DNA of 64,000 bases from Vallitalea guaymasensis (GTDB lineage: Bacteria > Bacillota > Clostridia > Lachnospirales > Vallitaleaceae): positions 1,240,001-1,304,000 of the forward strand of contig NZ_CP058561.1 of the NCBI RefSeq assembly GCF_018141425.1, given 5' to 3'. Below are positions 1 to 64,000 of this stretch, piece by piece. Positions within the stretch are counted from its first letter, which is position 1. The number at the start of each line of letters is the position of its first letter. The notes under the pieces are model-generated. The model saw only the letters and a list, made by a program, of their open reading frames with translations. It ran no database searches and was not told where the DNA came from. The position numbers were made by a program, and so were the translations under genes.

Positions 1-390
1 ACCTAGAAATACCCCTGTTTTTGATTGCTTGAGTCTCTCAGCCGTATAGCCTGCATCATCAAATGTATTTCGTATGGTTTCTAAAAAAATACGTTGAGCT
101 GGGTCCATTAATGAAGCCTCTCGTGGTGAGAGCTGAAAAAATTCATTATCAAATTCATCAATTCTTCCGATATAAGAACCTTGATAGAATTTTGGTTCTT
201 CGCCACTATCATTAAAAATGTTGACTAACCCCTCCACACCTTTGGCTCTATATTTTGGAAAGTCCTCAGTACAGCCTATTTTGTTCTTGATAATTTCCCA
301 ATATTCTTCTAAATCCCTAGCACAAGATATTTTTAATCCGATACCAATAATAGCAATATCTTTTCTTGGTTCTTTCCTCTTATTTTCCAT
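1..390 (-). CDS. Polyketide synthase, N-terminal ketosynthase fragment (cut by window edge)
   Basis: The first 130 codons of a PKS lie here; the gene continues past the left edge. After the start MENKRKEPRK the text DIAIIGIGLKIS opens a ketosynthase domain at about residue 11, followed by the family signatures EYW, the acidic-FPKYR stretch, FFQLSPREASLMDPAQR at about residues 85-101 and the end motif TGVFLG. The catalytic Cys and His residues lie outside the window. The ATG at 388-390 has AGGAG upstream and sits 13 bases after the stop of the acyl-AMP ligase/ACP gene, so the two are cotranscribed. A ketosynthase at the extreme N-terminus right behind a FAAL-ACP gene suggests the first elongation step on the FAAL-loaded starter (inference). 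Confidence 0.9.
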   Translation of the reverse strand, partial: MENKRKEPRKDIAIIGIGLKISCARDLEEYWEIIKNKIGCTEDFPKYRAKGVEGLVNIFNDSGEEPKFYQGSYIGRIDEFDNEFFQLSPREASLMDPAQRIFLETIRNTFDDAGYTAERLKQSKTGVFLG

Positions 391-403
391 AATTCTCTCT
401 CCT

Positions 404-2383
404 CTAGCCAATTAGAGTTTCCATTTCTCTTCTAACATTTACTCTCTCCATTATATACTCAGCCAATGTCTCAATGGTGGTATATTCAAAAAGCTCTGCA
501 ATGGCTATACAATCACCATATTTTATATTAATCGCCATATGTAATTTGGCTATTTGAAGAGAGTTTAGTCCCATAGACATAAATGACCCACTATAATCGA
601 TTTGGTTATCTACAATATCTTCTAGAGTGTCTGCAATAAAATCCTCAATAGAAGATACATCGCATTCTATAATATTATTAGCCTTATCCATTTCACAAGT
701 TAATGCAGCTATTTGCTCATCGTAATCACCTTTTATATAATTATTTATCAGCTTATACCGCTGCACTTTTCCACTAACTGTGGTGGGGATATTATCTACC
801 AAGACAAAATCGTTAATATATATTCCTAAAACATTATTCATATGTGACAATACATTTTTAATTTTACTGACTAGTGTTTCCATAGGAGTGTTCCCTTTGA
901 TGAAACAAATCACATTATCATTAACATCATCTACATTTTTACGATATCCATGAATAACTATTCTCTCCTCAGTGAATATATTTAGCTTCTGAATGTAACG
1001 TTCAATATCATTATCATAATAATTCTTACCATTATATATAAACATCTCTTTATAACGGGCTGTAATATGTAAATTTCCATCATAGATAAAGCCAATATCA
1101 CCTGTATTGAACCACTCATCAATAAAATTTTCATCCCGTTTACGATTATAATAATTATTTAGTACACACTTTCCTGCAATAAAGATTAAGCCAACACGCC
1201 CATCCTCCAATGTATTACCTTCTAGATCAACTATCTTCAACTTGAAGGCAGGAAGAGGCTTTCCTACACTAATTATTTCTGAAGCCATGGGATCATCATC
1301 CGAAACTATCTCTAAGGTATGACCAATACTCATACTCTCTTTATTAACGGATATTTTCTTTATAAAATCATCATCTGTAGTAACAGAAACACCCAAAGTA
1401 CCTTCTGTTAATCCATATGATGGAGATAATACTTTACGCTGGAAATTACATTCTTTCATGTACTTGGCAAATTCATTACATAAATTGATGGATATAGGTT
1501 CTGCTCCTAAGAACATTGAATGTATACTAGAGAAATCCCACTCATCTTTAACTCCTTTTTCTTGTAATAGTTTAATAATAAAATTAAGATAGAAATTAGT
1601 GCCAGATGTAACGGTTCCTCTTACTTTATTACAGTAATCCAAATAGAATGCTGGATCTTTTACCACATATTGCGTGTCAATGATATGGGCATCACAATTA
1701 TGCCTGATAGGTAGAAATATATTAAAAAATAATCCAAAATTGTGGTATGAAGGAATCCATGTAACGAATACTTCTTCTCCATAAATATGTCGAGATGATA
1801 GAATATCATCAACATTTGTTATAATTCCTTGATTTGTTATCCCCACTCCTTTTAGGTCTTTAGTTGAACCTGATGAAAATTGAATATAAGCTATATCCAA
1901 ACCACTCTCTTCTTTAGATAGAACTAAATCATCTATTTCTGTGACTGGTTCTAAAAACATTTCATCCAGACTTATTGTCATTTCTTCATTCCAGAATACA
2001 CTATTTTTTAGTGCTAAATCAGATTCACTGATTTCTTTCCACAGTGATTCATTATCTGTAACAAGAACAGAATTACTGCAAATCTCTAGAGCACCACTCA
2101 GTTTACTGAGTTCATCATTACTGACACTTAATGGAACAGCAATGAAATCCCCTAATATACATGCCCAAAATGTAATATAGAACCACTCTGAATTATCCAT
2201 TGATATAATAACTTCATCTTTTGGTCTAATACCTCTTTCATATAGATAATTCTTCATCCATAGCCCTTGTCTAAATAAATCATAATAGGAAGCAAAGTTA
2301 ACATTCTCATGTGAATGAACAAAGTATACTCCTTTTTCTTTTTCTTTTCTTAGCTCATAGAGTAACTCTTTTACTTTTTCCAT
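404..2383 (-). CDS. Fatty-acyl-AMP ligase-like adenylation enzyme fused to a C-terminal ACP
   Basis: A 659-residue protein of the ANL superfamily that would activate a free carboxylic acid as acyl-AMP and load it on its own carrier domain. Visible marks: P-loop FSSGSTKDLKG near residue 170, SYGLTEGT near residue 323, WFNTGDIGF near residue 427 and the hinge ARYKEMFIYNGKNYY near residue 444. The hinge resembles fatty-acyl-AMP ligases (FAAL) more than CoA ligases. Residues about 580-650 form a carrier domain with the phosphopantetheine serine in MGLNSLQ. A strong AGGGGG site precedes the ATG. It lies between the type II thioesterase and a PKS that starts with a ketosynthase, which fits a starter-loading role. 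The acid is not predictable. An NRPS-like adenylation enzyme for another acid is the main alternative. Confidence 0.85.
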   Translation of the reverse strand: MEKVKELLYELRKEKEKGVYFVHSHENVNFASYYDLFRQGLWMKNYLYERGIRPKDEVIISMDNSEWFYITFWACILGDFIAVPLSVSNDELSKLSGALEICSNSVLVTDNESLWKEISESDLALKNSVFWNEEMTISLDEMFLEPVTEIDDLVLSKEESGLDIAYIQFSSGSTKDLKGVGITNQGIITNVDDILSSRHIYGEEVFVTWIPSYHNFGLFFNIFLPIRHNCDAHIIDTQYVVKDPAFYLDYCNKVRGTVTSGTNFYLNFIIKLLQEKGVKDEWDFSSIHSMFLGAEPISINLCNEFAKYMKECNFQRKVLSPSYGLTEGTLGVSVTTDDDFIKKISVNKESMSIGHTLEIVSDDDPMASEIISVGKPLPAFKLKIVDLEGNTLEDGRVGLIFIAGKCVLNNYYNRKRDENFIDEWFNTGDIGFIYDGNLHITARYKEMFIYNGKNYYDNDIERYIQKLNIFTEERIVIHGYRKNVDDVNDNVICFIKGNTPMETLVSKIKNVLSHMNNVLGIYINDFVLVDNIPTTVSGKVQRYKLINNYIKGDYDEQIAALTCEMDKANNIIECDVSSIEDFIADTLEDIVDNQIDYSGSFMSMGLNSLQIAKLHMAINIKYGDCIAIAELFEYTTIETLAEYIMERVNVRREMETLIG

Positions 2384-2422
2384 AATATTTCCCCCTTTCC
2401 GTTTTCTATTCCTGATTGCTGT

Positions 2423-3121
2423 TTAAATAACTTCTAATTTACTTTCTATTATGTTAATGGTATCTTGCATATTCTCAAGATGAAAGAAATGACCTCCATT
2501 AACCTTGCATATAGTACACATCCCACTAGTAGTCTTTCGCCATTCAAGCAGTTCTGAATTTTTAATAGAATTATCTTGTGTTCCACTTAATACAGTAATA
2601 TCACTTTCAATTAATTCATTTTCTGCAGGATTTTCATAGCTCTCAATAATGGCGAAATCACTCCTGAATATTTGAAGATACTTGTCTACAAATTCTGGTG
2701 AATTAATTATTTTTTCACTTGTTCCACCAATCTCTCTAATTCTATTCATGAACTCTCCATCTGTCATATCTCTGTATTTAAGTTCCTCTTTCTTCGTTAA
2801 TGGAGACCACCTACCTGAAAAAAATATATGTACTGGTGGCTCCATCCCTTTCTTAATTAATCGAAAGTACACATGATAAACTAACCAACAACCCAAACTA
2901 TGCCCGAATAAAGCATATTTCTCATCTGATTGATTGTTAATAATCTCTTCTACCAAATCATCAACGGCCTCATCAAAACATTTATATAAGGCTTGTTCAG
3001 ACTTAGCTCCTCTCCCTGCCAGTTCTAGAGGAACAATTTTTATATTATCATTCATAAGCAGCTTCCATTGATAATAGTTGAGTGCGGAACTACCAGCATG
3101 TGGAACGCAGTATAGTATCAT
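2423..3121 (-). CDS. Type II thioesterase
   Basis: Alpha/beta-hydrolase of the GrsT/RifR type II thioesterase family, normal length (232 residues), acting on carrier proteins to remove stalled or wrong acyl groups. It starts MILYCVPHAGSSA, typical of the family; the nucleophile is in FGHSLGCWL near residue 90, the acid lies in the LSGTQDNS region near residue 183 and the His in VNGGHFFHLE near residue 211. The reading frame can be extended three codons to a TTG, but the ATG at 3119-3121 has AAGGA nine bases upstream and gives the usual family start. It lies between the AT and FAAL-ACP genes in the same leftward operon. Confidence 0.92.
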   Translation of the reverse strand: MILYCVPHAGSSALNYYQWKLLMNDNIKIVPLELAGRGAKSEQALYKCFDEAVDDLVEEIINNQSDEKYALFGHSLGCWLVYHVYFRLIKKGMEPPVHIFFSGRWSPLTKKEELKYRDMTDGEFMNRIREIGGTSEKIINSPEFVDKYLQIFRSDFAIIESYENPAENELIESDITVLSGTQDNSIKNSELLEWRKTTSGMCTICKVNGGHFFHLENMQDTINIIESKLEVI

Positions 3122-3160
3122 AGTAACCAATCCTTTCCCACATTAAATACATCTGTTAGA

Positions 3161-4411
3161 TTAAGCATAATATTCTTCCAACAAATAATAATTACTTGTT
3201 TCATCCAATAATTGTTTTATCCAGCTTCTTCGTTCTCTCTCTGGTACATTTTTTGCCTTCAATATATTCTCTAAATATTGGATTGCCATTTCCATATCTG
3301 TTTTCAGAATCTTCCTATGACTATCAGTTATATCTTTATGGAGCTTTTTGATATTGTTATAATTATCAACTACTCCTTTTTGGTAATTTTCATTAGATGT
3401 ATTAGCATTTTGGGTAGCCACTGCAATACCTAAACAACGACTCATAAATTCTGGAATATCCTTTTTGTAATTCTCATCTCCAAGAAAGTTCTCATGAAAA
3501 TATTTTCTATCCATTTTCTTACCAAAACAATAGGCTGTCATTTCAGGTGCTATGTTTTCAATAAGATTTGTTACCAAATTCTTAGGTCCCATTTCTAAGG
3601 CAATGGACACACCATATTTATCCATACATTCAATAATATTCTTCCACTGAACCGGATGAGTAAGATGCTTTGACATAACCTCTGGAATAAGTTCTGGATC
3701 ACTAAAAGGTCTACCATGTAAATTTGTAATTACAGGTATTCTAAATGGGTAGTATTCAAATTCAAGAAGGTAGTCATAAAATTTTTTCTGTATGCTTCCC
3801 ATTAAAGGACAATGCATTGGGGTACTTGTAATAAGTGGTGTAATCCTTGCATCGCTATCAAGAAGCTTTTCCTGCATTATTTCAATACCTTCATTCGTTC
3901 CACTGATGAGTATCTGATTATGGGAACTCTCACAGGAAATATAGACATCCTTATTTAATTTAGAGTCCTCAATTAAACTTTCAACAGTTTTATAATCCAC
4001 CTCTTCAGCAATCAACATAGTTCCTATATTCTGTTTATATACATCCTCCAACAATTCTCCCCGCTTCATTAGTATCTTGATACCATCTGAGAAGCGAACA
4101 GCACCTGAGGTAATGAATGCTGATATTTCACCTACACTATGTCCTGCACAGAATTGTGGGGTCATTCCATACTCATAGAAATAGGCACGAGCAATTGCAA
4201 CACAAGTTGTTGTTACAGCCAATTGCATATTGTTCATTTTGCTAAGCGTCCCTAGACTACTTTTGAAGCATAGCTTTGCTACATCTACTCCGGATATATC
4301 ACTGGCTTCTTCGTATGTCTGCCTACATATTAAATAATTATTATAAAAAGATTCTCCCATCCCTACATACTGGGCACCTTGACCTGGAAATACTAATGCT
4401 ATTTTATCCAT
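3161..4411 (-). CDS. Discrete (trans-acting) acyltransferase
   Basis: A 416-residue free-standing acyltransferase of the malonyl-CoA:ACP transacylase family, expected to charge carrier domains of the AT-less modules. It opens MDKIALVFPGQGAQYVG, has the nucleophile in AGHSVGEIS near residue 89 and the catalytic His in STPMHCPLM near residue 200. The usual malonyl signature GAFH is replaced by a variant (TPMH), so the acyl specificity should not be assumed. About 110 extra C-terminal residues follow the catalytic fold, as in FenF-like ATs of Bacillus lipopeptide clusters. The ATG at 4409-4411 was chosen because AGGAGG lies just upstream; it overlaps the FkbH gene by 8 bases. Being next to the hydroxymalonyl-ACP genes, it could move malonyl or hydroxymalonyl units. 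Confidence 0.9.
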   Translation of the reverse strand: MDKIALVFPGQGAQYVGMGESFYNNYLICRQTYEEASDISGVDVAKLCFKSSLGTLSKMNNMQLAVTTTCVAIARAYFYEYGMTPQFCAGHSVGEISAFITSGAVRFSDGIKILMKRGELLEDVYKQNIGTMLIAEEVDYKTVESLIEDSKLNKDVYISCESSHNQILISGTNEGIEIMQEKLLDSDARITPLITSTPMHCPLMGSIQKKFYDYLLEFEYYPFRIPVITNLHGRPFSDPELIPEVMSKHLTHPVQWKNIIECMDKYGVSIALEMGPKNLVTNLIENIAPEMTAYCFGKKMDRKYFHENFLGDENYKKDIPEFMSRCLGIAVATQNANTSNENYQKGVVDNYNNIKKLHKDITDSHRKILKTDMEMAIQYLENILKAKNVPERERRSWIKQLLDETSNYYLLEEYYA

Positions 4412-5480
4412 ATATCCTCCTTCTCTCATCCTCTTCATATTCAGGAAGATCTGAAATCAATGTGACATACTCTGGTATCTTTTGTATCCTACTTAAGTCA
4501 TTTTTCATAAGAATAAAATTCTCTTTTTTCTCAAACACTTTAAATCCCGCCAAATTGTATGTAAGCTGCATCATCTTATTCTTTTCTGTTTGAATAAACT
4601 TAGCGTATAATTCTCTATTAGCTGTCTGAGCCATATCCATAATATAATTAAGTAAAATAGTTCCAATCCCTCTGGACATGACTCTACAGGACATGATGAA
4701 CAATTCCAATACCCATCGTTCATTACTTGTGTCAATTAAAATAATACCTATTTTTCCATAGGTTCCATATTTATCGTCTAGTCCAATGATTAACAATTTG
4801 TGAGTATCAGAATCCTGCATAAGTTTTAATTCTTCATAGGAATAGGTATAACCCGTTGTATTTAATTGATTTGTTCTTTCTGTTAGTTCTATTACACGAT
4901 CCAGATCTTCATCTTTTGCATACTGAATACTAATTTTCATATCTAAGGATGCTAAAAAATCTTCCTGTGGTCCTTGATACGTCTCTTCAACTTTTTTTCT
5001 ATGATAATCCGCTATGTACATCTCTCTTCTTCTCATTGAGTCCTTTGTAATAAAATCAGGGATGAAAATATCCTTATCAAGAATATTTGTTATTTCATCA
5101 GCATCAAAACACGTAACCTCTGGAATAACACTCTTTACTTCATCTCGTTCAAAATCCTGGTCATCAATAAAAGCAATTGTATTAGCACCAATATTCAAGC
5201 AACTAATAATTTCTTTTACAGCTTGAGATTTACTACTCCAGCTTATTTGAGGGTATAAAAAATAATCTTTTATTCCGAATTCATCTAATTTATCTATAGC
5301 ATCTTCATAGTTGTTTTTACTTGATATTGATTGAAGAATACCTCTATGATCAAGCTCTTTGATAATATCAAGGACATCACTTCTTAATGTCACTTCCTTA
5401 TCTTCAATGAGGACTCCATCCCACATAGTATTATCAAGATCCCATACGACGCACTTTATTTTTTTATTTTTATCGGACAT
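4404..5480 (-). CDS. FkbH-like HAD-superfamily glyceryl-ACP forming protein
   Basis: A 358-residue protein of the FkbH family (HAD fold followed by a GNAT-like domain). Members take 1,3-bisphosphoglycerate, remove phosphate and place the glyceryl group on an ACP, the first step of methoxymalonyl- or hydroxymalonyl-ACP formation. The HAD nucleophile motif is DLDNTMWDG near residue 15; the second half (about 175-345) carries the GNAT-like region with RVMSRGIGTILLNY. It has full family length. It lies 24 bases after a free ACP and close to the dehydrogenases of the same pathway. In some clusters FkbH-like domains load lactate or glycerate as a starter; the presence of both dehydrogenases argues for an extender unit here. 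Confidence 0.92.
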   Translation of the reverse strand: MSDKNKKIKCVVWDLDNTMWDGVLIEDKEVTLRSDVLDIIKELDHRGILQSISSKNNYEDAIDKLDEFGIKDYFLYPQISWSSKSQAVKEIISCLNIGANTIAFIDDQDFERDEVKSVIPEVTCFDADEITNILDKDIFIPDFITKDSMRRREMYIADYHRKKVEETYQGPQEDFLASLDMKISIQYAKDEDLDRVIELTERTNQLNTTGYTYSYEELKLMQDSDTHKLLIIGLDDKYGTYGKIGIILIDTSNERWVLELFIMSCRVMSRGIGTILLNYIMDMAQTANRELYAKFIQTEKNKMMQLTYNLAGFKVFEKKENFILMKNDLSRIQKIPEYVTLISDLPEYEEDERRRIYG

Positions 5481-5504
5481 GTAACACGACTCCCTCCTAC
5501 TAAG

Positions 5505-5756
5505 TTATTTCATTTTACTTTCAATAATATTGACAATCTTATTTAGAGTATTAAAGTTATCCATATTCAATTCCACTACATCAATAGCTACATCAAATTC
5601 TGTTTCGATAAATGTAATTAGCTGCATAGCAAACAAAGAATTAACGAACCCTAAATCAAAGAAATCATCATCATCACCTAATGTCTCTACATTTTTCTTA
5701 CCAAAGAATTTGCATAAAAAAGCTTTTAATTTTTTACTGATATCCTCTCTATTCAT
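5505..5756 (-). CDS. Free-standing acyl carrier protein (FkbJ-like)
   Basis: An 83-residue single carrier protein with the DDDDFFDLGFVNSLFAMQ region holding the serine (NSL) that would receive phosphopantetheine. By position between FkbH and the 3-hydroxyacyl dehydrogenase it should carry the glyceryl group while it is oxidised to hydroxymalonyl-ACP, as FkbJ and ZmaD do in the FK506/FK520 and zwittermicin pathways. AAGGAG lies eight bases before the ATG. The serine context GFVNSL differs from the GFDSI/GVDSI carriers inside the PKS proteins, consistent with a different partner set. Confidence 0.92.
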   Translation of the reverse strand: MNREDISKKLKAFLCKFFGKKNVETLGDDDDFFDLGFVNSLFAMQLITFIETEFDVAIDVVELNMDNFNTLNKIVNIIESKMK

Positions 5757-5771
5757 CTTTCATTCTCCTTT

Positions 5772-6617
5772 TCAATAATTGTAGGCATAGAACCCTTGAC
5801 CGCTTTTTCTACCAAGTAATCCAGCATTGACCATTTTTTTCAATAATGGGCATGGTCTATATTTACTGTCACAGTAGCTTTCATATAATACTTCTACAGA
5901 AAATAAAATTGTATCAAGACCAATCAAATCTGCTGTCTCTAATGGTCCCATTTTGTGTCCAAAGCATTGCTTGAATATCTTATCTACATCTTTTGCTTCT
6001 GCCACTCCCTCGTGTACCAAATAGATTGCTTCGTTAACGGTTAGCATCAATACACGATTGGATACGAATCCTGGAAGATCATTTACTACAACGCCTTCTT
6101 TCTCAATTGTTTTTAATAATTCAAGTGTCGTGTCTATTGTCTTCTCTGATGTGTGATACCCTTTTATTACTTCTACAGTTGATTTAATATGTGCCGGATT
6201 CATATAGTGAGATCCTATTACATTTTCTGGTTTATCCATGAGAGCACCTACTCGAGTAATGGAAAAGCAGGAGGTATTAACAGCATAGATTGTATTTTCA
6301 TTACATATTTTATTTAACTGCAAATATACATTCTTTTTTATCTCCCAATTTTCAGTAACATTCTCAATAATATATTCACACATCTCAACGTTCTCAAGCT
6401 GAGTAGTAAACGTTATACGCCCAAGGATATTTTGGATCGTATCCTCACACTTTTTCCCATACATACCTTGAAAACGATAATCTCTAATTATCTGTTTCTT
6501 AGCTTCTTCCAGTACATTTTCTTCTATATCTACCAAAACAATATTATGACCATATTGAGCATAAGCTAACGCAACACCTCTGCCCATGACTCCTGCACCT
6601 ATAATACCTATATTCAT
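5772..6617 (-). CDS. 3-hydroxyacyl-CoA dehydrogenase family protein (FkbK-like)
   Basis: A 281-residue NAD(P)-dependent dehydrogenase of the 3-hydroxybutyryl-CoA dehydrogenase family. The Rossmann motif GIIGAGVMGRG is at residues 4-14, the catalytic His in GSHYMNPAH near residue 137, and the C-terminal 3HCDH domain contains GFVSNRVLM and FGHKMGPLETADLIG. In FK520-type pathways FkbK oxidises the C3 hydroxyl of glyceryl-ACP before the acyl-ACP dehydrogenase acts, and that role fits here next to the ACP and FkbH genes. Its ATG overlaps the stop of the upstream carbamoyltransferase by four bases (ATGA), a sign of translational coupling. A general fatty-acid role is unlikely given the setting. Confidence 0.9.
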   Translation of the reverse strand: MNIGIIGAGVMGRGVALAYAQYGHNIVLVDIEENVLEEAKKQIIRDYRFQGMYGKKCEDTIQNILGRITFTTQLENVEMCEYIIENVTENWEIKKNVYLQLNKICNENTIYAVNTSCFSITRVGALMDKPENVIGSHYMNPAHIKSTVEVIKGYHTSEKTIDTTLELLKTIEKEGVVVNDLPGFVSNRVLMLTVNEAIYLVHEGVAEAKDVDKIFKQCFGHKMGPLETADLIGLDTILFSVEVLYESYCDSKYRPCPLLKKMVNAGLLGRKSGQGFYAYNY

Positions 6618-8611
6618 GCGTTGAACTCCTCCTCCAATTGTTTATAATACATATTGTCATTAAATAATCTACTTAATTCAGCTTTTGAGAATGGTGATAA
6701 TCCATTGAAATACATCATTGATTTAATCTCTAACTTCTTGCACTCTCTTTTATCTTGTAACAGGTCAATATCATTTATCTTCAAATGAATATAATAGAAT
6801 AAAGCCCTTACAGAGAGTTCATTTGGATTGAATTTCTTCACTAGCTGCTCATATTCGTCTTTATCTTCCCACATTTTTAGACTTATGTTTCTTTTCAATG
6901 GAAACTTCTTATCGTATGATTGGTGGTTCATCAATTCAAAACGCTTTCCGTCAATATACATGATAGGAATATTTTTCCTAAGTGCAAAATTAATTGCTTG
7001 ATCAATATTATTTATAATAGGTTCACCTTTATCATTTAATGAGGTATTACAAATAATTGGAACTCCAGTTATTTCATTAAAGCTTTCCATTACTTGATAT
7101 ATTTTTTTCTGTCTAGTGTTTTTATCTATACTTTGGAGTCTTGCTGTTCTATCCTCGTGAACAATAGCAATAACTTCCTTATCCTTGTCTTCTCGAATCT
7201 TGGATGCATGTAACATAAATGGTGATTCGAATTCGTCCTCAAACCATTCACTGATCTTATCTTTAATAACAATAGGTGCAACAGGTCTCCACCATTGTCT
7301 TTTTTTAATATGATTAAGCACATCTTTTGTTTCCATCTTTCTAGGATCACCCAACAGACTTCTTGAGCCTAGTGCTCTAGGTCCAATCTCGGCACCATTT
7401 TCAATCCATACTATAGGATGTTCTATAATATCCATAGCTGCCTGCTTTGGATCGAATTCACTTACACTTTTTATGAACTGACTATAGTCTTCCTTCTGGA
7501 ATTTACTTAAATCATTCTGATCTCCCCAATAAGCATCCTGTAAAGCAAAGTCAAATTCTCCATTCATCCTATCATAGAATACATATAAACCAATACCCAG
7601 TGCCATACCACTATCACTTACACATGGTGGTGCAATAAATCCTTTGAACTGATACTTGTTCATTAAATGGGTATTACAAGGGCAGTTAAGAGCGAATCCT
7701 CCAGCTACAGCTAGATAAACTTCTTTTGTATCAATACCATATTTTTCTATAAAAAATTCTATATTATGTTCCATGATGTGCTTAGACATTTCTTCTATTA
7801 TCTTCATGACCATACTGATTCTGTTCTCGTGCTCACTAAATCTTGGATCAAAATAATTAAATTTTACACCTTCATCCTCTTGGGTTAGATTATCCACAAA
7901 TTCTATTAGCTCAAGAATTTTATTGTATACATTTTCTTCTACTTTTATATTACTATTTAGAAGTATATCTTCCATATCATAATAAGCAGTACTTTTACTT
8001 GCACTAGCTAGAGCCATCAAGCTTCCCTCTCTCATAGTGAAATGAGAGCTCATATAATCCCACAAAATAGCAGGTGAGCATACGGATTCCAATGCAAACT
8101 GACCATTTTTATAGTCTGTCAAACATCCTACAAAAGGAAAGCGTTTATAGGCTTCTGTATCAGATACAATATCCGAACCTCCATCTACAGAAAATCCTAA
8201 TATTTTTTCGTTATGGTATATATTAGTATCCATGAATAGACAAGAGGATAGATGACACATTGTATGATATGAGAACTCTGGATAACGCCCTAAAGACATG
8301 TAGCTTTCACTATCACCTAACTCTGGCGTTCCCCATACTTCTATTATGTCATCTGTACTTAACCCAAATGAACCTAATAAATGATTCATCAGATCATAGA
8401 ATTGATTTTTATCATAAAAACAATATTGATGCTTTTTAACTCCACTTAATCGTTCAAGTTCCCAATAATGAATAAGCTCTACTTTATTTTCTTGTACCTT
8501 CCATAATGCGATACTTTGATCATGTCTATGAGCAAAACGATATATATTTCCTAGCTGATCAATTTCAACATATGCAGATAGATAATAGCCGTTTTTCATA
8601 TCTTTATTCAT
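6614..8611 (-). CDS. O-carbamoyltransferase, copy 1 (TobZ/CmcH/NodU family)
   Basis: A 665-residue enzyme of the TobZ/CmcH/NodU family, which uses carbamoyl phosphate and ATP to carbamoylate a hydroxyl group. The N-terminal Kae1-like part has the metal-site HxxxH in YHTMCHLSSC, the VDGGSD motif, ALNCPCNTHL and PPCVSDSGMALG; the C-terminal YrdC-like part has IGPRALGSRSLLGDPR, RQWWRPVAPIV and ICNTSLNDKGEP. The frame is open for 17 codons upstream, but the ATG at 8609-8611 is preceded by AGAAGGGG at good distance and gives the same N-terminus as its two neighbours (GYYLSAY). All family motifs are kept, so it looks active. It is the last of three tandem paralogues in the operon. Confidence 0.93.
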   Translation of the reverse strand: MNKDMKNGYYLSAYVEIDQLGNIYRFAHRHDQSIALWKVQENKVELIHYWELERLSGVKKHQYCFYDKNQFYDLMNHLLGSFGLSTDDIIEVWGTPELGDSESYMSLGRYPEFSYHTMCHLSSCLFMDTNIYHNEKILGFSVDGGSDIVSDTEAYKRFPFVGCLTDYKNGQFALESVCSPAILWDYMSSHFTMREGSLMALASASKSTAYYDMEDILLNSNIKVEENVYNKILELIEFVDNLTQEDEGVKFNYFDPRFSEHENRISMVMKIIEEMSKHIMEHNIEFFIEKYGIDTKEVYLAVAGGFALNCPCNTHLMNKYQFKGFIAPPCVSDSGMALGIGLYVFYDRMNGEFDFALQDAYWGDQNDLSKFQKEDYSQFIKSVSEFDPKQAAMDIIEHPIVWIENGAEIGPRALGSRSLLGDPRKMETKDVLNHIKKRQWWRPVAPIVIKDKISEWFEDEFESPFMLHASKIREDKDKEVIAIVHEDRTARLQSIDKNTRQKKIYQVMESFNEITGVPIICNTSLNDKGEPIINNIDQAINFALRKNIPIMYIDGKRFELMNHQSYDKKFPLKRNISLKMWEDKDEYEQLVKKFNPNELSVRALFYYIHLKINDIDLLQDKRECKKLEIKSMMYFNGLSPFSKAELSRLFNDNMYYKQLEEEFNA

Positions 8612-8639
8612 TTGTTTCCCCTTCTCTCTTATCATTATT

Positions 8640-10676
8640 TTAGACGCATTCTTTTTCTTCATTAAATATCAATTCCTTATTTTTCATTTGACTGAAAAAG
8701 TTATACAACATATCAATTTTTTTCCTTCTAAGAATACCTACTTTACTTATATACATTTTTATTTCTATAACACGTTGTAAAGCATCAAGCTTGTTGTCAC
8801 CATCCATAAGCCTATCATATGGCAATCCCCACATTATCCCAGTCATGAATAATTTATCGTCAATATTATGAGGGTTATATTTATGATATAATTCTTGGTA
8901 CTCTTCTTCATTCTTCCATATACCTATGTTCAACTTCCTACGTAAAGGTTTTGATTCCACATAGTTCTCATGGTTTTTCAATTGGATACGATGACCATTA
9001 ACGTATATAATATTAATATTCTTCCTTAGAGCAAAGTTAAAAGCTTCATCTATTTGGTTGATTATTGGCTCTCCCTTATCATTTAGAGAAGTATTGCATA
9101 TTATAGGAACTCCTGTGATTCTATGATACGCTTCCATCAACTGATACAATCTTGACTGCTTCGTATCCTTATCTATAGTTTGTAATCTTGCTGTACCATT
9201 AGAATGAGCAATAGCTATAACCTCATTAATTCTTTCTTCTTTAATTTTGAGAGTATGCAACATATAGGGTGATTCATAATTATTCTCAAACCAATCTTTA
9301 ACATGCTCTTTTAATACAATAGGTGCAACAGGTCTCCACCATTGTCGCTTTTTAATAATATTCAAGGTGTCCTTTGTCGCTTGTTTTCTTGGGTCACCTA
9401 GTATACTTCGCCCTCCTAATGCACGAGGTCCGATTTCTGAATGACCATCAAACCATATTATTGGCTCCTTAATCAAATCCATGGCTCCTTGCTCTTCATT
9501 AAATGGATCTATTGAATGAATGAAGTGTTCAAATTCATTATTATCAAGAAACTTTTCCAGGCTGTCACTTTCTCCATAATAGGCTGATTCTAATTTGAAA
9601 TTAAACTCTCCATCTGTCTTACAATTAAATGCATTAAGTCCAATCCCTAATGCCATACCACTATCACTGACACAAGGTGGCGCTAGAAAACCTTTAAAAT
9701 GATATTTATCCATTAAATATGTATTACATGGACAATTCAAGGCAAATCCACCTGACATGGCTAGGTAGGTTTCCTTTGGAACAATACCAAAATCTCTAAT
9801 AGCATTTTCAATATTCAATTCCATAATCCTATAAGACATGTTCTGAATAATTTTCATTACCATACTTATTTTATTTTCTCTTTCACTGAATCTCTTATCA
9901 AAGTAATTAAATCTGACTCCTGCATCCTCTTGGGTATAGGACTCAATTTCTCTAACTAGACTAAGAAGTTGATTTTCTGCTTGATTTGATTTATCCAATG
10001 GCAAAGCTTTATTTACAAGAATATTATCAACTTCAAGATATGCCTTGCTTTCACTTGCCGCAGCAAGTGCCATCAAACTACCCTCTCTCATATTGAAGTA
10101 AGTTGATACATGTTCCCAAAATATTCCTGGAGAATATACAGGGGATAAAGAAAGGTCTTTAGTACCAGCTTTTGAAAAAGCTGCAACAAATGGATATTTC
10201 TCAATCTCACCTTTTTCGCCTTCTTTATTGTAAGCATTGACAATACAATCAGAACCAGCATCTAAATTGAATCCAAGAACATTTTCTTTTCTATATATCT
10301 CTGTATCCATAAATATACAAGAAGATAAATGTGACATACAATGGTAGGTATACTCAGGATATTTATGTTTTGATAAGTAACTATCATCTGCTAATAATTC
10401 TGGAACACCCCATATTTCTATGACATCATCTAATGTTAATCCTTCTTTTTCTAGTAAACTACTCAAAATCTGTTGACAATGTTCTTTATCATAGCAGGCA
10501 AATGCATTTTGTTTGTACCCAGTTAATCGCTCTAGTTCCCAATAACGTATAAGCTTTACATTAGAATTCTTTTTTTCCCATAGTGCAACGCAATTATCAT
10601 GTCGAATTCCTATTGAAAGAACATTACTAGCCTCATTGATTTCTAAATATGCTGATAAATAATATCCATCTTTCAT
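8640..10676 (-). CDS. O-carbamoyltransferase, copy 2 (TobZ/CmcH/NodU family)
   Basis: A 678-residue paralogue of the flanking two genes, predicted to transfer a carbamoyl group from carbamoyl phosphate to a hydroxyl. It has YHCMSHLSSC (HxxxH metal site), LDAGSD in place of the VDGGSD of its sisters, ALNCPCNTYL, PPCVSDSGMALG, IGPRALGGRSILGDPR and RQWWRPVAPIV, so both the Kae1-like and YrdC-like halves seem intact. The divergent region is the C-terminal tail of about 90 residues, which ends in a Lys/Glu-rich segment. It lies 28 bases before copy 1 and 19 bases after copy 3. Tandem duplication with kept active-site motifs suggests different acceptor hydroxyls rather than decay. Confidence 0.93.
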   Translation of the reverse strand: MKDGYYLSAYLEINEASNVLSIGIRHDNCVALWEKKNSNVKLIRYWELERLTGYKQNAFACYDKEHCQQILSSLLEKEGLTLDDVIEIWGVPELLADDSYLSKHKYPEYTYHCMSHLSSCIFMDTEIYRKENVLGFNLDAGSDCIVNAYNKEGEKGEIEKYPFVAAFSKAGTKDLSLSPVYSPGIFWEHVSTYFNMREGSLMALAAASESKAYLEVDNILVNKALPLDKSNQAENQLLSLVREIESYTQEDAGVRFNYFDKRFSERENKISMVMKIIQNMSYRIMELNIENAIRDFGIVPKETYLAMSGGFALNCPCNTYLMDKYHFKGFLAPPCVSDSGMALGIGLNAFNCKTDGEFNFKLESAYYGESDSLEKFLDNNEFEHFIHSIDPFNEEQGAMDLIKEPIIWFDGHSEIGPRALGGRSILGDPRKQATKDTLNIIKKRQWWRPVAPIVLKEHVKDWFENNYESPYMLHTLKIKEERINEVIAIAHSNGTARLQTIDKDTKQSRLYQLMEAYHRITGVPIICNTSLNDKGEPIINQIDEAFNFALRKNINIIYVNGHRIQLKNHENYVESKPLRRKLNIGIWKNEEEYQELYHKYNPHNIDDKLFMTGIMWGLPYDRLMDGDNKLDALQRVIEIKMYISKVGILRRKKIDMLYNFFSQMKNKELIFNEEKECV

Positions 10677-10695
10677 TGGACTTCTACCTTTCCTA

Positions 10696-12690
10696 CTATA
10701 GTTTTTTTGTATTTATATTGGCATTCATTATTCTTATTAAAAGAATTTGCTTATTAAATAATGGATCTTTTTTCAGTAGTTCTTTTACTTGTTTTGCAAT
10801 CTCCTTCTGCTTTTCATAATCTAAATCAAATAATTCGATGCCTTTATACAAATTGGTAAATGTATAAACATAGATTTCTTTTTGAGAGAGGTTATATGGA
10901 TTATATTTTTTAATTAATTCTTGTTTATGAAACTCATCTTTCCATATTTCCATTTGAAGCTTTCTCTCCAATACTTCTTGGTTCTTATATTGTTCATGAT
11001 TCTTGAATAGTATTCTATAACCATTGAAATAGCCCACTCTTATATTTTTACGCAAAGCAAAATTACAGGCTTCTTCAATTCTATTGATTATAGGTTCTCC
11101 CTTATCATTCAAAGAGGTATTACAGATAATAGGTACTCCTGACACATTCTCAAATTCCTTCATTACCTTATAGAGGTATGTTTGAGGATTACTTCTATCA
11201 ATAGTCTGCAACCTTGATGTTCCATCTTCATGGACGATTGCAGGTACTATCTGTCTTTTATCCTCTAACAGTTCTAGAGCTTGTAACATAAAAGGAGACT
11301 CGTAATCATTATAAAACCATTCACCTACTTTTTCTTTTAATACAATAGGAGCTACAGGTCGCCACCATTGTCTTTTCTTTACTTCATTCAAACGATCCTT
11401 TGTTCTAGTATATCTAGGATCACCAATCAAACTTCTTGCACCTAAAGCTCTTGGTCCAACCTCAGAATTTCCTTCATACCATAGAACAATGTCTTCTTGC
11501 ATATCTTCTACAACTTTAACTGCATCAAATTCTTCAACGCTTTCTATAAAATTACTGAATTCCTGTTTATCTAAGAATTCTTTTACTTTATAGCTATCAC
11601 CGTAATAAGCATGTTCTAATTTGAAATCAAAATCCCCTGAGGTTCTCACATAAAACGATGATAATCCAATCCCCAATGCCATACCAGAATCACTTACACA
11701 AGGTGGTGCTATAAATCCTTTAAAATGATATTTATTCATTAAATAAGTGTTGCATGGACAATTCAAAGCAAATCCACCTGACATAGCAAGATATGTATCC
11801 TCTGTACTTAAACCAAATTTCTCAATAGCTTCTTCAATGCTATTGTCCATAATTTTATAGGATATTTGTTGAACTATTTTCATAGCCATACTAATACGAT
11901 TTTCCTTCTCACTGAATCTTTCATCGAAATAGTTGAATTTTTCACCTATATCATCTTTGGTATAAGTATCTATTTCATCCATCATACTGAATATTTTTTT
12001 ACGACTGTTTGTCCCCATCTTAAACTCATCAAAAGGCAATAGATCTTCTATATTATAATAGGCTTTACTCTCACTAGCGGAAGCTAATGCCATTAAAGTA
12101 CCTTCTCTTATGTTATATCGCATTAAAGCCCATCCCCATATTTCAGCTGGTGATACAACTGGAAATAAGTTCAACTTTTTTCCAGCTTCTGAGTAACATC
12201 CCATATAAAAATGCCGGTCATATTCACTTATACCCTCTCTATCATACGCATCAATAGTGTTATCAGAGCCACCGTCTACAGCAAATGCTAGAATATTTTC
12301 ATGCCTGAATATATCCATATCCATACAAAGACAAGATGCCAAATGAGCAAAACCGTGTAATGTGTATTCAGGAAACAAGTACTTTGGTAAATAGCTATCA
12401 TCCTCTTGTAACTCTGGCTCACCCCATATCTCTACTACATCATCTAATGTAATATCATATTCACTTAACAATTCATTGATAATATCTTTACACTGCTTGA
12501 CATCAAAAAATGGTAACCTTTGTTGTTTAATACCTGTTAACCTTTCTAACTCCCAATAATGGATTAAGGATACGCTGCGTCCTTTTTTTTCCCACAAAGC
12601 AATACTTTCATCATGTCTATGTCCTGCTTGATACAGATGACCTAATTTAGAGATATTAATATAAGCAGAGACATAAAACCCATCCTTCAT
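10696..12690 (-). CDS. O-carbamoyltransferase, copy 3 (TobZ/CmcH/NodU family)
   Basis: A 664-residue paralogue and the first of the three in transcription order, 35 bases after the ETF alpha gene. Family marks: LHGFAHLASC (HxxxH), VDGGSD, GGFALNCPCNTYL, PPCVSDSGMALG, VGPRALGARSLIGDPR, RQWWRPVAPIV and ICNTSLNDKGEP. The start MKDGFYVSAY has AAGGGAG upstream. It is slightly shorter at the C-terminus than copy 2. The reaction expected from the family is carbamoyl-adenylate formation in the C-terminal half and transfer to a substrate hydroxyl in the Kae1-like half. Its acceptor is unknown; the alpha-hydroxyls expected from hydroxymalonyl units are candidates (inference). Confidence 0.93.
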   Translation of the reverse strand: MKDGFYVSAYINISKLGHLYQAGHRHDESIALWEKKGRSVSLIHYWELERLTGIKQQRLPFFDVKQCKDIINELLSEYDITLDDVVEIWGEPELQEDDSYLPKYLFPEYTLHGFAHLASCLCMDMDIFRHENILAFAVDGGSDNTIDAYDREGISEYDRHFYMGCYSEAGKKLNLFPVVSPAEIWGWALMRYNIREGTLMALASASESKAYYNIEDLLPFDEFKMGTNSRKKIFSMMDEIDTYTKDDIGEKFNYFDERFSEKENRISMAMKIVQQISYKIMDNSIEEAIEKFGLSTEDTYLAMSGGFALNCPCNTYLMNKYHFKGFIAPPCVSDSGMALGIGLSSFYVRTSGDFDFKLEHAYYGDSYKVKEFLDKQEFSNFIESVEEFDAVKVVEDMQEDIVLWYEGNSEVGPRALGARSLIGDPRYTRTKDRLNEVKKRQWWRPVAPIVLKEKVGEWFYNDYESPFMLQALELLEDKRQIVPAIVHEDGTSRLQTIDRSNPQTYLYKVMKEFENVSGVPIICNTSLNDKGEPIINRIEEACNFALRKNIRVGYFNGYRILFKNHEQYKNQEVLERKLQMEIWKDEFHKQELIKKYNPYNLSQKEIYVYTFTNLYKGIELFDLDYEKQKEIAKQVKELLKKDPLFNKQILLIRIMNANINTKKL

Positions 12691-12725
12691 AGTCTAATCT
12701 CCCTTCTGGATACTTCTCGTGTTTC

Positions 12726-13706
12726 TTATTTTTCAAGTTCTGCTAATATATTCTCACCTTTGTCAACTATTACGTAATCCGAGTATTCAAATATGGGGGC
12801 ATTCACATCAGTATTGACTGCTATAATGACCTGTGCACCCTTAATGCCAACCATATGTTGAGTTGCTCCTGACACTCCCAATGCAACACAGATATCAGGA
12901 CTGATACTAATACCCGACTGACCAATCTGACGATTCTCCTGGATCATCTTTTCTTCTACGGCTGCCTTAGTCCCTACAACAACGGCACCATATTGTCGTG
13001 CAACTGTCTTGCATAAATCCATCGAATGTTTCATTCCTCTCCCAACGACAAAGACAATCTTGGCTGACTTAATATCCACACGTTCCTTAAGATCTAATGC
13101 TTTACGTTCCAAAACCTCAATATTTTTGTCTAAACCCTTTTCTGTATAGGAGAAATATTCCATATTGAAGGTTATCTCATTAGTTACAAATCTTGATTCG
13201 AATATATTTTCTTTTATTGTACACATCTGAAGCTTCTCATTAATACATGTTATCTTCGCTAATACAGATTCACTCATGGCTGGTCTAATGAAGACATATC
13301 TTTCCTTATCACCATCATACTTTATATCAGTACAGCATGCAGTTAGTCCAGCATTAAACCGAACAGATAACATCGCAGCTGTCTGTCTGCCTGTTATAGA
13401 TGCTGGAAATAATATGACATCAGGCAGTTTATCTTTTAGCATTGTTGCTATACATTTCACATATAATGAAATACTATATCCTTCTCTTTGTTCACAAAAG
13501 ATAACTCTATCTGCTCCATATTGAAATAATTTCTTGAACTCACCTTCCCGATTCACTCCAACACAAATAACTGATACCTCATCATTATCATTTCTCTTTA
13601 ACCTAATACCTTTATGTAGAATCTGTAAAACATGTTCTGTTGCATATTGTACATCCTGATCATTTATAATCCATATTTTTTTATTTCCCATATGTACATA
13701 CTCCAT
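12726..13706 (-). CDS. etfA: Electron transfer flavoprotein alpha subunit
   Basis: A 326-residue ETF alpha subunit that with the beta subunit carries electrons from an acyl-CoA/acyl-ACP dehydrogenase. The C-terminal FAD-binding domain is plain: GQSGISISPDICVALG near residue 255, SGATQHMVGIKGA, and AVNTDVNAPIFEYSDYVI. The start overlaps the end of etfB by 26 bases; an ATG five codons inside is also possible and has GGAG nine bases away. Position inside a PKS tailoring operon, directly after etfB and the acyl-ACP dehydrogenase, argues for a dedicated electron carrier for the hydroxymalonyl-ACP pathway. Confidence 0.93.
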   Translation of the reverse strand: MEYVHMGNKKIWIINDQDVQYATEHVLQILHKGIRLKRNDNDEVSVICVGVNREGEFKKLFQYGADRVIFCEQREGYSISLYVKCIATMLKDKLPDVILFPASITGRQTAAMLSVRFNAGLTACCTDIKYDGDKERYVFIRPAMSESVLAKITCINEKLQMCTIKENIFESRFVTNEITFNMEYFSYTEKGLDKNIEVLERKALDLKERVDIKSAKIVFVVGRGMKHSMDLCKTVARQYGAVVVGTKAAVEEKMIQENRQIGQSGISISPDICVALGVSGATQHMVGIKGAQVIIAVNTDVNAPIFEYSDYVIVDKGENILAELEK

Positions 13707-14466
13707 TGTCTTTTCCTAATATAATATTTTTAATGATCATAGCCGTATTTTCAATATCTCCGTCCAATATTGTCTGTTCTTTTTTTACCATAGGATTGAT
13801 TTTGTTAACATCTTGAACAATGGTCTTAGACCCTTTTAGTCCACACATGGACCTATCAATCTCTAAATCATTCCTATTCCAAACAACTATTTCTTTGTTT
13901 TTTGCACGTTTTAACCTTAACAAGTTGATTTTTTTATATATCGTAGTACAATTTCTATATGAAATGACAGCAGGTAATCTTACTTTCAACTTTTCAATGC
14001 ACTCACCATTTTCTCTTTCTATAGATGCATTTTCCACACTTAAATCCATTATGGTCTCAACCTGAGCTATGCAAGGCATCCCTAGCTGTTCTGAAAGAGC
14101 ATATACAACTTGTCCTGTTTCACCATCTACTGTTTTTTGTCCACAGCAAATAAGATCCACATCACCTATTTTTTCAATTGCTTTTTTTAGTACATAGGAA
14201 GTTGCGATAGTATCCGCACCTGCAAAATGCTTATCACTCAGATGAATCACATCATCAACTCCAAGTGCAATACAACGTCTTAATGCTTCTTTAGCACCCT
14301 CAGGACCCATACTGATACAGATTATTTCTGTACCTTCTTTTTTCATTTCAATTATATTTTGTAGAGCATACAAATCATATGGATTTATTACCAGATTTTC
14401 AAGGTGTTCATTTTCCTTGTAAACAAGTTCCTTTTTTACAGGTTTAATACACATAACTATTCTCAA
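13681..14466 (-). CDS. etfB: Electron transfer flavoprotein beta subunit
   Basis: An ETF beta subunit of 261 residues, partner of the etfA next door. It shows the family N-terminus RIVMCIKPV, the NPYDLYALQNIIEMK segment, GPEGAKEALRRCIALGVDDVIHL, and the AMP/FAD-site region FAGADTIATSYVL plus CCGQKTVDGETGQV. No ATG fits the family start. TTG at 14464-14466 aligns with the usual MKIVVC start and lies ten bases after AGGA; a second TTG at 14473-14475 is almost inside that site, so I prefer the downstream one. It lies 49 bases after the dehydrogenase gene, in the order dehydrogenase-etfB-etfA that is common in clostridial acyl-CoA oxidation operons. Confidence 0.9.
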   Translation of the reverse strand: MRIVMCIKPVKKELVYKENEHLENLVINPYDLYALQNIIEMKKEGTEIICISMGPEGAKEALRRCIALGVDDVIHLSDKHFAGADTIATSYVLKKAIEKIGDVDLICCGQKTVDGETGQVVYALSEQLGMPCIAQVETIMDLSVENASIERENGECIEKLKVRLPAVISYRNCTTIYKKINLLRLKRAKNKEIVVWNRNDLEIDRSMCGLKGSKTIVQDVNKINPMVKKEQTILDGDIENTAMIIKNIILGKDNGVCTYGK

Positions 14467-14515
14467 GTCAACCAATTCCTTTCATAAGCTAAAATTACAT
14501 TTACCATATTTTTAC

Positions 14516-15655
14516 CTAGACCACTCGACTTCTTATCATGTTATATATGGTATTTTTCTGCATTTCATTGGTTCCTGAATAGATACTGCACGCTAGAGCA
14601 TCCCTTAATTCCCTTTCAATCTCATAATCTTTTGTATACCCATAAGCACCGAATATCTGAAGTGCATCTCTACATGTCTTAATGTAATTTTCACTGACAT
14701 AGGTTTTAAAGATAGAAGACTCCATAAAAGCGCTTTTACCTTGATCCTTAAGCCATGCTATTTTATATAACATCAATCGAGATAATTCTATACTCATTTG
14801 CATATCAGCTATTTTATGAGATATAGATTGATTTTCACCGATTAACCGATTAAATTGTTTTCGATTATTTACATGTTCTAAACATTTTTCCATTATTCTC
14901 TGCATAACACCTACATGTGGAGCAAATTCATAGCAACGCTCCCATTCAAGTGCCGCAGTCATTATATTAGCCCCCATATTGAATCTACCCAGAACGTTTT
15001 CCTTGGGAACAATACAATTGTCCAGTACTATTTCTGATGTAGGACATGCTCCTAGACCCATTTTCTTTATGTCTTCACATACCTGAAATCCTTCAAACTC
15101 TTTTTCTATAACAAAAGCTGTATAACGTTTGAAAGCTCCTTCACTGGTGACTGCGAAAACAATAAAGATATCTGCTATTGGACCGTTGGAAATGAACATC
15201 TTCGTACCATTTAGGACATAATGATCCCCTTTATCTTCTGCATGAGTAGCCATACTCATAGCATCTGATCCAGCTTCTGCTTCAGTGATAGCAATTGCAC
15301 CAATCTTTTGTCCTGCTACCATCTTCTCTAAATATTTTTCTTTTAACTCTTCACTACCGTAGAGATAAATTAGGTTTTGACCTACCCAGATATGATTATT
15401 GATTACAAAAATAAATCCGTTATTCTTACAGGCATACCCTAATCCTTCAAACATCAAAGCTGCTGTAAGATAGCTTTCTTCTAAGCCTCCATATTGTTCT
15501 GATACAGTGACTCCTAATAACCCTAGATCAGAAATTTCTTTCCACATTTCCATTGAGAATGTTTCTATGTACTTATTGTCATTAAGATGATTTTTTGCAA
15601 AATCAATGATTTCATTCTTTAACATCATTTGTTCTTTTGAAATAAAGAAATCCAA
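14516..15655 (-). CDS. Acyl-ACP/acyl-CoA dehydrogenase (FkbI-like), TTG start
   Basis: A 379-residue flavin dehydrogenase of the acyl-CoA dehydrogenase family, first gene of block A. From the chosen start it reads DFFISKEQMMLKNEIIDFA, then AITEAEAGSDAMSM near residue 128, KMFISNGPIAD, and the C-terminal AYGYTKDYEIERELRDA and SGTNEMQ motifs. In FK520 and zwittermicin pathways FkbI/ZmaE-type enzymes oxidise the glyceryl-derived aldehyde to the malonyl level on an ACP; the FkbH, ACP and FkbK-like genes downstream support that role. The frame is open to an ATG at 15751, but the TTG at 15653-15655 has a near-perfect AAGGAGG six bases upstream and the extra 32 residues match no family part, so TTG is preferred. 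Confidence 0.9.
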   Translation of the reverse strand: MDFFISKEQMMLKNEIIDFAKNHLNDNKYIETFSMEMWKEISDLGLLGVTVSEQYGGLEESYLTAALMFEGLGYACKNNGFIFVINNHIWVGQNLIYLYGSEELKEKYLEKMVAGQKIGAIAITEAEAGSDAMSMATHAEDKGDHYVLNGTKMFISNGPIADIFIVFAVTSEGAFKRYTAFVIEKEFEGFQVCEDIKKMGLGACPTSEIVLDNCIVPKENVLGRFNMGANIMTAALEWERCYEFAPHVGVMQRIMEKCLEHVNNRKQFNRLIGENQSISHKIADMQMSIELSRLMLYKIAWLKDQGKSAFMESSIFKTYVSENYIKTCRDALQIFGAYGYTKDYEIERELRDALACSIYSGTNEMQKNTIYNMIRSRVV

Positions 15656-16232
15656 AGTATCCCTCCTTGCTGTTTTGATAGTTAACTGAAATGTATAATA
15701 GAACTGAATATATATTCTGAATAAAAACTTTTTATAGTTAAAATTAGTCATTTAACTGTTCTCGTATAGAAAATAGGGCTTTTTCTTTTTACAATATTAT
15801 GAATAGTTAATTTACAAGTCTTAATATATGTTTTAAACTAGCTCATAAACATGAAATTATAGCACCTTTTTTAGATAAAATATAGAATTATTATCTTTAG
15901 AATTTATTGTTATAATTTTCATCGTATTTTAATAATATCACTTATTTATACATTTTTCAATGTTTTTATTATTTATTATCAATTTTATAGCTTATTAACA
16001 GTTTTTTCTGCTTTTAAATATTAATTAAACCATATATATCAATATATTATTTCAAACTTTATTTTTGTTAACATTTAAATAATTTATTATTAATAATATT
16101 TTACTAATTTTATTATATTTTCAAATTATATTTACGTTTTCACTTAATAATCATTAATGTATTTTTTTATCCATATATTATAATTATCAAATAAATTTCT
16201 TGTTTTACTATTATTTAACATTATACTTAAGC
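15656..16232. promoter_or_regulatory. Long AT-rich gap carrying the block A promoter
   Basis: No gene is visible in these 577 bases, which are extremely AT-rich, especially 15900-16220. All PKS-linked genes of block A run leftward from here with gaps under 50 bases or with overlaps, so their promoter must lie in this stretch. A weak TATTAT on the minus strand (complement of about 15694-15699) and a perfect palindrome GAATATATATTC at 15706-15717 sit just upstream of the dehydrogenase ribosome site. I could not find a convincing -35 box, so the exact promoter is not called. Confidence 0.5.
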
Positions 16233-16272
16233 AAAAAAATTCTAGGCAATAGTCTATTACCTAGAATTTTTT
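16233..16272. terminator. Bidirectional rho-independent terminator
   Basis: Perfect 13-bp inverted repeat, AAAAAATTCTAGG at 16233-16245 with its complement at 16260-16272, enclosing a 14-base loop. On the minus strand the hairpin ends in a U run and would stop transcription from the DUF6472 gene before block A; on the plus strand it also ends in T bases. Confidence 0.8.
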
Positions 16273-16292
16273 ATTTACATCCATTTAGTTTT

Positions 16293-16475
16293 CTAAAATG
16301 CCTGTTTTCTAACAATAGTATAGTCATCACCCATTCTAAAATAAGGACAACCATTGTACTTACTATAACTTAATTTTTCAACATCATCTTGTTCTAGACT
16401 CAATGAACAATAATAGTCATCAGTTTCTTCATCATATGTCAGATACAGGCAATAATCACACTGATTTTTTTTCAT
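16293..16475 (-). CDS. Small four-cysteine protein, DUF6472-like
   Basis: A 60-residue protein with an N-terminal CDYC pair, a YYCSL cysteine, a GCPYFRMGDDYTIVRKQ C-terminal block and many Tyr/Asp/Glu residues. It matches what I know of the DUF6472 family of short proteins in Lachnospiraceae and relatives. The four cysteines (residues 6, 9, 23 and 44) could bind a metal; the function is unknown. AAGGA lies seven bases before the ATG. It follows the nucleotidyltransferase-like gene by 51 bases and ends just before a strong terminator, so the two probably share a transcript. Confidence 0.85.
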   Translation of the reverse strand: MKKNQCDYCLYLTYDEETDDYYCSLSLEQDDVEKLSYSKYNGCPYFRMGDDYTIVRKQAF

Positions 16476-16526
16476 CTTTACTTCCTTTCATTTTTCCTTT
16501 CCATTTATAATTTTCTATTTTCATAA

Positions 16527-17300
16527 TTATAGTCCCCATACTTCATGTAAAGTACTTCTAAACAGGTTATCTAGTGCATCAATATCATCACTTACCTGTA
16601 TGTTAAGGGTTTTAACATATTCCTTATAATAACATATTTTATCTTCTAGAAAATAATTTATAATATTTATTTTCTTTTGTTTGTCTATTTCGTTGCCACT
16701 TCGTTTTATAACAAGTAGTTTCTCAATCTCATTGACTAATTCTTTGTCTAAGTGTAGATGGTTCATAAGGTCTTCAAATAACATAGGTGGCTGAGTTCCA
16801 TATTTTTCAGTCCACATACATGCCATAATTGGTCTAAGTACGTAGAAGTACTTTTTAACTCTTATCTCCTCACCTTTTAAATACTCTCTATAATTTCCCT
16901 CTGCCATATGCAAATAGTGATAGATACATGATTTTGAAGAAAAATAATCTTTTAGCAGCTCTTTTAGTTCATTAACTAGACTAGTTCTCTCCCCATATAT
17001 GATTGGTGAGCTTAACCATTCTAGTAATGTGGGATTGGATTTTTTAAATAACACCAATGTTTTTCTTAGATCCCATCCATTAATGTCAAGTAAGTTGTTT
17101 ATAGGTAATTCTATGACATCTCTTTTTTCCTTAATGGACATATACCATTCTGGTTTGTGAATATATATAAATCTTACATCATAATCACTATCTTTGGATT
17201 CAAAGCCCCAGCCCCTGCTTCCTGATTCTACAGCATATAGGATTTTCACTTCATGTTCTTGCTCTATCTCTTTCAACTTTTGTAATATAATGTCTCTCAT
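16527..17300 (-). CDS. Nucleotidyltransferase-fold protein (YcgL/COG3541-like)
   Basis: A 257-residue predicted nucleotidyltransferase. The signature is AVESGSRGWGFESKDSDYDVRFIYIH at about residues 23-48, read in two parts: the GSRGWG glycine-serine motif and the DYDVRF double-aspartate metal motif. The rest is helical with FKKSNPTLLEWLSSP near residue 87, typical of the COG3541/YcgL group found in many bacteria and phages. The substrate is unknown; members have been suggested to modify RNA or protein with nucleotides. AAGGGG lies nine bases before the ATG. It has no visible link to the PKS genes. Confidence 0.85.
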   Translation of the reverse strand: MRDIILQKLKEIEQEHEVKILYAVESGSRGWGFESKDSDYDVRFIYIHKPEWYMSIKEKRDVIELPINNLLDINGWDLRKTLVLFKKSNPTLLEWLSSPIIYGERTSLVNELKELLKDYFSSKSCIYHYLHMAEGNYREYLKGEEIRVKKYFYVLRPIMACMWTEKYGTQPPMLFEDLMNHLHLDKELVNEIEKLLVIKRSGNEIDKQKKINIINYFLEDKICYYKEYVKTLNIQVSDDIDALDNLFRSTLHEVWGL

Positions 17301-17506
17301 TTTTCATATCCCCTTATCTTTTATTGCTATTCTGGATTATTAATATGTAAAACACAGATATATCACCATTAATATATTATAACACTAAATTATATTATAT
17401 CATTCTTCTAAAGTCTAATTTGTCCATTTTTTATTACTAATAATCCACAAAAGCAATAATCTAATTTATACCTCAAACTTAGAATATGCAAGATACAAAA
17501 TAAAAA

Positions 17507-17568
17507 TAGACTTTGCTAGCTCTAATTAAGCCTGTAAAGGCATAACATTGAATGCTAAACAAAGTCTA
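17507..17568 (-). terminator. Probable terminator after the RCC1/SLH gene
   Basis: TAGACTTTG at 17507-17515 pairs with CAAAGTCTA at 17560-17568; the 44-base loop holds a second small hairpin (GCCT...AGGC). Read on the minus strand the stem is followed by ATTTTTA. It begins four bases after the stop of the surface-protein gene. Confidence 0.55.
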
Positions 17569-17572
17569 TGTT

Positions 17573-19258
17573 CTAGAAGTTGATTCTAGTTGTAGTATCT
17601 ACGCTATCTATTGCTTGCCATATACGATACATAGTCATAAAGGCTTGTTGTCTTTGATATGAGTCTTGTGGAGCAAACCGTCCACCACCTACACCCTTCA
17701 TAACATTTATATCGTATACATAACCGGTATAAGGTTTAGCCCAATCAGCTATCTCACTGATATCAGCATAATTTGGTGTACTTAGACTTACATTTCTTCC
17801 ACATGCCATAGCAGTAGTTGTAAGGAACTTAGCTGCTTGCTCACGAGTTAATAACTTATCAGGTTCAAAAGTATCAGGTGATGTACCATCTGTAATACCA
17901 AGTGCTTTTGCAGCTAAAACCTCTTTTGTATCACAATCAATGAAGGTAGTATTTGCTGCAATTTCTATACCTATCTCATGGAGATAGTCATCTATATCCA
18001 TACCTGACTTTACTTCTATCATTCTAATGGCAAGTATGCAGAATTCTTCTCTAGTGATTGGCTTAATGTAGTTGTTTTGTAAATCTTCTGGTATGAGCTT
18101 TTCACCTATAGCCTTTTCTACTTCGTCTACAGCCCAGTTCGCAGGTGAGTCTTGAACCTTGTCAAGTATCATTGTAAGAGGTGTATACCAAGTTGCATCA
18201 ATATCATAACCAAGTCCACCTCTATAATTTCCGCCCATAGTCCATAAAGTGTAATCTGTCTTTACTACTGCTGCGTGGCGTTCACCTAAAGATATGTTAA
18301 GTACGTCATTAGTTATCTTATTAAGTGATTTCTCATCGACACTCTTGCCTTCATAACTATAACCCCAGCCCCATAGACTGTTATCAGTTTTGACGATGAA
18401 AGTATTATCACCATCAGCTGCACATGTTTTCACGTTATCAATTATTTTATATGGTTTCCCTGCATCTTCAATCCAACCATATTCTTCTGTATAGAAACCT
18501 TTTGTTCCCCAACAATACAAACTGTTATCTGACCTTACTGCTAATACATTCCATCCATCAGGATCAGCAGTAACATAACGTACATCCTCCAGAATCTTAG
18601 TAAGGCTTAGTTCATCATTTGTGTTTGTATCACCTTCTATAGTCATATTTCCCAATTGTGCATAAGAGTTATTTCCATAACCCCATAGAGTATCATCTTC
18701 CTTTATGATATATACCGTCTCTCTACCTGCATGCATATATTTGACATCATCCAATACCTTCTTGAATCCATCTCTTCCATTTGCCTGAGTATTGGTTCCA
18801 TCTCCAGTGTACATGTCACCACATACCCATAGGGAATTATCATTTTTGAGTACAAGTATATATCCTTTTCCACATGCTGCCATTTTGACATCCTCTAAAA
18901 ACTTAACTGGTGTTAAGTATGTAGGATCTAATTTATTACCCCTTGGATATCCATCAAAATTTCCCCATCCCCATAATGTATCATCTTTTTTTACTGCAAC
19001 AGCCGTAAAATCATTAGCCGATACACTCCTGACATTATCTAGTATCTTAACTGGTGTTATCTGCTTTTCCTTATAACCATTTCCATTACCTGAGTACTGA
19101 CCACCCCAACCCCAAAGTGACCCATCATTCCTTATTACATAGGTAGTTCCATGTCCTGCTGACATTATACTTCCTGCTTCACCACCTGCGAAAGCTGTTA
19201 TATTCAAACATAATGTAGTTACAAATATTAATCCTAATATTGATTTTAATTTTTTCAT
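17573..19258 (-). CDS. Secreted RCC1-repeat surface protein with C-terminal SLH domains
   Basis: A 561-residue exported protein. Residues 1-24 form a signal peptide (MKKLKS, hydrophobic core, TAFAGG). Seven repeats of the RCC1 type follow to about residue 375, each with a pattern like VxxDxSLWGWG, expected to fold as a seven-bladed propeller. The last 190 residues hold three SLH-like segments beginning near SPANWAVDEVEKA, TFIDCDTKEVLAAKALG and YADISEIADWAKPY, which attach proteins to cell-wall polymer. The frame extends eight codons upstream, but the ATG at 19256-19258 follows AAGGAGG and starts the signal peptide. Ligand unknown. It forms the end of a likely three-gene operon with the lipoprotein and the DUF4870-like gene. 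Confidence 0.9.
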   Translation of the reverse strand: MKKLKSILGLIFVTTLCLNITAFAGGEAGSIMSAGHGTTYVIRNDGSLWGWGGQYSGNGNGYKEKQITPVKILDNVRSVSANDFTAVAVKKDDTLWGWGNFDGYPRGNKLDPTYLTPVKFLEDVKMAACGKGYILVLKNDNSLWVCGDMYTGDGTNTQANGRDGFKKVLDDVKYMHAGRETVYIIKEDDTLWGYGNNSYAQLGNMTIEGDTNTNDELSLTKILEDVRYVTADPDGWNVLAVRSDNSLYCWGTKGFYTEEYGWIEDAGKPYKIIDNVKTCAADGDNTFIVKTDNSLWGWGYSYEGKSVDEKSLNKITNDVLNISLGERHAAVVKTDYTLWTMGGNYRGGLGYDIDATWYTPLTMILDKVQDSPANWAVDEVEKAIGEKLIPEDLQNNYIKPITREEFCILAIRMIEVKSGMDIDDYLHEIGIEIAANTTFIDCDTKEVLAAKALGITDGTSPDTFEPDKLLTREQAAKFLTTTAMACGRNVSLSTPNYADISEIADWAKPYTGYVYDINVMKGVGGGRFAPQDSYQRQQAFMTMYRIWQAIDSVDTTTRINF

Positions 19259-19318
19259 GGTTTCCTCCTTACCATCAATCAAGAAATTATATTTTAATTT
19301 TATAAATAATTCTTGCTC

Positions 19319-19858
19319 CTAATTTTCTCCCTTTTCCATGTTCTCCATTTTATTGATAATATCTTGAGCCTGTTCTTCAATCGCATCCAAGTCAACATTT
19401 TGTAACTCTTTCATAGCATCTTTCATTGCTGACATTATTTCTTTTTGCTCATCTGTCAGATTAGCTACGTTTTGCTTTTCATATTCATAATATTCTTTTA
19501 TAGTGATTCCCATAAAATCAGCTGCAGTAACAAATTCATCAAAAGGTGTCCTGCTATCTTCATCCAACATTTTTATATATTCTTCCTTTGTAGAACCATA
19601 TTTCTCAGCAGTCATGACAGTTAATTCTTCTATCATACTTTGCATGTCTTCTGTTGATACGCCTTCATTTTTTGCTCTAGCTTCTAATTCTTCACTTATA
19701 TCAACAGTTTTACTACTATCTTTTGTTGTTGATGTTTCTTCTATAGGTGTATTTATAACCTCATCCATCTTCTTTTTGATACCGCCACATCCTATTAACA
19801 CTATGTTGATGATTAAAACATATACAAGAAAGAATATTAATTTGTTTACTCTTTTCAT
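19319..19858 (-). CDS. Lipoprotein of unknown function
   Basis: A 179-residue predicted lipoprotein: basic start MKRVNK, hydrophobic core, and lipobox VLIGC with Cys at residue 24, followed by a Gly/Lys run. The mature part is charged and helical, rich in Glu, Asp and Met, with no enzyme motif that I recognise. GGGAG lies nine bases before the ATG. It lies 22 bases after the DUF4870-like gene and 60 bases before the RCC1/SLH protein gene, so the three probably encode a cell-surface unit. No family is claimed. Confidence 0.8.
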   Translation of the reverse strand: MKRVNKLIFFLVYVLIINIVLIGCGGIKKKMDEVINTPIEETSTTKDSSKTVDISEELEARAKNEGVSTEDMQSMIEELTVMTAEKYGSTKEEYIKMLDEDSRTPFDEFVTAADFMGITIKEYYEYEKQNVANLTDEQKEIMSAMKDAMKELQNVDLDAIEEQAQDIINKMENMEKGEN

Positions 19859-19880
19859 TATTGAAAACTCCCTTCGTTTA

Positions 19881-20177
19881 TTATTTAATAATCTTGATTT
19901 TACCTATAATAGGAAGTTCTTTCATCTTCTCATTATAAGCATTTATGATTCCCATTATTGCAAGTACCAGGCAGAAGATTTCACCAAGTGGAAGTATGAT
20001 GAACCAGCCGATAACAGGAACAAAAGTACCTACCATACTAATAGCCACAGCAAGAAGAAATAATGTCAACCCTTGATTTGTATGGAATTTATATTCCTCG
20101 TTGTTGCTATCAACTAAGATAGGTATAAAAAACACTATATATGCCAAAACACTAACCCATTTATTAGTTTTATTCAT
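19881..20177 (-). CDS. Small membrane protein, DUF4870/Tic20-like
   Basis: A 98-residue membrane protein with three hydrophobic segments (about 7-24, 36-56 and 58-78). The segment HTNQGLTLFLLAV, the VPVIGWFI stretch and the final KELPIIGKIKII match the DUF4870 family, whose members share the short 'FHxxQ' after the first helix; here it reads KFHTNQG. GGAGGG precedes the ATG. A 21-codon open frame with its own strong ribosome site ends over its start codon (see 20170-20235), suggesting coupled translation. Function unknown. Confidence 0.8.
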   Translation of the reverse strand: MNKTNKWVSVLAYIVFFIPILVDSNNEEYKFHTNQGLTLFLLAVAISMVGTFVPVIGWFIILPLGEIFCLVLAIMGIINAYNEKMKELPIIGKIKIIK

Positions 20178-20235
20178 TTCTCATCCCTCCTACATAACTT
20201 GATAATCTAAAGTCAATCTCATGTGCCTTTATCAT
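20170..20235 (-). CDS. Possible 21-residue leader peptide or gene remnant
   Basis: ATG at 20233-20235 follows AAGGAGG with an eight-base spacer, better than many full genes here. The frame runs 21 codons (MIKAHEIDFRLSS...) and its TAA overlaps the start of the DUF4870-like gene by eight bases. It may be a leader peptide for translational coupling. The opening HEIDF also recalls the first residues of AIM24/TIGR00266 proteins, so it could instead be the stump of a deleted gene. Nothing else supports expression. Confidence 0.4.
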   Translation of the reverse strand: MIKAHEIDFRLSSYVGGMRNE

Positions 20236-20341
20236 ATTAATTTCCTCCTTACAATTTGTTACTTTTATAATATTAAAAGCACTCGTCACTTACAATACAG
20301 CAAGAGTCACCAAGGTATAATCACACGTAATCAGTAAGATA

Positions 20342-20382
20342 TAAAAAAATGACCTGCGTTACTATTTGTAAGCGCAAGTCAT
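20342..20382. terminator. Terminator after the histidine kinase gene
   Basis: ATGACCTGCG at 20349-20358 pairs with CGCAAGTCAT at 20373-20382; the one mismatch becomes a G-U pair in minus-strand RNA. On that strand the stem is followed by seven T bases (complement of 20343-20349), a classic rho-independent end for the leftward two-component operon. A T run also follows on the plus side. Confidence 0.8.
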
Positions 20383-20406
20383 CCAACTTTTTTATTAGTT
20401 AACCTA

Positions 20407-22101
20407 TCAATATTTACTTATATTTATTTTACTCATGAAGCCTTCATTTCTTGAACTAACAAAGTCTACGTTTCCTCCAATGAGTTTCAAACGTTCTTCA
20501 ATACCATTAAGACCATTACCCTTACTTAAATTATCACAGCCTTTTCCATTATCCATAACTAAGATAGATATATTTTCACTTCTGATATTAACTGAAACAA
20601 AAATCTCTGTCCCTCCACTATGCTTCAAAGAGTTTGTTATAAGCTCTGTACATATTTTCTTAATTATATCAAAGACCTTTTCATCAATTTTATGGTATTC
20701 ACCCTTAAGATGTAGATTAGTCTTTATCTCAGCATTTTTAATACGTTCTAACAGTTTTTTCAAATCTTTCTTGAGTAATTCACCTGTATATATATTATCC
20801 ATTCTTTCTATAAGTGATATGGCATTCATATTATCAATACCAGCCCCAATAGATACAGAAGCGTCAGACATGGCTAGTACACTCTGTTTTTTATCTTTAT
20901 CAAAATATAATTTAGCTACTTCTAGAAGTTTAATTGCCACCACAAGTGAATGACCTATAATATCGTGAAGCTCCCTTGCTACATAGTTTCTTGCACCTAT
21001 TTTAGATGTTTCTTTTAGTGTAATGATTGCCTTTTTAAGCTCACGATTGGATTTATCCAAATCCCTTTGACTGGATTTGATTTCATCTTCAACCTTTCTA
21101 TATGCACTTATATCACGCAGAATAATTAGATACTGTGTCTCTTTTATTGAAGAAACTTCTTTTACGAATATAATAAAATTAAGCCCTTCAATATTTATCT
21201 CTTTTTTCTCGTTTTTCAACTCTTCTATAGTAGCTTTTGTAAATGTTTTTTCCATTACGGCAGCAGCTTTGTCATGAAATATACCATTTAATTTTTCATT
21301 GACATAGATAACATCACAGCTAGAACCCAACACACATATAGGAGTATCCAATTTGTGTACAATCTCATGTTTCATAATAGGTGAGATGTTCAAGAAATCA
21401 TGTTTAAAAGTAGCATATACAAAAACAAGTGTAGACCAAGTAAAAACAATAGGAGTAATATCAAAAATAACTGGTATACCTAATGAAAATACGAATCTAT
21501 GTATTACTTTGGTTATATATAAAAAATTAAGTATCAAAGGTACTAAGATAGCAGCTGAAATAAAATATTTATATAATATTTTTTTATACTGGAATCTTAT
21601 CTTAAAAGTTTTATAGCAATATACGAAGCCTATAGCAATGAAAGTATATTCTATGAGAGTATGGATGTAGAAAAATATGCCAAAAGTATCCCCCCAGAAA
21701 TCATAAGTAGCATAAAACATATGATGATATGGATTAGTTATAACAGCTATCATCTGTAGAAGTGATAAAGTGTAGATGGGATACTTAACTTTTTGTGGTA
21801 GTGATTTTCCCTTATAATAAGCGTACCCAAATTCTAAAAAAGCTACTTCCAGAATACAAGCACAAATATAATATCCTACTATGAACCACCATCTTGATAC
21901 AACGGTAGGTGATACTGTCTTGAAAATCTTAAATACCATCCACCCGATCATACTTATCTGCATGACCAAAAAAGCTTTTAAAGCATAATCTTTATTTGCC
22001 TTTATATAGAACATCATGAAAAAGATAATTGATAAGATTATAGCAATGATATGCACTATACATATGGTCTCTATTTCCAATCTTAAGATATCAGTCATCA
22101 T
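20407..22101 (-). CDS. Membrane sensor histidine kinase, NarX/LiaS-like (HisKA_3)
   Basis: A 564-residue kinase. Residues about 10-235 hold seven hydrophobic segments like the histidine-kinase N-terminal 7TM region; about 235-330 looks like a PAS domain, followed by a short coiled coil. The phosphorylation box is ARELHDIIGHSL near residue 378, typical of the HisKA_3 group, and the ATP-binding part has ELITNSLKHSGG, VMDNGKGCDN and GNGLNGIEERL. The start overlaps the stop of the response-regulator gene by four bases, so they are cotranslated partners. A terminator follows. The signal is unknown; the 7TM module suggests a membrane or small-molecule cue. Confidence 0.92.
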   Translation of the reverse strand: MMTDILRLEIETICIVHIIAIILSIIFFMMFYIKANKDYALKAFLVMQISMIGWMVFKIFKTVSPTVVSRWWFIVGYYICACILEVAFLEFGYAYYKGKSLPQKVKYPIYTLSLLQMIAVITNPYHHMFYATYDFWGDTFGIFFYIHTLIEYTFIAIGFVYCYKTFKIRFQYKKILYKYFISAAILVPLILNFLYITKVIHRFVFSLGIPVIFDITPIVFTWSTLVFVYATFKHDFLNISPIMKHEIVHKLDTPICVLGSSCDVIYVNEKLNGIFHDKAAAVMEKTFTKATIEELKNEKKEINIEGLNFIIFVKEVSSIKETQYLIILRDISAYRKVEDEIKSSQRDLDKSNRELKKAIITLKETSKIGARNYVARELHDIIGHSLVVAIKLLEVAKLYFDKDKKQSVLAMSDASVSIGAGIDNMNAISLIERMDNIYTGELLKKDLKKLLERIKNAEIKTNLHLKGEYHKIDEKVFDIIKKICTELITNSLKHSGGTEIFVSVNIRSENISILVMDNGKGCDNLSKGNGLNGIEERLKLIGGNVDFVSSRNEGFMSKINISKY

Positions 22102-22733
22102 TCTATACCATTTTCTACAGCATATACCGCAAGCTGTAATCTATCTGAAATACCAAGCTTCTCATAAATTCTGCTAACCTTATTCTTTATAGTTCCCTCT
22201 GTATAATTAAATATCTTTGCAATCTCTTTGTTGCTCTTACCATCTACAATCAACTTAATCATATCAATCTGTTCCATAGATAAAATGTCAGCATATTTTT
22301 TTCTTCCTTCTCCCATTTTTCTGAACTTATCCACCATAATATTCTTGACGCTCTTATGTATAACCGTTAGACCGTAACCAACACATTTGATGGTTGTTAT
22401 AAGTTCATCTGGATCAATATCTTTTGTTATATACCCATCAGCTTGTGATAAGAAAGATTCTACTATATTATCTGTATTTTCAAAAGTCGTAAGTATTATG
22501 ACCTTTGTATTCTTGTAGTTTTTCTTGATTATCTTAAGGGCAGAGATTCCATCCATCTCTGGCATTTCAATATCCATAAGAACGATATCCGGATGATGAA
22601 GTTTACAAAGTTCTATAGCTTCTTTACCGTTTGCCGCCTGACCAATAACATTAATTTTTTCATCTATACTTATAATCTGACTTAGAGATTTTCTAAGCAA
22701 AGATTGGTCATCCGCTATTATCACCTTAATCAT
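22098..22733 (-). CDS. NarL/LuxR-family response regulator
   Basis: A 211-residue regulator: receiver domain with IIADDQ at residues 5-10, the phospho-acceptor in IVLMDIEMPEMDG near residue 55 and the Lys in YITKDIDP near residue 105, followed by a LuxR-type helix-turn-helix (DGKSNKEIAKIFNYTEGTIKNK) near residue 170. AGGAGG lies five bases before the ATG. It lies 20 bases after the PAS membrane-protein gene and overlaps the kinase gene, giving the operon order PAS protein, regulator, kinase. Targets cannot be read from the sequence. Confidence 0.93.
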   Translation of the reverse strand: MIKVIIADDQSLLRKSLSQIISIDEKINVIGQAANGKEAIELCKLHHPDIVLMDIEMPEMDGISALKIIKKNYKNTKVIILTTFENTDNIVESFLSQADGYITKDIDPDELITTIKCVGYGLTVIHKSVKNIMVDKFRKMGEGRKKYADILSMEQIDMIKLIVDGKSNKEIAKIFNYTEGTIKNKVSRIYEKLGISDRLQLAVYAVENGIE

Positions 22734-22753
22734 AACTACCTCCTATTTTCCCA

Positions 22754-23818
22754 TTATTCATCATAGTAATTCATATACGCTGTAACTGCTTTCCTAACAT
22801 CATGCAAGTCACCCTTTGCATGTTGAATTATATCTGCTATCTTATTATAAAAATCATCATCTATATTATCTCTCAATAAATTTATATTTTTTTTGAGTTT
22901 ACGCATGGAGGTATACTGGTTATCTGCAATTTCTGAAAGCAGGTTATTAATCTCTTTCTCTTTTTCTATGTCATAAACAATTTCTTTGTACTTGGTAAGT
23001 TTACTATTAGCTCTAGTAGTTTCTTCCTGCTTGATTTTAAGTTGATCCAACATATTGATAAGCTCTGTTATATCAACAAAGGTAATTATATATCCGACAA
23101 TCTCATTATCTTTTAATAATTCTTTTTTATTGTATTGAAAATACGTTTCGTTACCATTTATATATTTTATTAAAGTCTTGTCGTAAGCCCTTCTCATAAT
23201 TACTTCATTACTGAAGTTGTTCTCTATATTCCTTATATCAATTTTGTTTATATCTTTAAAAAAATCCGATTTTATGACTCCTGTATTCTTATAAATGATA
23301 TACCCATCTTCATCAGTTATAAATACATAGTCAAGTATAAAATCTTTGACAGCACCAAATATAGATGAACTAACCCTATAGGGCATAAATCTAGTTGATA
23401 CAACACTAAAATTAATATTAAATAATAGATAGATAATCTTATCTGATCCACTTCCAGACAAAACTAGAATAAAAGGTATTCCAAATAACAATATAAATGT
23501 AATGAATATAAACCTATCCAAACATCTTTTAATTACTATGTACGAGAAAAACATCAAATAAGTCAGAATGTAAACCCTCAGAAACATATTAGATACAAAT
23601 CCAAAAAAATCTATTGCACTTTGTTTATATACAATCTCTTCTATGAATCTACTGATCACCGATAATCCTAATATAATCTCAGCTAAAAGGAGAGATTTAT
23701 TGTTTTTAGAGCCTTTATACAGATATACCATCAAACTTATCACAATATAAATGATAAGTATTGTAAAAAAAATCATATTAAAGAATTGTTCAGGTGTATA
23801 ATACCTACCATCTCCCAT
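22754..23818 (-). CDS. Membrane PAS protein lacking a kinase ATPase domain
   Basis: A 354-residue protein with five or six hydrophobic segments in the first 150 residues, a PAS-like domain at about 160-260 (VFITDEDGYIIYKN and GYIITFVDITEL are the PAS edges) and a long coiled coil to the end (about 262-354). The coiled coil contains 'EIADNQYTSMRKLKKNIN', placed where a kinase would have its His box, but no HATPase domain follows. The ATG at 23816-23818 is chosen because GGAGG lies five bases before it; the frame extends four codons to a TTG inside that ribosome site. As first gene of the operon it may sense a signal and act on the kinase, or be a degenerate kinase. Confidence 0.8.
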   Translation of the reverse strand: MGDGRYYTPEQFFNMIFFTILIIYIVISLMVYLYKGSKNNKSLLLAEIILGLSVISRFIEEIVYKQSAIDFFGFVSNMFLRVYILTYLMFFSYIVIKRCLDRFIFITFILLFGIPFILVLSGSGSDKIIYLLFNINFSVVSTRFMPYRVSSSIFGAVKDFILDYVFITDEDGYIIYKNTGVIKSDFFKDINKIDIRNIENNFSNEVIMRRAYDKTLIKYINGNETYFQYNKKELLKDNEIVGYIITFVDITELINMLDQLKIKQEETTRANSKLTKYKEIVYDIEKEKEINNLLSEIADNQYTSMRKLKKNINLLRDNIDDDFYNKIADIIQHAKGDLHDVRKAVTAYMNYYDE

Positions 23819-23921
23819 TTCATCCTCCAAAATTCATATTACCTTAATTATACAATAAACTTAAGTCATTATAAAGTAACCCTGGTCATTATTTTAGATC
23901 TAAAAACTATACAGAACGAAC

Positions 23922-23954
23922 CCAGCTTTTTGCTCAGGACGAGCAAGTAGCTGG
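23922..23954. other. Stable hairpin between divergent regulator genes
   Basis: CCAGCT at 23922-23927 pairs with AGCTGG at 23949-23954, then after a T-T mismatch seven more pairs (TTTGCTC region with GAGCAAG, including one G-T) close a five-base AGGAC loop. No T run follows on either side, so it does not look like a terminator. It stands out as a GC-richer island in AT-rich DNA. Confidence 0.5.
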
Positions 23955-24052
23955 CGAAACATATACATATACTATTTTGCAAATACCACGTCAGAATCAA
24001 AATATTTTTTCTGACTTACATACACTATTATAATGTAAAACTAAAATTAACA

Positions 24053-24081
24053 TTGATTTAAAATATTTTTTATGTTATTAT
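24053..24081 (+). promoter_or_regulatory. Promoter of the TetR-family gene
   Basis: TTGATT at 24053-24058 and TATTAT at 24076-24081, 17-base spacer, a good sigma-A-type promoter. The TetR operator begins two bases after the -10 box, over the expected start of transcription. Confidence 0.6.
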
Positions 24082-24082
24082 A

Positions 24083-24096
24083 TGACTATCTAGTCA
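24083..24096. promoter_or_regulatory. TetR-family operator 1, TGACTnnnnAGTCA
   Basis: Palindrome TGACTATCTAGTCA lies between the -10 box and the tetR ribosome site. The same arms recur at 24827-24840 before the next gene. The placement would block transcription when bound and predicts self-repression. Confidence 0.75.
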
Positions 24097-24121
24097 CATT
24101 ATGTTAGAGGAGATAATTAAA

Positions 24122-24772
24122 ATGCCATCAAACACCTATTATAATCTACCTACAACCAAAAAAGATAAAATCTTTAATATCGCTTTAGAGGAATTTACTA
24201 AAAATAATTATAACGATGCCTCTATAACTCGTATGGTAGAAACATTAAAAATAGCTAAAGGGAGTATTTATCAGTACTTCAATAACAAAAAAGACCTATA
24301 TTTTTATCTAATAGAACAAGCAAGCAACAAAAAGCTTGAATACATTAGTTCCAATGTCAAGTTTGAAATCTCTGACTTTATTGAACTATACAAACAAATA
24401 TTAAAAATCGGAACTAAGTTTGATATAGAATATCCAACTTACAGCATATTCTTATCAAAAGTATTCAGTGGCAATCATGACCCTTTTAAGAACGAAACGA
24501 TAGATAGTATGAAACTGATGTCTGATAATTATATAAAGAACCTAATAATTCAAGCCCGTGATAACGGACAAATAAGAAAAGATATAGATATAGAATTGAT
24601 AGCCTTTTTTCTAACAGAAATAACAACAAATATAGGTAGATATATAATGAAAAAGAATGGTATCAGCCAAGAAAAGTTAGTAAGTAACATTAAAAATGAT
24701 ACCTTAAATATACAGATTGAAAAGGCACTTGATGATACCTTAGAACTAATTAAAAAAGGTATCTTAGCTTAA
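24122..24772 (+). CDS. TetR/AcrR-family transcriptional regulator
   Basis: A 216-residue regulator. The N-terminal DNA-binding domain reads KDKIFNIALEEFTKNNYNDASITRM and KGSIYQYFNNKKDLYFYLIEQ in two halves (residues 14-70), the standard TetR helix-turn-helix; the rest is helical and should bind a ligand. The ATG at 24122 was chosen because AGGAG lies nine bases before it; the frame opens seven codons earlier without a ribosome site. Matching operators lie in its own promoter and before the downstream membrane protein gene. Likely an autorepressor that also controls its neighbour. The ligand is unknown. Confidence 0.9.
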   Translation: MPSNTYYNLPTTKKDKIFNIALEEFTKNNYNDASITRMVETLKIAKGSIYQYFNNKKDLYFYLIEQASNKKLEYISSNVKFEISDFIELYKQILKIGTKFDIEYPTYSIFLSKVFSGNHDPFKNETIDSMKLMSDNYIKNLIIQARDNGQIRKDIDIELIAFFLTEITTNIGRYIMKKNGISQEKLVSNIKNDTLNIQIEKALDDTLELIKKGILA

Positions 24773-24787
24773 ATCGCATAGAATAAT

Positions 24788-24816
24788 AAAAATATAACCT
24801 TAGGGTATATTTTTTT
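24788..24816 (+). terminator. Terminator after the TetR-family gene
   Basis: AAAAATATAACC at 24788-24799 pairs, with one bulged A, with GGTATATTTTT at 24804-24814 around a TTAG loop, and runs into a T tract ending at 24816. It separates tetR from the membrane-protein gene, which then has its own promoter and operator. Confidence 0.65.
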
Positions 24817-24826
24817 AATATAAAAG

Positions 24827-24840
24827 TGACTGCTTAGTCA
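24827..24840. promoter_or_regulatory. TetR-family operator 2, TGACTnnnnAGTCA
   Basis: TGACTGCTTAGTCA has the same arms and spacing as operator 1, and flanking bases that match it as the reverse complement (A/C outside). A TATAAA -10 candidate at 24819-24824 ends two bases before it, the same geometry as at the tetR promoter. Confidence 0.7.
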
Positions 24841-24910
24841 TATTAAGTTATAGAGAAATAATTTAATTGTGACCTCTCTATTAAATAAAAAAATAAAGGA
24901 GTTGTTTATA

Positions 24911-25309
24911 ATGTTATATTTCAAGATTATGTGTTTCTTATGGGCAGCAATAGGTATTATTTCCAGAATCGCTATGGCTGTAATGAAAGATAACTGGAAC
25001 AAATGGGAGACTACAAAAGCATATAAAGAGAAAAAACCCCTGTGGATATACATAGTATGTATAGTTGGTCTTATATTAATAGCCCTGACTTGGTATATTT
25101 ATGTAGTTTATTCTATTCCCTATGGATGGATATTAGGTACCTTGATATCCCTTACAGGTATAAAAATATTAACTCTTATGTTCAACTACAATAAATTCCA
25201 GGAATTTCTTCATGCCACATTGTATAATCCTAAGAAAATGCTTAGATTAAATATAAGTGTAATTATATTATCCCTAATATTAATAGCATTTGGTATATGG
25301 CTATACTAA
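24911..25309 (+). CDS. Small membrane protein under TetR control
   Basis: A 132-residue membrane protein that I do not assign to a family. It has hydrophobic segments at about residues 3-22, 46-65, 69-90 and 112-130, separated by charged stretches such as KDNWNKWETTKAYKEKKP. The ATG at 24911 follows AAAGGAG by nine bases; the frame is open 14 codons upstream but without a ribosome site. A copy of the tetR operator lies 70 bases upstream, so it is the likely regulated target. A role in drug or solvent response is possible by analogy with other TetR targets, but this is inference. Confidence 0.8.
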   Translation: MLYFKIMCFLWAAIGIISRIAMAVMKDNWNKWETTKAYKEKKPLWIYIVCIVGLILIALTWYIYVVYSIPYGWILGTLISLTGIKILTLMFNYNKFQEFLHATLYNPKKMLRLNISVIILSLILIAFGIWLY

Positions 25310-25324
25310 ATATTCTAAATAAAG

Positions 25325-25376
25325 TAAGATAGACTCTATTTAGCTGTTAATTCATCTCTAAATAGAGTCTATCTTA
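25325..25376. terminator. Long perfect hairpin between convergent genes
   Basis: A 19-bp perfect inverted repeat: TAAGATAGACTCTATTTAG at 25325-25343 and its complement at 25358-25376, with a 14-base loop. It lies between the rightward membrane-protein gene and the leftward merR gene and would end both transcripts. The following T runs are interrupted. Confidence 0.7.
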
Positions 25377-25421
25377 TATATTATAATTAAACATTATAAA
25401 AAATATCTATTCTATTTTTCC

Positions 25422-25805
25422 TTACTTACAATTAACATTTCCCTTATAATAATCTATTTTCTTATTGATCTTCATTAGATTCTTTTCAGTTGATTTCATA
25501 TGTTCTAAGACCTTGTTTTTATGGTTTGTCAATATTTCAAGTCTTTCTTCTAAAGTATCTTCAGTATTGGTAACTAAACTAAGTCTAACTATTTTCTTGA
25601 TATCCTTTAGAGGCATTCCTGTTTCTTTTAGGCAACATACTAATTCTAACCATTGAATATCCGTTGTAGTATACTCCCTAATACCATTTTCATTCCTTTT
25701 TACCCTAGGTATAACTCCCTCTTTCTCATAATATCTTATTGTATGACTGCTAAGATTTAATTTATCAGATACATCTTTAATCGTAAAACTCAATTCATCA
25801 CCCAC
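25422..25805 (-). CDS. MerR-family regulator, AdhR-like
   Basis: A 127-residue MerR regulator: winged helix with FTIKDVSDKLNLSSHTIRYYEKEGVIPR at residues 7-34 (read as the two HTH halves) and REYTTTDIQWLELVCCLKETGMPLKDIKK, then a dimer coiled coil. Cysteines sit at residues 56 and 57, where AdhR-type regulators have their single reactive Cys, and near the C-terminus. The start is GTG (25803-25805) with AAGGA five bases upstream. It follows the alcohol dehydrogenase gene by nine bases in one operon. A MerR-type promoter with the conserved dyad lies before that operon, so it probably activates it in response to aldehydes or thiol stress, as AdhR does in Bacillus. Confidence 0.9.
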   Translation of the reverse strand: MGDELSFTIKDVSDKLNLSSHTIRYYEKEGVIPRVKRNENGIREYTTTDIQWLELVCCLKETGMPLKDIKKIVRLSLVTNTEDTLEERLEILTNHKNKVLEHMKSTEKNLMKINKKIDYYKGNVNCK

Positions 25806-25814
25806 TTCAATCCT

Positions 25815-26987
25815 TTATTTATATGCATGTTCCAGTATACTGGTTGCTTCACTTAATGTCAACTTGTATGGGTCTAATTCAAATAGACCACCCATAGTGT
25901 CCATAGCATTCTTGGCATACATTTCTAGATTATCTTTTTGAATTCCATAATCAGATAATTTTAGCTCATCTACTCCACAATCTTTTTGTAATTTCAAAAG
26001 TCCATTAACGAAATCTATTGGTTCTTCTGCATTTTGAATACCTAGTGCTCTTGCCATTTTTATGAATCTATCTGGTACTTTATCCATAAAAAATCTATAA
26101 TACGATTCTGATATCATAATCAAACCTGCTCCATGAGGAAGTTGAGGATGATACGCACTAAGAGCATGTTCCAATGAATGTTCAGATATACAACTGGATG
26201 TTGATTCAACAAATCCTGATAACGTATTAGCTAGAGCCATATCTGTTCTAGCCTCTTTGTCGTTTCCATCATTAACTGCTTTCGCCAGAGACCTTCCTAT
26301 TAATTCAATACTTTTTAATGCATACATATCGCTTATTTCATTAGATATATTAGCAAGGTATCCTTCTGTAGCATGAAATAGTGCATCAAATCCTTGATAT
26401 GCTGTAAGTTTTGTTGGTACACTCATCATCAAATCAGGATCTACAATTGATATACTAGGGAATGTATCATTATTGCCATAACCAATCTTTTCAAAAGTAT
26501 CTTCTTTTGTTATAACAGTCCATGGGTCTGCTTCAGTACCAGTACCAGCAGTTGTTGTTATCGCTACAATCTCTAATGGTTTATTGCCTAAAGGTAATCC
26601 TAAACCAGTTCCACCATGTACATAATCCCAATAATCACCTTCGTTAGTTACCATGATCGCAATACTTTTTGCAGCATCAATACTACTTCCACCACCAAGA
26701 CCTATTACAAAATCACAATTGTTTTTCTTGGCAATCTCTGAACCCTCCATTACATTTTTGTAGGTAGGATTTGGTTTGATTTTATCATAAACTACATATT
26801 CACATGAATTTTTTTCAAGTAACTTACATAGCTTATCCAAGTAACCGTATTTCTTCATTGAAGTCCCTGAAGATATTACAATCAGTGCTTTTTCCCCTGG
26901 TAACTTCATCTCGCCTAACTTATTAATCATACCACTGCCAAAAAATATCTTTGTTGGAATATAATACGAAAAATTATTTTTATCCAT
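25815..26987 (-). CDS. Iron-containing alcohol dehydrogenase
   Basis: A 390-residue group III alcohol dehydrogenase. NAD(P)-site motifs: GLGGGSSIDAAKSIA near residue 96 and TTTAGTGTEADPWTV near residue 143. Metal ligands are seen in FDALFHATEGYL near residue 200 and HSLEHALSAYHPQLPHGAG near residues 263-281 (three His). It should interconvert alcohols or diols with aldehydes or ketones in the cytoplasm. AAAGGGG lies before the ATG. It is the first gene of the adh-merR operon under the MerR-type promoter at 27030-27060. The exact substrate cannot be told; butanol- and propanediol-type dehydrogenases share these motifs. Confidence 0.92.
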   Translation of the reverse strand: MDKNNFSYYIPTKIFFGSGMINKLGEMKLPGEKALIVISSGTSMKKYGYLDKLCKLLEKNSCEYVVYDKIKPNPTYKNVMEGSEIAKKNNCDFVIGLGGGSSIDAAKSIAIMVTNEGDYWDYVHGGTGLGLPLGNKPLEIVAITTTAGTGTEADPWTVITKEDTFEKIGYGNNDTFPSISIVDPDLMMSVPTKLTAYQGFDALFHATEGYLANISNEISDMYALKSIELIGRSLAKAVNDGNDKEARTDMALANTLSGFVESTSSCISEHSLEHALSAYHPQLPHGAGLIMISESYYRFFMDKVPDRFIKMARALGIQNAEEPIDFVNGLLKLQKDCGVDELKLSDYGIQKDNLEMYAKNAMDTMGGLFELDPYKLTLSEATSILEHAYK

Positions 26988-27029
26988 AACATAACCCCTT
27001 TTCTTAATAATTATTTATTGGTTATTTTT

Positions 27030-27060
27030 ATCTTACCCCTTAGAGTTTACTCTAAGTCAA
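27030..27060 (-). promoter_or_regulatory. MerR-type promoter/operator of the adh-merR operon
   Basis: On the minus strand TTGACT (-35, complement of 27055-27060) and TAAGAT (-10, complement of 27030-27035) are 19 bases apart, the stretched spacer of MerR-activated promoters. A dyad CTTAGAGTTTACTCTAAG at 27039-27056 fills the spacer with perfect 8-base arms. This dyad matches the known AdhR-type binding site. Confidence 0.85.
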
Positions 27061-27175
27061 GAACTTTTTATGGATTGAAACTAAAATGAATATTTAACTT
27101 CTTGTTTGCAAGAGTAATTTCGTGAAACCAGAATTTAATCGTGCACATATTTTTGATATAATATATTTATAGTGA

Positions 27176-27970
27176 TTAAATATCAGATTTATTGAATACC
27201 ACTATTGCTACCACGGTACAAAAAATTATAATAGCCATCGGGACAACAGTAGCCCGTATAAAATCTCCAGTACCTAATAATACAACTTTTTGTGAGTTGA
27301 CAACATATATTCCAGAGAATTTAAATATCTGTGTCATCAATGAATTCTCTGAAATGGTACGTAATACTATAATATTGGATTCTTTCCAATATCCACTAAT
27401 GATTAAGTCACCGAAAATGAATGCAAAAGATAGGATTGTAGCCACTTCTGTTTTACGTACTATAATACCAATCATGAATATTACAGTTATGTATGCTGTT
27501 AAGTATAATATATTATAAAAAATAGCAGGAATTGTAATCAACATTTGTTTTTCCAAATGAATATTATTTATTTCAGCATCAGTTATAAAAGCTCCAATAT
27601 AATATAGTATTAAAAAGACCCCATAAAACTGAATAAGGCACCATATAATTACCTTTATTTCTGTGAAAAACTTCCCTGTAATATAAGTTGTACGGTTTAT
27701 TCCAGATGAAAGCACATTTTTTATTGTACCTGAATCAAATCCCTCTGTTGAAAAAATACATGCTTGTATTGGAATAATGAAATAAAGAATAATAGACATG
27801 GATACCACCACCCCCAATGGTTCCAAGATATTACTCATACTAAAACCTTCACTAGCTGACCGTAGCCACAAAGCTAAGCCAACACTAGCCACCAATAGTA
27901 TAAAACAAATGCCTTTCATATATGTATCTTTTTTTAAGTAGAACATCTCTGCCTTCATAAAGTCTCTCAT
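27176..27970 (-). CDS. ABC-2 type transporter permease
   Basis: A 264-residue integral membrane protein with six hydrophobic segments (about 20-36, 54-72, 108-130, 146-172, 178-195 and 237-258) and the ABC-2 family mark STEGFDSGTIKNVLSSGINRT near residues 75-95, read here around the first cytoplasmic loop. It starts on the last base of the ATPase gene (TAATG), so the two proteins are a coupled pair forming an exporter or a peptide-sensing/resistance transporter. Divergent LytTR two-component genes suggest its expression responds to an outside cue. The substrate is unknown; bacitracin- or lantibiotic-type immunity transporters look alike. Confidence 0.88.
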   Translation of the reverse strand: MRDFMKAEMFYLKKDTYMKGICFILLVASVGLALWLRSASEGFSMSNILEPLGVVVSMSIILYFIIPIQACIFSTEGFDSGTIKNVLSSGINRTTYITGKFFTEIKVIIWCLIQFYGVFLILYYIGAFITDAEINNIHLEKQMLITIPAIFYNILYLTAYITVIFMIGIIVRKTEVATILSFAFIFGDLIISGYWKESNIIVLRTISENSLMTQIFKFSGIYVVNSQKVVLLGTGDFIRATVVPMAIIIFCTVVAIVVFNKSDI

Positions 27971-28887
27971 TAATTATCCCCCTCAATAAGATTTAGAAAA
28001 TAATCCTCCAATGTTGTATAATGGGTTGAAACACTAAGTATTTCTACTTTACTTCTTATAAGTACCGAAATAATTTCCTCTAGAGTAAATGCTCCATTTG
28101 GAATACGTATTTCACCATTCTTATCACCATCAATTACTTTAATGTTGAAATTATCCTTTAAAATCTGTTTCGCCAACAAGTGATTAGATGGTACGATGCT
28201 TATGTATTTCCCCTCTGTTTCAATTAAGTCCTCAGCAGAAATCTCTTGTAACATACGTCCTTTATGAATAAATCCATATTTTGTAGCTAACAATTGTAAT
28301 TCACTGAGAATATGGCTAGATATTAAAACAGCTACATCATTTTCTTTAGCAAGTTTAATTAATATTTCCCGTATTTGTGAAATACCTACTGCATCAAGTC
28401 CATTAATTGGTTCATCCAATACCAAAAATTCTGGATTATTGATTAGAGCTATAGCCAATCCTAATCTTTGACGCATACCAAGAGAAAATTCGCCAACTTT
28501 TTTGTTTTCAATATCCTCCAGAGACACTATATGTAATACTTCATTGATTGTCTTTTTATCTGTAATATTCATAATACGACAATAAAATTCTAGATTATCC
28601 CTTGCACTTAATTCTGAGTAAAGTGCAGGTATCTCTATTAAATACCCAATTTTTTTCCTTTCTTGATTCATTAAATCTATATCTGTTTGTCCAAACAAAG
28701 ATATACTTCCCCTAGTGGGTCTTACAAGATTACCAATAATCTTCATCAAAGTTGTTTTTCCCGCTCCATTTTCTCCTATCAAACCATAAATCTCACCTTG
28801 ATGAATTGTCATATTAACTTCCTTGAGAACAGATATATTTCCATAGTTTTTACTAAGATTTATTGCTTGAAAAATATCATTATACAC
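27970..28887 (-). CDS. ABC transporter ATP-binding protein
   Basis: A 305-residue ATPase with Walker A GLIGENGAGKTTLMK near residue 36, signature FSLGMRQRLGLA near residue 134, Walker B FLVLDEP near residue 154 and the switch His in LISSHIL near residue 190. The C-terminal 80 residues follow the BcrA/DRI subfamily pattern. The start is GTG with a six-G ribosome site six bases upstream. It forms an operon with the permease at 27176-27970 and is divergent from the LytTR regulator gene. It would drive export or removal of an antibiotic or peptide; a role in polyketide self-protection is only suggested by proximity. Confidence 0.92.
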   Translation of the reverse strand: MYNDIFQAINLSKNYGNISVLKEVNMTIHQGEIYGLIGENGAGKTTLMKIIGNLVRPTRGSISLFGQTDIDLMNQERKKIGYLIEIPALYSELSARDNLEFYCRIMNITDKKTINEVLHIVSLEDIENKKVGEFSLGMRQRLGLAIALINNPEFLVLDEPINGLDAVGISQIREILIKLAKENDVAVLISSHILSELQLLATKYGFIHKGRMLQEISAEDLIETEGKYISIVPSNHLLAKQILKDNFNIKVIDGDKNGEIRIPNGAFTLEEIISVLIRSKVEILSVSTHYTTLEDYFLNLIEGDN

Positions 28888-29000
28888 TTTATTCCCCCCT
28901 TGACTTGTATAACTCTAGCACATATAGAAGCTAATTTAATATCCAATGTTAAAATTAGAGGTTTTATTGTCTTTTTCCAATCTTTTGCGTTATAAAAATA

Positions 29001-29009
29001 TGTTATAAT
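29001..29009 (+). promoter_or_regulatory. Extended -10 promoter of the LytTR two-component operon
   Basis: TGTTATAAT forms an extended -10 element 32 bases before the regulator ATG. The -35 position has no good match, which is usual for extended -10 promoters. Confidence 0.5.
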
Positions 29010-29040
29010 ATTAGTATGTTACTCTGGAGAGGATAATAAG

Positions 29041-29775
29041 ATGATACATATAGCTATTTGTGATGATAACATATCTGATACTGAACATATTGAAAAACAA
29101 CTTAGACAACTTGAATCTTGTTTATCTATCAATATTGATATACAGATTTTCTACTCTGGAGAAAGTTTTTGCAAGTCAATTAATAAAAGCTGCCCTTTTG
29201 ATATCGTATTAATGGATATAGAGATGGATGGAATAGATGGGATAGTAGCTGGTGAAAAACTACGTGCTGATGATGAAAATGATAGGGTATTGTTAATTTA
29301 CATTTCCAGCCATGAAAATTATTATCGCAGATTATTTGATGTACAGCCCTTTAGTTTTATGCAAAAACCAATTGACGCTAATGAATTTTATGATAAATTA
29401 AATAAAGCTATTGAAAAAATTATTAAACGACGTAAAAATGGAAAATCTAATATTTTGCCTATATCCCAAAAAGGAAAAGAGATACTGATTCCTATGAATA
29501 ATATATTATATCTTGAAAGTAAAGTTAGGTTAATACACTTATTTACAACAGATGGTATGATAATATATTATGGAACTTTAAGTAAAGAAGAAAAAAAGCT
29601 AACTCAATACGAATTTGTTAGAACCCATCAATCATACATCGTTAATCTACAATATATAAAAATAGTTACAAGTAATAACCTTACCCTTATCAATGATATG
29701 CTGATTCCCATTAGCAGTAATCGTAAAAATCTAGTAAAAGAACGTTACATGGAATATAGGAGGAATTTATTTTGA
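29041..29775 (+). CDS. LytTR-family response regulator (AgrA-like)
   Basis: A 244-residue regulator. The receiver has AICDDN at residues 4-9, the phospho-acceptor in IVLMDIEMDGIDG near residue 60 and the Lys in FMQKPID near residue 106. The C-terminal LytTR domain (about 138-243) shows KGKEILIPMNNILYLES and FVRTHQSYIVNLQYI. GGAGAGGATAATAAG precedes the ATG. It overlaps the kinase gene by four bases and is divergent from the ABC transporter operon, its most likely target. Such pairs often sense peptides. Confidence 0.93.
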   Translation: MIHIAICDDNISDTEHIEKQLRQLESCLSINIDIQIFYSGESFCKSINKSCPFDIVLMDIEMDGIDGIVAGEKLRADDENDRVLLIYISSHENYYRRLFDVQPFSFMQKPIDANEFYDKLNKAIEKIIKRRKNGKSNILPISQKGKEILIPMNNILYLESKVRLIHLFTTDGMIIYYGTLSKEEKKLTQYEFVRTHQSYIVNLQYIKIVTSNNLTLINDMLIPISSNRKNLVKERYMEYRRNLF

Positions 29776-31091
29776 ACAATTATATGATAGAAAATTTAGC
29801 TTATATCGGTACCTTTCCGTTTATCGCTGCTATGGCTTATTATTTTTTCAGCAATTGTTTTGGATGTGGTATTAATAAAAAATCCTATATCGTTATAGTT
29901 CATTTCCTATATTGTTTATTCAGTTGGGTAATATTTATCTTTTTATCAAGTAGTATTATTAATCCTTTACTTAATATATTACTATTTATTTTATTATCAT
30001 TGTTTTATAAAGGTAATTTTAAATATAAGATATGTGCAGTTTTCTTTTTTATTGCAATCATTTTTTTAAGTGATGTTATGGTTCAATCATTACTATTGAC
30101 CACTTTTTATAATTATCAGACTGAAATGTATATATTGAGTTTATTTCTATCCAAGTTTATGATGTTTATTTTAATACATATAGCATTACAGTTAATTTCA
30201 TCATACTCAGTAAATGCAGAAGGTGGTTTGTCTCGCTGGAATTGGAGTTTTTTAATCCTATGCCCCATCTTAAGCGTAGTTGGAATCTACGGATTATATA
30301 ATAATTATTACATTAGGTCTGTTAAATTATCTTGGTTATTTCCAACATTATCTATAGGACTTCTATTTATTAATTTTTTCGTTTTTGTATTATTTGATAG
30401 AATATTGAAGATTAAATTAATGAATGTGAAAACTACTGTCCTAGAACAACAAATAGATTATTATACTCATCAGTATCTATTAGCTGAGGCTGCTCAGAAA
30501 GATACATTGAGATTTCGCCATGACATCAAAAATGTATTAATCAGCCTGCAATCACAATTAAGAACTGGTGAGCTATCTGGAAGCCAACAAATAGTAAATG
30601 AGCTTATTAGTGATTTTAATACCACAAAAGGTATTGCTAATAGTGGTAATCTAATTGTTGACTCCATCATTAATTACAAGGAAAAAGCAGTAAATGCATT
30701 GGATATAACATTTCATGTCGATCTCAGATTACCTGATGATATCCTACTGGATTCCATTGCAATTAGTGTCATTTTGGGCAATGCTCTAGATAATGCTATT
30801 GAAGCTTGCCAGAAAATATATGAGGATGAACGATATATTAAAATTAAAATGCATTATCAGAATGAAGGTCTATTTATAAATATTGAAAATCCCTATAAAG
30901 GAAGTATTCGTCAAGATATAACAGGTAATATATACTCTTCAAAATTAGATTACCGATCACATGGAATAGGGTTAAACAGTATCCGTACTATGGTAAAAAA
31001 ATATAATGGACTTTTCAATTCGACTTATATTAATAACATTTTTAGAATAGAGATAGTTCTTTTTAATGTAAAGCGAAAAAATAATTATTAG
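29772..31091 (+). CDS. GHKL-family membrane sensor histidine kinase (AgrC-like), TTG start
   Basis: A 439-residue kinase with six hydrophobic segments up to about residue 215, a phosphorylation box RFRHDIKNVLISLQ near residue 250, N box GNALDNAIEAC near residue 337 and G box SHGIGLNSIRTMV near residue 395, typical of GHKL kinases paired with LytTR regulators. No ATG fits: TTG at 29772-29774 overlaps the regulator stop (TTGA) and has AGGAGG eight bases upstream, while the first ATG lies 12 bases further on. The signal may be a peptide or antibiotic handled by the divergent ABC transporter. Confidence 0.9.
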   Translation: MNNYMIENLAYIGTFPFIAAMAYYFFSNCFGCGINKKSYIVIVHFLYCLFSWVIFIFLSSSIINPLLNILLFILLSLFYKGNFKYKICAVFFFIAIIFLSDVMVQSLLLTTFYNYQTEMYILSLFLSKFMMFILIHIALQLISSYSVNAEGGLSRWNWSFLILCPILSVVGIYGLYNNYYIRSVKLSWLFPTLSIGLLFINFFVFVLFDRILKIKLMNVKTTVLEQQIDYYTHQYLLAEAAQKDTLRFRHDIKNVLISLQSQLRTGELSGSQQIVNELISDFNTTKGIANSGNLIVDSIINYKEKAVNALDITFHVDLRLPDDILLDSIAISVILGNALDNAIEACQKIYEDERYIKIKMHYQNEGLFINIENPYKGSIRQDITGNIYSSKLDYRSHGIGLNSIRTMVKKYNGLFNSTYINNIFRIEIVLFNVKRKNNY

Positions 31092-31142
31092 ATTTCATAC
31101 TTAACAGTACTTAATGTATATACCGATTAGAATTTATTTCAG

Positions 31143-31170
31143 AAAAAAAGCACCAGCTATTGCTGATGCT
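31143..31170 (-). terminator. Terminator after the deformylase gene
   Basis: AGCACCAGC at 31149-31157 and GCTGATGCT at 31162-31170 form a stem with a TATT loop; the C-A mismatch becomes G-U in minus-strand RNA. Seven T bases (complement of 31143-31149) follow on that strand. Confidence 0.8.
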
Positions 31171-31183
31171 TAACTTTTACTCT

Positions 31184-31639
31184 CTATTCGCTTACCACTT
31201 CTATAGCCTTATCAATAAATAAAATTCCTTCTAGATGGTCTATTTCATGACACAGGCATTTTGCTAGATCCCCTGTTCCAACGATTGTAAATTTTTCATT
31301 CTTTTCATTTAATGCTTCTACTTTTACTTTGGCCGGTCTTTTTAGTCTACCCCATTTTCCTGGAACACTCAAGCACCCCTCTGTCACTTCCTGTTTTCCA
31401 CTACTATCTACTATACGAGGATTTATTAATTTGATAAGTCCCTCTCCCATGTCTATTACAACCAGTCTTTTCAATATTCCTACTTGTGGTGCAGCTAAAC
31501 CTGCTCCATTACCTGTATTATACATTGTATCAGCCATATCATCCAGTAACATTAATATTTTTTCATCAACACACTCAACTTCTTTACTTTTCTTCCTTAA
31601 TATTTCGTCAGGAACTACTCTAATATTTCTTATTGCCAT
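31184..31639 (-). CDS. def: Peptide deformylase
   Basis: A 151-residue metal hydrolase that removes the formyl group from new proteins. All three family motifs are intact: GAGLAAPQVG near residue 43, EGCLSVPG near residue 88 and HEIDHLEG near residue 131; Cys and the two His bind the metal. Length fits type 1 short deformylases. It has its own consensus promoter at 31715-31742 and its own terminator, so it is not simply read from the PKS operon. Clostridia often carry more than one def gene; whether this copy is the housekeeping one cannot be told. Confidence 0.95.
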   Translation of the reverse strand: MAIRNIRVVPDEILRKKSKEVECVDEKILMLLDDMADTMYNTGNGAGLAAPQVGILKRLVVIDMGEGLIKLINPRIVDSSGKQEVTEGCLSVPGKWGRLKRPAKVKVEALNEKNEKFTIVGTGDLAKCLCHEIDHLEGILFIDKAIEVVSE

Positions 31640-31714
31640 TGTAAAACCTCTTTCCTAGATTATTTAATTTATTAAAACATGCTTTAACAGCTAATTAGTT
31701 TTATATCTATAACT

Positions 31715-31742
31715 ATTATATATGTATGATATTTTTAGTCAA
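31715..31742 (-). promoter_or_regulatory. def: Sigma-A promoter of the deformylase gene
   Basis: On the minus strand TTGACT (complement of 31737-31742) and a perfect TATAAT (complement of 31715-31720) are separated by 16 bases, about 75 bases before the ATG. No terminator was seen between it and the end of the PKS block at 31815. Confidence 0.65.
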
Positions 31743-31814
31743 GTGTTAATTAATGCAAAAATTGAAATATTATATGGAATTAACCCACAAGTAAACATAT
31801 CGTTATATTTTTAT

Positions 31815-34800
31815 TTATTGTTCATATAATTTCTTGCAATATTTTATAATTTTCTTTGATGATTTACCCTTTGAAAATATTGACATATGGTTATAAGAAT
31901 TAATATCTATGATTTTAATATCTGGTATATGTTTCTTCCATTCCTCCCAATAATTAGTATTATCTACTGATATTTCGTCTTCATGAATTATATTATAAGG
32001 TTCTAACTTACCAAAAAACAATCCACTTGCATTGCGAAAATAGTGACAAGATAAATTCTCAGAATTAGAAAGAGGTAATACTTTATAATTACTTAGTCCA
32101 TAAGAAATTTGAATCTTTATATTATGTTTAATTCTATTATATAACTGCTCTTTAGTTTTTTGTAACCCCTTTATTTTTGCAAGTTCAATTAGCTTAACTA
32201 AATATTCTTCATCGCTAAGTTCGACATCTATTTCATCATTCTTAATGAGTAATTTTATATCCTTTGAAGAAGCTGAAGCTGTCAACATAGCATTTACTTC
32301 TTGTAGAAACATAGATTTCTTACTGATATTCATGTTTTTCACTTCTTCATTATATAATGAATCTACCATAATAATTGTACTTACTGTTTCACCTAATTCT
32401 TGTAGTTGGCGGGTTATTTCATATGATAATAGACCTCCAAGAGAATAACCTCCTAAATCATAAGGACCCTCTGATTGAACTGATTGGATAATATGTACAT
32501 AATAAGAAGCCATTGCTTCAATTCCATGCAAAGGAAACCTATCAGTCATAAAACCTCTCGGTTGAATTCCATAAAAAGGTCTCTTCAAATTCTCCGCAAG
32601 TTCATTATATATGTTGACACTACCCATTCCCGGGTGAATCCAAAATATTGGTTTACCTTCATATATTCCATTTAAATTGATAAGTTCAGGGAATTTGTTT
32701 TGGATATTGATTTCATTATTTTTAAATTTTTCTGTTATAATGAAATCGTTATTTGCTTCCAAACACAACTTATCAATGATATCTTGTGTCGTTTTACATG
32801 TCTGTAAACGTGATAAGTCCATTGAAGGATTAATAGACCCTTGTACCTGTTTTAATAAACTCATGAAAAGTATTGAATCAAATCCATACTCTATCAAATA
32901 TCTATCCATTACTAACTCAGTCGAAGGTATTCCTAATAAATTGGATAAACTATCAACTACCCAATCTTTAATACACTTATCGCCTATCTCATTTTTATTA
33001 TGTACTTCTTCATTTAAATCATGTAGTTCTATATTCTCTTTTTGATTACCTATCCAGTAACGCTGTTTGTCAAAAGGATATGTTGGTAATGAAATCATAT
33101 TGATTTCTTGGTTTTTATATAATGACATCCAATCTATATTACTTCCCTGAACCCACTGGGAAGCAATTCCTAAAACTTGATTTTCCTTTAATGGCTTAAT
33201 AATTTCTATATTGCTATTTATATGAGTATTCTCTTTTATATTTCCAGTAAAGATAGGTAACGAGTACTGTGACTTTCTTTCGTTAATATCTTTAGTATTA
33301 TTTAAATATTCCTTTAAACTATTCATCAATTCTTCTCTGCTATTTATTACTGTAGCCATCCTTACTTTCATTTCTTCTCTACCAACTTGAAGTGTATAAG
33401 CAAGGCTTAATATATCTATATCATTGACTTCTATATAGTCTAGCATCTGTCTGATAACTCCATGAAGCTGCTGTTGGTTTCTTGCAGAAAAAACTATGAT
33501 ATGAGGATAATTCTTTTCTTTCCTATTATCTTGCAGAGATTCGGACCTAGTATATTCCTCAATGATAATATGAGCATTTGTCCCTCCACCACCAAAGGAA
33601 TTAATAAGTGCACGTCTTGGAAAACTCACTTCTTTTCCATCAATATCAATTATAGGGCATTCCCAATCACTAAGTTTTTCTTGCAGGTAAAATGGGGTAT
33701 CATCAAATTTTATTTTAGGATTTAATGGATACGCCTTTATTGATGGTACTAGTTTTTTATGTTTCATTTGTAGAATTACCTTTATTAATTGAGATATACC
33801 TGATGCCGCCTCTGCATGCCCTATATTTGATTTTACGGAGCCAACAGAACAAAAATGTTTTTTTGAAGTATATTTATTGAAAACTTTATTTAATGCACTT
33901 ATTTCAATGGCATCTCCTAGAGCACAGCCATTTGCTGCACATTCTACATAACTGATTGATTGGGGATCTATGCCTGATTTTTTAAAATTATATTCCATTA
34001 AATCCTCTTGGGCATTTGGATTAGGTACAGAGAATCCATTAGTTCTTCCTCCATGGCTGATAGCTGTAGATTTTATAACTGCTAATATATTATCTTTATC
34101 TCTGATAGCATGAGATAAAGGCTTTAATAAAACAGAACCTACCCCTTCAGAAGGTACGAATCCATCTCCATCAGAAAAACTTCTGTTTTCAGGGTTGCTA
34201 GCAGCAATTTTTCCTAGACCTAGTCCAATGAATTTTGATGGGTGTAACGTTAGATTTACTCCCCCAGCGATAGCGATTTCACATTCATCATTCAATAGAC
34301 TTTGACAAGCCATATGAATGGCTACTGTAGATGATGAACATGCAGTATCAACAACTACACTAGGACCTTGAAAATCAAAGAAATATGAAACTCTGTTTGC
34401 AATTGAACTATTGGTACATATAGAAACCATACCGTTTTTCTTGATATCTGATTCTAGAAGATTGTAATGCTGATACATTGAACCAACGTAAACTCCTACT
34501 TTACGTTGATATGATTTTTTTAATGTTTCCCGTGTATAGCCTATACTTTCAAATAGGTTCCACACACACTCTAGGAAAAGACGTTCATGTGGGTCTATAA
34601 GTTCTGCCAGTCTAGGAGGTATATTAAAAAATAAGGGATCAAATTTATTAATATCCTTCAAGGAACCCATCCATTTACAATAATCCGTATCTCCGTTCTC
34701 CAAATCATCTTTACTCATTCCCCATCTGGAAACAGGTATTTCTGTAACACAATCTTTTCCAGATGACAGATTATCCCAAAATACTGATAGATTCTCTGAT

Positions 34801-35789
34801 TGAGGAAATTGACCTGACATACCAATTATTGCAATAGAATTATTATCAGAATCTGTAATGTCTTTTGATTGACTATTATCCTTACCTATAGGTTTAATAT
34901 CTTCTGATATATTTCCAAAAATTGAATTGATTTTATTTTTAACCAAGGGTTGATTCACAAAAGTAGCATCGTGCATTTTCAATTCTTTTTCAATATAAAT
35001 AGGAAGTTTTTCTCTGATACCTTCACTCATATGTTTTTTTAAGGCTATAAGGGATTGTCTAGGCGCTTCTGCCAATGATGCTGCCAGCTCTTTAGCATAT
35101 GATAATACCTCTTTTGAAGGTAATATCTCATAAGGAACACCTTTTTTTTCTAATTCTATACCTTTATATCTTTTTCCTGTAAATAGTATTTCATTAGCTA
35201 ATCCATTACCCAATTTCTCAGGAAAAATGAGTGTAGAGCCAAATCCTGGTGTAAAACCGAATTTTATGAAATTGGTTGTATAATAACTTTCCTTGCTCAT
35301 TATGATAAAATCGCATGACATACCAAGACACCAACCTGCTCCGATTCCATGTCCCTGCATGGCTGCAATGACCGGTAACTTACACTCAAGGGCAATTTTA
35401 TAAAGCTTTGTATCAGTATACTTAATCTCACCGTTATATATAGCTTCTAATCCCTCTTTTGAACCTCCTGTTGCAAAATAAGTGTCATAGCCAGTTAGAA
35501 TAACAACCTTATAACTTGTGTTTTTCTCAATTTCTTCAAAAGCATTACATAATTCTTTTGTAAATTCTTTGGTAAACGAGTTTTTATTTTTTTTATCTTG
35601 CATTGTCAATTGAACAATACCTGGATTGATTTCTTCTATCTTAATTATTGGTTGTTGATTACTATTTTCTTCTTCATCTTTTGAGGAATGCTCTGAATCA
35701 GCATTCCTCAACTTCATTAATTCTTTTTCACAGTCTTCTATATTAATTTTCCCTGCTTTTAGTGCATGCAATATTTCTTTTGGATTCAT
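31815..35789 (-). CDS. Terminal polyketide synthase: ECH2-KS0-ACP-TE
   Basis: A 1324-residue PKS that ends the assembly line. Order: short helical docking-like start (NPKEILHALKAGKI), PksI-like ECH2 at about 48-293 (MQGHGIGAGWCLGM), ketosynthase at about 315-748, linker ending in SLPTYPFDKQRYW, ACP at about 937-1007 (YGFDSILF) and thioesterase at about 1035-1324 with GGYSLGGLL, an Asp in IMVDS and the His in SYNHMS. The ketosynthase keeps DTACSSS but has ECAANGCALGD where EAHGTGT should be, so the catalytic His is lost and it should transfer but not extend (KS0). ECH2 would finish the beta-branch made on the last ACP of the giant PKS. The ATG at 35787-35789 has AAGGA; the frame overlaps the giant gene only if an earlier ATG without a ribosome site is used. 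Confidence 0.92.
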   Translation of the reverse strand: MNPKEILHALKAGKINIEDCEKELMKLRNADSEHSSKDEEENSNQQPIIKIEEINPGIVQLTMQDKKNKNSFTKEFTKELCNAFEEIEKNTSYKVVILTGYDTYFATGGSKEGLEAIYNGEIKYTDTKLYKIALECKLPVIAAMQGHGIGAGWCLGMSCDFIIMSKESYYTTNFIKFGFTPGFGSTLIFPEKLGNGLANEILFTGKRYKGIELEKKGVPYEILPSKEVLSYAKELAASLAEAPRQSLIALKKHMSEGIREKLPIYIEKELKMHDATFVNQPLVKNKINSIFGNISEDIKPIGKDNSQSKDITDSDNNSIAIIGMSGQFPQSENLSVFWDNLSSGKDCVTEIPVSRWGMSKDDLENGDTDYCKWMGSLKDINKFDPLFFNIPPRLAELIDPHERLFLECVWNLFESIGYTRETLKKSYQRKVGVYVGSMYQHYNLLESDIKKNGMVSICTNSSIANRVSYFFDFQGPSVVVDTACSSSTVAIHMACQSLLNDECEIAIAGGVNLTLHPSKFIGLGLGKIAASNPENRSFSDGDGFVPSEGVGSVLLKPLSHAIRDKDNILAVIKSTAISHGGRTNGFSVPNPNAQEDLMEYNFKKSGIDPQSISYVECAANGCALGDAIEISALNKVFNKYTSKKHFCSVGSVKSNIGHAEAASGISQLIKVILQMKHKKLVPSIKAYPLNPKIKFDDTPFYLQEKLSDWECPIIDIDGKEVSFPRRALINSFGGGGTNAHIIIEEYTRSESLQDNRKEKNYPHIIVFSARNQQQLHGVIRQMLDYIEVNDIDILSLAYTLQVGREEMKVRMATVINSREELMNSLKEYLNNTKDINERKSQYSLPIFTGNIKENTHINSNIEIIKPLKENQVLGIASQWVQGSNIDWMSLYKNQEINMISLPTYPFDKQRYWIGNQKENIELHDLNEEVHNKNEIGDKCIKDWVVDSLSNLLGIPSTELVMDRYLIEYGFDSILFMSLLKQVQGSINPSMDLSRLQTCKTTQDIIDKLCLEANNDFIITEKFKNNEINIQNKFPELINLNGIYEGKPIFWIHPGMGSVNIYNELAENLKRPFYGIQPRGFMTDRFPLHGIEAMASYYVHIIQSVQSEGPYDLGGYSLGGLLSYEITRQLQELGETVSTIIMVDSLYNEEVKNMNISKKSMFLQEVNAMLTASASSKDIKLLIKNDEIDVELSDEEYLVKLIELAKIKGLQKTKEQLYNRIKHNIKIQISYGLSNYKVLPLSNSENLSCHYFRNASGLFFGKLEPYNIIHEDEISVDNTNYWEEWKKHIPDIKIIDINSYNHMSIFSKGKSSKKIIKYCKKLYEQ

Positions 35790-35803
35790 AGATAATTTTC
35801 CTT

Positions 35804-38800
35804 TCATTCTTGATTGTTAGTGGAATCATAAAATAGTCCTTCAGCTTCATCAACATCAATTGTTCCCTGTTTTACTTTTTTGACTAACTCATGTAAAGTC
35901 ATATTATCTGTAAGCTTAGAAATCTTCTTTTTTAGAAAATCTGCAAATTTATTTATTGTTGGATAATCATATATTTTTGTTGCAGCTATTTCTGTATTAT
36001 ATTTTTTGTTGATTTTTTGCATCCATTCTATTCCAATGATTGAATCTACTCCTATATCTATGAATCTCTCGTCTGTATCAATATCATCATATTTCATACA
36101 CAAAACCTCTGAAAGAGTGACCTTTAATTCTTTTATAAGTGAATCTTTGTTGATTTGTGTTTCAATTGTTTCTTCATTTGTTTCTTTAATTTTTTCTTCT
36201 TTAATTTTTTCATTAATTCTAGTTATAGATTCATGATTATCAATTAAAGATATCTTGCTCACTTCTTTTTTAGGTGTATTACTTTGTAATGCATTTGTAT
36301 CTGACAACGATGATAAGCAAATTTGTTTTGGCTTTTTAATAATGTTTATATTATTATTTTCTGTTCTTATTTCTTCATGACTATCTTTCTTTTGATTCAA
36401 CTTAGTTACCCAATAACGCTTCTTGGCAAAAGGATACACTGGTAAACTTATTTTTTGTGGTCTATAATCTTTATACAATACATCCCAATCCACATATAAT
36501 CCTTTTGTCCATAGATCTATGAGCACTTTGTACTTCTTCTTTTTAATCCATTTTTCTACAGCTTCCTGAATTTCTTCATTATTAGCTAGTATAGCTAATG
36601 TTTCCTTGTTTCGTTTACTCTCTCCTGTGAAAAATTCAGATTCTGATTCTCTTCCTTCAATATAATCATTTAGTCTCGCTTTTAGTTCATCTAATGTTTT
36701 AACTATGACTCCTAGTCTTTCCTCCATTGGTTCTCTTCCTACTTGAAGGGTATAGGCTATCTTTTGTAGGTCATCTTCCGTCATTTGTCCTGACTTTATT
36801 GTATGGAGTAGCTGTTTTGCCCTTTCTTTTAATTGTTCTTTTGTTTTGGCTGATAGTATTATCATTTCTTGTATTTCTATGTTTTTTTGTATCTTTTCTT
36901 TTTGTTTTGGCTTGTATTCTTCTATTAGCACATGGGCATTTACTCCTCCAAATCCAAATGAACTGATTCCTGCTCGTCTTGGTATTTCCACGCCGTTTTC
37001 ATCTTTTAGTGTTTTCCATTCCTCTGCTTTGTTTACTATATAGAATGGACTTCCTTCAAGTTTTATGTACGGATTTATAGTTTCACAGTGTAAGCTTTTT
37101 ACTAGTGTCTTATGTTTCATTTGGAGTAATACTTTTATGACTCCTGCTATTCCTGCTGCAAGTTCCAAGTGTCCTATGTTGGTTTTTACTGACCCTATTC
37201 CACATCTGCTATCTTCTATCTGATTATTTTTTGATGCTTCATACATTTCCTTAAATGCTGCTTTCAATCCATTTATCTCTATTGGATCTCCTAGTTCCGT
37301 TCCTGTTCCATGCGCCTCTATGTATGTGACTGTTCTAGGGTTTATTCCGGCTTTTTCATAAGCTGTCTTTATTAGTTCTGCTTGGGCTTTTGGATTTGGT
37401 GCAGTTAAGGAGTTTGCTCGTCCTCCATGGTTTTCTGCTGTTCCTTTTATTATTCCATAGATATGGTCCCCTGCTTCTTCTGCATCTTTTAGCCTTTTCA
37501 GCATTATCATGCCTGCTCCTTCGCCTCTAGCATAACCATCTGCTTTGTCTGAGAAGGTCTTGCATCTTCCATCTTCACTTAGCATTCCTGCTTTGCTGAA
37601 CCCTATATGTGCATCAGGAGTTATCATTGTATTAACTCCGCCTGCTATTGCCATGTCACAGCTGCCATTTTGTATTGCCATAACAGCTCTATGTATTGCT
37701 ACTAATGAGCTTGAACATGCTGTTTCTATTGGCTCACTTGGTCCATGTATATCAAGATAGTAACTCATTCGGTTAGGTCCTATTGATGGTACTGTTCCTG
37801 TTGACGTATAACCTTCTATTGGCACATCTGCTTTTGATATTATCTGGTTGTATCCTGTTGAGCCTGTTCCTACGAATATACCTGTTTTTGTTCCTGATAG
37901 TTTCATGGCAGAGTATCCTGCATCTTCTATTACCTTCCAGACATACATCATCAATAGTCTTTGTTGTGGGTCCATGAGCATTGCTTCTTTTGGTGATATG
38001 GAGAAGAACATTGGGTCAAATTCATCTATTTCATCTATGAATCCACCCCATTTTATGTTGGTCTTATTCTTTTCTTTCTTAGGGTCACCATAATAAGCTT
38101 TCCAGTCCCAGCGTTCTTTTGGTATTTCTGCAATACAGTCTTTTTCACTTTCAAGGTTATCCCAGAATTCTTCTAAATCCCTTGCCATTGGGAAAGTACC
38201 GCTTATTCCTACAACTGCTATTTCTTCTTTTTCTTCTTTTTTTATTTCTTTTGATACTTCTACTTGTTTTTTTACTTCTTGCGGCATTTGTTTTTTATCT
38301 TCAGCTGATAATACCTGTTTCTTTTTTTGAATAAAACGCTTATTATTATTAATATTTAATTCTTGTTTTACCACTAATTTTTCTTGATTTTTTCTTATCC
38401 CTTTTGTTGTTGCCGTTTCTCCTAATTGTTCTATAAGTAAATTTCTATAATCCGTAACTAGATATTCTGTAAGTTCATGTATAGTAGAATATTCAAAGAA
38501 TATGGTAGGTGTTAACTCTAGGTTGTATTTTTGATTAAGCTTGTTTGCAAATTCAGTGAAAGTTATTGAGTCAAAACCATATTCATTGAGTTTTGTATCT
38601 GCATCTATGTCTTGCATTTTGACTTGGAGTAGCTTTGATACCATTTGGTTCAATGTTGTTTTTATTTTATTAGCAATAGTTTCAATTTCTATATTGGTAT
38701 TATCTATCTCTTCTATATATTCTATGTCCTGTATCTCATTAACAGTTTCTTCAATTGCATTTGACATTTTATCTATTGAAGATACTGCTGTTTTAGTTTT

Positions 38801-41800
38801 AGTTAAAGAAGAATTTATAAGTGTATTTATCTTCTGTCTTATTTTTTCACTGTTTCCTTCGATTACCATTACTTGGTCTTTATCTAATGCTAATCCTTTG
38901 TAGAATGCTTCTATGCCTGTTCTGTTTTCCATAGCTGTCATTCCCATGTTCTTCTCCATCATCTTTTCTGTTTCTTCATCAATCTTCATGCCTCCATTTT
39001 TCCACATAGGCCAATTGATAGCTAGGGTATGTCCTTTTCTGTATCCTTCTTCTACCAACTGATTTCTATATGCTGCATATGCATCCATGTAGGCATTGGC
39101 TGCTGCGTAATCTGCTTGTCCTAGGTTTCCTACTACTCCTGATATTGATGAGAATAGGATGAAGAAGTCAAGAGGTATGTCTTTTGTCAGTAAATCAAGA
39201 TTTATTAATCCTGTTACTTTTGGCTGCATTACTTGTTTTATTTCTTCTTCTGTCTTCTTAATGATATAGTTGTCTTTGATTATTCCTGCGCTATGGATAA
39301 TTCCATCAAGCCTGCCATACTCTTCCTTGATTTCTTTTATGAGCTTATCCACCATATCTTTGTCTGTTACATCTACTTGTTTATATTGTATATTGCTTGT
39401 TTTGATTGTTTTTCTTGTTTTTTCTAATCTAGCTTTTTTTTCATTGTTTAACGGTGATCTTCCTGCAAGTATTATCTTGCTTCCTTTTGCTTTTTTTATG
39501 ATGTCTTCTGCAAATAGTAGTCCTAGTCCTCCTGCTCCTCCTGTTATCAGGTATACTCCGTCTTGTTTCAAGTATGTATCCTGGCTATATTCTACTTCTG
39601 ATAGTTCTTCCCATCTTTTTACGTAACGTTTTCCATTTGGGTATGATATCTGATTATTTTCAGGATACTTGCTGTTTTCTTTTATTATGTTTATTATGTC
39701 TTCTTCATCATCTGTTTCTATTTGAATCATCTGTCCTGTAAGTCTTGTACTTTCTATTTCTGCTGTTTTCAATAATCCTGATAGACCTGCAAACAATTTT
39801 TTTTGTCTATTATTCTTGGTTATAATCTGAATGAGTGTATTTTGTTTATTATTTTGTTTCTTATTGTCTTGATGCTCTTTTGTCTGATTGCTTATTGTTC
39901 TTTTAATGATATTAAATGCACTAAGCATACACTTTGTATATGATTCTTGTATAGGTATATTTTCTATATGCGTTCCTTGACTAGCTTTACTTCCTTCTAT
40001 TCCTTCTATTTCTTCTATTGATTCTTGTAATTCAAGATTTATGCATTTTACTCCTTCTATCTTGTTTTCCACGCTGTTTGTTGATATTTCGTCAAATCCG
40101 CAGAGTATTACAATATGATTGTCATAGGAGACTATTTCTTCTTGACTGCCACATTCTGCTTCCTCCCAGATTGGCTGAAACATCAATGTTTCAACTTTAT
40201 TTTCTGTTTCTATTATATTTCCTTTTTCTTCTTTTATTGTTCTGTAGGTATAGCCTTTCATACTTACACAGACCTTACCGTTTTCATCACATAAATCTAT
40301 ATCTATTTTTTTCACTGAATCCTCTAGGTTGCTCTTTTCACTGCCTCTTAGATATGCCCACATGTATTTTGTACATGAATGATGAATCTTCACTTCTTCC
40401 AGTGTAAATGGTAGTGTAAGCTTTTTCTCGTTGTCTTCAAACATCAGACCGATTGATGCTTGGAGGGCGGAATCCATCATGCAAGGATGAAGTATATACT
40501 GATCACATGTGTTTTGTATCACTGATGGTAATACAAGCTTAGCGAGCACTTCATTATTACCTACATAAACCTTATCAATTCCCTTATGTCCTTCTTTATA
40601 ATTCATACCTGCTAAGCTGAAGGTTTCGTAGCATTGATTAGATGAGAGGATAGCCTTGTCACATGTATCCTGTAATCTTCGTATATTAATGTTTCTGCTT
40701 TCTTCGTCAATATCTATAGCAACGGTTCCTTGTGAATGAATCAGCTCTGAGCTGTCATCACCTGCATTATCACCCGATGACAGGCTGTAAATCTCATAAG
40801 ATATTTCTCCATCATCTTTTGGATATAATCGTATATTTATGTTTACTGGGTCATCATCAACTATGACAGGTTGTATCCAGACCACATTTTTAATTTTTAT
40901 CAACTCATCTGTTACATTTGCTGCCTGACTTACAGCTGCTCTTACCATTTCAAGATAAGCCACACCAGGAAGTATCTTACTATCTCCCACCCTATGATGG
41001 TTCAGGAAGAATTCTTGTCCTGTGAATGTTGAACTGAACCTTTGCTCCCAGAAATCGGAGGTGTTTTCATGTAATAGTGGATGTAGTTTTGTTTTCCTAT
41101 CTTGATTGATTTCTTTTATTGGTTGAACTTCACAGTTATCTTCCTCTGGTACCCAATATTTTTCTTTGATGAATGGGTATGTTGGTAGGCTTATTCTATG
41201 TGGCTTAATACTATCGTACATCTTGTCCCAATCAACTTTTGATCCTTCAATCCAAAGTTCTAATACTTTATCATATTCACCCCTGCTTATATAATCATCA
41301 ACAGTCTTAGAAATATTCTCATCAGCTGTTAATCCAGAATTTTTATGATATTGTGCTCTATCTGTATATAAGTTCTCAATATTATCCTGTCCATCTAGGA
41401 ATTCTTGTAGTTTCATCTTCAGTTCAGCCATAGAATCTACAATTAATCCTAAACGGTATTCCATTGCTTCTCTACCTACTTGAAGTGTATATGATATATC
41501 ATCAAGATTGTAGTCTGATAATCCTTTTTGTTCTATGTAAGTCAATAAGTTATTAACTATATTATTAAGAACTGTCTTCTTCTTAGCTGATAGCACAATA
41601 ACTTTTGGCTTATCGGAAACTATTTGTTCTTTTTTATCTACACTATATTCTTCAATGATTATATGAGCATTGGCTCCTCCTGCTCCAAAAGAAGAAAGCC
41701 CTGCTATTCTTGGATATTCACATTCCTCATTATCTATATTGATAGTAGGTCTTTTCCAATAACCCAATTTTTGCTGTACTACAAAAGGTGTTTTGATAAA

Positions 41801-44800
41801 GTTAATATTTGGGTTCAATTCTTGTGAATGAAGGCTTGGCGCAATCTGTTTATTATTCATCTGCTGTACTATTTTAGTAACACCTGCTACTCCTGCTGCA
41901 GCTTCTAAGTGTCCAATATTGGATTTTACTGAACCAATTGAACAAAAATGAGTATCCTTAGTATATCCTCCAAATGCTTGATTGAGTCCTGTAATCTCAA
42001 TAGGGTCACCAAGTTCTGTTCCTGTTCCGTGAGCTTCTATATAACTTACTGTTCTAGCATCAACACCAGCTTTATCTAATGTTTTTCTAATTAGTTCTCC
42101 TTGAGCTATTGGATTAGGTACTGTATAACCATTGGTTTTTCCACCATGATTAATAGAAGTAGCCCTTATAACAGCATATATATGGTCATCATCAGCTATG
42201 GCTTTGGATAAAGGCTTCAATAAGATACTTCCAATTCCCTCTCCAGGTACGAAACCATTGCTATCCTTACCAAAACTCTTACAGCAACCGTCTACAGAAA
42301 GCATTTTTTTACCACATAATTCAATGTAGCTCAAAGGATGTAGATATAGATTGACCCCTCCTGCAATCGCCATCTCACATTCATTGCGATACAAATGTTC
42401 ACAAGCTTCATGAATAGCTGTTAAAGAAGAAGAACACATTGTATCAATAGGCATACTAGGTCCATGCAAATTCATGAGATATGAAATCCTGTTTGCTACT
42501 GAACTAAAGGATGTGTGGGGATATACTTTCTTTTCTTGTTCCCATAATTTTGGTGCATAAAATCCATAACCTGTTTTGGTAATTCCTACAAATACCCCTA
42601 TGTTATTATTGAATTTCTGAGAAAGCTGTTCTCTAGTATATCCTGCATCCTCGAATAATTCCCAGCATGATTTAATGAATAGTCTTTCCTGAGGGTCTAT
42701 ATTAACCGCTTCTCTTGGAGAAATATTGAAAAATAGAGGATCAAAATCAGCAAAACCATTGATGAATCCTCCAGTCTTACAGTAGCTCCTACCCTTTCTT
42801 ACAGCCTCTTCCTTATCAGGTATATAGAATCCTTCCATATCCCAACGTTCTTTTGGTATTTCACTAATACAATCTTTACCTTCTTTTAGGTTATTCCAAT
42901 ACTCATCCAAGTTATCTGCCTTTGGATAGCGTCCAGTCATACCAATAATAGCTATGGGTTCTCTATTAGCAACATAATTACTAGAAGTATTAGCTACAGT
43001 AATATCTTTTATATCACCACTATCATCGCCATCAGTAGTATTACCATAATCAATTGATGGAGTTGATTCTTCATGAAGAACTTCATCACTTATCCATGAA
43101 AGGCACTCTTTGGAATAGTTTTCTACAAGGTATTTATTGACTTCATCCAAGGTCTGGTATTCATAGAATAGAGTCTTTGATATATCATTGAATACTTTAT
43201 CCAATTTATGATTCAACTGAGTAATCATTATTGAATTTATACCATATTTCTCAAGATATACGTCTCCATGAATCTTGTTGATACCTATTTTAGTAATCTC
43301 TCCTAACAAGGATTTCAGCTTGTACAGTGTCTTTTCTGCAAGCCTTTTTGTATCAATTAATGTATTATCTTGTGTAACAGGAGTGAATGTACCCTCTGCA
43401 AGTAATGTTTTTTTCAAGTGTCTTTCTAACTTTGATTTATCCCCTTCAAAAACCATAACTTGATCTTTACCTATTTCCAATCCCTTATAAAATGCATTTA
43501 TACCAGATTCAGTTTTCATAGCTGTCATTCCAGTATTTTCTTTCAATAATTGTTCTGTATCTTCATCTACATGCATTCCTCCATCTTTCCACAATGGCCA
43601 GTTAATGGAAAGAGTCTTGCCGAACCTCTTTCCTGTGGTAACAAGACTATTACGATACTTGGAATATGCATCCATAAAAGCATTAGCCATTGAATAGTCA
43701 GCTTGTCCAATATTCCCCTCTGCTCCAGCACCTGATGAAAATAGTACAAAGAAGTCCATTGGCATACTCATAGTTGCCTTATCAAGATTAACCAGTCCTG
43801 TCACTTTTGGTGCAAGTACTTGTAGTATTTCTTCTCTTTGTTTTTTGATGATGAAATTATCTTTTATGATGCCTGCACTATGTAAGATACCATCTATATT
43901 TCCATAATTGTCCTCAATTTCTCTAATGAAATTATTTACTTGTCCTTTACTTGAGATATCCACTTGTTGATAGATAACAGTAGCTCCCTGTTTTTCAATT
44001 TCTTTGATCCTGTTTTGCTTCTTCATAGATAGTAGTGATCTTCCAGTTAAAATAATTACAGGCTCTTTTACCTTTTTGGCAATTTCTTCGGTAAATAATA
44101 TTCCTAATCCTCCTGCTCCTCCAGTTATCAGATATGTACCATTATCTTTCCATTGAATACTGGCATTTCTATCTGCTATATCTATTTCTTTCCATGTCTT
44201 AACATATCTCTTATCATTATCATACTTAATATGTTTATCATTAGGATGTATACTGTTTTCTTGTATTATACTAGAAATAGCCGATGTATCATCCCATTTG
44301 GATAGTTCAATTATTTGACCTGTCACTTTTGAGTTTTCTAAGGAAACTGTTTTTAATAATCCAGATAATCCACTAAAAATATGCTGTTTATTATGATTAG
44401 GAACTAATATTTGAATTAACACACGATCATTTGACTTAGTGGAAAGTATATCCTTGATTCTTTCAAAAACCTGCAAACCATAGTCTATATAACGTTTATC
44501 AATACTATCTTGAGTTGATTTCAAAGGAATACATCCTACTGGTAAGTAATCTATTTCACAAGCCATTACAATATGCTGTTGGTAACTGGCATGTATTTCA
44601 TCATAGTTGATTAGTTTCTGTTTCCATACTGGTTCAAGCATTAGAGTATTGCTTGTTGTATTAGAATCAGTATCTCCTTTTGTATCAGGAACCCAATAAC
44701 TTTCCTTTGCGAATGGATATACTGGCAAACTTATTCTTGATGGCTTTGAGCTATCATATATCCTGTTCCAATCAATATCTACACCTTTTATCCATAGTTC

Positions 44801-47800
44801 TGATAATTTCTTTAAGTTTCTTCCCTTAATCCATGTATTTAGTAATTCTTTTGCATCATTATCTTCTTCAAAAAGTATAATATCATGACTATTTCTTTTT
44901 ACATGACCCATTAAAATGTTGGTAGAATAATTATTTCCAGTATAATTTTCCAGACCATCCATTAGAGCCTCTTTAGAATCCGCTGTTATGATTAAACGAT
45001 ATTCCATTGCTTCCCTACCAATCTGCAAGGTATACGCCATATCCCTTAAATCCACATCTTGGTTAGATTCAATAAATGTTTTCATGGACTTTGCATACTC
45101 ATTCAACTGTTCTTCATTTTTAGCTGATAAAAGGAAAGCTTTCATAGTATCTTCATTATGATTATCCTTATTTTTCTGTAAATCATCATCTGCTGGTATA
45201 TACTCATCAATAACCATATGAGCATTAGTTCCACTAAGTCCAAAGGAACTTATACATGCACGGCGTGGGTTGTCCAAGTTAGTTTCCCAAGATTTTAGTT
45301 TATTGTTAATATAGAATGGACTTTCCTCCAAGTTAATATGTTCATTGATGGTTTCATAATTTATCATTGGTGGCAACATTCTATGTTTCAATGAAAGTAA
45401 AATCTTAATGACACCTGCTACACCTGCTCCTGCCAATAGATGACCTATATTATTTTTTACTGATCCAATAGCACAATAATTTTTCTTGGATGTAAATGAA
45501 CCAAATGACTCTTTTAATGCTTCTACCTCAATTGGGTCACCAAGTTTAGTTCCTGTACCATGGGCTTCAACATAAGAAATTGTTTCTGGATTGATGTTAA
45601 ATCTATTATATACTTCCTTTTCTAGATTAATCTGAGACTTAACACTTGGAGCAGTTATCCCATTTGTTTTACCATCCTGATTTATACCCCATCCACGAAT
45701 TACTCCATAGATATTATCTTTGTCACGAACAGCATCTGATAAGCGTTTTAATAAAATGACTCCTGTACCCTCTCCAGGAACAAAGCCATCTGCACGATTA
45801 TCAAATGCAAAACATTTACCACCCTTGGATAATACACCTGCTTTACTTGTCATTATATGCATTGACGGTCCTGTCATAACATATACTCCACCTGCTAAAG
45901 CTATATCACTTGTTTCTAGTACAAGGCTGTCACAAGCTTGTGCTATAGCTACTAAAGAGGATGAACACGCAGTATCAAGAGCTAAGCATGGACCTTTCAA
46001 ATTCAATAAATAGGATATTCTAGCACTTAAAAATGAAGATGAAACACCAGTAAGTCCTTGAGCATTTAACTCTTTCTCTTCAAATAATTTTGAATAATCA
46101 TTGTTGCCACAACCAACAAATACACCACAACACTGACCAGATAAAGACTTAGGATGAATACCTGCATCTTCTATACAGTTCCAGCAGTTTTCTAGGAATA
46201 ATCTCTGTTGTGGATCCATGTATTCTGCTTCAGTTGGTGAAATATTAAAGAATAAAGGATCGAATTTGTCTATGTCTTTTAGTAACCCCATATGCTTGCA
46301 ATATGTTTTACCAGGTACTTGTGGGTCTTCGTCATAATATTTTTCCAAGGACCAACGTGAGTCTGTAATTTCTGAGATACAATCTTTACCGTTAGCTAGA
46401 TTATCCCAAAACTCATATAGATTATCTGCCTCTGGAAAGCGACCTGCCATACCAATGATTGCAATATCTTCTCTTTGTATTTCCTTTCTCATACCCTGTT
46501 TATCATCTTTTGATATGTTAATATTGGATTTTGCTCCGTCTTTCTCTTTTTTTATTCCATGATTTCTCTCCGTTGAAGGTTGATATGATGATTGTATTCT
46601 TTCTTTTACTTCAGGCTTATTGACAAAGGTTTTATCATGCATCATCACTTCATCTTCTATAGCCGCTGCAAGTTTGTCTTTTATTGATCTTATCATATTT
46701 GATTTCAATAATACGAGAGATTCCCTAGGAGATTCTGCCAATGATTTGGCTAATTCAATTGCATGAGGTAATACCTGTTTGGAATCCAATATTTTAAAAG
46801 GAACACCTCTTGATTCTAATTCTATTCCCTGATATCTTTTTCCTGTAAATAAGATTTCACTAGCTAGACTTCCTCCTAATTTTTCAGGGAAAATTACTGT
46901 GGAACCAAAGCCTGGAGTAAAACCGAATTTCATGAAATTAGTTGTATAATAACTTTCTCTGCTCATTACAACAAAATCACATGACATTCCAAAACACCAG
47001 CCAGCGCCAATACCATGTCCTTGCATAGCAGCTATAACTGGGATATCACAGTCCAACGCCAATCTATATAACTTGGTATCTGTATATTTTACTTTTCCAT
47101 CTAGTATAGCCATTAATGACTCTCTGGTTCCTCCACAAGCGAAATATGTGTCATATCCAGTAACAATAACAACTTTATTATTAGTGTTGGATTGTATCTC
47201 TTCAAATGCCTTTGTTAGTCCATTAACCAAATCTTCTGTAAAAGTATTTTTATTTACATGGTCCTGCATTTTAATTAGAACAATACCTGGTTCAATCTCA
47301 CTTATGTCAATTACATTCTCAGATATATCATTGTCTATGTCATGGTTACTAATTATATTTTTATCTTCTATTACCTCTGCTATTGACTTGATAACTGGTA
47401 GTTCCAATGAATTTATCTTGCTGCCTAAGAAATCAGCAAATTCATTTATAGTAGGATAATCATATATTTTAGTGGCAGAAATCAATGTTTGATATTTTTC
47501 ATTCAATCCTTTAATCCATTCTACACCACTTATTGAGTCAACACCCATATCAATAAACTTAGTATCTACATCAATATCAGAAGCATCCACTTGAAGAAGC
47601 TCAGACAAACTGATTACTAATTCTTTTTGTAGCGATGCAGTATTGTTGGTTTTTATTGGATTAAGATTGACTACCGCTTTTGTAGTACTATCTAAACTTA
47701 TATTTTTAATACTAGAATCTATATTTGGACTGTTTTTAGTATTATTATTTTTAGTATTATTATTTTTAGTGTTATTATTTTTAGTATTATTATCTTTACT

Positions 47801-50800
47801 AGTAAACTGACTTAGGGATTTCAAAGCTACATGCTGTTTTTCATGAGAATCCTCTTTACTAGGACTGATATTGATATTTAATTCTTGTTCCAAATATGAA
47901 GAGAATTCTTTGATAGTAGGATAATCATATATCTTTGTGGCTGTGATCGTTGTTTGGTAGTTATTATTTAATATATTAATCCATTCTACACCACTTATCG
48001 AATCAACACCCATATCAATGAACTTTGCATCTGCATCAATATCCGAAGCATCAACTTGTAATAACTTGGATAGGCTTGTCACTAGTTCTTTCTGCAACGT
48101 TTTACCTGATACATATTCATTTTTATTATCTGTTTCTACAGGTATGTATTTTGTAGTAACTACAGAATTTAAGGCTACATTTTTAGGTTTACCAGTTATT
48201 TCTTGCTTCATCTTCAACTGCTCTCCCATAATCTTATTATTTTTTGGTTCGTAAATATCATTCTTATTGATGTTCTCAGATATTTTATATGTTTTTCTGA
48301 TGAATGGATATGTTGGAAGGTGCATACTCTTTGAATTAGTTCCAAATAGTAGCTTCCAATCTAATTTATATCCTTTGCAGTATAAGTCGGCTAATAAACT
48401 AAGAGTCTCTAAATATTTTTCTTTATCTTTTTGTATTGAGCTTTCCTTTAATAGTTTTTCTCCATAATTATAATCTTCTTTTTTCCCTTGGAATCTTCTT
48501 GAGGTAGTACCCTCAAAAATATTTTGATTTGTCCTATTGTTTAACACATCCCTTAACAGGGTTACAGCTTCATTATTATCTCTTACAATAATCCCGCAGC
48601 GATGATTAAAATGTTGACGTCCCACTAATAAAGTATAGCTGATATTACTTAAATCACTGTTGCTTATGTCTTTTACCGTAAACATCTCAATCATATCTGT
48701 TATTTTCTGCTCTAATGCTTCTCTTGTCTTAGCTGAAAATACCAGTAAGTGATAAGGCATTTTTTCACTTACACTAACTATTTCATCTTCATAATTTTCC
48801 AATACTACATGTGCATTGGTTCCGCTCATTCCAAAAGCACTGACTGCACCTATTCTTCTGCCATTGATTAAATCCCAAGGTTTATTATGCTTATTCACAT
48901 AAAAAGGATTATGGCTCCAATCTGTATAGTCATTTTCCTGTTGGCAATTAAGACTTGCTGGAATTACACCATGATTAATGGACTCTACTAGATTTATCAA
49001 ACTCAATAATCCTGATGTAGCACCAGTATGTCCAAAATTAGTTTTATTTGAAGTGATTGCACAATATCCTTCTTTATCAGTATAGTTTTTAAAAGCTTTA
49101 CACATGGAATTCATTTCAACTGAATCACCTAATCTTGTTCCAGTACCATGTGTAACTATGTATCCTATATTATCTGGATTAATATTATATTTTTCGTATA
49201 CTGATTTCATCAATTCTGATTGTGCCGCCCCATTAGGTGCAGTTATACCATTTGTTTTACCATCATAATTAATACCTGTACCCTTGATGACTGCATATAT
49301 AGGGTCGTTATCCTCTTTGGCTTTTGATAGTTTTTTAATTACCACAGCGGCTACTGCTTCACCTGGTACCATTCCGTCAGCTCTCTTGTCAAAAGCATAA
49401 CATTTACCTGTATTTGATATCATACCTATTTTACTCATGGCTAAAAAACCGTCAGGAGTAAAAATCGTACTAGCTCCTGCAGCTATAGCAGTATCACATT
49501 CCCCGTTACGCAAACTCATACAAGCTTGATGAAGTGCCACTAATCCAGATGAACAAGCAGTATTAATTGCCATATTAGGTCCATTAAAATCCAAGAAATA
49601 TGACAAACGAGCTGCTAGAATACCATTATGGTTGGAAGTAATATTGCTCATTTCTTCTGAAAGCTTATGATAATCTCCCTCTTCTACTCCAACATACATC
49701 CCCACTTTATTACTGTTTAATTTTTCATGACCATATCCGGCATCTTCTAAAGCCTTCCATGATTCCTGTAACAGAAGTCTTTGCCTTGGGTCCATTTTTT
49801 TAGCTTCTTGTGGTGTGATTTCAAAAAAAGCAGAGTCAAATTCCCATATGCCAGGCATACTTCCACACCATTTACAATCAGTTTTATCCTTTTCCTTTAT
49901 TGGATTTCCATAATATTGTGTCCAATCAAAGCGATCTTTTGGTATCTCACTAATCACTTCTTGACCGTTCTCAATAATTGTCCACATCTCATCTACAGTT
50001 CTTGCATTAGGAAATCTTCCACTCATACCTATAATAGCAATAGGTTCTAAGTTGGGATTAGGTTCTAAATTGGAACTAGTTTCCATTTTATTATTTATAG
50101 TATTTACTGTTTCCAACTTTTCAGTTTCTTCCCCATAGGTTTCATCAGTTAATATAGATGGCTTGACAGTGTTTTTCTTATAAAATTCTTCAATCTGGCT
50201 TTTGTGTTCTACTTGGAAATAATTTATTAATTTTTCTATGTTGGAATACTCAAAAAACAGTGAAGGCGTAATGTTCAATCCGTAATGCTCAGTTAATAAA
50301 CTTGCTAATTCCGTCATACTAACAGAATCAAATCCAAAATCAGCAAGGTCTTTGTCTATTTCTAATCTGTCTTGTGGAATTTTTAATACTTCTCCAATAT
50401 AACCCTTCAAATCTTTTTCAAGATACTCTTTTATATTAGGTTCTTCCACTTCTTCCTGTCTCTCTATAATAGAAAAAGTATTCAATTTAGGCTTTTGATT
50501 ATGTTGTTCATCATTATCTATTTTCAAGAAATTAAGTACCCTTGAAGGTTTTCCAACTAATATCATATGTTGAGTTTTATTTTGAGCAATTATAGATTCA
50601 AATGCTTGTATTCCTTCTTTTGATTCTAGATAACGTTGTCCGCTTAATTTCAGGTATGATTTGGAATTTTCATCACTCTCAAAGCCCATACCTCCATCTT
50701 TCCATAAAGGCCAATTAATTACATATGTATTTTTCTTATTATATTTCCTATTTCTATGATGTGCGTATGCCATTTGGAAACGATTAGCTATGGAGTAATC

Positions 50801-53800
50801 ACAAGATCCAAAATCACCTAGTATAGCGGAAGAAGAAGAAAAATAACACATAAAATCAAGTGTTTCATTATCAATTAATTCATCTAAAACCATTGTTCCA
50901 TATATTTTTGGTTTCACGATATCATTAAATTTTGCAATAGATTTTACGAAGATACTTTCGTCACCTATGATTCCTGCGGCATGAATAACACCATTGATTG
51001 CTCCAAATTCTTGTTTTACATATTCCAGTTCCTTTTTCATAAGAATCTGGTCACTTATATCTCCTTGAATATATACCACTCTACTGCCTAACCCTTCTAA
51101 TTGCTTAAGCATTGATTCTTTTTCATTATCCATTGGTGATCTTCCAACTAAAATAAGATTGACAAGATGTTTTTTTGCTATATGTTTCGCAAACATATAA
51201 CCAAGACCTCCACAACCACCAGTTATAAGATAAGTACCATTTTCTTTTAATACACTCATCTTTGATTCCAAGGTCATTTGCTGGAATTTATGTATGTATC
51301 TTTTATCTTCAATATATAATGCACTTTTTATTTCTGTAATTGATGACTCTTCATATAATCTATTTATCCAATCCTTGATATTTACTCTTGATGATTCTAT
51401 TTCTGTTTTTTTAATAATAGCAGATATTCTAGTATCAGGCATGATAAGACCCATGGAACGTTCAAAACTGACCCAAGATTCCAGGTAACATCTATCTAAT
51501 TCGTTTGTGAACTCACCTGCTAATAGTATCTTGGATATCCTTAATCCTACATAATTGATTCCTTGTAATATATAAACTATTGGAGAATAGTCAGTAATAC
51601 AACTTGAATCTTCAAGTGCCCATAAATACAATATAGTATCAATCACACCATAATTATCTTTTATATCATTGAAGGCTTCTATATAATCATTATTGTCGTT
51701 AGCTGATATCCTATAATTATCTGAGGATACTTTACTATATTGGTCTCCTTTGGAGATAAATATAACTTTAGATGAATTATCTTTTTCATGTAATGTATCA
51801 ACAATATTTTTCTTGTATTCCTCTCCTGAAACAAAACAAATTACCTTATCAATATTTTTGGATTCAGATTGATTGATAGGCTCTTCCTTCCAAACTTCTT
51901 CAAAGGTCATCAGTTGGTAATCCTCTTGATATTCTTTAACTTCTGTTTTGGTATTGTATAAATTTTCATGAGTATCATTCTTAATAGGAATACAATTTGT
52001 TTCTTTTACCCAATAGGATTCTTTAGCGAATGGATATGTAGGCAGACTTATTCTACTTGGTTTATTTTCGTCATATAGTCTATTCCAATCAATATCCAGA
52101 CCTTTAACCCATAATTTTACTAGCTGCTGGTATTTATCTTTTTTAATCCATGCATCAATAGTAGTTTGAATATCTTCATCACCAAAAACAGATAATATTT
52201 CTGTATCTGATTTAGCTCGTCCTCTATATAAACCATCTATGTATTCTTCATCATCTAGGAACATCATTAATTTTTCTTTTAATTCCTGTATTGATGTAAC
52301 CATTAAACCTAATCGTTGGTCCATTGCCTGACGTCCTGTCTGCAACGTATATGATATCTTCATTAAATCCTTATCAGTATAATTGGATTGTTCAACAGCT
52401 GTTAATAACCTCTTGACTCTGCCACAAAGTCCTTCTTCATTCTTAGCAGATAATAGAATGATCACTGGGTTCATTATTGAATAAGATATTTCTGACTCAT
52501 TGTTAGGTATATATTCCTCTAATACAATATGTGCATTTGATCCTCCTGCTCCAAAAGCTGATAAACCAGCTATTCTGGCACATTCTTTCTCTACTCCATC
52601 TATATTGATTATTGGTCGTTTCCATTCTTGAAGTTCTTGTTGAACATAGAATGGTGAATTGTCAAAATCAATATTAGGGTTTAATTCTTTTGAATGTATT
52701 GAAGGTACTAATTGCTTATATTTCAACTGTAATAATAGCTTAGTTAATCCAGCAACACCGGCAGCACTTTCGCAATGACCTATGTTGGATTTAACAGAAC
52801 CTATAGAACAGAATTGTCTCTCCTTGGTATCTTTTTCAAAAGCACTAGTTGCTCCCTTAACTTCAATAGGGTCTCCTAATATGGTTCCTGTTCCATGAGC
52901 TTCCAAATAGCTTATTTCTCTTGCGTTGACCTTAGCTCTCTTCAATGCCTCAGTAATTAATTGTGATTGAACAGATGGATTAGGAACCGTATACCCATTG
53001 GTCTTTCCAGCAGTATTAATCATACTTCCTTTTATAATTCCATAAATATGGTCACCATCTTTTTTTGCTTTCTTTAATGGTTTTAGAATTACAGCGCCTA
53101 CACCTTCACCATCTACAAAGCCATCTGCACCTACACCAAATACTTTACATTCGTTACCTTCTGAGAGCATAGTCATTTCAGAGCGTCTTATTAGATGATT
53201 TGGATGCATAATCAAGTTAACTCCTCCGGTAATGGCACATTCAATACTGCCACTGTATAAACTCTCCAACGCTAGATGCAATGCTGTTAAAGAAGAGGAA
53301 CAAGCAGTATCTAATGCCATACTAGGACCTTGGAAATTAAAAATATAAGAAACACGGTTAGCAATTGAAGAAAAGGAATGTCCACCAGGATAATAACCGT
53401 TCATGACACCTGCGAATACACCTACTTTTCTGCTGGTACTAATGTTTTCTGGTGTATATCCAGCATCTTCAATACTCTCATAAGCTATTTCCAAAAACAA
53501 ACGTTCTTGAGGGTCCATTCTTTCAGCTTCTCGTGGAGAAATATTGAAAAATAGAGGATCGAATTTATCTATGTCTTCCATAAATCCAGCCCATCTTGTA
53601 TACATGATTCCCTTTTTGCCTTTTTTCTCATCATAATAATCTTTCCAGTCCCAACGATTACTAGGAATCTCACTAATACAGTTTTCACCCTTTTTTAGGT
53701 TATTCCAAAACTCATTAAGATTACATGCTTTTGGATAACGACCAGAAATTCCTATAACTGCAATATCTTCAACTTCATATTCTGAACCATTTTTTTCTTT

Positions 53801-56800
53801 AGTTGATACTGATTCATTTGTTTTAATGAATGTTCTTGGTTTTCTAAGTGAATCATTATTAATGCTCTGTTCATGTTGTTTTTGATTATTATTATTTTCA
53901 ATTTTATCTAAACCTACTAGCTTTATAAGAGAATTTTTTTGTGTAATTATAAGATGTTCTACCATAGCATCTATGGTTGTATATTCAAAAAATATGGTAC
54001 TGCTGATATTGTCAAATACTTTTCGTAACGAGTTGGTTAGTTCAATAACCAGAATGGAATCAATTCCATATTTTTCAAATTGATCATTGGTATCTAGTTT
54101 GTTTATATCTATTTTCAGGGTTTTTCCTATAAGCTGTTTTATGTACTCTGTGCTTTTTTCTCTTAATTTTTCATCATTATTATTGTCTGTATTTAACCTG
54201 TCATTCGTATTTTTCTTAGGTAACTCTATAGTAACTGTATTCTTTGATTCAATACATCTATCTATTGATACTTTTTTTCGAACTACACCATTACTCTTTG
54301 AAACAATAATTTGTTGACCGAACTCCACTTTATTTTTTGCTGGGAAAAATACTGATTCATAACCTTCTTTTTCTAATACATCCTGCCAATTTTCCGAGTA
54401 CAGTCCTGGACAACCTTTTATTCTTATTTCAGTATCTTCATTGAGCCACCAGCCCTCTAATAATCCAAATGTAAGATGTGCAGTTAAACTGTTGCCTACC
54501 ATTTCATTAAGTATCAATAAACCATCTTTCCTTAGAATTTTTTTAATATTGCGAAGAGATTTAGCAATATCCTTGGTTGCATGTAATACATTGGCTGCAA
54601 TTACTATATCGTAATGGTTAAGATCAATATTTTGCTGTTCAGGAGATTTCTCCAAATCATATATCTTATAAGTAATATATGGATTATCTGGTCCATATTC
54701 TTTTTCAGCATATAATAGGAAGGATTTTGAGATATCCGTATAGCAATATTCCTTGATATATTCTTTGTATGATCTTACTTTATTGAAGACCATTGAACTA
54801 GTTCCTCCAGTTCCTGCTCCAATCTCAAGTATCCTTATATCTGATGATTTTTTATTATATTGTTTTATGTATTCAACAACTGCATCAGCGAGTACTTCAT
54901 TGAAATAATCTGCTACTTGATTATTTTTATAGATATTTTCTACTAATTCCATGGATGAATCAGGGAACATAATATCTGTTGCAGGTACTTTTCCAGTTAT
55001 AATCTCTGGCAGTTTTTTAAGTGTGGTTTCAAGTAAAGTTATCCATGCTTTCATACTTCTATCTTGTAACCATGGAATTTTTACTTTTTCCCATTCATTC
55101 CACATATTATCCATATCTGCCATGCCAGAATTAATGACTTCATAATATTCTCCACTATCTTTTATGAAGTTAGCTGACTGTAGAAATTCCATACTTTGTT
55201 CAAGCCATCTGCTATATTTATTAATACATAATCGGTTGACTTTATTTTTATCTAATCTATCATGTTCAAATAATCCCACAGATTGTAATTGACCTAGTAG
55301 TATTCTACAAATTCTATGGTTCAATTCTTCGCAGGTGATATAATTATCTGGTTTGATACATAATTCAATTTCTTTGATATCTTTTTGTAATGCATTCATA
55401 TCCACTGAGAAATTATTATTATATATATCAATCACTTCTTCTGTATTCATACCTTCCACTGCAATAGGTTTATTTGTTTTTATCATACCTATCTGGTTGA
55501 TTGGTCCAGTAAGCAATATATCTAATGCTTTCATCCCCTCTTGAGAATCAATTAGATCCAAGCCTATTTTATGAATGTGTTGAAGGAACCTATTATCCAT
55601 TTCATGTTCACCCCAATATCCCCAATTGATTACTTTAGCTGGAGAAGACCATATCTTGGATAATTGATGTGCAAATGCATCTTCAAAAGTACAACCTGCA
55701 GCATAATGACTTTGTTTTGGATTTTTGATATATGAGATTAATGAGGAGAAAAATAATACAAAATCCAATTTGTCCTTATTGAATATCTGAGCTATACGAA
55801 TGCTTACATCAATTTTAGCACTTAGACCATTCCTGAATCCCTCTTCTGTCATATCCTTGATATTTTCTTCGTTGAATACGATAGCAGAATGAATTACACC
55901 ATCTATCTGTGAATGACTTTCTTTTATTTTATTATATGCCTGCTTCATATCTTCTAAACTGGCAGCATCAGCACTAATATATTGTGGTGCCTTACCAATA
56001 GCAGCAATTCTGTCAATTTTAGCTTGAATGCTATCATTAATCTTTCTACGTCCAATCCAAATAACATGGGCATTATAATTACGTATTACATATTCACTCC
56101 ATACCTCTCCAATATAACCAGCACCGCCAATCACCACATATACTCCATCTTGTTCATATATGGTATCATTAGATGCTTGACAGTTTAATGGCAATAGCTG
56201 ATGTCTATACCATTGACCATTTCTAAGAACCCATGGATGTCCCTTGCCTTCAATTGGCAGATTCTTTATATCACTTATTGACCAATTACTGTTTCCCTCC
56301 AGGTCTATAAGTCTGATCTTCCAATTGCTGTACTCCTTCACCATGGAACCTACTAATCCATGAATACTTGCATGTGTAGGATTAATAGATTCTTTGCTAT
56401 GTACATATTGAGTATCAAAAGTTATAATACTCCATTGTAATTCTTTATTACCATATCCAAGCTTAAGTACAGCCTTTATGAATCTAAATAAAAGGATAAC
56501 TCCTTGATTTTGTTCTTCTATCAATGTATCTGATGCCAAACATGTAACTGGATTATTATCAGCAACCCATATAATATGGTCTATATGATTATTTATGCTG
56601 AGTTTATCTATAATTATATCAATAGTATCCTCTTGATTAATTTCTAATTGGATTGCCTCGTTGCCATCATCTAAGTTGAAGTGTTTGGTATCTTTACCAA
56701 TTATTAAAGTATTCTTCACTTCTTGTATGTGATTATCTTCTACTAGAACTTTATCCCATACTGGTACAAGCATAATATCTCCAACAGGTCTTTTATTGTT

Positions 56801-59800
56801 TTTATTATCATCGAGAGAAGTTGTGTTCTCATTTTTTACTTCACCTGTTAATTCTCTAGTGGTAAAGCCCTTTATGCATACACAGATATTTCCTTCATCA
56901 TCACATAAATCTATATCCAACTTCTGAACAGAGTCATTAGAATTATCATAATCACTATAACGAACCAAGGACCACATAGAAGTCTTGCACCTTCCAAATA
57001 TCTCAAGCTGCTGTAATGCAAAAGGCAAGTATGGGTTAATTCCTGTACCACTATCCTTTATTAAATTGGAATTAATACTCAAACCAATCAATGCATGTAA
57101 AGCTGAATCCATCATACTAGGATGGAGAATAAAATCATCTATAGTTTTTTGCAGGGAGGCAGGTAATGATAGTTTGGCTAATACCTGTTGCTCACCACAA
57201 AATATTTTCTCAACAGCTTTAAATCCTATACCATAATCCACACCAATGGTCTTGAAGGTTTCATAACACTCATTTTGTTTTATTATCTTGTCATTACATA
57301 TTTGTTTAGTCTTTTCAATATCCAAATAAGGCATAGAAAGCTTATCAAGTACTGCTGTTCCTTGACTGTGGACTATTCTATCCTCTATATTTTCATCTTC
57401 AGTATATATCTTATATTCAATCTCATGCTGGTTTTTAGGTTCTAGATTAATAAATACCTCTCTTGGCTCTTCCTTAATCACAATAGGATCTATCCAATAT
57501 ATGTCTTTTAGCTTAATACTTAAATACTTGCGTGTATTTATTTCTGTCGCCATTTCAACAGCTTGACGAGCCATTTCCAAATATGCAACTCCAGGTAAAA
57601 CTTTTTCTCCCTTAACTCTATGATCAGATAGGAAAAATTCCTCTCCAGTAAAAACTGAACTAAATCTGATTTCATACAAATTAGAGGTATTTTTATGAAT
57701 TAACGGATGTATAGGAATTACCTTATCCCATAGTGTTATATTAGAATCCTCTTTCATATCTTGTTTAGTTATCCAATAGGATTCTCTTGCAAATGGATAT
57801 GTAGGTAAACTTATTCGTTGAGGTATTTTACTATATAATTTAGTCCAATCTATATCTAAACCTTTTACCCATAGAGATGCTAATTGCTTTAATTGTCTGT
57901 TTTGGTAGTATTTTTTAAGTTTATCTTCTATATCTTTATCCTTTGTTTTATCTTTTGTTCTTTCTACATGTGACAAAAATACTTTATCTGATTTATTATC
58001 TGTATAGAATTCTTCAAGAATCATAAGAAGATTTTCTCTTGAATCTGCTTCAAAAGCAACTCGATAATCCATAGGTTCTCTACCCACTTGCAAAGTATAT
58101 GCTAAATCCATTATTGAAGTCTCTTCATGAGTATCAATGTATTCCTTGATATGTTCTGCATATACTTTCAATTGCTCCTTAGTCTTAGCAGATAAAACAA
58201 ATAGAATAGGCTCACTGTTATCTGTATCTATTGATATTGTTCCACCCTCTGGCTTATACTCTTCAATGACTAAATGTGCGTTGGTTCCGCTGAAACCAAA
58301 TGAACTTACACAAGCCCTTCTTGGCATACCTTTCGTAGTTTTCCATTCTTTCAGTGTATCATTTATATAGAAAGGACTGTCATCTATTGTAATATGTTCG
58401 TTTAGTAATTTATAATTAATTGTAGGTGGTAGCATTTTATGTTTCATTGCAAGTAAAACTTTAATTAGACTTGAGACACCAGCCGCAGCTAATAGGTGTC
58501 CTATATTGCTTTTTACTGAACCAAGTGCACAATAATTGTTCTTTTTGGTAAATGCTCTAAAGGATTCTGTCAATGCTTCCACTTCTATAGGATCACCGAT
58601 CTTTGTTGCTGTTCCATGAGCTTCCACTAAGGATATTGTTTCAGGTTCAATGTTAAAACGTTGATATACTTCTTTCTCCAAATCAATTTGTGAGTTGACA
58701 CTTGGAGCTGTTATACCGTTTGTCTTTCCATCTTGATTAGTACCCCACCCCTTGATAACACCATAAATCATATCTTCATCTATGATTGCGTCAGATAATC
58801 TTTTTAATAGAACTACGCCAACTCCTTCACCTGGAACAAAACCGTTTGCTTTATCATCAAAGGTGAAACACTTACCATCTTGAGACAACATACCTGCTTT
58901 TGTAGTCATAATATGCATTGATGGTCCTGATAATACACAAACTCCTCCTGCCAGTGCCAAATCACTATTATGTAATATAAGACTATCACAAGCCTGTGTT
59001 ATAGCCACAAGAGAAGATGAGCAAGCAGTATCAATAGCTAATGAAGGACCTCTTAAGTTCAATAAATAAGAAATCCTAGCACTCAAGATGGAAGCCGCTG
59101 TTCCCATTAATCCTTGGCCATTCAACACCTTCTCATAGTCACTGCCTCCACAACCTACAAAAACTCCACATTTGCTTCCCCATAAGGAAGAAGGGTTTAA
59201 CGCCGCATCTTCAATACAGCTGTAACATTGTTCTAAAAACAAGCGTTGTTGAGGATCCATTAGCTCTGCTTCCACTGGTGAGATATTGAAAAACAAAGGA
59301 TCAAATTTATCAATATCCTCTAGAACGCCCATATATTTACAATAAAAATCGGTGGATGTATCCTCATCTAATTCTCTAGCTTCATCATTCCAGCGAGAAG
59401 ATGGAATCCTAGAAATACAATCTTTCCCATTTTTAATATTATCCCAAAATATATTAATGTCCAAAGCTTTTGGAAATCTTCCCGAAATACCAATGACTGC
59501 GATATCATTGTTTTTATTTCCATTATTAATTGAACTTGATGCATTATTGACCTTTTTATTTTTCATGATATCAGTTTTATATTGTTTTTCTGTTTTTTTA
59601 TGTTCTTTATTACCTGCATCACTCATTTCCACAAAAACCGAATCTATTTTCTTTTTTACTTCAGGCTGATTAACAAAAGTTCTATCCTGCATATTAATCT
59701 CTTTTTCTATAGCATCAGAAAGTTTATTTTTAAGTGGTTCAACCATATTTGATTTTAGAAGTACTAATGACTCCCTAGGTGACTCAGCTAAGGTTTTAGC

Positions 59801-60547
59801 CATTTCTATGGCATATGGTAATACTTCTTTAGAGGGTAAAATCGGAAACGGAACTCCTCTTCTTTCAAGTTCTGCGCCTTGATATCTTTTACCCATAAAT
59901 AGTATTTCCTGAGCTAAACTTACTCCCACTTTCTCTGGGAAAAATAGGGTAGCACCAAATCCAGGTGTAAAGCCGAATTTCATAAAATTAGTAGAATAAT
60001 AGCTTTCCCTGCTCATTACAATAAAATCACAAGACATCCCTAAACACCAGCCAGCTCCGATTCCATGTCCCTGCATAGCAGCGATAACTGGAATTTTACA
60101 GTCTAATGCAATTTTGTATAGATTATTATCCGTATATTTTACCTTACCATTATATATATCTAATAAAGCATCTTGAGTTCCTCCAGATGCAAAATAATTT
60201 TCATAACCAGTAATTATAACAACTTTATAATCAAGATTTTCTTCAATTTCTTTGAATGCTTCAATAAGCCCTAGTGACAGCTCTTTGGAGAACGTATTCT
60301 TATGCTGGTAATCTTTCATTGTCAATTGAACAATACCGGGAGAGATTTCATTCAAATCTATTATTGATTGCTCATTCGTACAATCGTCTTCTATATCAAC
60401 ATTAAGCTCTTTTGTATTGATATTTTCTTCAGTTGAGATTATATTTGGTTCTTTTTTTGTTTCTAATAGATTCTTTAATTCTGATTTTGCATCATCTAGA
60501 CTTATTTTACCTGTTTGTAATGCATTCAATATATCCTTTGATTCCAT
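35804..60547 (-). CDS. Giant trans-AT polyketide synthase, six modules, 8247 residues
   Basis: A single 24.7-kb gene. Domain order with rough residues: docking-like start 1-60, ECH2 61-303, KS 347-770, DH 945-1236, KR 1250-1683, cMT 1707-2086, ACP 2123-2205; KS 2258-2683, KR 2877-3340, ACP 3370-3453; KS 3498-3920, ACP 4147-4226, ACP 4303-4385; ECH2 4408-4653, KS 4693-5118, KR 5300-5706, ACP 5728-5823; KS 5862-6306, DH 6487-6778, KR 6785-7240, ACP 7287-7373; KS 7441-7886, ACP 8130-8216, docking-like tail. No AT or ER domain. Each KS is followed by the flanking linker ending near LPxYPFA. The ATG follows AGGAGG and lies 30 bases after ECH1. KR 2-4 carry the Asp (GIIxD) linked to B-type hydroxyls; KR 1 does not. 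The tail resembles the N-termini of both PKS proteins. Confidence 0.95.
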   Translation of the reverse strand: MESKDILNALQTGKISLDDAKSELKNLLETKKEPNIISTEENINTKELNVDIEDDCTNEQSIIDLNEISPGIVQLTMKDYQHKNTFSKELSLGLIEAFKEIEENLDYKVVIITGYENYFASGGTQDALLDIYNGKVKYTDNNLYKIALDCKIPVIAAMQGHGIGAGWCLGMSCDFIVMSRESYYSTNFMKFGFTPGFGATLFFPEKVGVSLAQEILFMGKRYQGAELERRGVPFPILPSKEVLPYAIEMAKTLAESPRESLVLLKSNMVEPLKNKLSDAIEKEINMQDRTFVNQPEVKKKIDSVFVEMSDAGNKEHKKTEKQYKTDIMKNKKVNNASSSINNGNKNNDIAVIGISGRFPKALDINIFWDNIKNGKDCISRIPSSRWNDEARELDEDTSTDFYCKYMGVLEDIDKFDPLFFNISPVEAELMDPQQRLFLEQCYSCIEDAALNPSSLWGSKCGVFVGCGGSDYEKVLNGQGLMGTAASILSARISYLLNLRGPSLAIDTACSSSLVAITQACDSLILHNSDLALAGGVCVLSGPSMHIMTTKAGMLSQDGKCFTFDDKANGFVPGEGVGVVLLKRLSDAIIDEDMIYGVIKGWGTNQDGKTNGITAPSVNSQIDLEKEVYQRFNIEPETISLVEAHGTATKIGDPIEVEALTESFRAFTKKNNYCALGSVKSNIGHLLAAAGVSSLIKVLLAMKHKMLPPTINYKLLNEHITIDDSPFYINDTLKEWKTTKGMPRRACVSSFGFSGTNAHLVIEEYKPEGGTISIDTDNSEPILFVLSAKTKEQLKVYAEHIKEYIDTHEETSIMDLAYTLQVGREPMDYRVAFEADSRENLLMILEEFYTDNKSDKVFLSHVERTKDKTKDKDIEDKLKKYYQNRQLKQLASLWVKGLDIDWTKLYSKIPQRISLPTYPFARESYWITKQDMKEDSNITLWDKVIPIHPLIHKNTSNLYEIRFSSVFTGEEFFLSDHRVKGEKVLPGVAYLEMARQAVEMATEINTRKYLSIKLKDIYWIDPIVIKEEPREVFINLEPKNQHEIEYKIYTEDENIEDRIVHSQGTAVLDKLSMPYLDIEKTKQICNDKIIKQNECYETFKTIGVDYGIGFKAVEKIFCGEQQVLAKLSLPASLQKTIDDFILHPSMMDSALHALIGLSINSNLIKDSGTGINPYLPFALQQLEIFGRCKTSMWSLVRYSDYDNSNDSVQKLDIDLCDDEGNICVCIKGFTTRELTGEVKNENTTSLDDNKNNKRPVGDIMLVPVWDKVLVEDNHIQEVKNTLIIGKDTKHFNLDDGNEAIQLEINQEDTIDIIIDKLSINNHIDHIIWVADNNPVTCLASDTLIEEQNQGVILLFRFIKAVLKLGYGNKELQWSIITFDTQYVHSKESINPTHASIHGLVGSMVKEYSNWKIRLIDLEGNSNWSISDIKNLPIEGKGHPWVLRNGQWYRHQLLPLNCQASNDTIYEQDGVYVVIGGAGYIGEVWSEYVIRNYNAHVIWIGRRKINDSIQAKIDRIAAIGKAPQYISADAASLEDMKQAYNKIKESHSQIDGVIHSAIVFNEENIKDMTEEGFRNGLSAKIDVSIRIAQIFNKDKLDFVLFFSSLISYIKNPKQSHYAAGCTFEDAFAHQLSKIWSSPAKVINWGYWGEHEMDNRFLQHIHKIGLDLIDSQEGMKALDILLTGPINQIGMIKTNKPIAVEGMNTEEVIDIYNNNFSVDMNALQKDIKEIELCIKPDNYITCEELNHRICRILLGQLQSVGLFEHDRLDKNKVNRLCINKYSRWLEQSMEFLQSANFIKDSGEYYEVINSGMADMDNMWNEWEKVKIPWLQDRSMKAWITLLETTLKKLPEIITGKVPATDIMFPDSSMELVENIYKNNQVADYFNEVLADAVVEYIKQYNKKSSDIRILEIGAGTGGTSSMVFNKVRSYKEYIKEYCYTDISKSFLLYAEKEYGPDNPYITYKIYDLEKSPEQQNIDLNHYDIVIAANVLHATKDIAKSLRNIKKILRKDGLLILNEMVGNSLTAHLTFGLLEGWWLNEDTEIRIKGCPGLYSENWQDVLEKEGYESVFFPAKNKVEFGQQIIVSKSNGVVRKKVSIDRCIESKNTVTIELPKKNTNDRLNTDNNNDEKLREKSTEYIKQLIGKTLKIDINKLDTNDQFEKYGIDSILVIELTNSLRKVFDNISSTIFFEYTTIDAMVEHLIITQKNSLIKLVGLDKIENNNNQKQHEQSINNDSLRKPRTFIKTNESVSTKEKNGSEYEVEDIAVIGISGRYPKACNLNEFWNNLKKGENCISEIPSNRWDWKDYYDEKKGKKGIMYTRWAGFMEDIDKFDPLFFNISPREAERMDPQERLFLEIAYESIEDAGYTPENISTSRKVGVFAGVMNGYYPGGHSFSSIANRVSYIFNFQGPSMALDTACSSSLTALHLALESLYSGSIECAITGGVNLIMHPNHLIRRSEMTMLSEGNECKVFGVGADGFVDGEGVGAVILKPLKKAKKDGDHIYGIIKGSMINTAGKTNGYTVPNPSVQSQLITEALKRAKVNAREISYLEAHGTGTILGDPIEVKGATSAFEKDTKERQFCSIGSVKSNIGHCESAAGVAGLTKLLLQLKYKQLVPSIHSKELNPNIDFDNSPFYVQQELQEWKRPIINIDGVEKECARIAGLSAFGAGGSNAHIVLEEYIPNNESEISYSIMNPVIILLSAKNEEGLCGRVKRLLTAVEQSNYTDKDLMKISYTLQTGRQAMDQRLGLMVTSIQELKEKLMMFLDDEEYIDGLYRGRAKSDTEILSVFGDEDIQTTIDAWIKKDKYQQLVKLWVKGLDIDWNRLYDENKPSRISLPTYPFAKESYWVKETNCIPIKNDTHENLYNTKTEVKEYQEDYQLMTFEEVWKEEPINQSESKNIDKVICFVSGEEYKKNIVDTLHEKDNSSKVIFISKGDQYSKVSSDNYRISANDNNDYIEAFNDIKDNYGVIDTILYLWALEDSSCITDYSPIVYILQGINYVGLRISKILLAGEFTNELDRCYLESWVSFERSMGLIMPDTRISAIIKKTEIESSRVNIKDWINRLYEESSITEIKSALYIEDKRYIHKFQQMTLESKMSVLKENGTYLITGGCGGLGYMFAKHIAKKHLVNLILVGRSPMDNEKESMLKQLEGLGSRVVYIQGDISDQILMKKELEYVKQEFGAINGVIHAAGIIGDESIFVKSIAKFNDIVKPKIYGTMVLDELIDNETLDFMCYFSSSSAILGDFGSCDYSIANRFQMAYAHHRNRKYNKKNTYVINWPLWKDGGMGFESDENSKSYLKLSGQRYLESKEGIQAFESIIAQNKTQHMILVGKPSRVLNFLKIDNDEQHNQKPKLNTFSIIERQEEVEEPNIKEYLEKDLKGYIGEVLKIPQDRLEIDKDLADFGFDSVSMTELASLLTEHYGLNITPSLFFEYSNIEKLINYFQVEHKSQIEEFYKKNTVKPSILTDETYGEETEKLETVNTINNKMETSSNLEPNPNLEPIAIIGMSGRFPNARTVDEMWTIIENGQEVISEIPKDRFDWTQYYGNPIKEKDKTDCKWCGSMPGIWEFDSAFFEITPQEAKKMDPRQRLLLQESWKALEDAGYGHEKLNSNKVGMYVGVEEGDYHKLSEEMSNITSNHNGILAARLSYFLDFNGPNMAINTACSSGLVALHQACMSLRNGECDTAIAAGASTIFTPDGFLAMSKIGMISNTGKCYAFDKRADGMVPGEAVAAVVIKKLSKAKEDNDPIYAVIKGTGINYDGKTNGITAPNGAAQSELMKSVYEKYNINPDNIGYIVTHGTGTRLGDSVEMNSMCKAFKNYTDKEGYCAITSNKTNFGHTGATSGLLSLINLVESINHGVIPASLNCQQENDYTDWSHNPFYVNKHNKPWDLINGRRIGAVSAFGMSGTNAHVVLENYEDEIVSVSEKMPYHLLVFSAKTREALEQKITDMIEMFTVKDISNSDLSNISYTLLVGRQHFNHRCGIIVRDNNEAVTLLRDVLNNRTNQNIFEGTTSRRFQGKKEDYNYGEKLLKESSIQKDKEKYLETLSLLADLYCKGYKLDWKLLFGTNSKSMHLPTYPFIRKTYKISENINKNDIYEPKNNKIMGEQLKMKQEITGKPKNVALNSVVTTKYIPVETDNKNEYVSGKTLQKELVTSLSKLLQVDASDIDADAKFIDMGVDSISGVEWINILNNNYQTTITATKIYDYPTIKEFSSYLEQELNINISPSKEDSHEKQHVALKSLSQFTSKDNNTKNNNTKNNNTKNNNTKNSPNIDSSIKNISLDSTTKAVVNLNPIKTNNTASLQKELVISLSELLQVDASDIDVDTKFIDMGVDSISGVEWIKGLNEKYQTLISATKIYDYPTINEFADFLGSKINSLELPVIKSIAEVIEDKNIISNHDIDNDISENVIDISEIEPGIVLIKMQDHVNKNTFTEDLVNGLTKAFEEIQSNTNNKVVIVTGYDTYFACGGTRESLMAILDGKVKYTDTKLYRLALDCDIPVIAAMQGHGIGAGWCFGMSCDFVVMSRESYYTTNFMKFGFTPGFGSTVIFPEKLGGSLASEILFTGKRYQGIELESRGVPFKILDSKQVLPHAIELAKSLAESPRESLVLLKSNMIRSIKDKLAAAIEDEVMMHDKTFVNKPEVKERIQSSYQPSTERNHGIKKEKDGAKSNINISKDDKQGMRKEIQREDIAIIGMAGRFPEADNLYEFWDNLANGKDCISEITDSRWSLEKYYDEDPQVPGKTYCKHMGLLKDIDKFDPLFFNISPTEAEYMDPQQRLFLENCWNCIEDAGIHPKSLSGQCCGVFVGCGNNDYSKLFEEKELNAQGLTGVSSSFLSARISYLLNLKGPCLALDTACSSSLVAIAQACDSLVLETSDIALAGGVYVMTGPSMHIMTSKAGVLSKGGKCFAFDNRADGFVPGEGTGVILLKRLSDAVRDKDNIYGVIRGWGINQDGKTNGITAPSVKSQINLEKEVYNRFNINPETISYVEAHGTGTKLGDPIEVEALKESFGSFTSKKNYCAIGSVKNNIGHLLAGAGVAGVIKILLSLKHRMLPPMINYETINEHINLEESPFYINNKLKSWETNLDNPRRACISSFGLSGTNAHMVIDEYIPADDDLQKNKDNHNEDTMKAFLLSAKNEEQLNEYAKSMKTFIESNQDVDLRDMAYTLQIGREAMEYRLIITADSKEALMDGLENYTGNNYSTNILMGHVKRNSHDIILFEEDNDAKELLNTWIKGRNLKKLSELWIKGVDIDWNRIYDSSKPSRISLPVYPFAKESYWVPDTKGDTDSNTTSNTLMLEPVWKQKLINYDEIHASYQQHIVMACEIDYLPVGCIPLKSTQDSIDKRYIDYGLQVFERIKDILSTKSNDRVLIQILVPNHNKQHIFSGLSGLLKTVSLENSKVTGQIIELSKWDDTSAISSIIQENSIHPNDKHIKYDNDKRYVKTWKEIDIADRNASIQWKDNGTYLITGGAGGLGILFTEEIAKKVKEPVIILTGRSLLSMKKQNRIKEIEKQGATVIYQQVDISSKGQVNNFIREIEDNYGNIDGILHSAGIIKDNFIIKKQREEILQVLAPKVTGLVNLDKATMSMPMDFFVLFSSGAGAEGNIGQADYSMANAFMDAYSKYRNSLVTTGKRFGKTLSINWPLWKDGGMHVDEDTEQLLKENTGMTAMKTESGINAFYKGLEIGKDQVMVFEGDKSKLERHLKKTLLAEGTFTPVTQDNTLIDTKRLAEKTLYKLKSLLGEITKIGINKIHGDVYLEKYGINSIMITQLNHKLDKVFNDISKTLFYEYQTLDEVNKYLVENYSKECLSWISDEVLHEESTPSIDYGNTTDGDDSGDIKDITVANTSSNYVANREPIAIIGMTGRYPKADNLDEYWNNLKEGKDCISEIPKERWDMEGFYIPDKEEAVRKGRSYCKTGGFINGFADFDPLFFNISPREAVNIDPQERLFIKSCWELFEDAGYTREQLSQKFNNNIGVFVGITKTGYGFYAPKLWEQEKKVYPHTSFSSVANRISYLMNLHGPSMPIDTMCSSSLTAIHEACEHLYRNECEMAIAGGVNLYLHPLSYIELCGKKMLSVDGCCKSFGKDSNGFVPGEGIGSILLKPLSKAIADDDHIYAVIRATSINHGGKTNGYTVPNPIAQGELIRKTLDKAGVDARTVSYIEAHGTGTELGDPIEITGLNQAFGGYTKDTHFCSIGSVKSNIGHLEAAAGVAGVTKIVQQMNNKQIAPSLHSQELNPNINFIKTPFVVQQKLGYWKRPTINIDNEECEYPRIAGLSSFGAGGANAHIIIEEYSVDKKEQIVSDKPKVIVLSAKKKTVLNNIVNNLLTYIEQKGLSDYNLDDISYTLQVGREAMEYRLGLIVDSMAELKMKLQEFLDGQDNIENLYTDRAQYHKNSGLTADENISKTVDDYISRGEYDKVLELWIEGSKVDWDKMYDSIKPHRISLPTYPFIKEKYWVPEEDNCEVQPIKEINQDRKTKLHPLLHENTSDFWEQRFSSTFTGQEFFLNHHRVGDSKILPGVAYLEMVRAAVSQAANVTDELIKIKNVVWIQPVIVDDDPVNINIRLYPKDDGEISYEIYSLSSGDNAGDDSSELIHSQGTVAIDIDEESRNINIRRLQDTCDKAILSSNQCYETFSLAGMNYKEGHKGIDKVYVGNNEVLAKLVLPSVIQNTCDQYILHPCMMDSALQASIGLMFEDNEKKLTLPFTLEEVKIHHSCTKYMWAYLRGSEKSNLEDSVKKIDIDLCDENGKVCVSMKGYTYRTIKEEKGNIIETENKVETLMFQPIWEEAECGSQEEIVSYDNHIVILCGFDEISTNSVENKIEGVKCINLELQESIEEIEGIEGSKASQGTHIENIPIQESYTKCMLSAFNIIKRTISNQTKEHQDNKKQNNKQNTLIQIITKNNRQKKLFAGLSGLLKTAEIESTRLTGQMIQIETDDEEDIINIIKENSKYPENNQISYPNGKRYVKRWEELSEVEYSQDTYLKQDGVYLITGGAGGLGLLFAEDIIKKAKGSKIILAGRSPLNNEKKARLEKTRKTIKTSNIQYKQVDVTDKDMVDKLIKEIKEEYGRLDGIIHSAGIIKDNYIIKKTEEEIKQVMQPKVTGLINLDLLTKDIPLDFFILFSSISGVVGNLGQADYAAANAYMDAYAAYRNQLVEEGYRKGHTLAINWPMWKNGGMKIDEETEKMMEKNMGMTAMENRTGIEAFYKGLALDKDQVMVIEGNSEKIRQKINTLINSSLTKTKTAVSSIDKMSNAIEETVNEIQDIEYIEEIDNTNIEIETIANKIKTTLNQMVSKLLQVKMQDIDADTKLNEYGFDSITFTEFANKLNQKYNLELTPTIFFEYSTIHELTEYLVTDYRNLLIEQLGETATTKGIRKNQEKLVVKQELNINNNKRFIQKKKQVLSAEDKKQMPQEVKKQVEVSKEIKKEEKEEIAVVGISGTFPMARDLEEFWDNLESEKDCIAEIPKERWDWKAYYGDPKKEKNKTNIKWGGFIDEIDEFDPMFFSISPKEAMLMDPQQRLLMMYVWKVIEDAGYSAMKLSGTKTGIFVGTGSTGYNQIISKADVPIEGYTSTGTVPSIGPNRMSYYLDIHGPSEPIETACSSSLVAIHRAVMAIQNGSCDMAIAGGVNTMITPDAHIGFSKAGMLSEDGRCKTFSDKADGYARGEGAGMIMLKRLKDAEEAGDHIYGIIKGTAENHGGRANSLTAPNPKAQAELIKTAYEKAGINPRTVTYIEAHGTGTELGDPIEINGLKAAFKEMYEASKNNQIEDSRCGIGSVKTNIGHLELAAGIAGVIKVLLQMKHKTLVKSLHCETINPYIKLEGSPFYIVNKAEEWKTLKDENGVEIPRRAGISSFGFGGVNAHVLIEEYKPKQKEKIQKNIEIQEMIILSAKTKEQLKERAKQLLHTIKSGQMTEDDLQKIAYTLQVGREPMEERLGVIVKTLDELKARLNDYIEGRESESEFFTGESKRNKETLAILANNEEIQEAVEKWIKKKKYKVLIDLWTKGLYVDWDVLYKDYRPQKISLPVYPFAKKRYWVTKLNQKKDSHEEIRTENNNINIIKKPKQICLSSLSDTNALQSNTPKKEVSKISLIDNHESITRINEKIKEEKIKETNEETIETQINKDSLIKELKVTLSEVLCMKYDDIDTDERFIDIGVDSIIGIEWMQKINKKYNTEIAATKIYDYPTINKFADFLKKKISKLTDNMTLHELVKKVKQGTIDVDEAEGLFYDSTNNQE
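35900..38228 (-). other. Module 6: KS-ACP with beta-branching mark
   Basis: KS with ETACSSSLVAI, EAHGTGTELGD and NIGHLELAAG; ACP with IGVDSIIGIEW, again Trp six residues after the serine. No reducing domain. The partner ECH2 is at the start of the next protein, across the docking-like tail and head. Confidence 0.88.
38430..42963 (-). other. Module 5: KS-DH-KR-ACP
   Basis: KS with DTMCSSSLTAI, EAHGTGTELGD and NIGHLEAAAG; DH with HRVGDSKILP (the usual Gly five residues after... the His block is Asp here) and DSALQ; KR with ITGGAGGLG and DYAAANAY; ACP with YGFDSITF. Predicted output: a double bond, if the DH tolerates the Gly-to-Asp change. Confidence 0.88.
43080..46472 (-). other. Module 4: KS-KR-ACP
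   Basis: KS with DTACSSSLVAI, EAHGTGTKLGD and NIGHLLAGAG, very like module 1 KS; KR with ITGGAGGLG and DYSMANAF; ACP with YGINSIMI. Predicted output: a beta-hydroxyl unit next to a beta-methyl branch. Confidence 0.9.
46590..47325 (-). other. Embedded ECH2 (second copy)
   Basis: PksI-like domain following the tandem ACPs: MQDHVNKNTFTEDL, CGGTRESLM, AAMQGHGIGAGWCFGM and MKFGFTPGFGSTV. By position it should decarboxylate the branch formed on the module 3 ACPs. Confidence 0.87.
47395..50055 (-). other. Module 3: KS-ACP-ACP with beta-branching marks
   Basis: KS has NTACSSGLVAL, THGTGTRLGD and an unusual NFGHTGATSG. Two near-identical ACPs follow, each with MGVDSISGVEW; a Trp six residues after the serine marks carriers recognised by beta-branching enzymes. 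No reducing domain, so a beta-keto group is left for the HCS cassette. Confidence 0.88.
47733..47792 (-). repeat. Four 15-bp tandem repeats in the ACP-ACP linker
   Basis: Units TTTTTAGTATTATTA at 47733, 47748, 47763 (one change) and 47778 encode an Asn/Thr/Lys linker (NNTKN repeated) between the two ACPs of module 3. It is a likely slippage site that changes linker length without a frameshift. Confidence 0.9.
50190..53775 (-). other. Module 2: KS-KR-ACP
   Basis: KS with DTACSSSLTAL, EAHGTGT and NIGHCESAAG; KR with ITGGCGGLG, FSSSSA and DYSIANRF; ACP with FGFDSVSM. Predicted output: a beta-hydroxyl unit. No DH seen. Confidence 0.9.
53935..59510 (-). other. Module 1: KS-DH-KR-cMT-ACP
   Basis: KS has DTACSSS (Cys codon at 59021-59023), HGTAT and NIGHLLAAAG. 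DH has the HRVKGEKVLP catalytic His motif and DSALH. KR has GGAGYIGE and the catalytic Tyr in HYAAGC. The C-methyltransferase has the SAM motif EIGAGTGGTSS. ACP serine is in YGIDSI. Predicted output: an alpha-methyl, alpha-beta unsaturated unit. Confidence 0.88.
59640..60547 (-). other. N-terminal docking-like segment and embedded ECH2 (first copy)
   Basis: ESKDILNALQTGKISLDDA resembles the starts of other AT-less PKS proteins and the tail of this one. Residues 61-303 match PksI: MKDYQHKNTFSKEL, SGGTQDALL, AAMQGHGIGAGWC and MKFGFTPGFGATL. Its substrate would be an ACP of a PKS that is not in the window. Confidence 0.85.
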
Positions 60548-60577
60548 TATATCTGCCTCCTTCCATTAACCTTTTCA

Positions 60578-61342
60578 TCAATTCTCCCAAGGGAATTGTC
60601 CTGTATCAACGAACCTATAGATTCCCTTTAAATTATCTGTATCAGAGAATATCTCTAGATTCGCAGTAAGTGCTGTATCTTTTGATGTAATTAAAAAATC
60701 AGATAAATGACTCATATAACTTTTATATCTTTTTACACCTTTTTTGGATAGATATCTAAGTCGCAGCATATGTTTACCTAACTGGGCATCCCCATTAGTA
60801 CCATAAGAGTCTACTAAACCCCATTTGTAAGCTTGCTCTACGGAAACAGGTTTTGTCATCAAAGTCATGTAGTGAGCTTTTGAATATCCTATTCTTCTGA
60901 TTAAAAAAGGTAGAACACAAGCTGGGAAAAGTCCAAATAGCAATTCTGATAAACTAAAAACAGCTGTATCATTTGCAAGAACAATATCACAAGCTGCTAC
61001 AAAACCTACCCCTCCCGCATTTGCTTTACCACAAACTAATGCAATTGTTATATAGGGACCTGTTGCTATCTTAAGCCATAGATCATATAACGGCTCTGAA
61101 TAGCTCTCTTGCTCCTGTCCATCTGCCATTTTATTATGAACTTCCTTAAAATCTGCACCAAAACAAAAAACCTCTGGTAATCCTTTAAAAACTACTATAG
61201 TAATGGACTCTTCACACATATTAAGCACTTCATTGCATTCATCTATGAGAAGTTTACTTATTGTATTATTAGACTCAGGTCTATTAAATTGTATAAAACA
61301 ACTATTACCTTTAACTTCTACTTTTATTGTTTTGTAATTCAT
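60578..61342 (-). CDS. ECH1 dehydratase of the beta-branching cassette (PksH-like)
   Basis: A 254-residue enoyl-CoA hydratase-fold enzyme that dehydrates the HMG-like intermediate on an ACP. It follows Bacillus PksH closely along its length: FKGLPEVFCFGADF near residue 53, VCGKANAGGVGFVAACD near residue 100, FSLSELLFGLFPACVLPFL near residue 123 and the C-terminal ending TGQFPWE. The ATG at 61340-61342 shares one base with the stop of the HMG-synthase gene (TAATG) and has AGGTGG five bases upstream; a GTG nine bases earlier is less likely. It lies 30 bases before the giant PKS gene. Confidence 0.95.
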   Translation of the reverse strand: MNYKTIKVEVKGNSCFIQFNRPESNNTISKLLIDECNEVLNMCEESITIVVFKGLPEVFCFGADFKEVHNKMADGQEQESYSEPLYDLWLKIATGPYITIALVCGKANAGGVGFVAACDIVLANDTAVFSLSELLFGLFPACVLPFLIRRIGYSKAHYMTLMTKPVSVEQAYKWGLVDSYGTNGDAQLGKHMLRLRYLSKKGVKRYKSYMSHLSDFLITSKDTALTANLEIFSDTDNLKGIYRFVDTGQFPWEN

Positions 61343-62601
61343 TATACCCACCTGTATTCTCTATGAAATTCTTTTATTTCATTTAGAAATAATCTCTTTT
61401 CTCCTTGACACCTGTTCATAATTTTTGATATATTATCCGAATCCATTTTTACATTTCTTGTTCCGAATTTTACCGCATCATTACCTTTTAGCAACAAATC
61501 ATATTCATCCATGGACAATTTATAACGTCTGTCCAAATGTTCACCTATATTAAAACGTTTTTGCAGTTGTTGACCTTGAGGCATTACTACTCCACTATAG
61601 AATTCAGAACAGCAACCTGAACCATATGAAAAAACACCAACTCTCTTTGGTGAGTGGAATTCTCCATTATCAATGGTACTTGCAAGTGCCATATATACTG
61701 TTCCTCCCATTATATTACCTACACGCTGACAAAAAACCATACCAGGCAATACTCGATATTCAAAGTCTTTTTCAATATCTGCAGGTTTGGCTTTACACAT
61801 TTTTCTCATCATGGTACGGTGTGCGCCTTTTACCATTCCTCCAAAAGGAGTATGAAAAGCTAAATATTGGAATGTATCTCTATAATCTACTCCATCTACA
61901 CGTTTTCTATATTCATTGAAGGATTGTTCACAGCAATCCAAATAAGATAATAAAGATAAATCTGAATCTCCAGCCTCTCCATCTGGAACTGGACGACAAG
62001 TATCCATTACCTCATAACCATAATATCCATTAGCTCCTACATCAATCTGAAATACATTAGGTGTCTCACTTACTAATATAGCAACAGCTCCTGCCCCTGT
62101 ACTAGGTTCAGCAAATGACCAATCTGCTGTTAATGCTTCCCCTGGGTCCACTGCTATGAATCTAGCTAGATCTGTGGCTATTACAAGAGCTTTTGCTCCA
62201 GGAGAGGCTTGTGATAATATGAAATTAACAGCCATCTGGAATCCAGCTGTTCCAGAATAGCATGCATTCTTTAATTCAAATAATCGGCAGTTACGATTTA
62301 ATCCTAGATACTCATGTATGTATGTACTCATTGACTTCCCAAAGTCTATACCTGATTCTGAACAAGTAATCAGCAATTCTATACGGTCTTTTTCATCTTC
62401 TGATAGAGAGTCTATTATAGGTTTTGCTGCATTTACCCCATAAGATACAGGATCTTCATATGGAAGAGCCACACTTTTTTCCTTCATCAATAGATTATCA
62501 AACCTAGCTGTATCCAGCTGGCGATGATTTGCTAACTCCATTACGTCAATATAAGCGCTTCCTCCAAACACATTGATTGCTTCAATTCCTACTGTAGTCA
62601 T
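61342..62601 (-). CDS. HMG-CoA synthase-like beta-branching enzyme (PksG-like)
   Basis: A 419-residue HMG-CoA synthase homologue that adds an acetyl unit to the beta-keto group of an ACP-bound polyketide. It tracks Bacillus PksG from start (GIEAINVFGGSAYIDV) to end (EFHREYRW). The catalytic Cys is in LKNACYSGTAG near residue 113, the His in LAFHTPFGGM near residue 248, and the acid region in TCSESGIDFGKS. AGGAGG lies eight bases before the ATG. It lies between the decarboxylating ketosynthase and ECH1, completing the cassette order seen in other trans-AT clusters. Confidence 0.96.
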   Translation of the reverse strand: MTTVGIEAINVFGGSAYIDVMELANHRQLDTARFDNLLMKEKSVALPYEDPVSYGVNAAKPIIDSLSEDEKDRIELLITCSESGIDFGKSMSTYIHEYLGLNRNCRLFELKNACYSGTAGFQMAVNFILSQASPGAKALVIATDLARFIAVDPGEALTADWSFAEPSTGAGAVAILVSETPNVFQIDVGANGYYGYEVMDTCRPVPDGEAGDSDLSLLSYLDCCEQSFNEYRKRVDGVDYRDTFQYLAFHTPFGGMVKGAHRTMMRKMCKAKPADIEKDFEYRVLPGMVFCQRVGNIMGGTVYMALASTIDNGEFHSPKRVGVFSYGSGCCSEFYSGVVMPQGQQLQKRFNIGEHLDRRYKLSMDEYDLLLKGNDAVKFGTRNVKMDSDNISKIMNRCQGEKRLFLNEIKEFHREYRWV

Positions 62602-62622
62602 ATATATTACCTCCTAATATTT

Positions 62623-63843
62623 TTATATCTTTCTTAAACATATTGCAGTATTGATGCCTCCAAAACCTATACTTATATTTATTGCAGTTTTGGCTTCATA
62701 TGAAACAGGTTTTGACTTCACCCAGTTCAATGATGTATTGATAGGGTTATCCAGATTGATGGTTGGATGAAGTTTACCTTCTTTCATTTGCAACATTGTA
62801 GCTATAAGTTCTATTGTTCCAGCAGAACTTAAACCATGTCCCGTTATAGATTTAGTTGCATTTAGATAAGCATGAGAGAGTCCGCTGTCACATATTGCCT
62901 TCAGCTCTGTCTCGTCTCCTATTTTTGAACCACTCCCATGTGGATTCACATAATCAACTTCATGTGGTTCCAGATTTGCTTTCTCCATAGTTTTTTTTAT
63001 AGTACTTAGTTCTCCTTCATAAGATGGGTTTGGATTTCTATTACCATCTAATACCGTGGACCAGCCTAATAATTGGGCATAGGGTTCTACTTTTCTTTTG
63101 GATGCTGTATCTACTCTTTCTATTACTACAGCTCCGCAAGCTTCTCCATATATAAAACCATCATGATTTTCATCAAAAGGACGACAAGCTTTTTCAGGTT
63201 CATCAGCATATGCATCTGAACCCATAGCTCCTAATGACCTGAAAGCTTGACACTCCCAATATGAAAGATCCATTAAAGCTCCTATAACTATACAAACATC
63301 TATCTGACCAGATAATATACTTTGTAATCCTTGAATAATGGCGGCTTGTCCACTAGCTGAAGCTCCTCCTAAGGTATAGCTCATCCCTTTTATTCCAAAG
63401 TGTTCTGTACACAACCCGCAAATATCACTGTCCATGAATGATAAACCATATGTTGGTGATATAAACCCAAAACGATTTTTGTATTTCTCATGAATCAACA
63501 GTTGTTCCCTCTGTTGAATATTAGAGCCTCCTACCACTAATCCAATCCGAGAAGAGTCACAATCATCAAGCTTAGCCTCTTTCCAAGCTTCATCAAGAGT
63601 AACCATTGCTGTTTTTGCTGAAAAAGAAGCTGTTCTTAATACTTTCTTTGAGATTGAATCTGGATAAGTTATTTCATCTATCTCTGCACCTATAAAAGAT
63701 GTTCCATTTTGTCTTCCAGGTCTTTTCATGATGTCAAATCTATGTCTTCCTTCCATCAATGCTTGAGTAAAAGCCTTTTTCCCTTGCCCGATTGATGATG
63801 TTATTCCAATACCTGAAATTATGATATTATTGTAATTTTTCAT
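62623..63843 (-). CDS. Decarboxylating ketosynthase-like protein, Cys-to-Ser (PksF-like)
   Basis: A 406-residue free-standing ketosynthase-fold protein. Where active ketosynthases have TACSS it has GGASASG, so the nucleophile Cys is Ser; HGSGSKIGDE and SITGHGLSSAG keep the two His. This pattern is that of PksF/MupG-type enzymes, which decarboxylate malonyl on the donor ACP to acetyl for the HMG-synthase step. GAGG lies six bases before the ATG, which overlaps the end of the donor ACP gene by 17 bases. It lies 21 bases before the HMG-synthase gene. Confidence 0.94.
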   Translation of the reverse strand: MKNYNNIIISGIGITSSIGQGKKAFTQALMEGRHRFDIMKRPGRQNGTSFIGAEIDEITYPDSISKKVLRTASFSAKTAMVTLDEAWKEAKLDDCDSSRIGLVVGGSNIQQREQLLIHEKYKNRFGFISPTYGLSFMDSDICGLCTEHFGIKGMSYTLGGASASGQAAIIQGLQSILSGQIDVCIVIGALMDLSYWECQAFRSLGAMGSDAYADEPEKACRPFDENHDGFIYGEACGAVVIERVDTASKRKVEPYAQLLGWSTVLDGNRNPNPSYEGELSTIKKTMEKANLEPHEVDYVNPHGSGSKIGDETELKAICDSGLSHAYLNATKSITGHGLSSAGTIELIATMLQMKEGKLHPTINLDNPINTSLNWVKSKPVSYEAKTAINISIGFGGINTAICLRKI

Positions 63844-64000
63844 AGATTACCTCAGCCAATTCTCCAATATTACTCACTCCAAAAAGTTCTACACGTGGTA
63901 TATTCAATGATAGTTCTTCCATTGTCATCATAACTATTTCGGCACGGTCTACAGAATTAGCACCTAAATCTACTAACTTGTCACTAGGCTTTGCTTGATA
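63827..64000 (-). CDS. Donor acyl carrier protein of the beta-branching cassette (cut by window edge)
   Basis: The last 57 residues of a carrier protein are present; its start lies past the right edge. The serine motif LVDLGANSVDRAEI is that of AcpK-type ACPs, which carry the acetyl donor for HMG-synthase-like enzymes in bacillaene and related pathways. The stop at 63827-63829 lies inside the ketosynthase gene (17-base overlap). The cluster therefore continues to the right of the window. Confidence 0.9.
   Translation of the reverse strand, partial: YQAKPSDKLVDLGANSVDRAEIVMMTMEELSLNIPRVELFGVSNIGELAEVIYEKLQ

Follow-up and report, generated by a model that had tools for sequence, protein, structure and literature searches.

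Antibiotics can be modulated in potency by carbamate groups, as reported for albicidin (PMC9633730), and a few systems with more than one carbamoyltransferase (CT) have been described. The ansamycin pair Asc21a/Asc21b serves one compound family, the ansacarbamitocins, with Asc21b reported to act on the C-3 hydroxyl (PMC9633730); judging from their names, both belong to one cluster. Two carbamoyltransferases with different functions are described in PMC4486325, and three putative carbamoyltransferases of a single genome, which could not be tied to the cluster, in PMC8471579. CabL is presented as the putative carbamoyltransferase of the carbamidocyclophanes, which are partly dicarbamoylated (PMC4728517). 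In the open-access literature, to which the search was confined, no matching system was found for several or tandem CTs or for di- or tricarbamoylated products, nor for CTs combined with hydroxymalonyl-ACP or a fatty-acyl-AMP ligase (FAAL).

The window analysed here, a stretch of 64,000 nucleotides of contig NZ_CP058561.1 from Vallitalea guaymasensis, carries three genes for class III O-carbamoyltransferases on the minus strand, CT1 (6614..8611), CT2 (8640..10676, 678 aa) and CT3 (10696..12690, 664 aa), and the 5.63 Mb genome contains no PF16861 match besides these three. As stated in the initial annotation, the genes are real and tandem, forming open, adjacent frames. The CT1 frame is open to 8662 (682 aa), and the start at 8611 is preferred over 8662 on the basis of a Shine-Dalgarno-like GAAGGGG upstream and an orthologue-like length. 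The annotated motifs were found again in all three proteins: HxxxH (HTMCH, HCMSH and HGFAH in CT1, CT2 and CT3), VDGGSD (CT1 and CT3) or LDAGSD (CT2), GPRALG and RQWWRPVAPIV. The Pfam domain Carbam_trans_C scores 173-183 bits in the three proteins (cut-off 27), and Carbam_trans_N scores 23.2, 30.3 and 26.5 bits in CT1, CT2 and CT3 (cut-off 24, with CT1 0.8 bit under). By its sequence, the N-terminal (Kae1-like) half is a divergent version of this domain.

That the three enzymes are apparently active is well supported by invariant residues, predicted fold and purifying selection. Eighteen residue positions, paired with GdmN residues by motif and not by residue-level structural superposition, were invariant in 9/9 triplet proteins from three species and in 21/21 aligned family members. 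Among them, H26, H112, H116, D139 and D334, which correspond to the iron ligands (two His and two Asp) and the general-base His, were identical in all 21 sequences. According to the initial annotation, the proposal would fall if two of the copies lacked key residues, and in the alignment none lacked them. A full-length relative from genome G1012, which stands outside the main alignment, was used in a second tree and left out of this count, and a partial relative of 409 aa (G192) was excluded from alignment and trees. The predicted structure has the Kae1-like plus YrdC-like two-domain fold of class III O-carbamoyltransferases, and the CT3 model matches TobZ, GdmN, NovN and VtdB, with alignments to GdmN extending to GdmN residue 617. 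Confidence is low for model residues 144-151. The C-terminal extension of the CTs comprises about 100 residues; after residue 562 the CT3 model consists of helices only, with a block pLDDT falling from 95 to 47. In its YrdC-like domain each CT would combine carbamoyl phosphate with ATP to give carbamoyl-AMP, and the carbamoyl group would then be passed on at the iron site of the Kae1-like domain, to a different hydroxyl for each CT. Selection on the CTs is purifying: in a simple Nei-Gojobori count, omega was 0.042-0.117 in 6/9 comparisons, the other three being saturated at synonymous sites. Pseudogenes or decaying duplicates were ruled out by the open frames, intact residues and low omega.

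The CT genes belong to a minus-strand operon whose genes, as far as they lie in the window, are separated by no more than 40 bases. Its order is acyl-CoA dehydrogenase family gene (14516..15751), electron transfer flavoprotein (ETF) beta-type subunit (13681..14475; ETF domain only) and alpha subunit (12726..13706; domain match), CT3, CT2, CT1, 3-hydroxyacyl-CoA dehydrogenase family gene (5772..6617), free acyl carrier protein (ACP) of 83 aa (5505..5756), FkbH-family gene (4404..5480), free acyltransferase (AT, trans-AT; 3161..4438), thioesterase (2423..3130; domain match), FAAL-like adenylation domain fused to a carrier protein (404..2383), and a 2944-aa synthase with the architecture KS-KR-ACP-KS-KR-ACP-C. 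Only the N-terminal end of the synthase (1..411) lies inside the window, the remainder reaching left to about -8423; its active-site motifs are retained in three species. The initial annotation had placed the CTs in one PKS operon, and this stands insofar as the operon has a PKS of its own; that PKS is, however, not the 8247-aa protein at 35804-60547. Left of the window the synthase gene is followed by genes for an 87-aa ACP-like protein, two ABC transporter proteins, a candidate for the short, seryl-tRNA-synthetase-like amino acid:[carrier protein] ligases (L036 6994-7797; NF005479 82 bits, under the cut-off of 357; 3mey E 6.1e-14), located in the same operon as the 87-aa ACP-like gene, and a BtrH_N-like protein whose match is sub-threshold (27.5 bits vs 29.7). 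These genes are syntenic in two further genomes (G014 and G015) except for that of the BtrH_N-like protein, found again in G014 alone. The operon's downstream end (L036 4196-5236 on the plus and 5346-6911 on the minus strand) holds the genes for the sub-threshold BtrH_N protein and a convergent 346-aa protein that has no Pfam match and is kept in G014 (62%) and G015 (68%); both are possibly acyl-ACP-using transferases.

A gene set of the hydroxymalonyl-ACP type is present: FkbH (TIGR01686, 263 bits, cut-off 146.65), which would form glyceryl-ACP, the free ACP as candidate carrier of the hydroxymalonyl unit, and the two dehydrogenases, with no O-methyltransferase among the operon ORFs scanned. 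The nearest named families of the acyl-CoA dehydrogenase are prolyl-carrier dehydrogenases and PigA, and its nearest solved relative is the prolyl-ACP dehydrogenase 4irn; from gene context it would take the FkbI/ZmaE-type role, and the 3-hydroxyacyl-CoA dehydrogenase the FkbK/ZmaG-type role. The roles assigned here to FkbI, FkbK, ZmaG and ZmaE follow in part the papers on butyrolactol and on ZmaA-AT. In the FAAL-like protein the AMP-binding (148.3 bits) and PP-binding (30.2 bits) domains are both above cut-off. Its best NCBIfam model is fatty acyl-AMP ligase (237.9 bits, under the cut-off of 600), the amino acid adenylation model reaches 82.4 bits (under the cut-off of 317.4), and among solved relatives McyG ranks first, ahead of an 'amino acid adenylation domain-containing protein' and FAALs. 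A first idea that this protein loads an amino acid was dropped, as database comparison favours a FAAL-like enzyme.

We consider it probable that the three CTs act non-redundantly as O-carbamoyltransferases in tailoring the product of a small trans-AT polyketide/NRPS operon, which would work as follows. A fatty acid would be loaded by the FAAL-like adenylation/carrier protein and extended by two KS-KR-ACP modules without built-in AT, with extender units delivered by the free AT. FkbH, ACP, both dehydrogenases and ETF would make hydroxymalonyl-ACP, and the alpha-hydroxyl would stay free because no O-methyltransferase was found in the operon. The KRs would give beta-hydroxyls, so that the chain would bear two to four closely spaced hydroxyls, ketoreduction accounting for two and hydroxymalonyl units for as many as two others. 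Family names and context suggest that the terminal C domain would couple the chain to an amino acid on a free ACP, loaded by the amino acid:[carrier protein] ligase-like protein, and a function for the BtrH_N-like protein would likewise follow from its family name and setting. The thioesterase would release the product, and the two ABC proteins would export it. Gene content, intact residues, predicted fold and strict conservation form the basis from which we infer the substrates, the number and sites of the carbamates and the product. On the best reading, a short lipid amide with several hydroxyls would be carbamoylated regioselectively at three of them.

The number of hydroxyls depends on the free AT. 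Besides a TPMH motif it carries GHSVG and an Arg in the RXR region (placed at the FabD R190 position by hand count); GHSVG and Arg, present in all three species, look malonyl-CoA-type. For ZmaA-AT and ZmaF, GYSxG and a hydrophobic motif in the MXW region are described as the signature of ACP-tethered extenders (PMC4207774), and this signature is absent from the operon AT in all three species. Use of hydroxymalonyl-ACP by this AT thus appears doubtful: its gene neighbours resemble a hydroxymalonyl-type set, and no claim of hydroxymalonyl-ACP specificity is made for the AT itself. The AT may take malonyl-CoA in one of the two extension steps or in both. In that case another AT would be needed for the hydroxymalonyl unit; one AT gene was found in the operon. 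Since the AT motifs look malonyl-type, the number of hydroxyls is uncertain and could be only two; two to four are possible, and three CTs fit three or four best.

The history of the paralogues bears on whether the three CTs differ in function. The triplet is kept in three of the six genomes of the genus that were compared (the source genome, G014 and G015) with constant order and setting, and because the order is retained in three species the arrangement is more than chance. Maximum-likelihood analysis places the CT1, CT2 and CT3 sequences of the three species in one clade per paralogue (support 100/100 each), and the nine triplet CTs form one clade (100/100) against twelve relatives, as they also do against thirteen with the G1012 protein added. 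The clades each span three species, and therefore the duplications predate the species split. No paralogue was lost in any of the three species, and paralogue identity is about 49-53%. Recent amplification or gene conversion was rejected, as the paralogues are only about 50% identical and in 60-column windows are never closer than orthologues. Orthologues agree while paralogues differ most at residues 144-245 and in the C-terminal extension; the excess for 144-245 was matched by 55/655 circular shifts and is not significant. By analogy to helix 2 and the loops of GdmN, residues 144-245 might hold part of the acceptor pocket, which we regard as a hint only. The dS values against the G014 orthologues are 1.42 for CT1 and 2.06 for CT2, compared to 0.92 for CT3 and 0.74-1.22 for other operon genes compared, and the CT1 and CT2 trees pair the source genome with G015, the CT3 tree with G014. 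Because of the raised dS and the discordant pairing, the CT1-CT2 segment (6614-10676) may have been exchanged between lineages.

Deep divergence and strict 1:1:1 retention make several carbamate esters or different acceptor hydroxyls, as predicted in the initial annotation, the most likely outcome. The CTs could instead be partly redundant, sharing one target hydroxyl and dividing the work by congener or by stage (carrier-bound or released), or forming mixed oligomers, which would leave one or two carbamates on the product. With 61-70% the starter-loading protein ranks near the bottom for conservation among the operon proteins compared and comes last in 2/3 comparisons, so starters may vary. 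GdmN is reported to be a homodimer in which the partner supplies a pocket loop (PMC9633730), and mixed dimers are conceivable. CabL as putative CT is linked to both mono- and dicarbamoylated products (PMC4728517), and a single CT may make two carbamates, so the number of CTs may differ from that of carbamates. A split older than the species, retention without loss and the 49-53% identity of the paralogues speak against redundancy, which we regard as rather unlikely.

Dedicated acceptor hydroxyls for each CT are further set against the possibility that one or two CTs have shifted to another acceptor, such as an amine, an amino acid part or a carrier-bound intermediate, or to another role, so that fewer than three carbamate esters result. 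We found no characterised member of this CT subfamily, its members adjoin unrelated genes (PLP-decarboxylase-like, YcaO/TfuA, radical SAM, NRPS), and the Kae1-like half is near the Pfam cut-off; all class III catalytic residues tested are, however, kept in CT1, CT2 and CT3, and such a shift seems improbable. In three MAGs (L009, L011 and L015) a subfamily CT directly follows a PLP-dependent decarboxylase-like gene of 553-560 aa, a recurring pair. In a Tissierellales MAG (L004 8572-11899) it follows NRPS genes and an amino-acid-kinase-family gene (PF00696) that may encode a carbamate kinase.

It is much less probable still that the CTs decorate what the large trans-AT PKS (31.8-80 kb) makes, for although this cluster lies only about 16 kb away and has no CT of its own, the genome having only three PF16861 matches, G014 and G015 possess the operon and gave no hit up to E 1e-10 for the HMG-CoA synthase of the large cluster, G017 has a 57% identical HMG-CoA synthase and no triplet, and unrelated genes intervene (RlaP, RCC1/SLH, two-component systems, an ABC transporter). 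This assignment was dropped, as cluster and operon segregate independently (G014 and G015 vs G017). The putative trans-AT PKS cluster (31815-63843, continuing to about 80.3 kb; large PKS in the window 31.8-60.5 kb) encodes proteins of 8247, 1330 and 4097 aa and an HMG-CoA synthase/enoyl-CoA hydratase/KS beta-branching cassette. Between both clusters lie an RlaP gene (RNA repair pathway DNA polymerase beta family; 16527-17300) and a gene for an RCC1-repeat protein with SLH domains (17573-19282).

Distribution was surveyed in samples of 22, 392, 391, 398 and 366 genomes, a loose first look that included several fragmented genomes. Close relatives of the CTs (three-CT profile, E ≤1e-60) were found in 3/392 genomes of the order, 2/391 of the class and 2/398 of the phylum, the source genome counted each time. 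PF16861 occurs in 9/398 genomes of the source phylum, the other eight carrying one match each, and in 64/366 genomes of the phylum of Amycolatopsis eburnea. The remark that clusters usually have one such gene fits this base rate: among the matches listed, none of the eight and none of the 64 genomes had two matches less than 50 kb apart on one contig, many assemblies being fragmented. Exceptions are a Bacteroides MAG with two matches about 7 kb apart and Oceanobacillus profundus DSM 18246, where about 22 kb holds four, including an adjacent trio from different subfamilies. In the O. profundus locus (L005 9272-14422) the three adjacent CTs are accompanied by two PhyH-family genes on the opposite strand, and the fourth CT is about 18 kb away. 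A plasmid search (313 records) gave no protein more than 60% identical among the matches listed (best 25 of 313), and the CT contexts of the two records inspected were unlike the operon.

Three conserved paralogous CTs on one small scaffold would represent a natural experiment in how this enzyme family selects between neighbouring hydroxyls and would point to a polycarbamoylated lipid, a kind of which we found no report in the open-access literature. Being small and conserved in three species, the operon is a practical expression target. We put forward only tentatively that a lipid amide with up to four contiguous hydroxymalonyl-derived hydroxyls, three of them carbamoylated by dedicated regioselective CTs, would be an undescribed class and the first matched paralogous CT trio on one scaffold.

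Compared to known systems, the CTs are 21-23% identical to TobZ, GdmN, NovN and VtdB, with a divergent N-terminal half. In the homodimeric GdmN/NovN subclade the C-terminal dimerisation domain is reported to have a central beta-hairpin, as described for GdmN (PMC9633730), whereas the extension of about 100 residues is modelled as helical without a hairpin. For butyrolactol, PMC5355916 describes the same FkbH-type set accompanying contiguous polyols, with no methyltransferase near the cluster. The operon shares FkbH-type protein, ACP, 3-hydroxyacyl-CoA dehydrogenase and acyl-CoA dehydrogenase, without O-methyltransferase, with the hydroxymalonyl-ACP pathways of butyrolactol and zwittermicin, and adds a malonyl-type free AT, its own ETF genes, a FAAL-like loader and three CTs. 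With the O. profundus locus it shares three adjacent CTs, two ABC-transporter-like genes and a sub-threshold BtrH_N protein; there, however, only the middle CT belongs to the long subfamily (44% identical to CT3), and no ORF in 22.7 kb matches the operon synthase. With Asc21a/Asc21b it has in common more than one CT per compound family and differs in having three CTs instead of two, a lipid-polyketide operon instead of a macrolactam scaffold, and a low-GC bacterium as host. Multi-CT loci are thus already known elsewhere, and three conserved paralogous CTs in a lipid-polyketide operon are a new variation.
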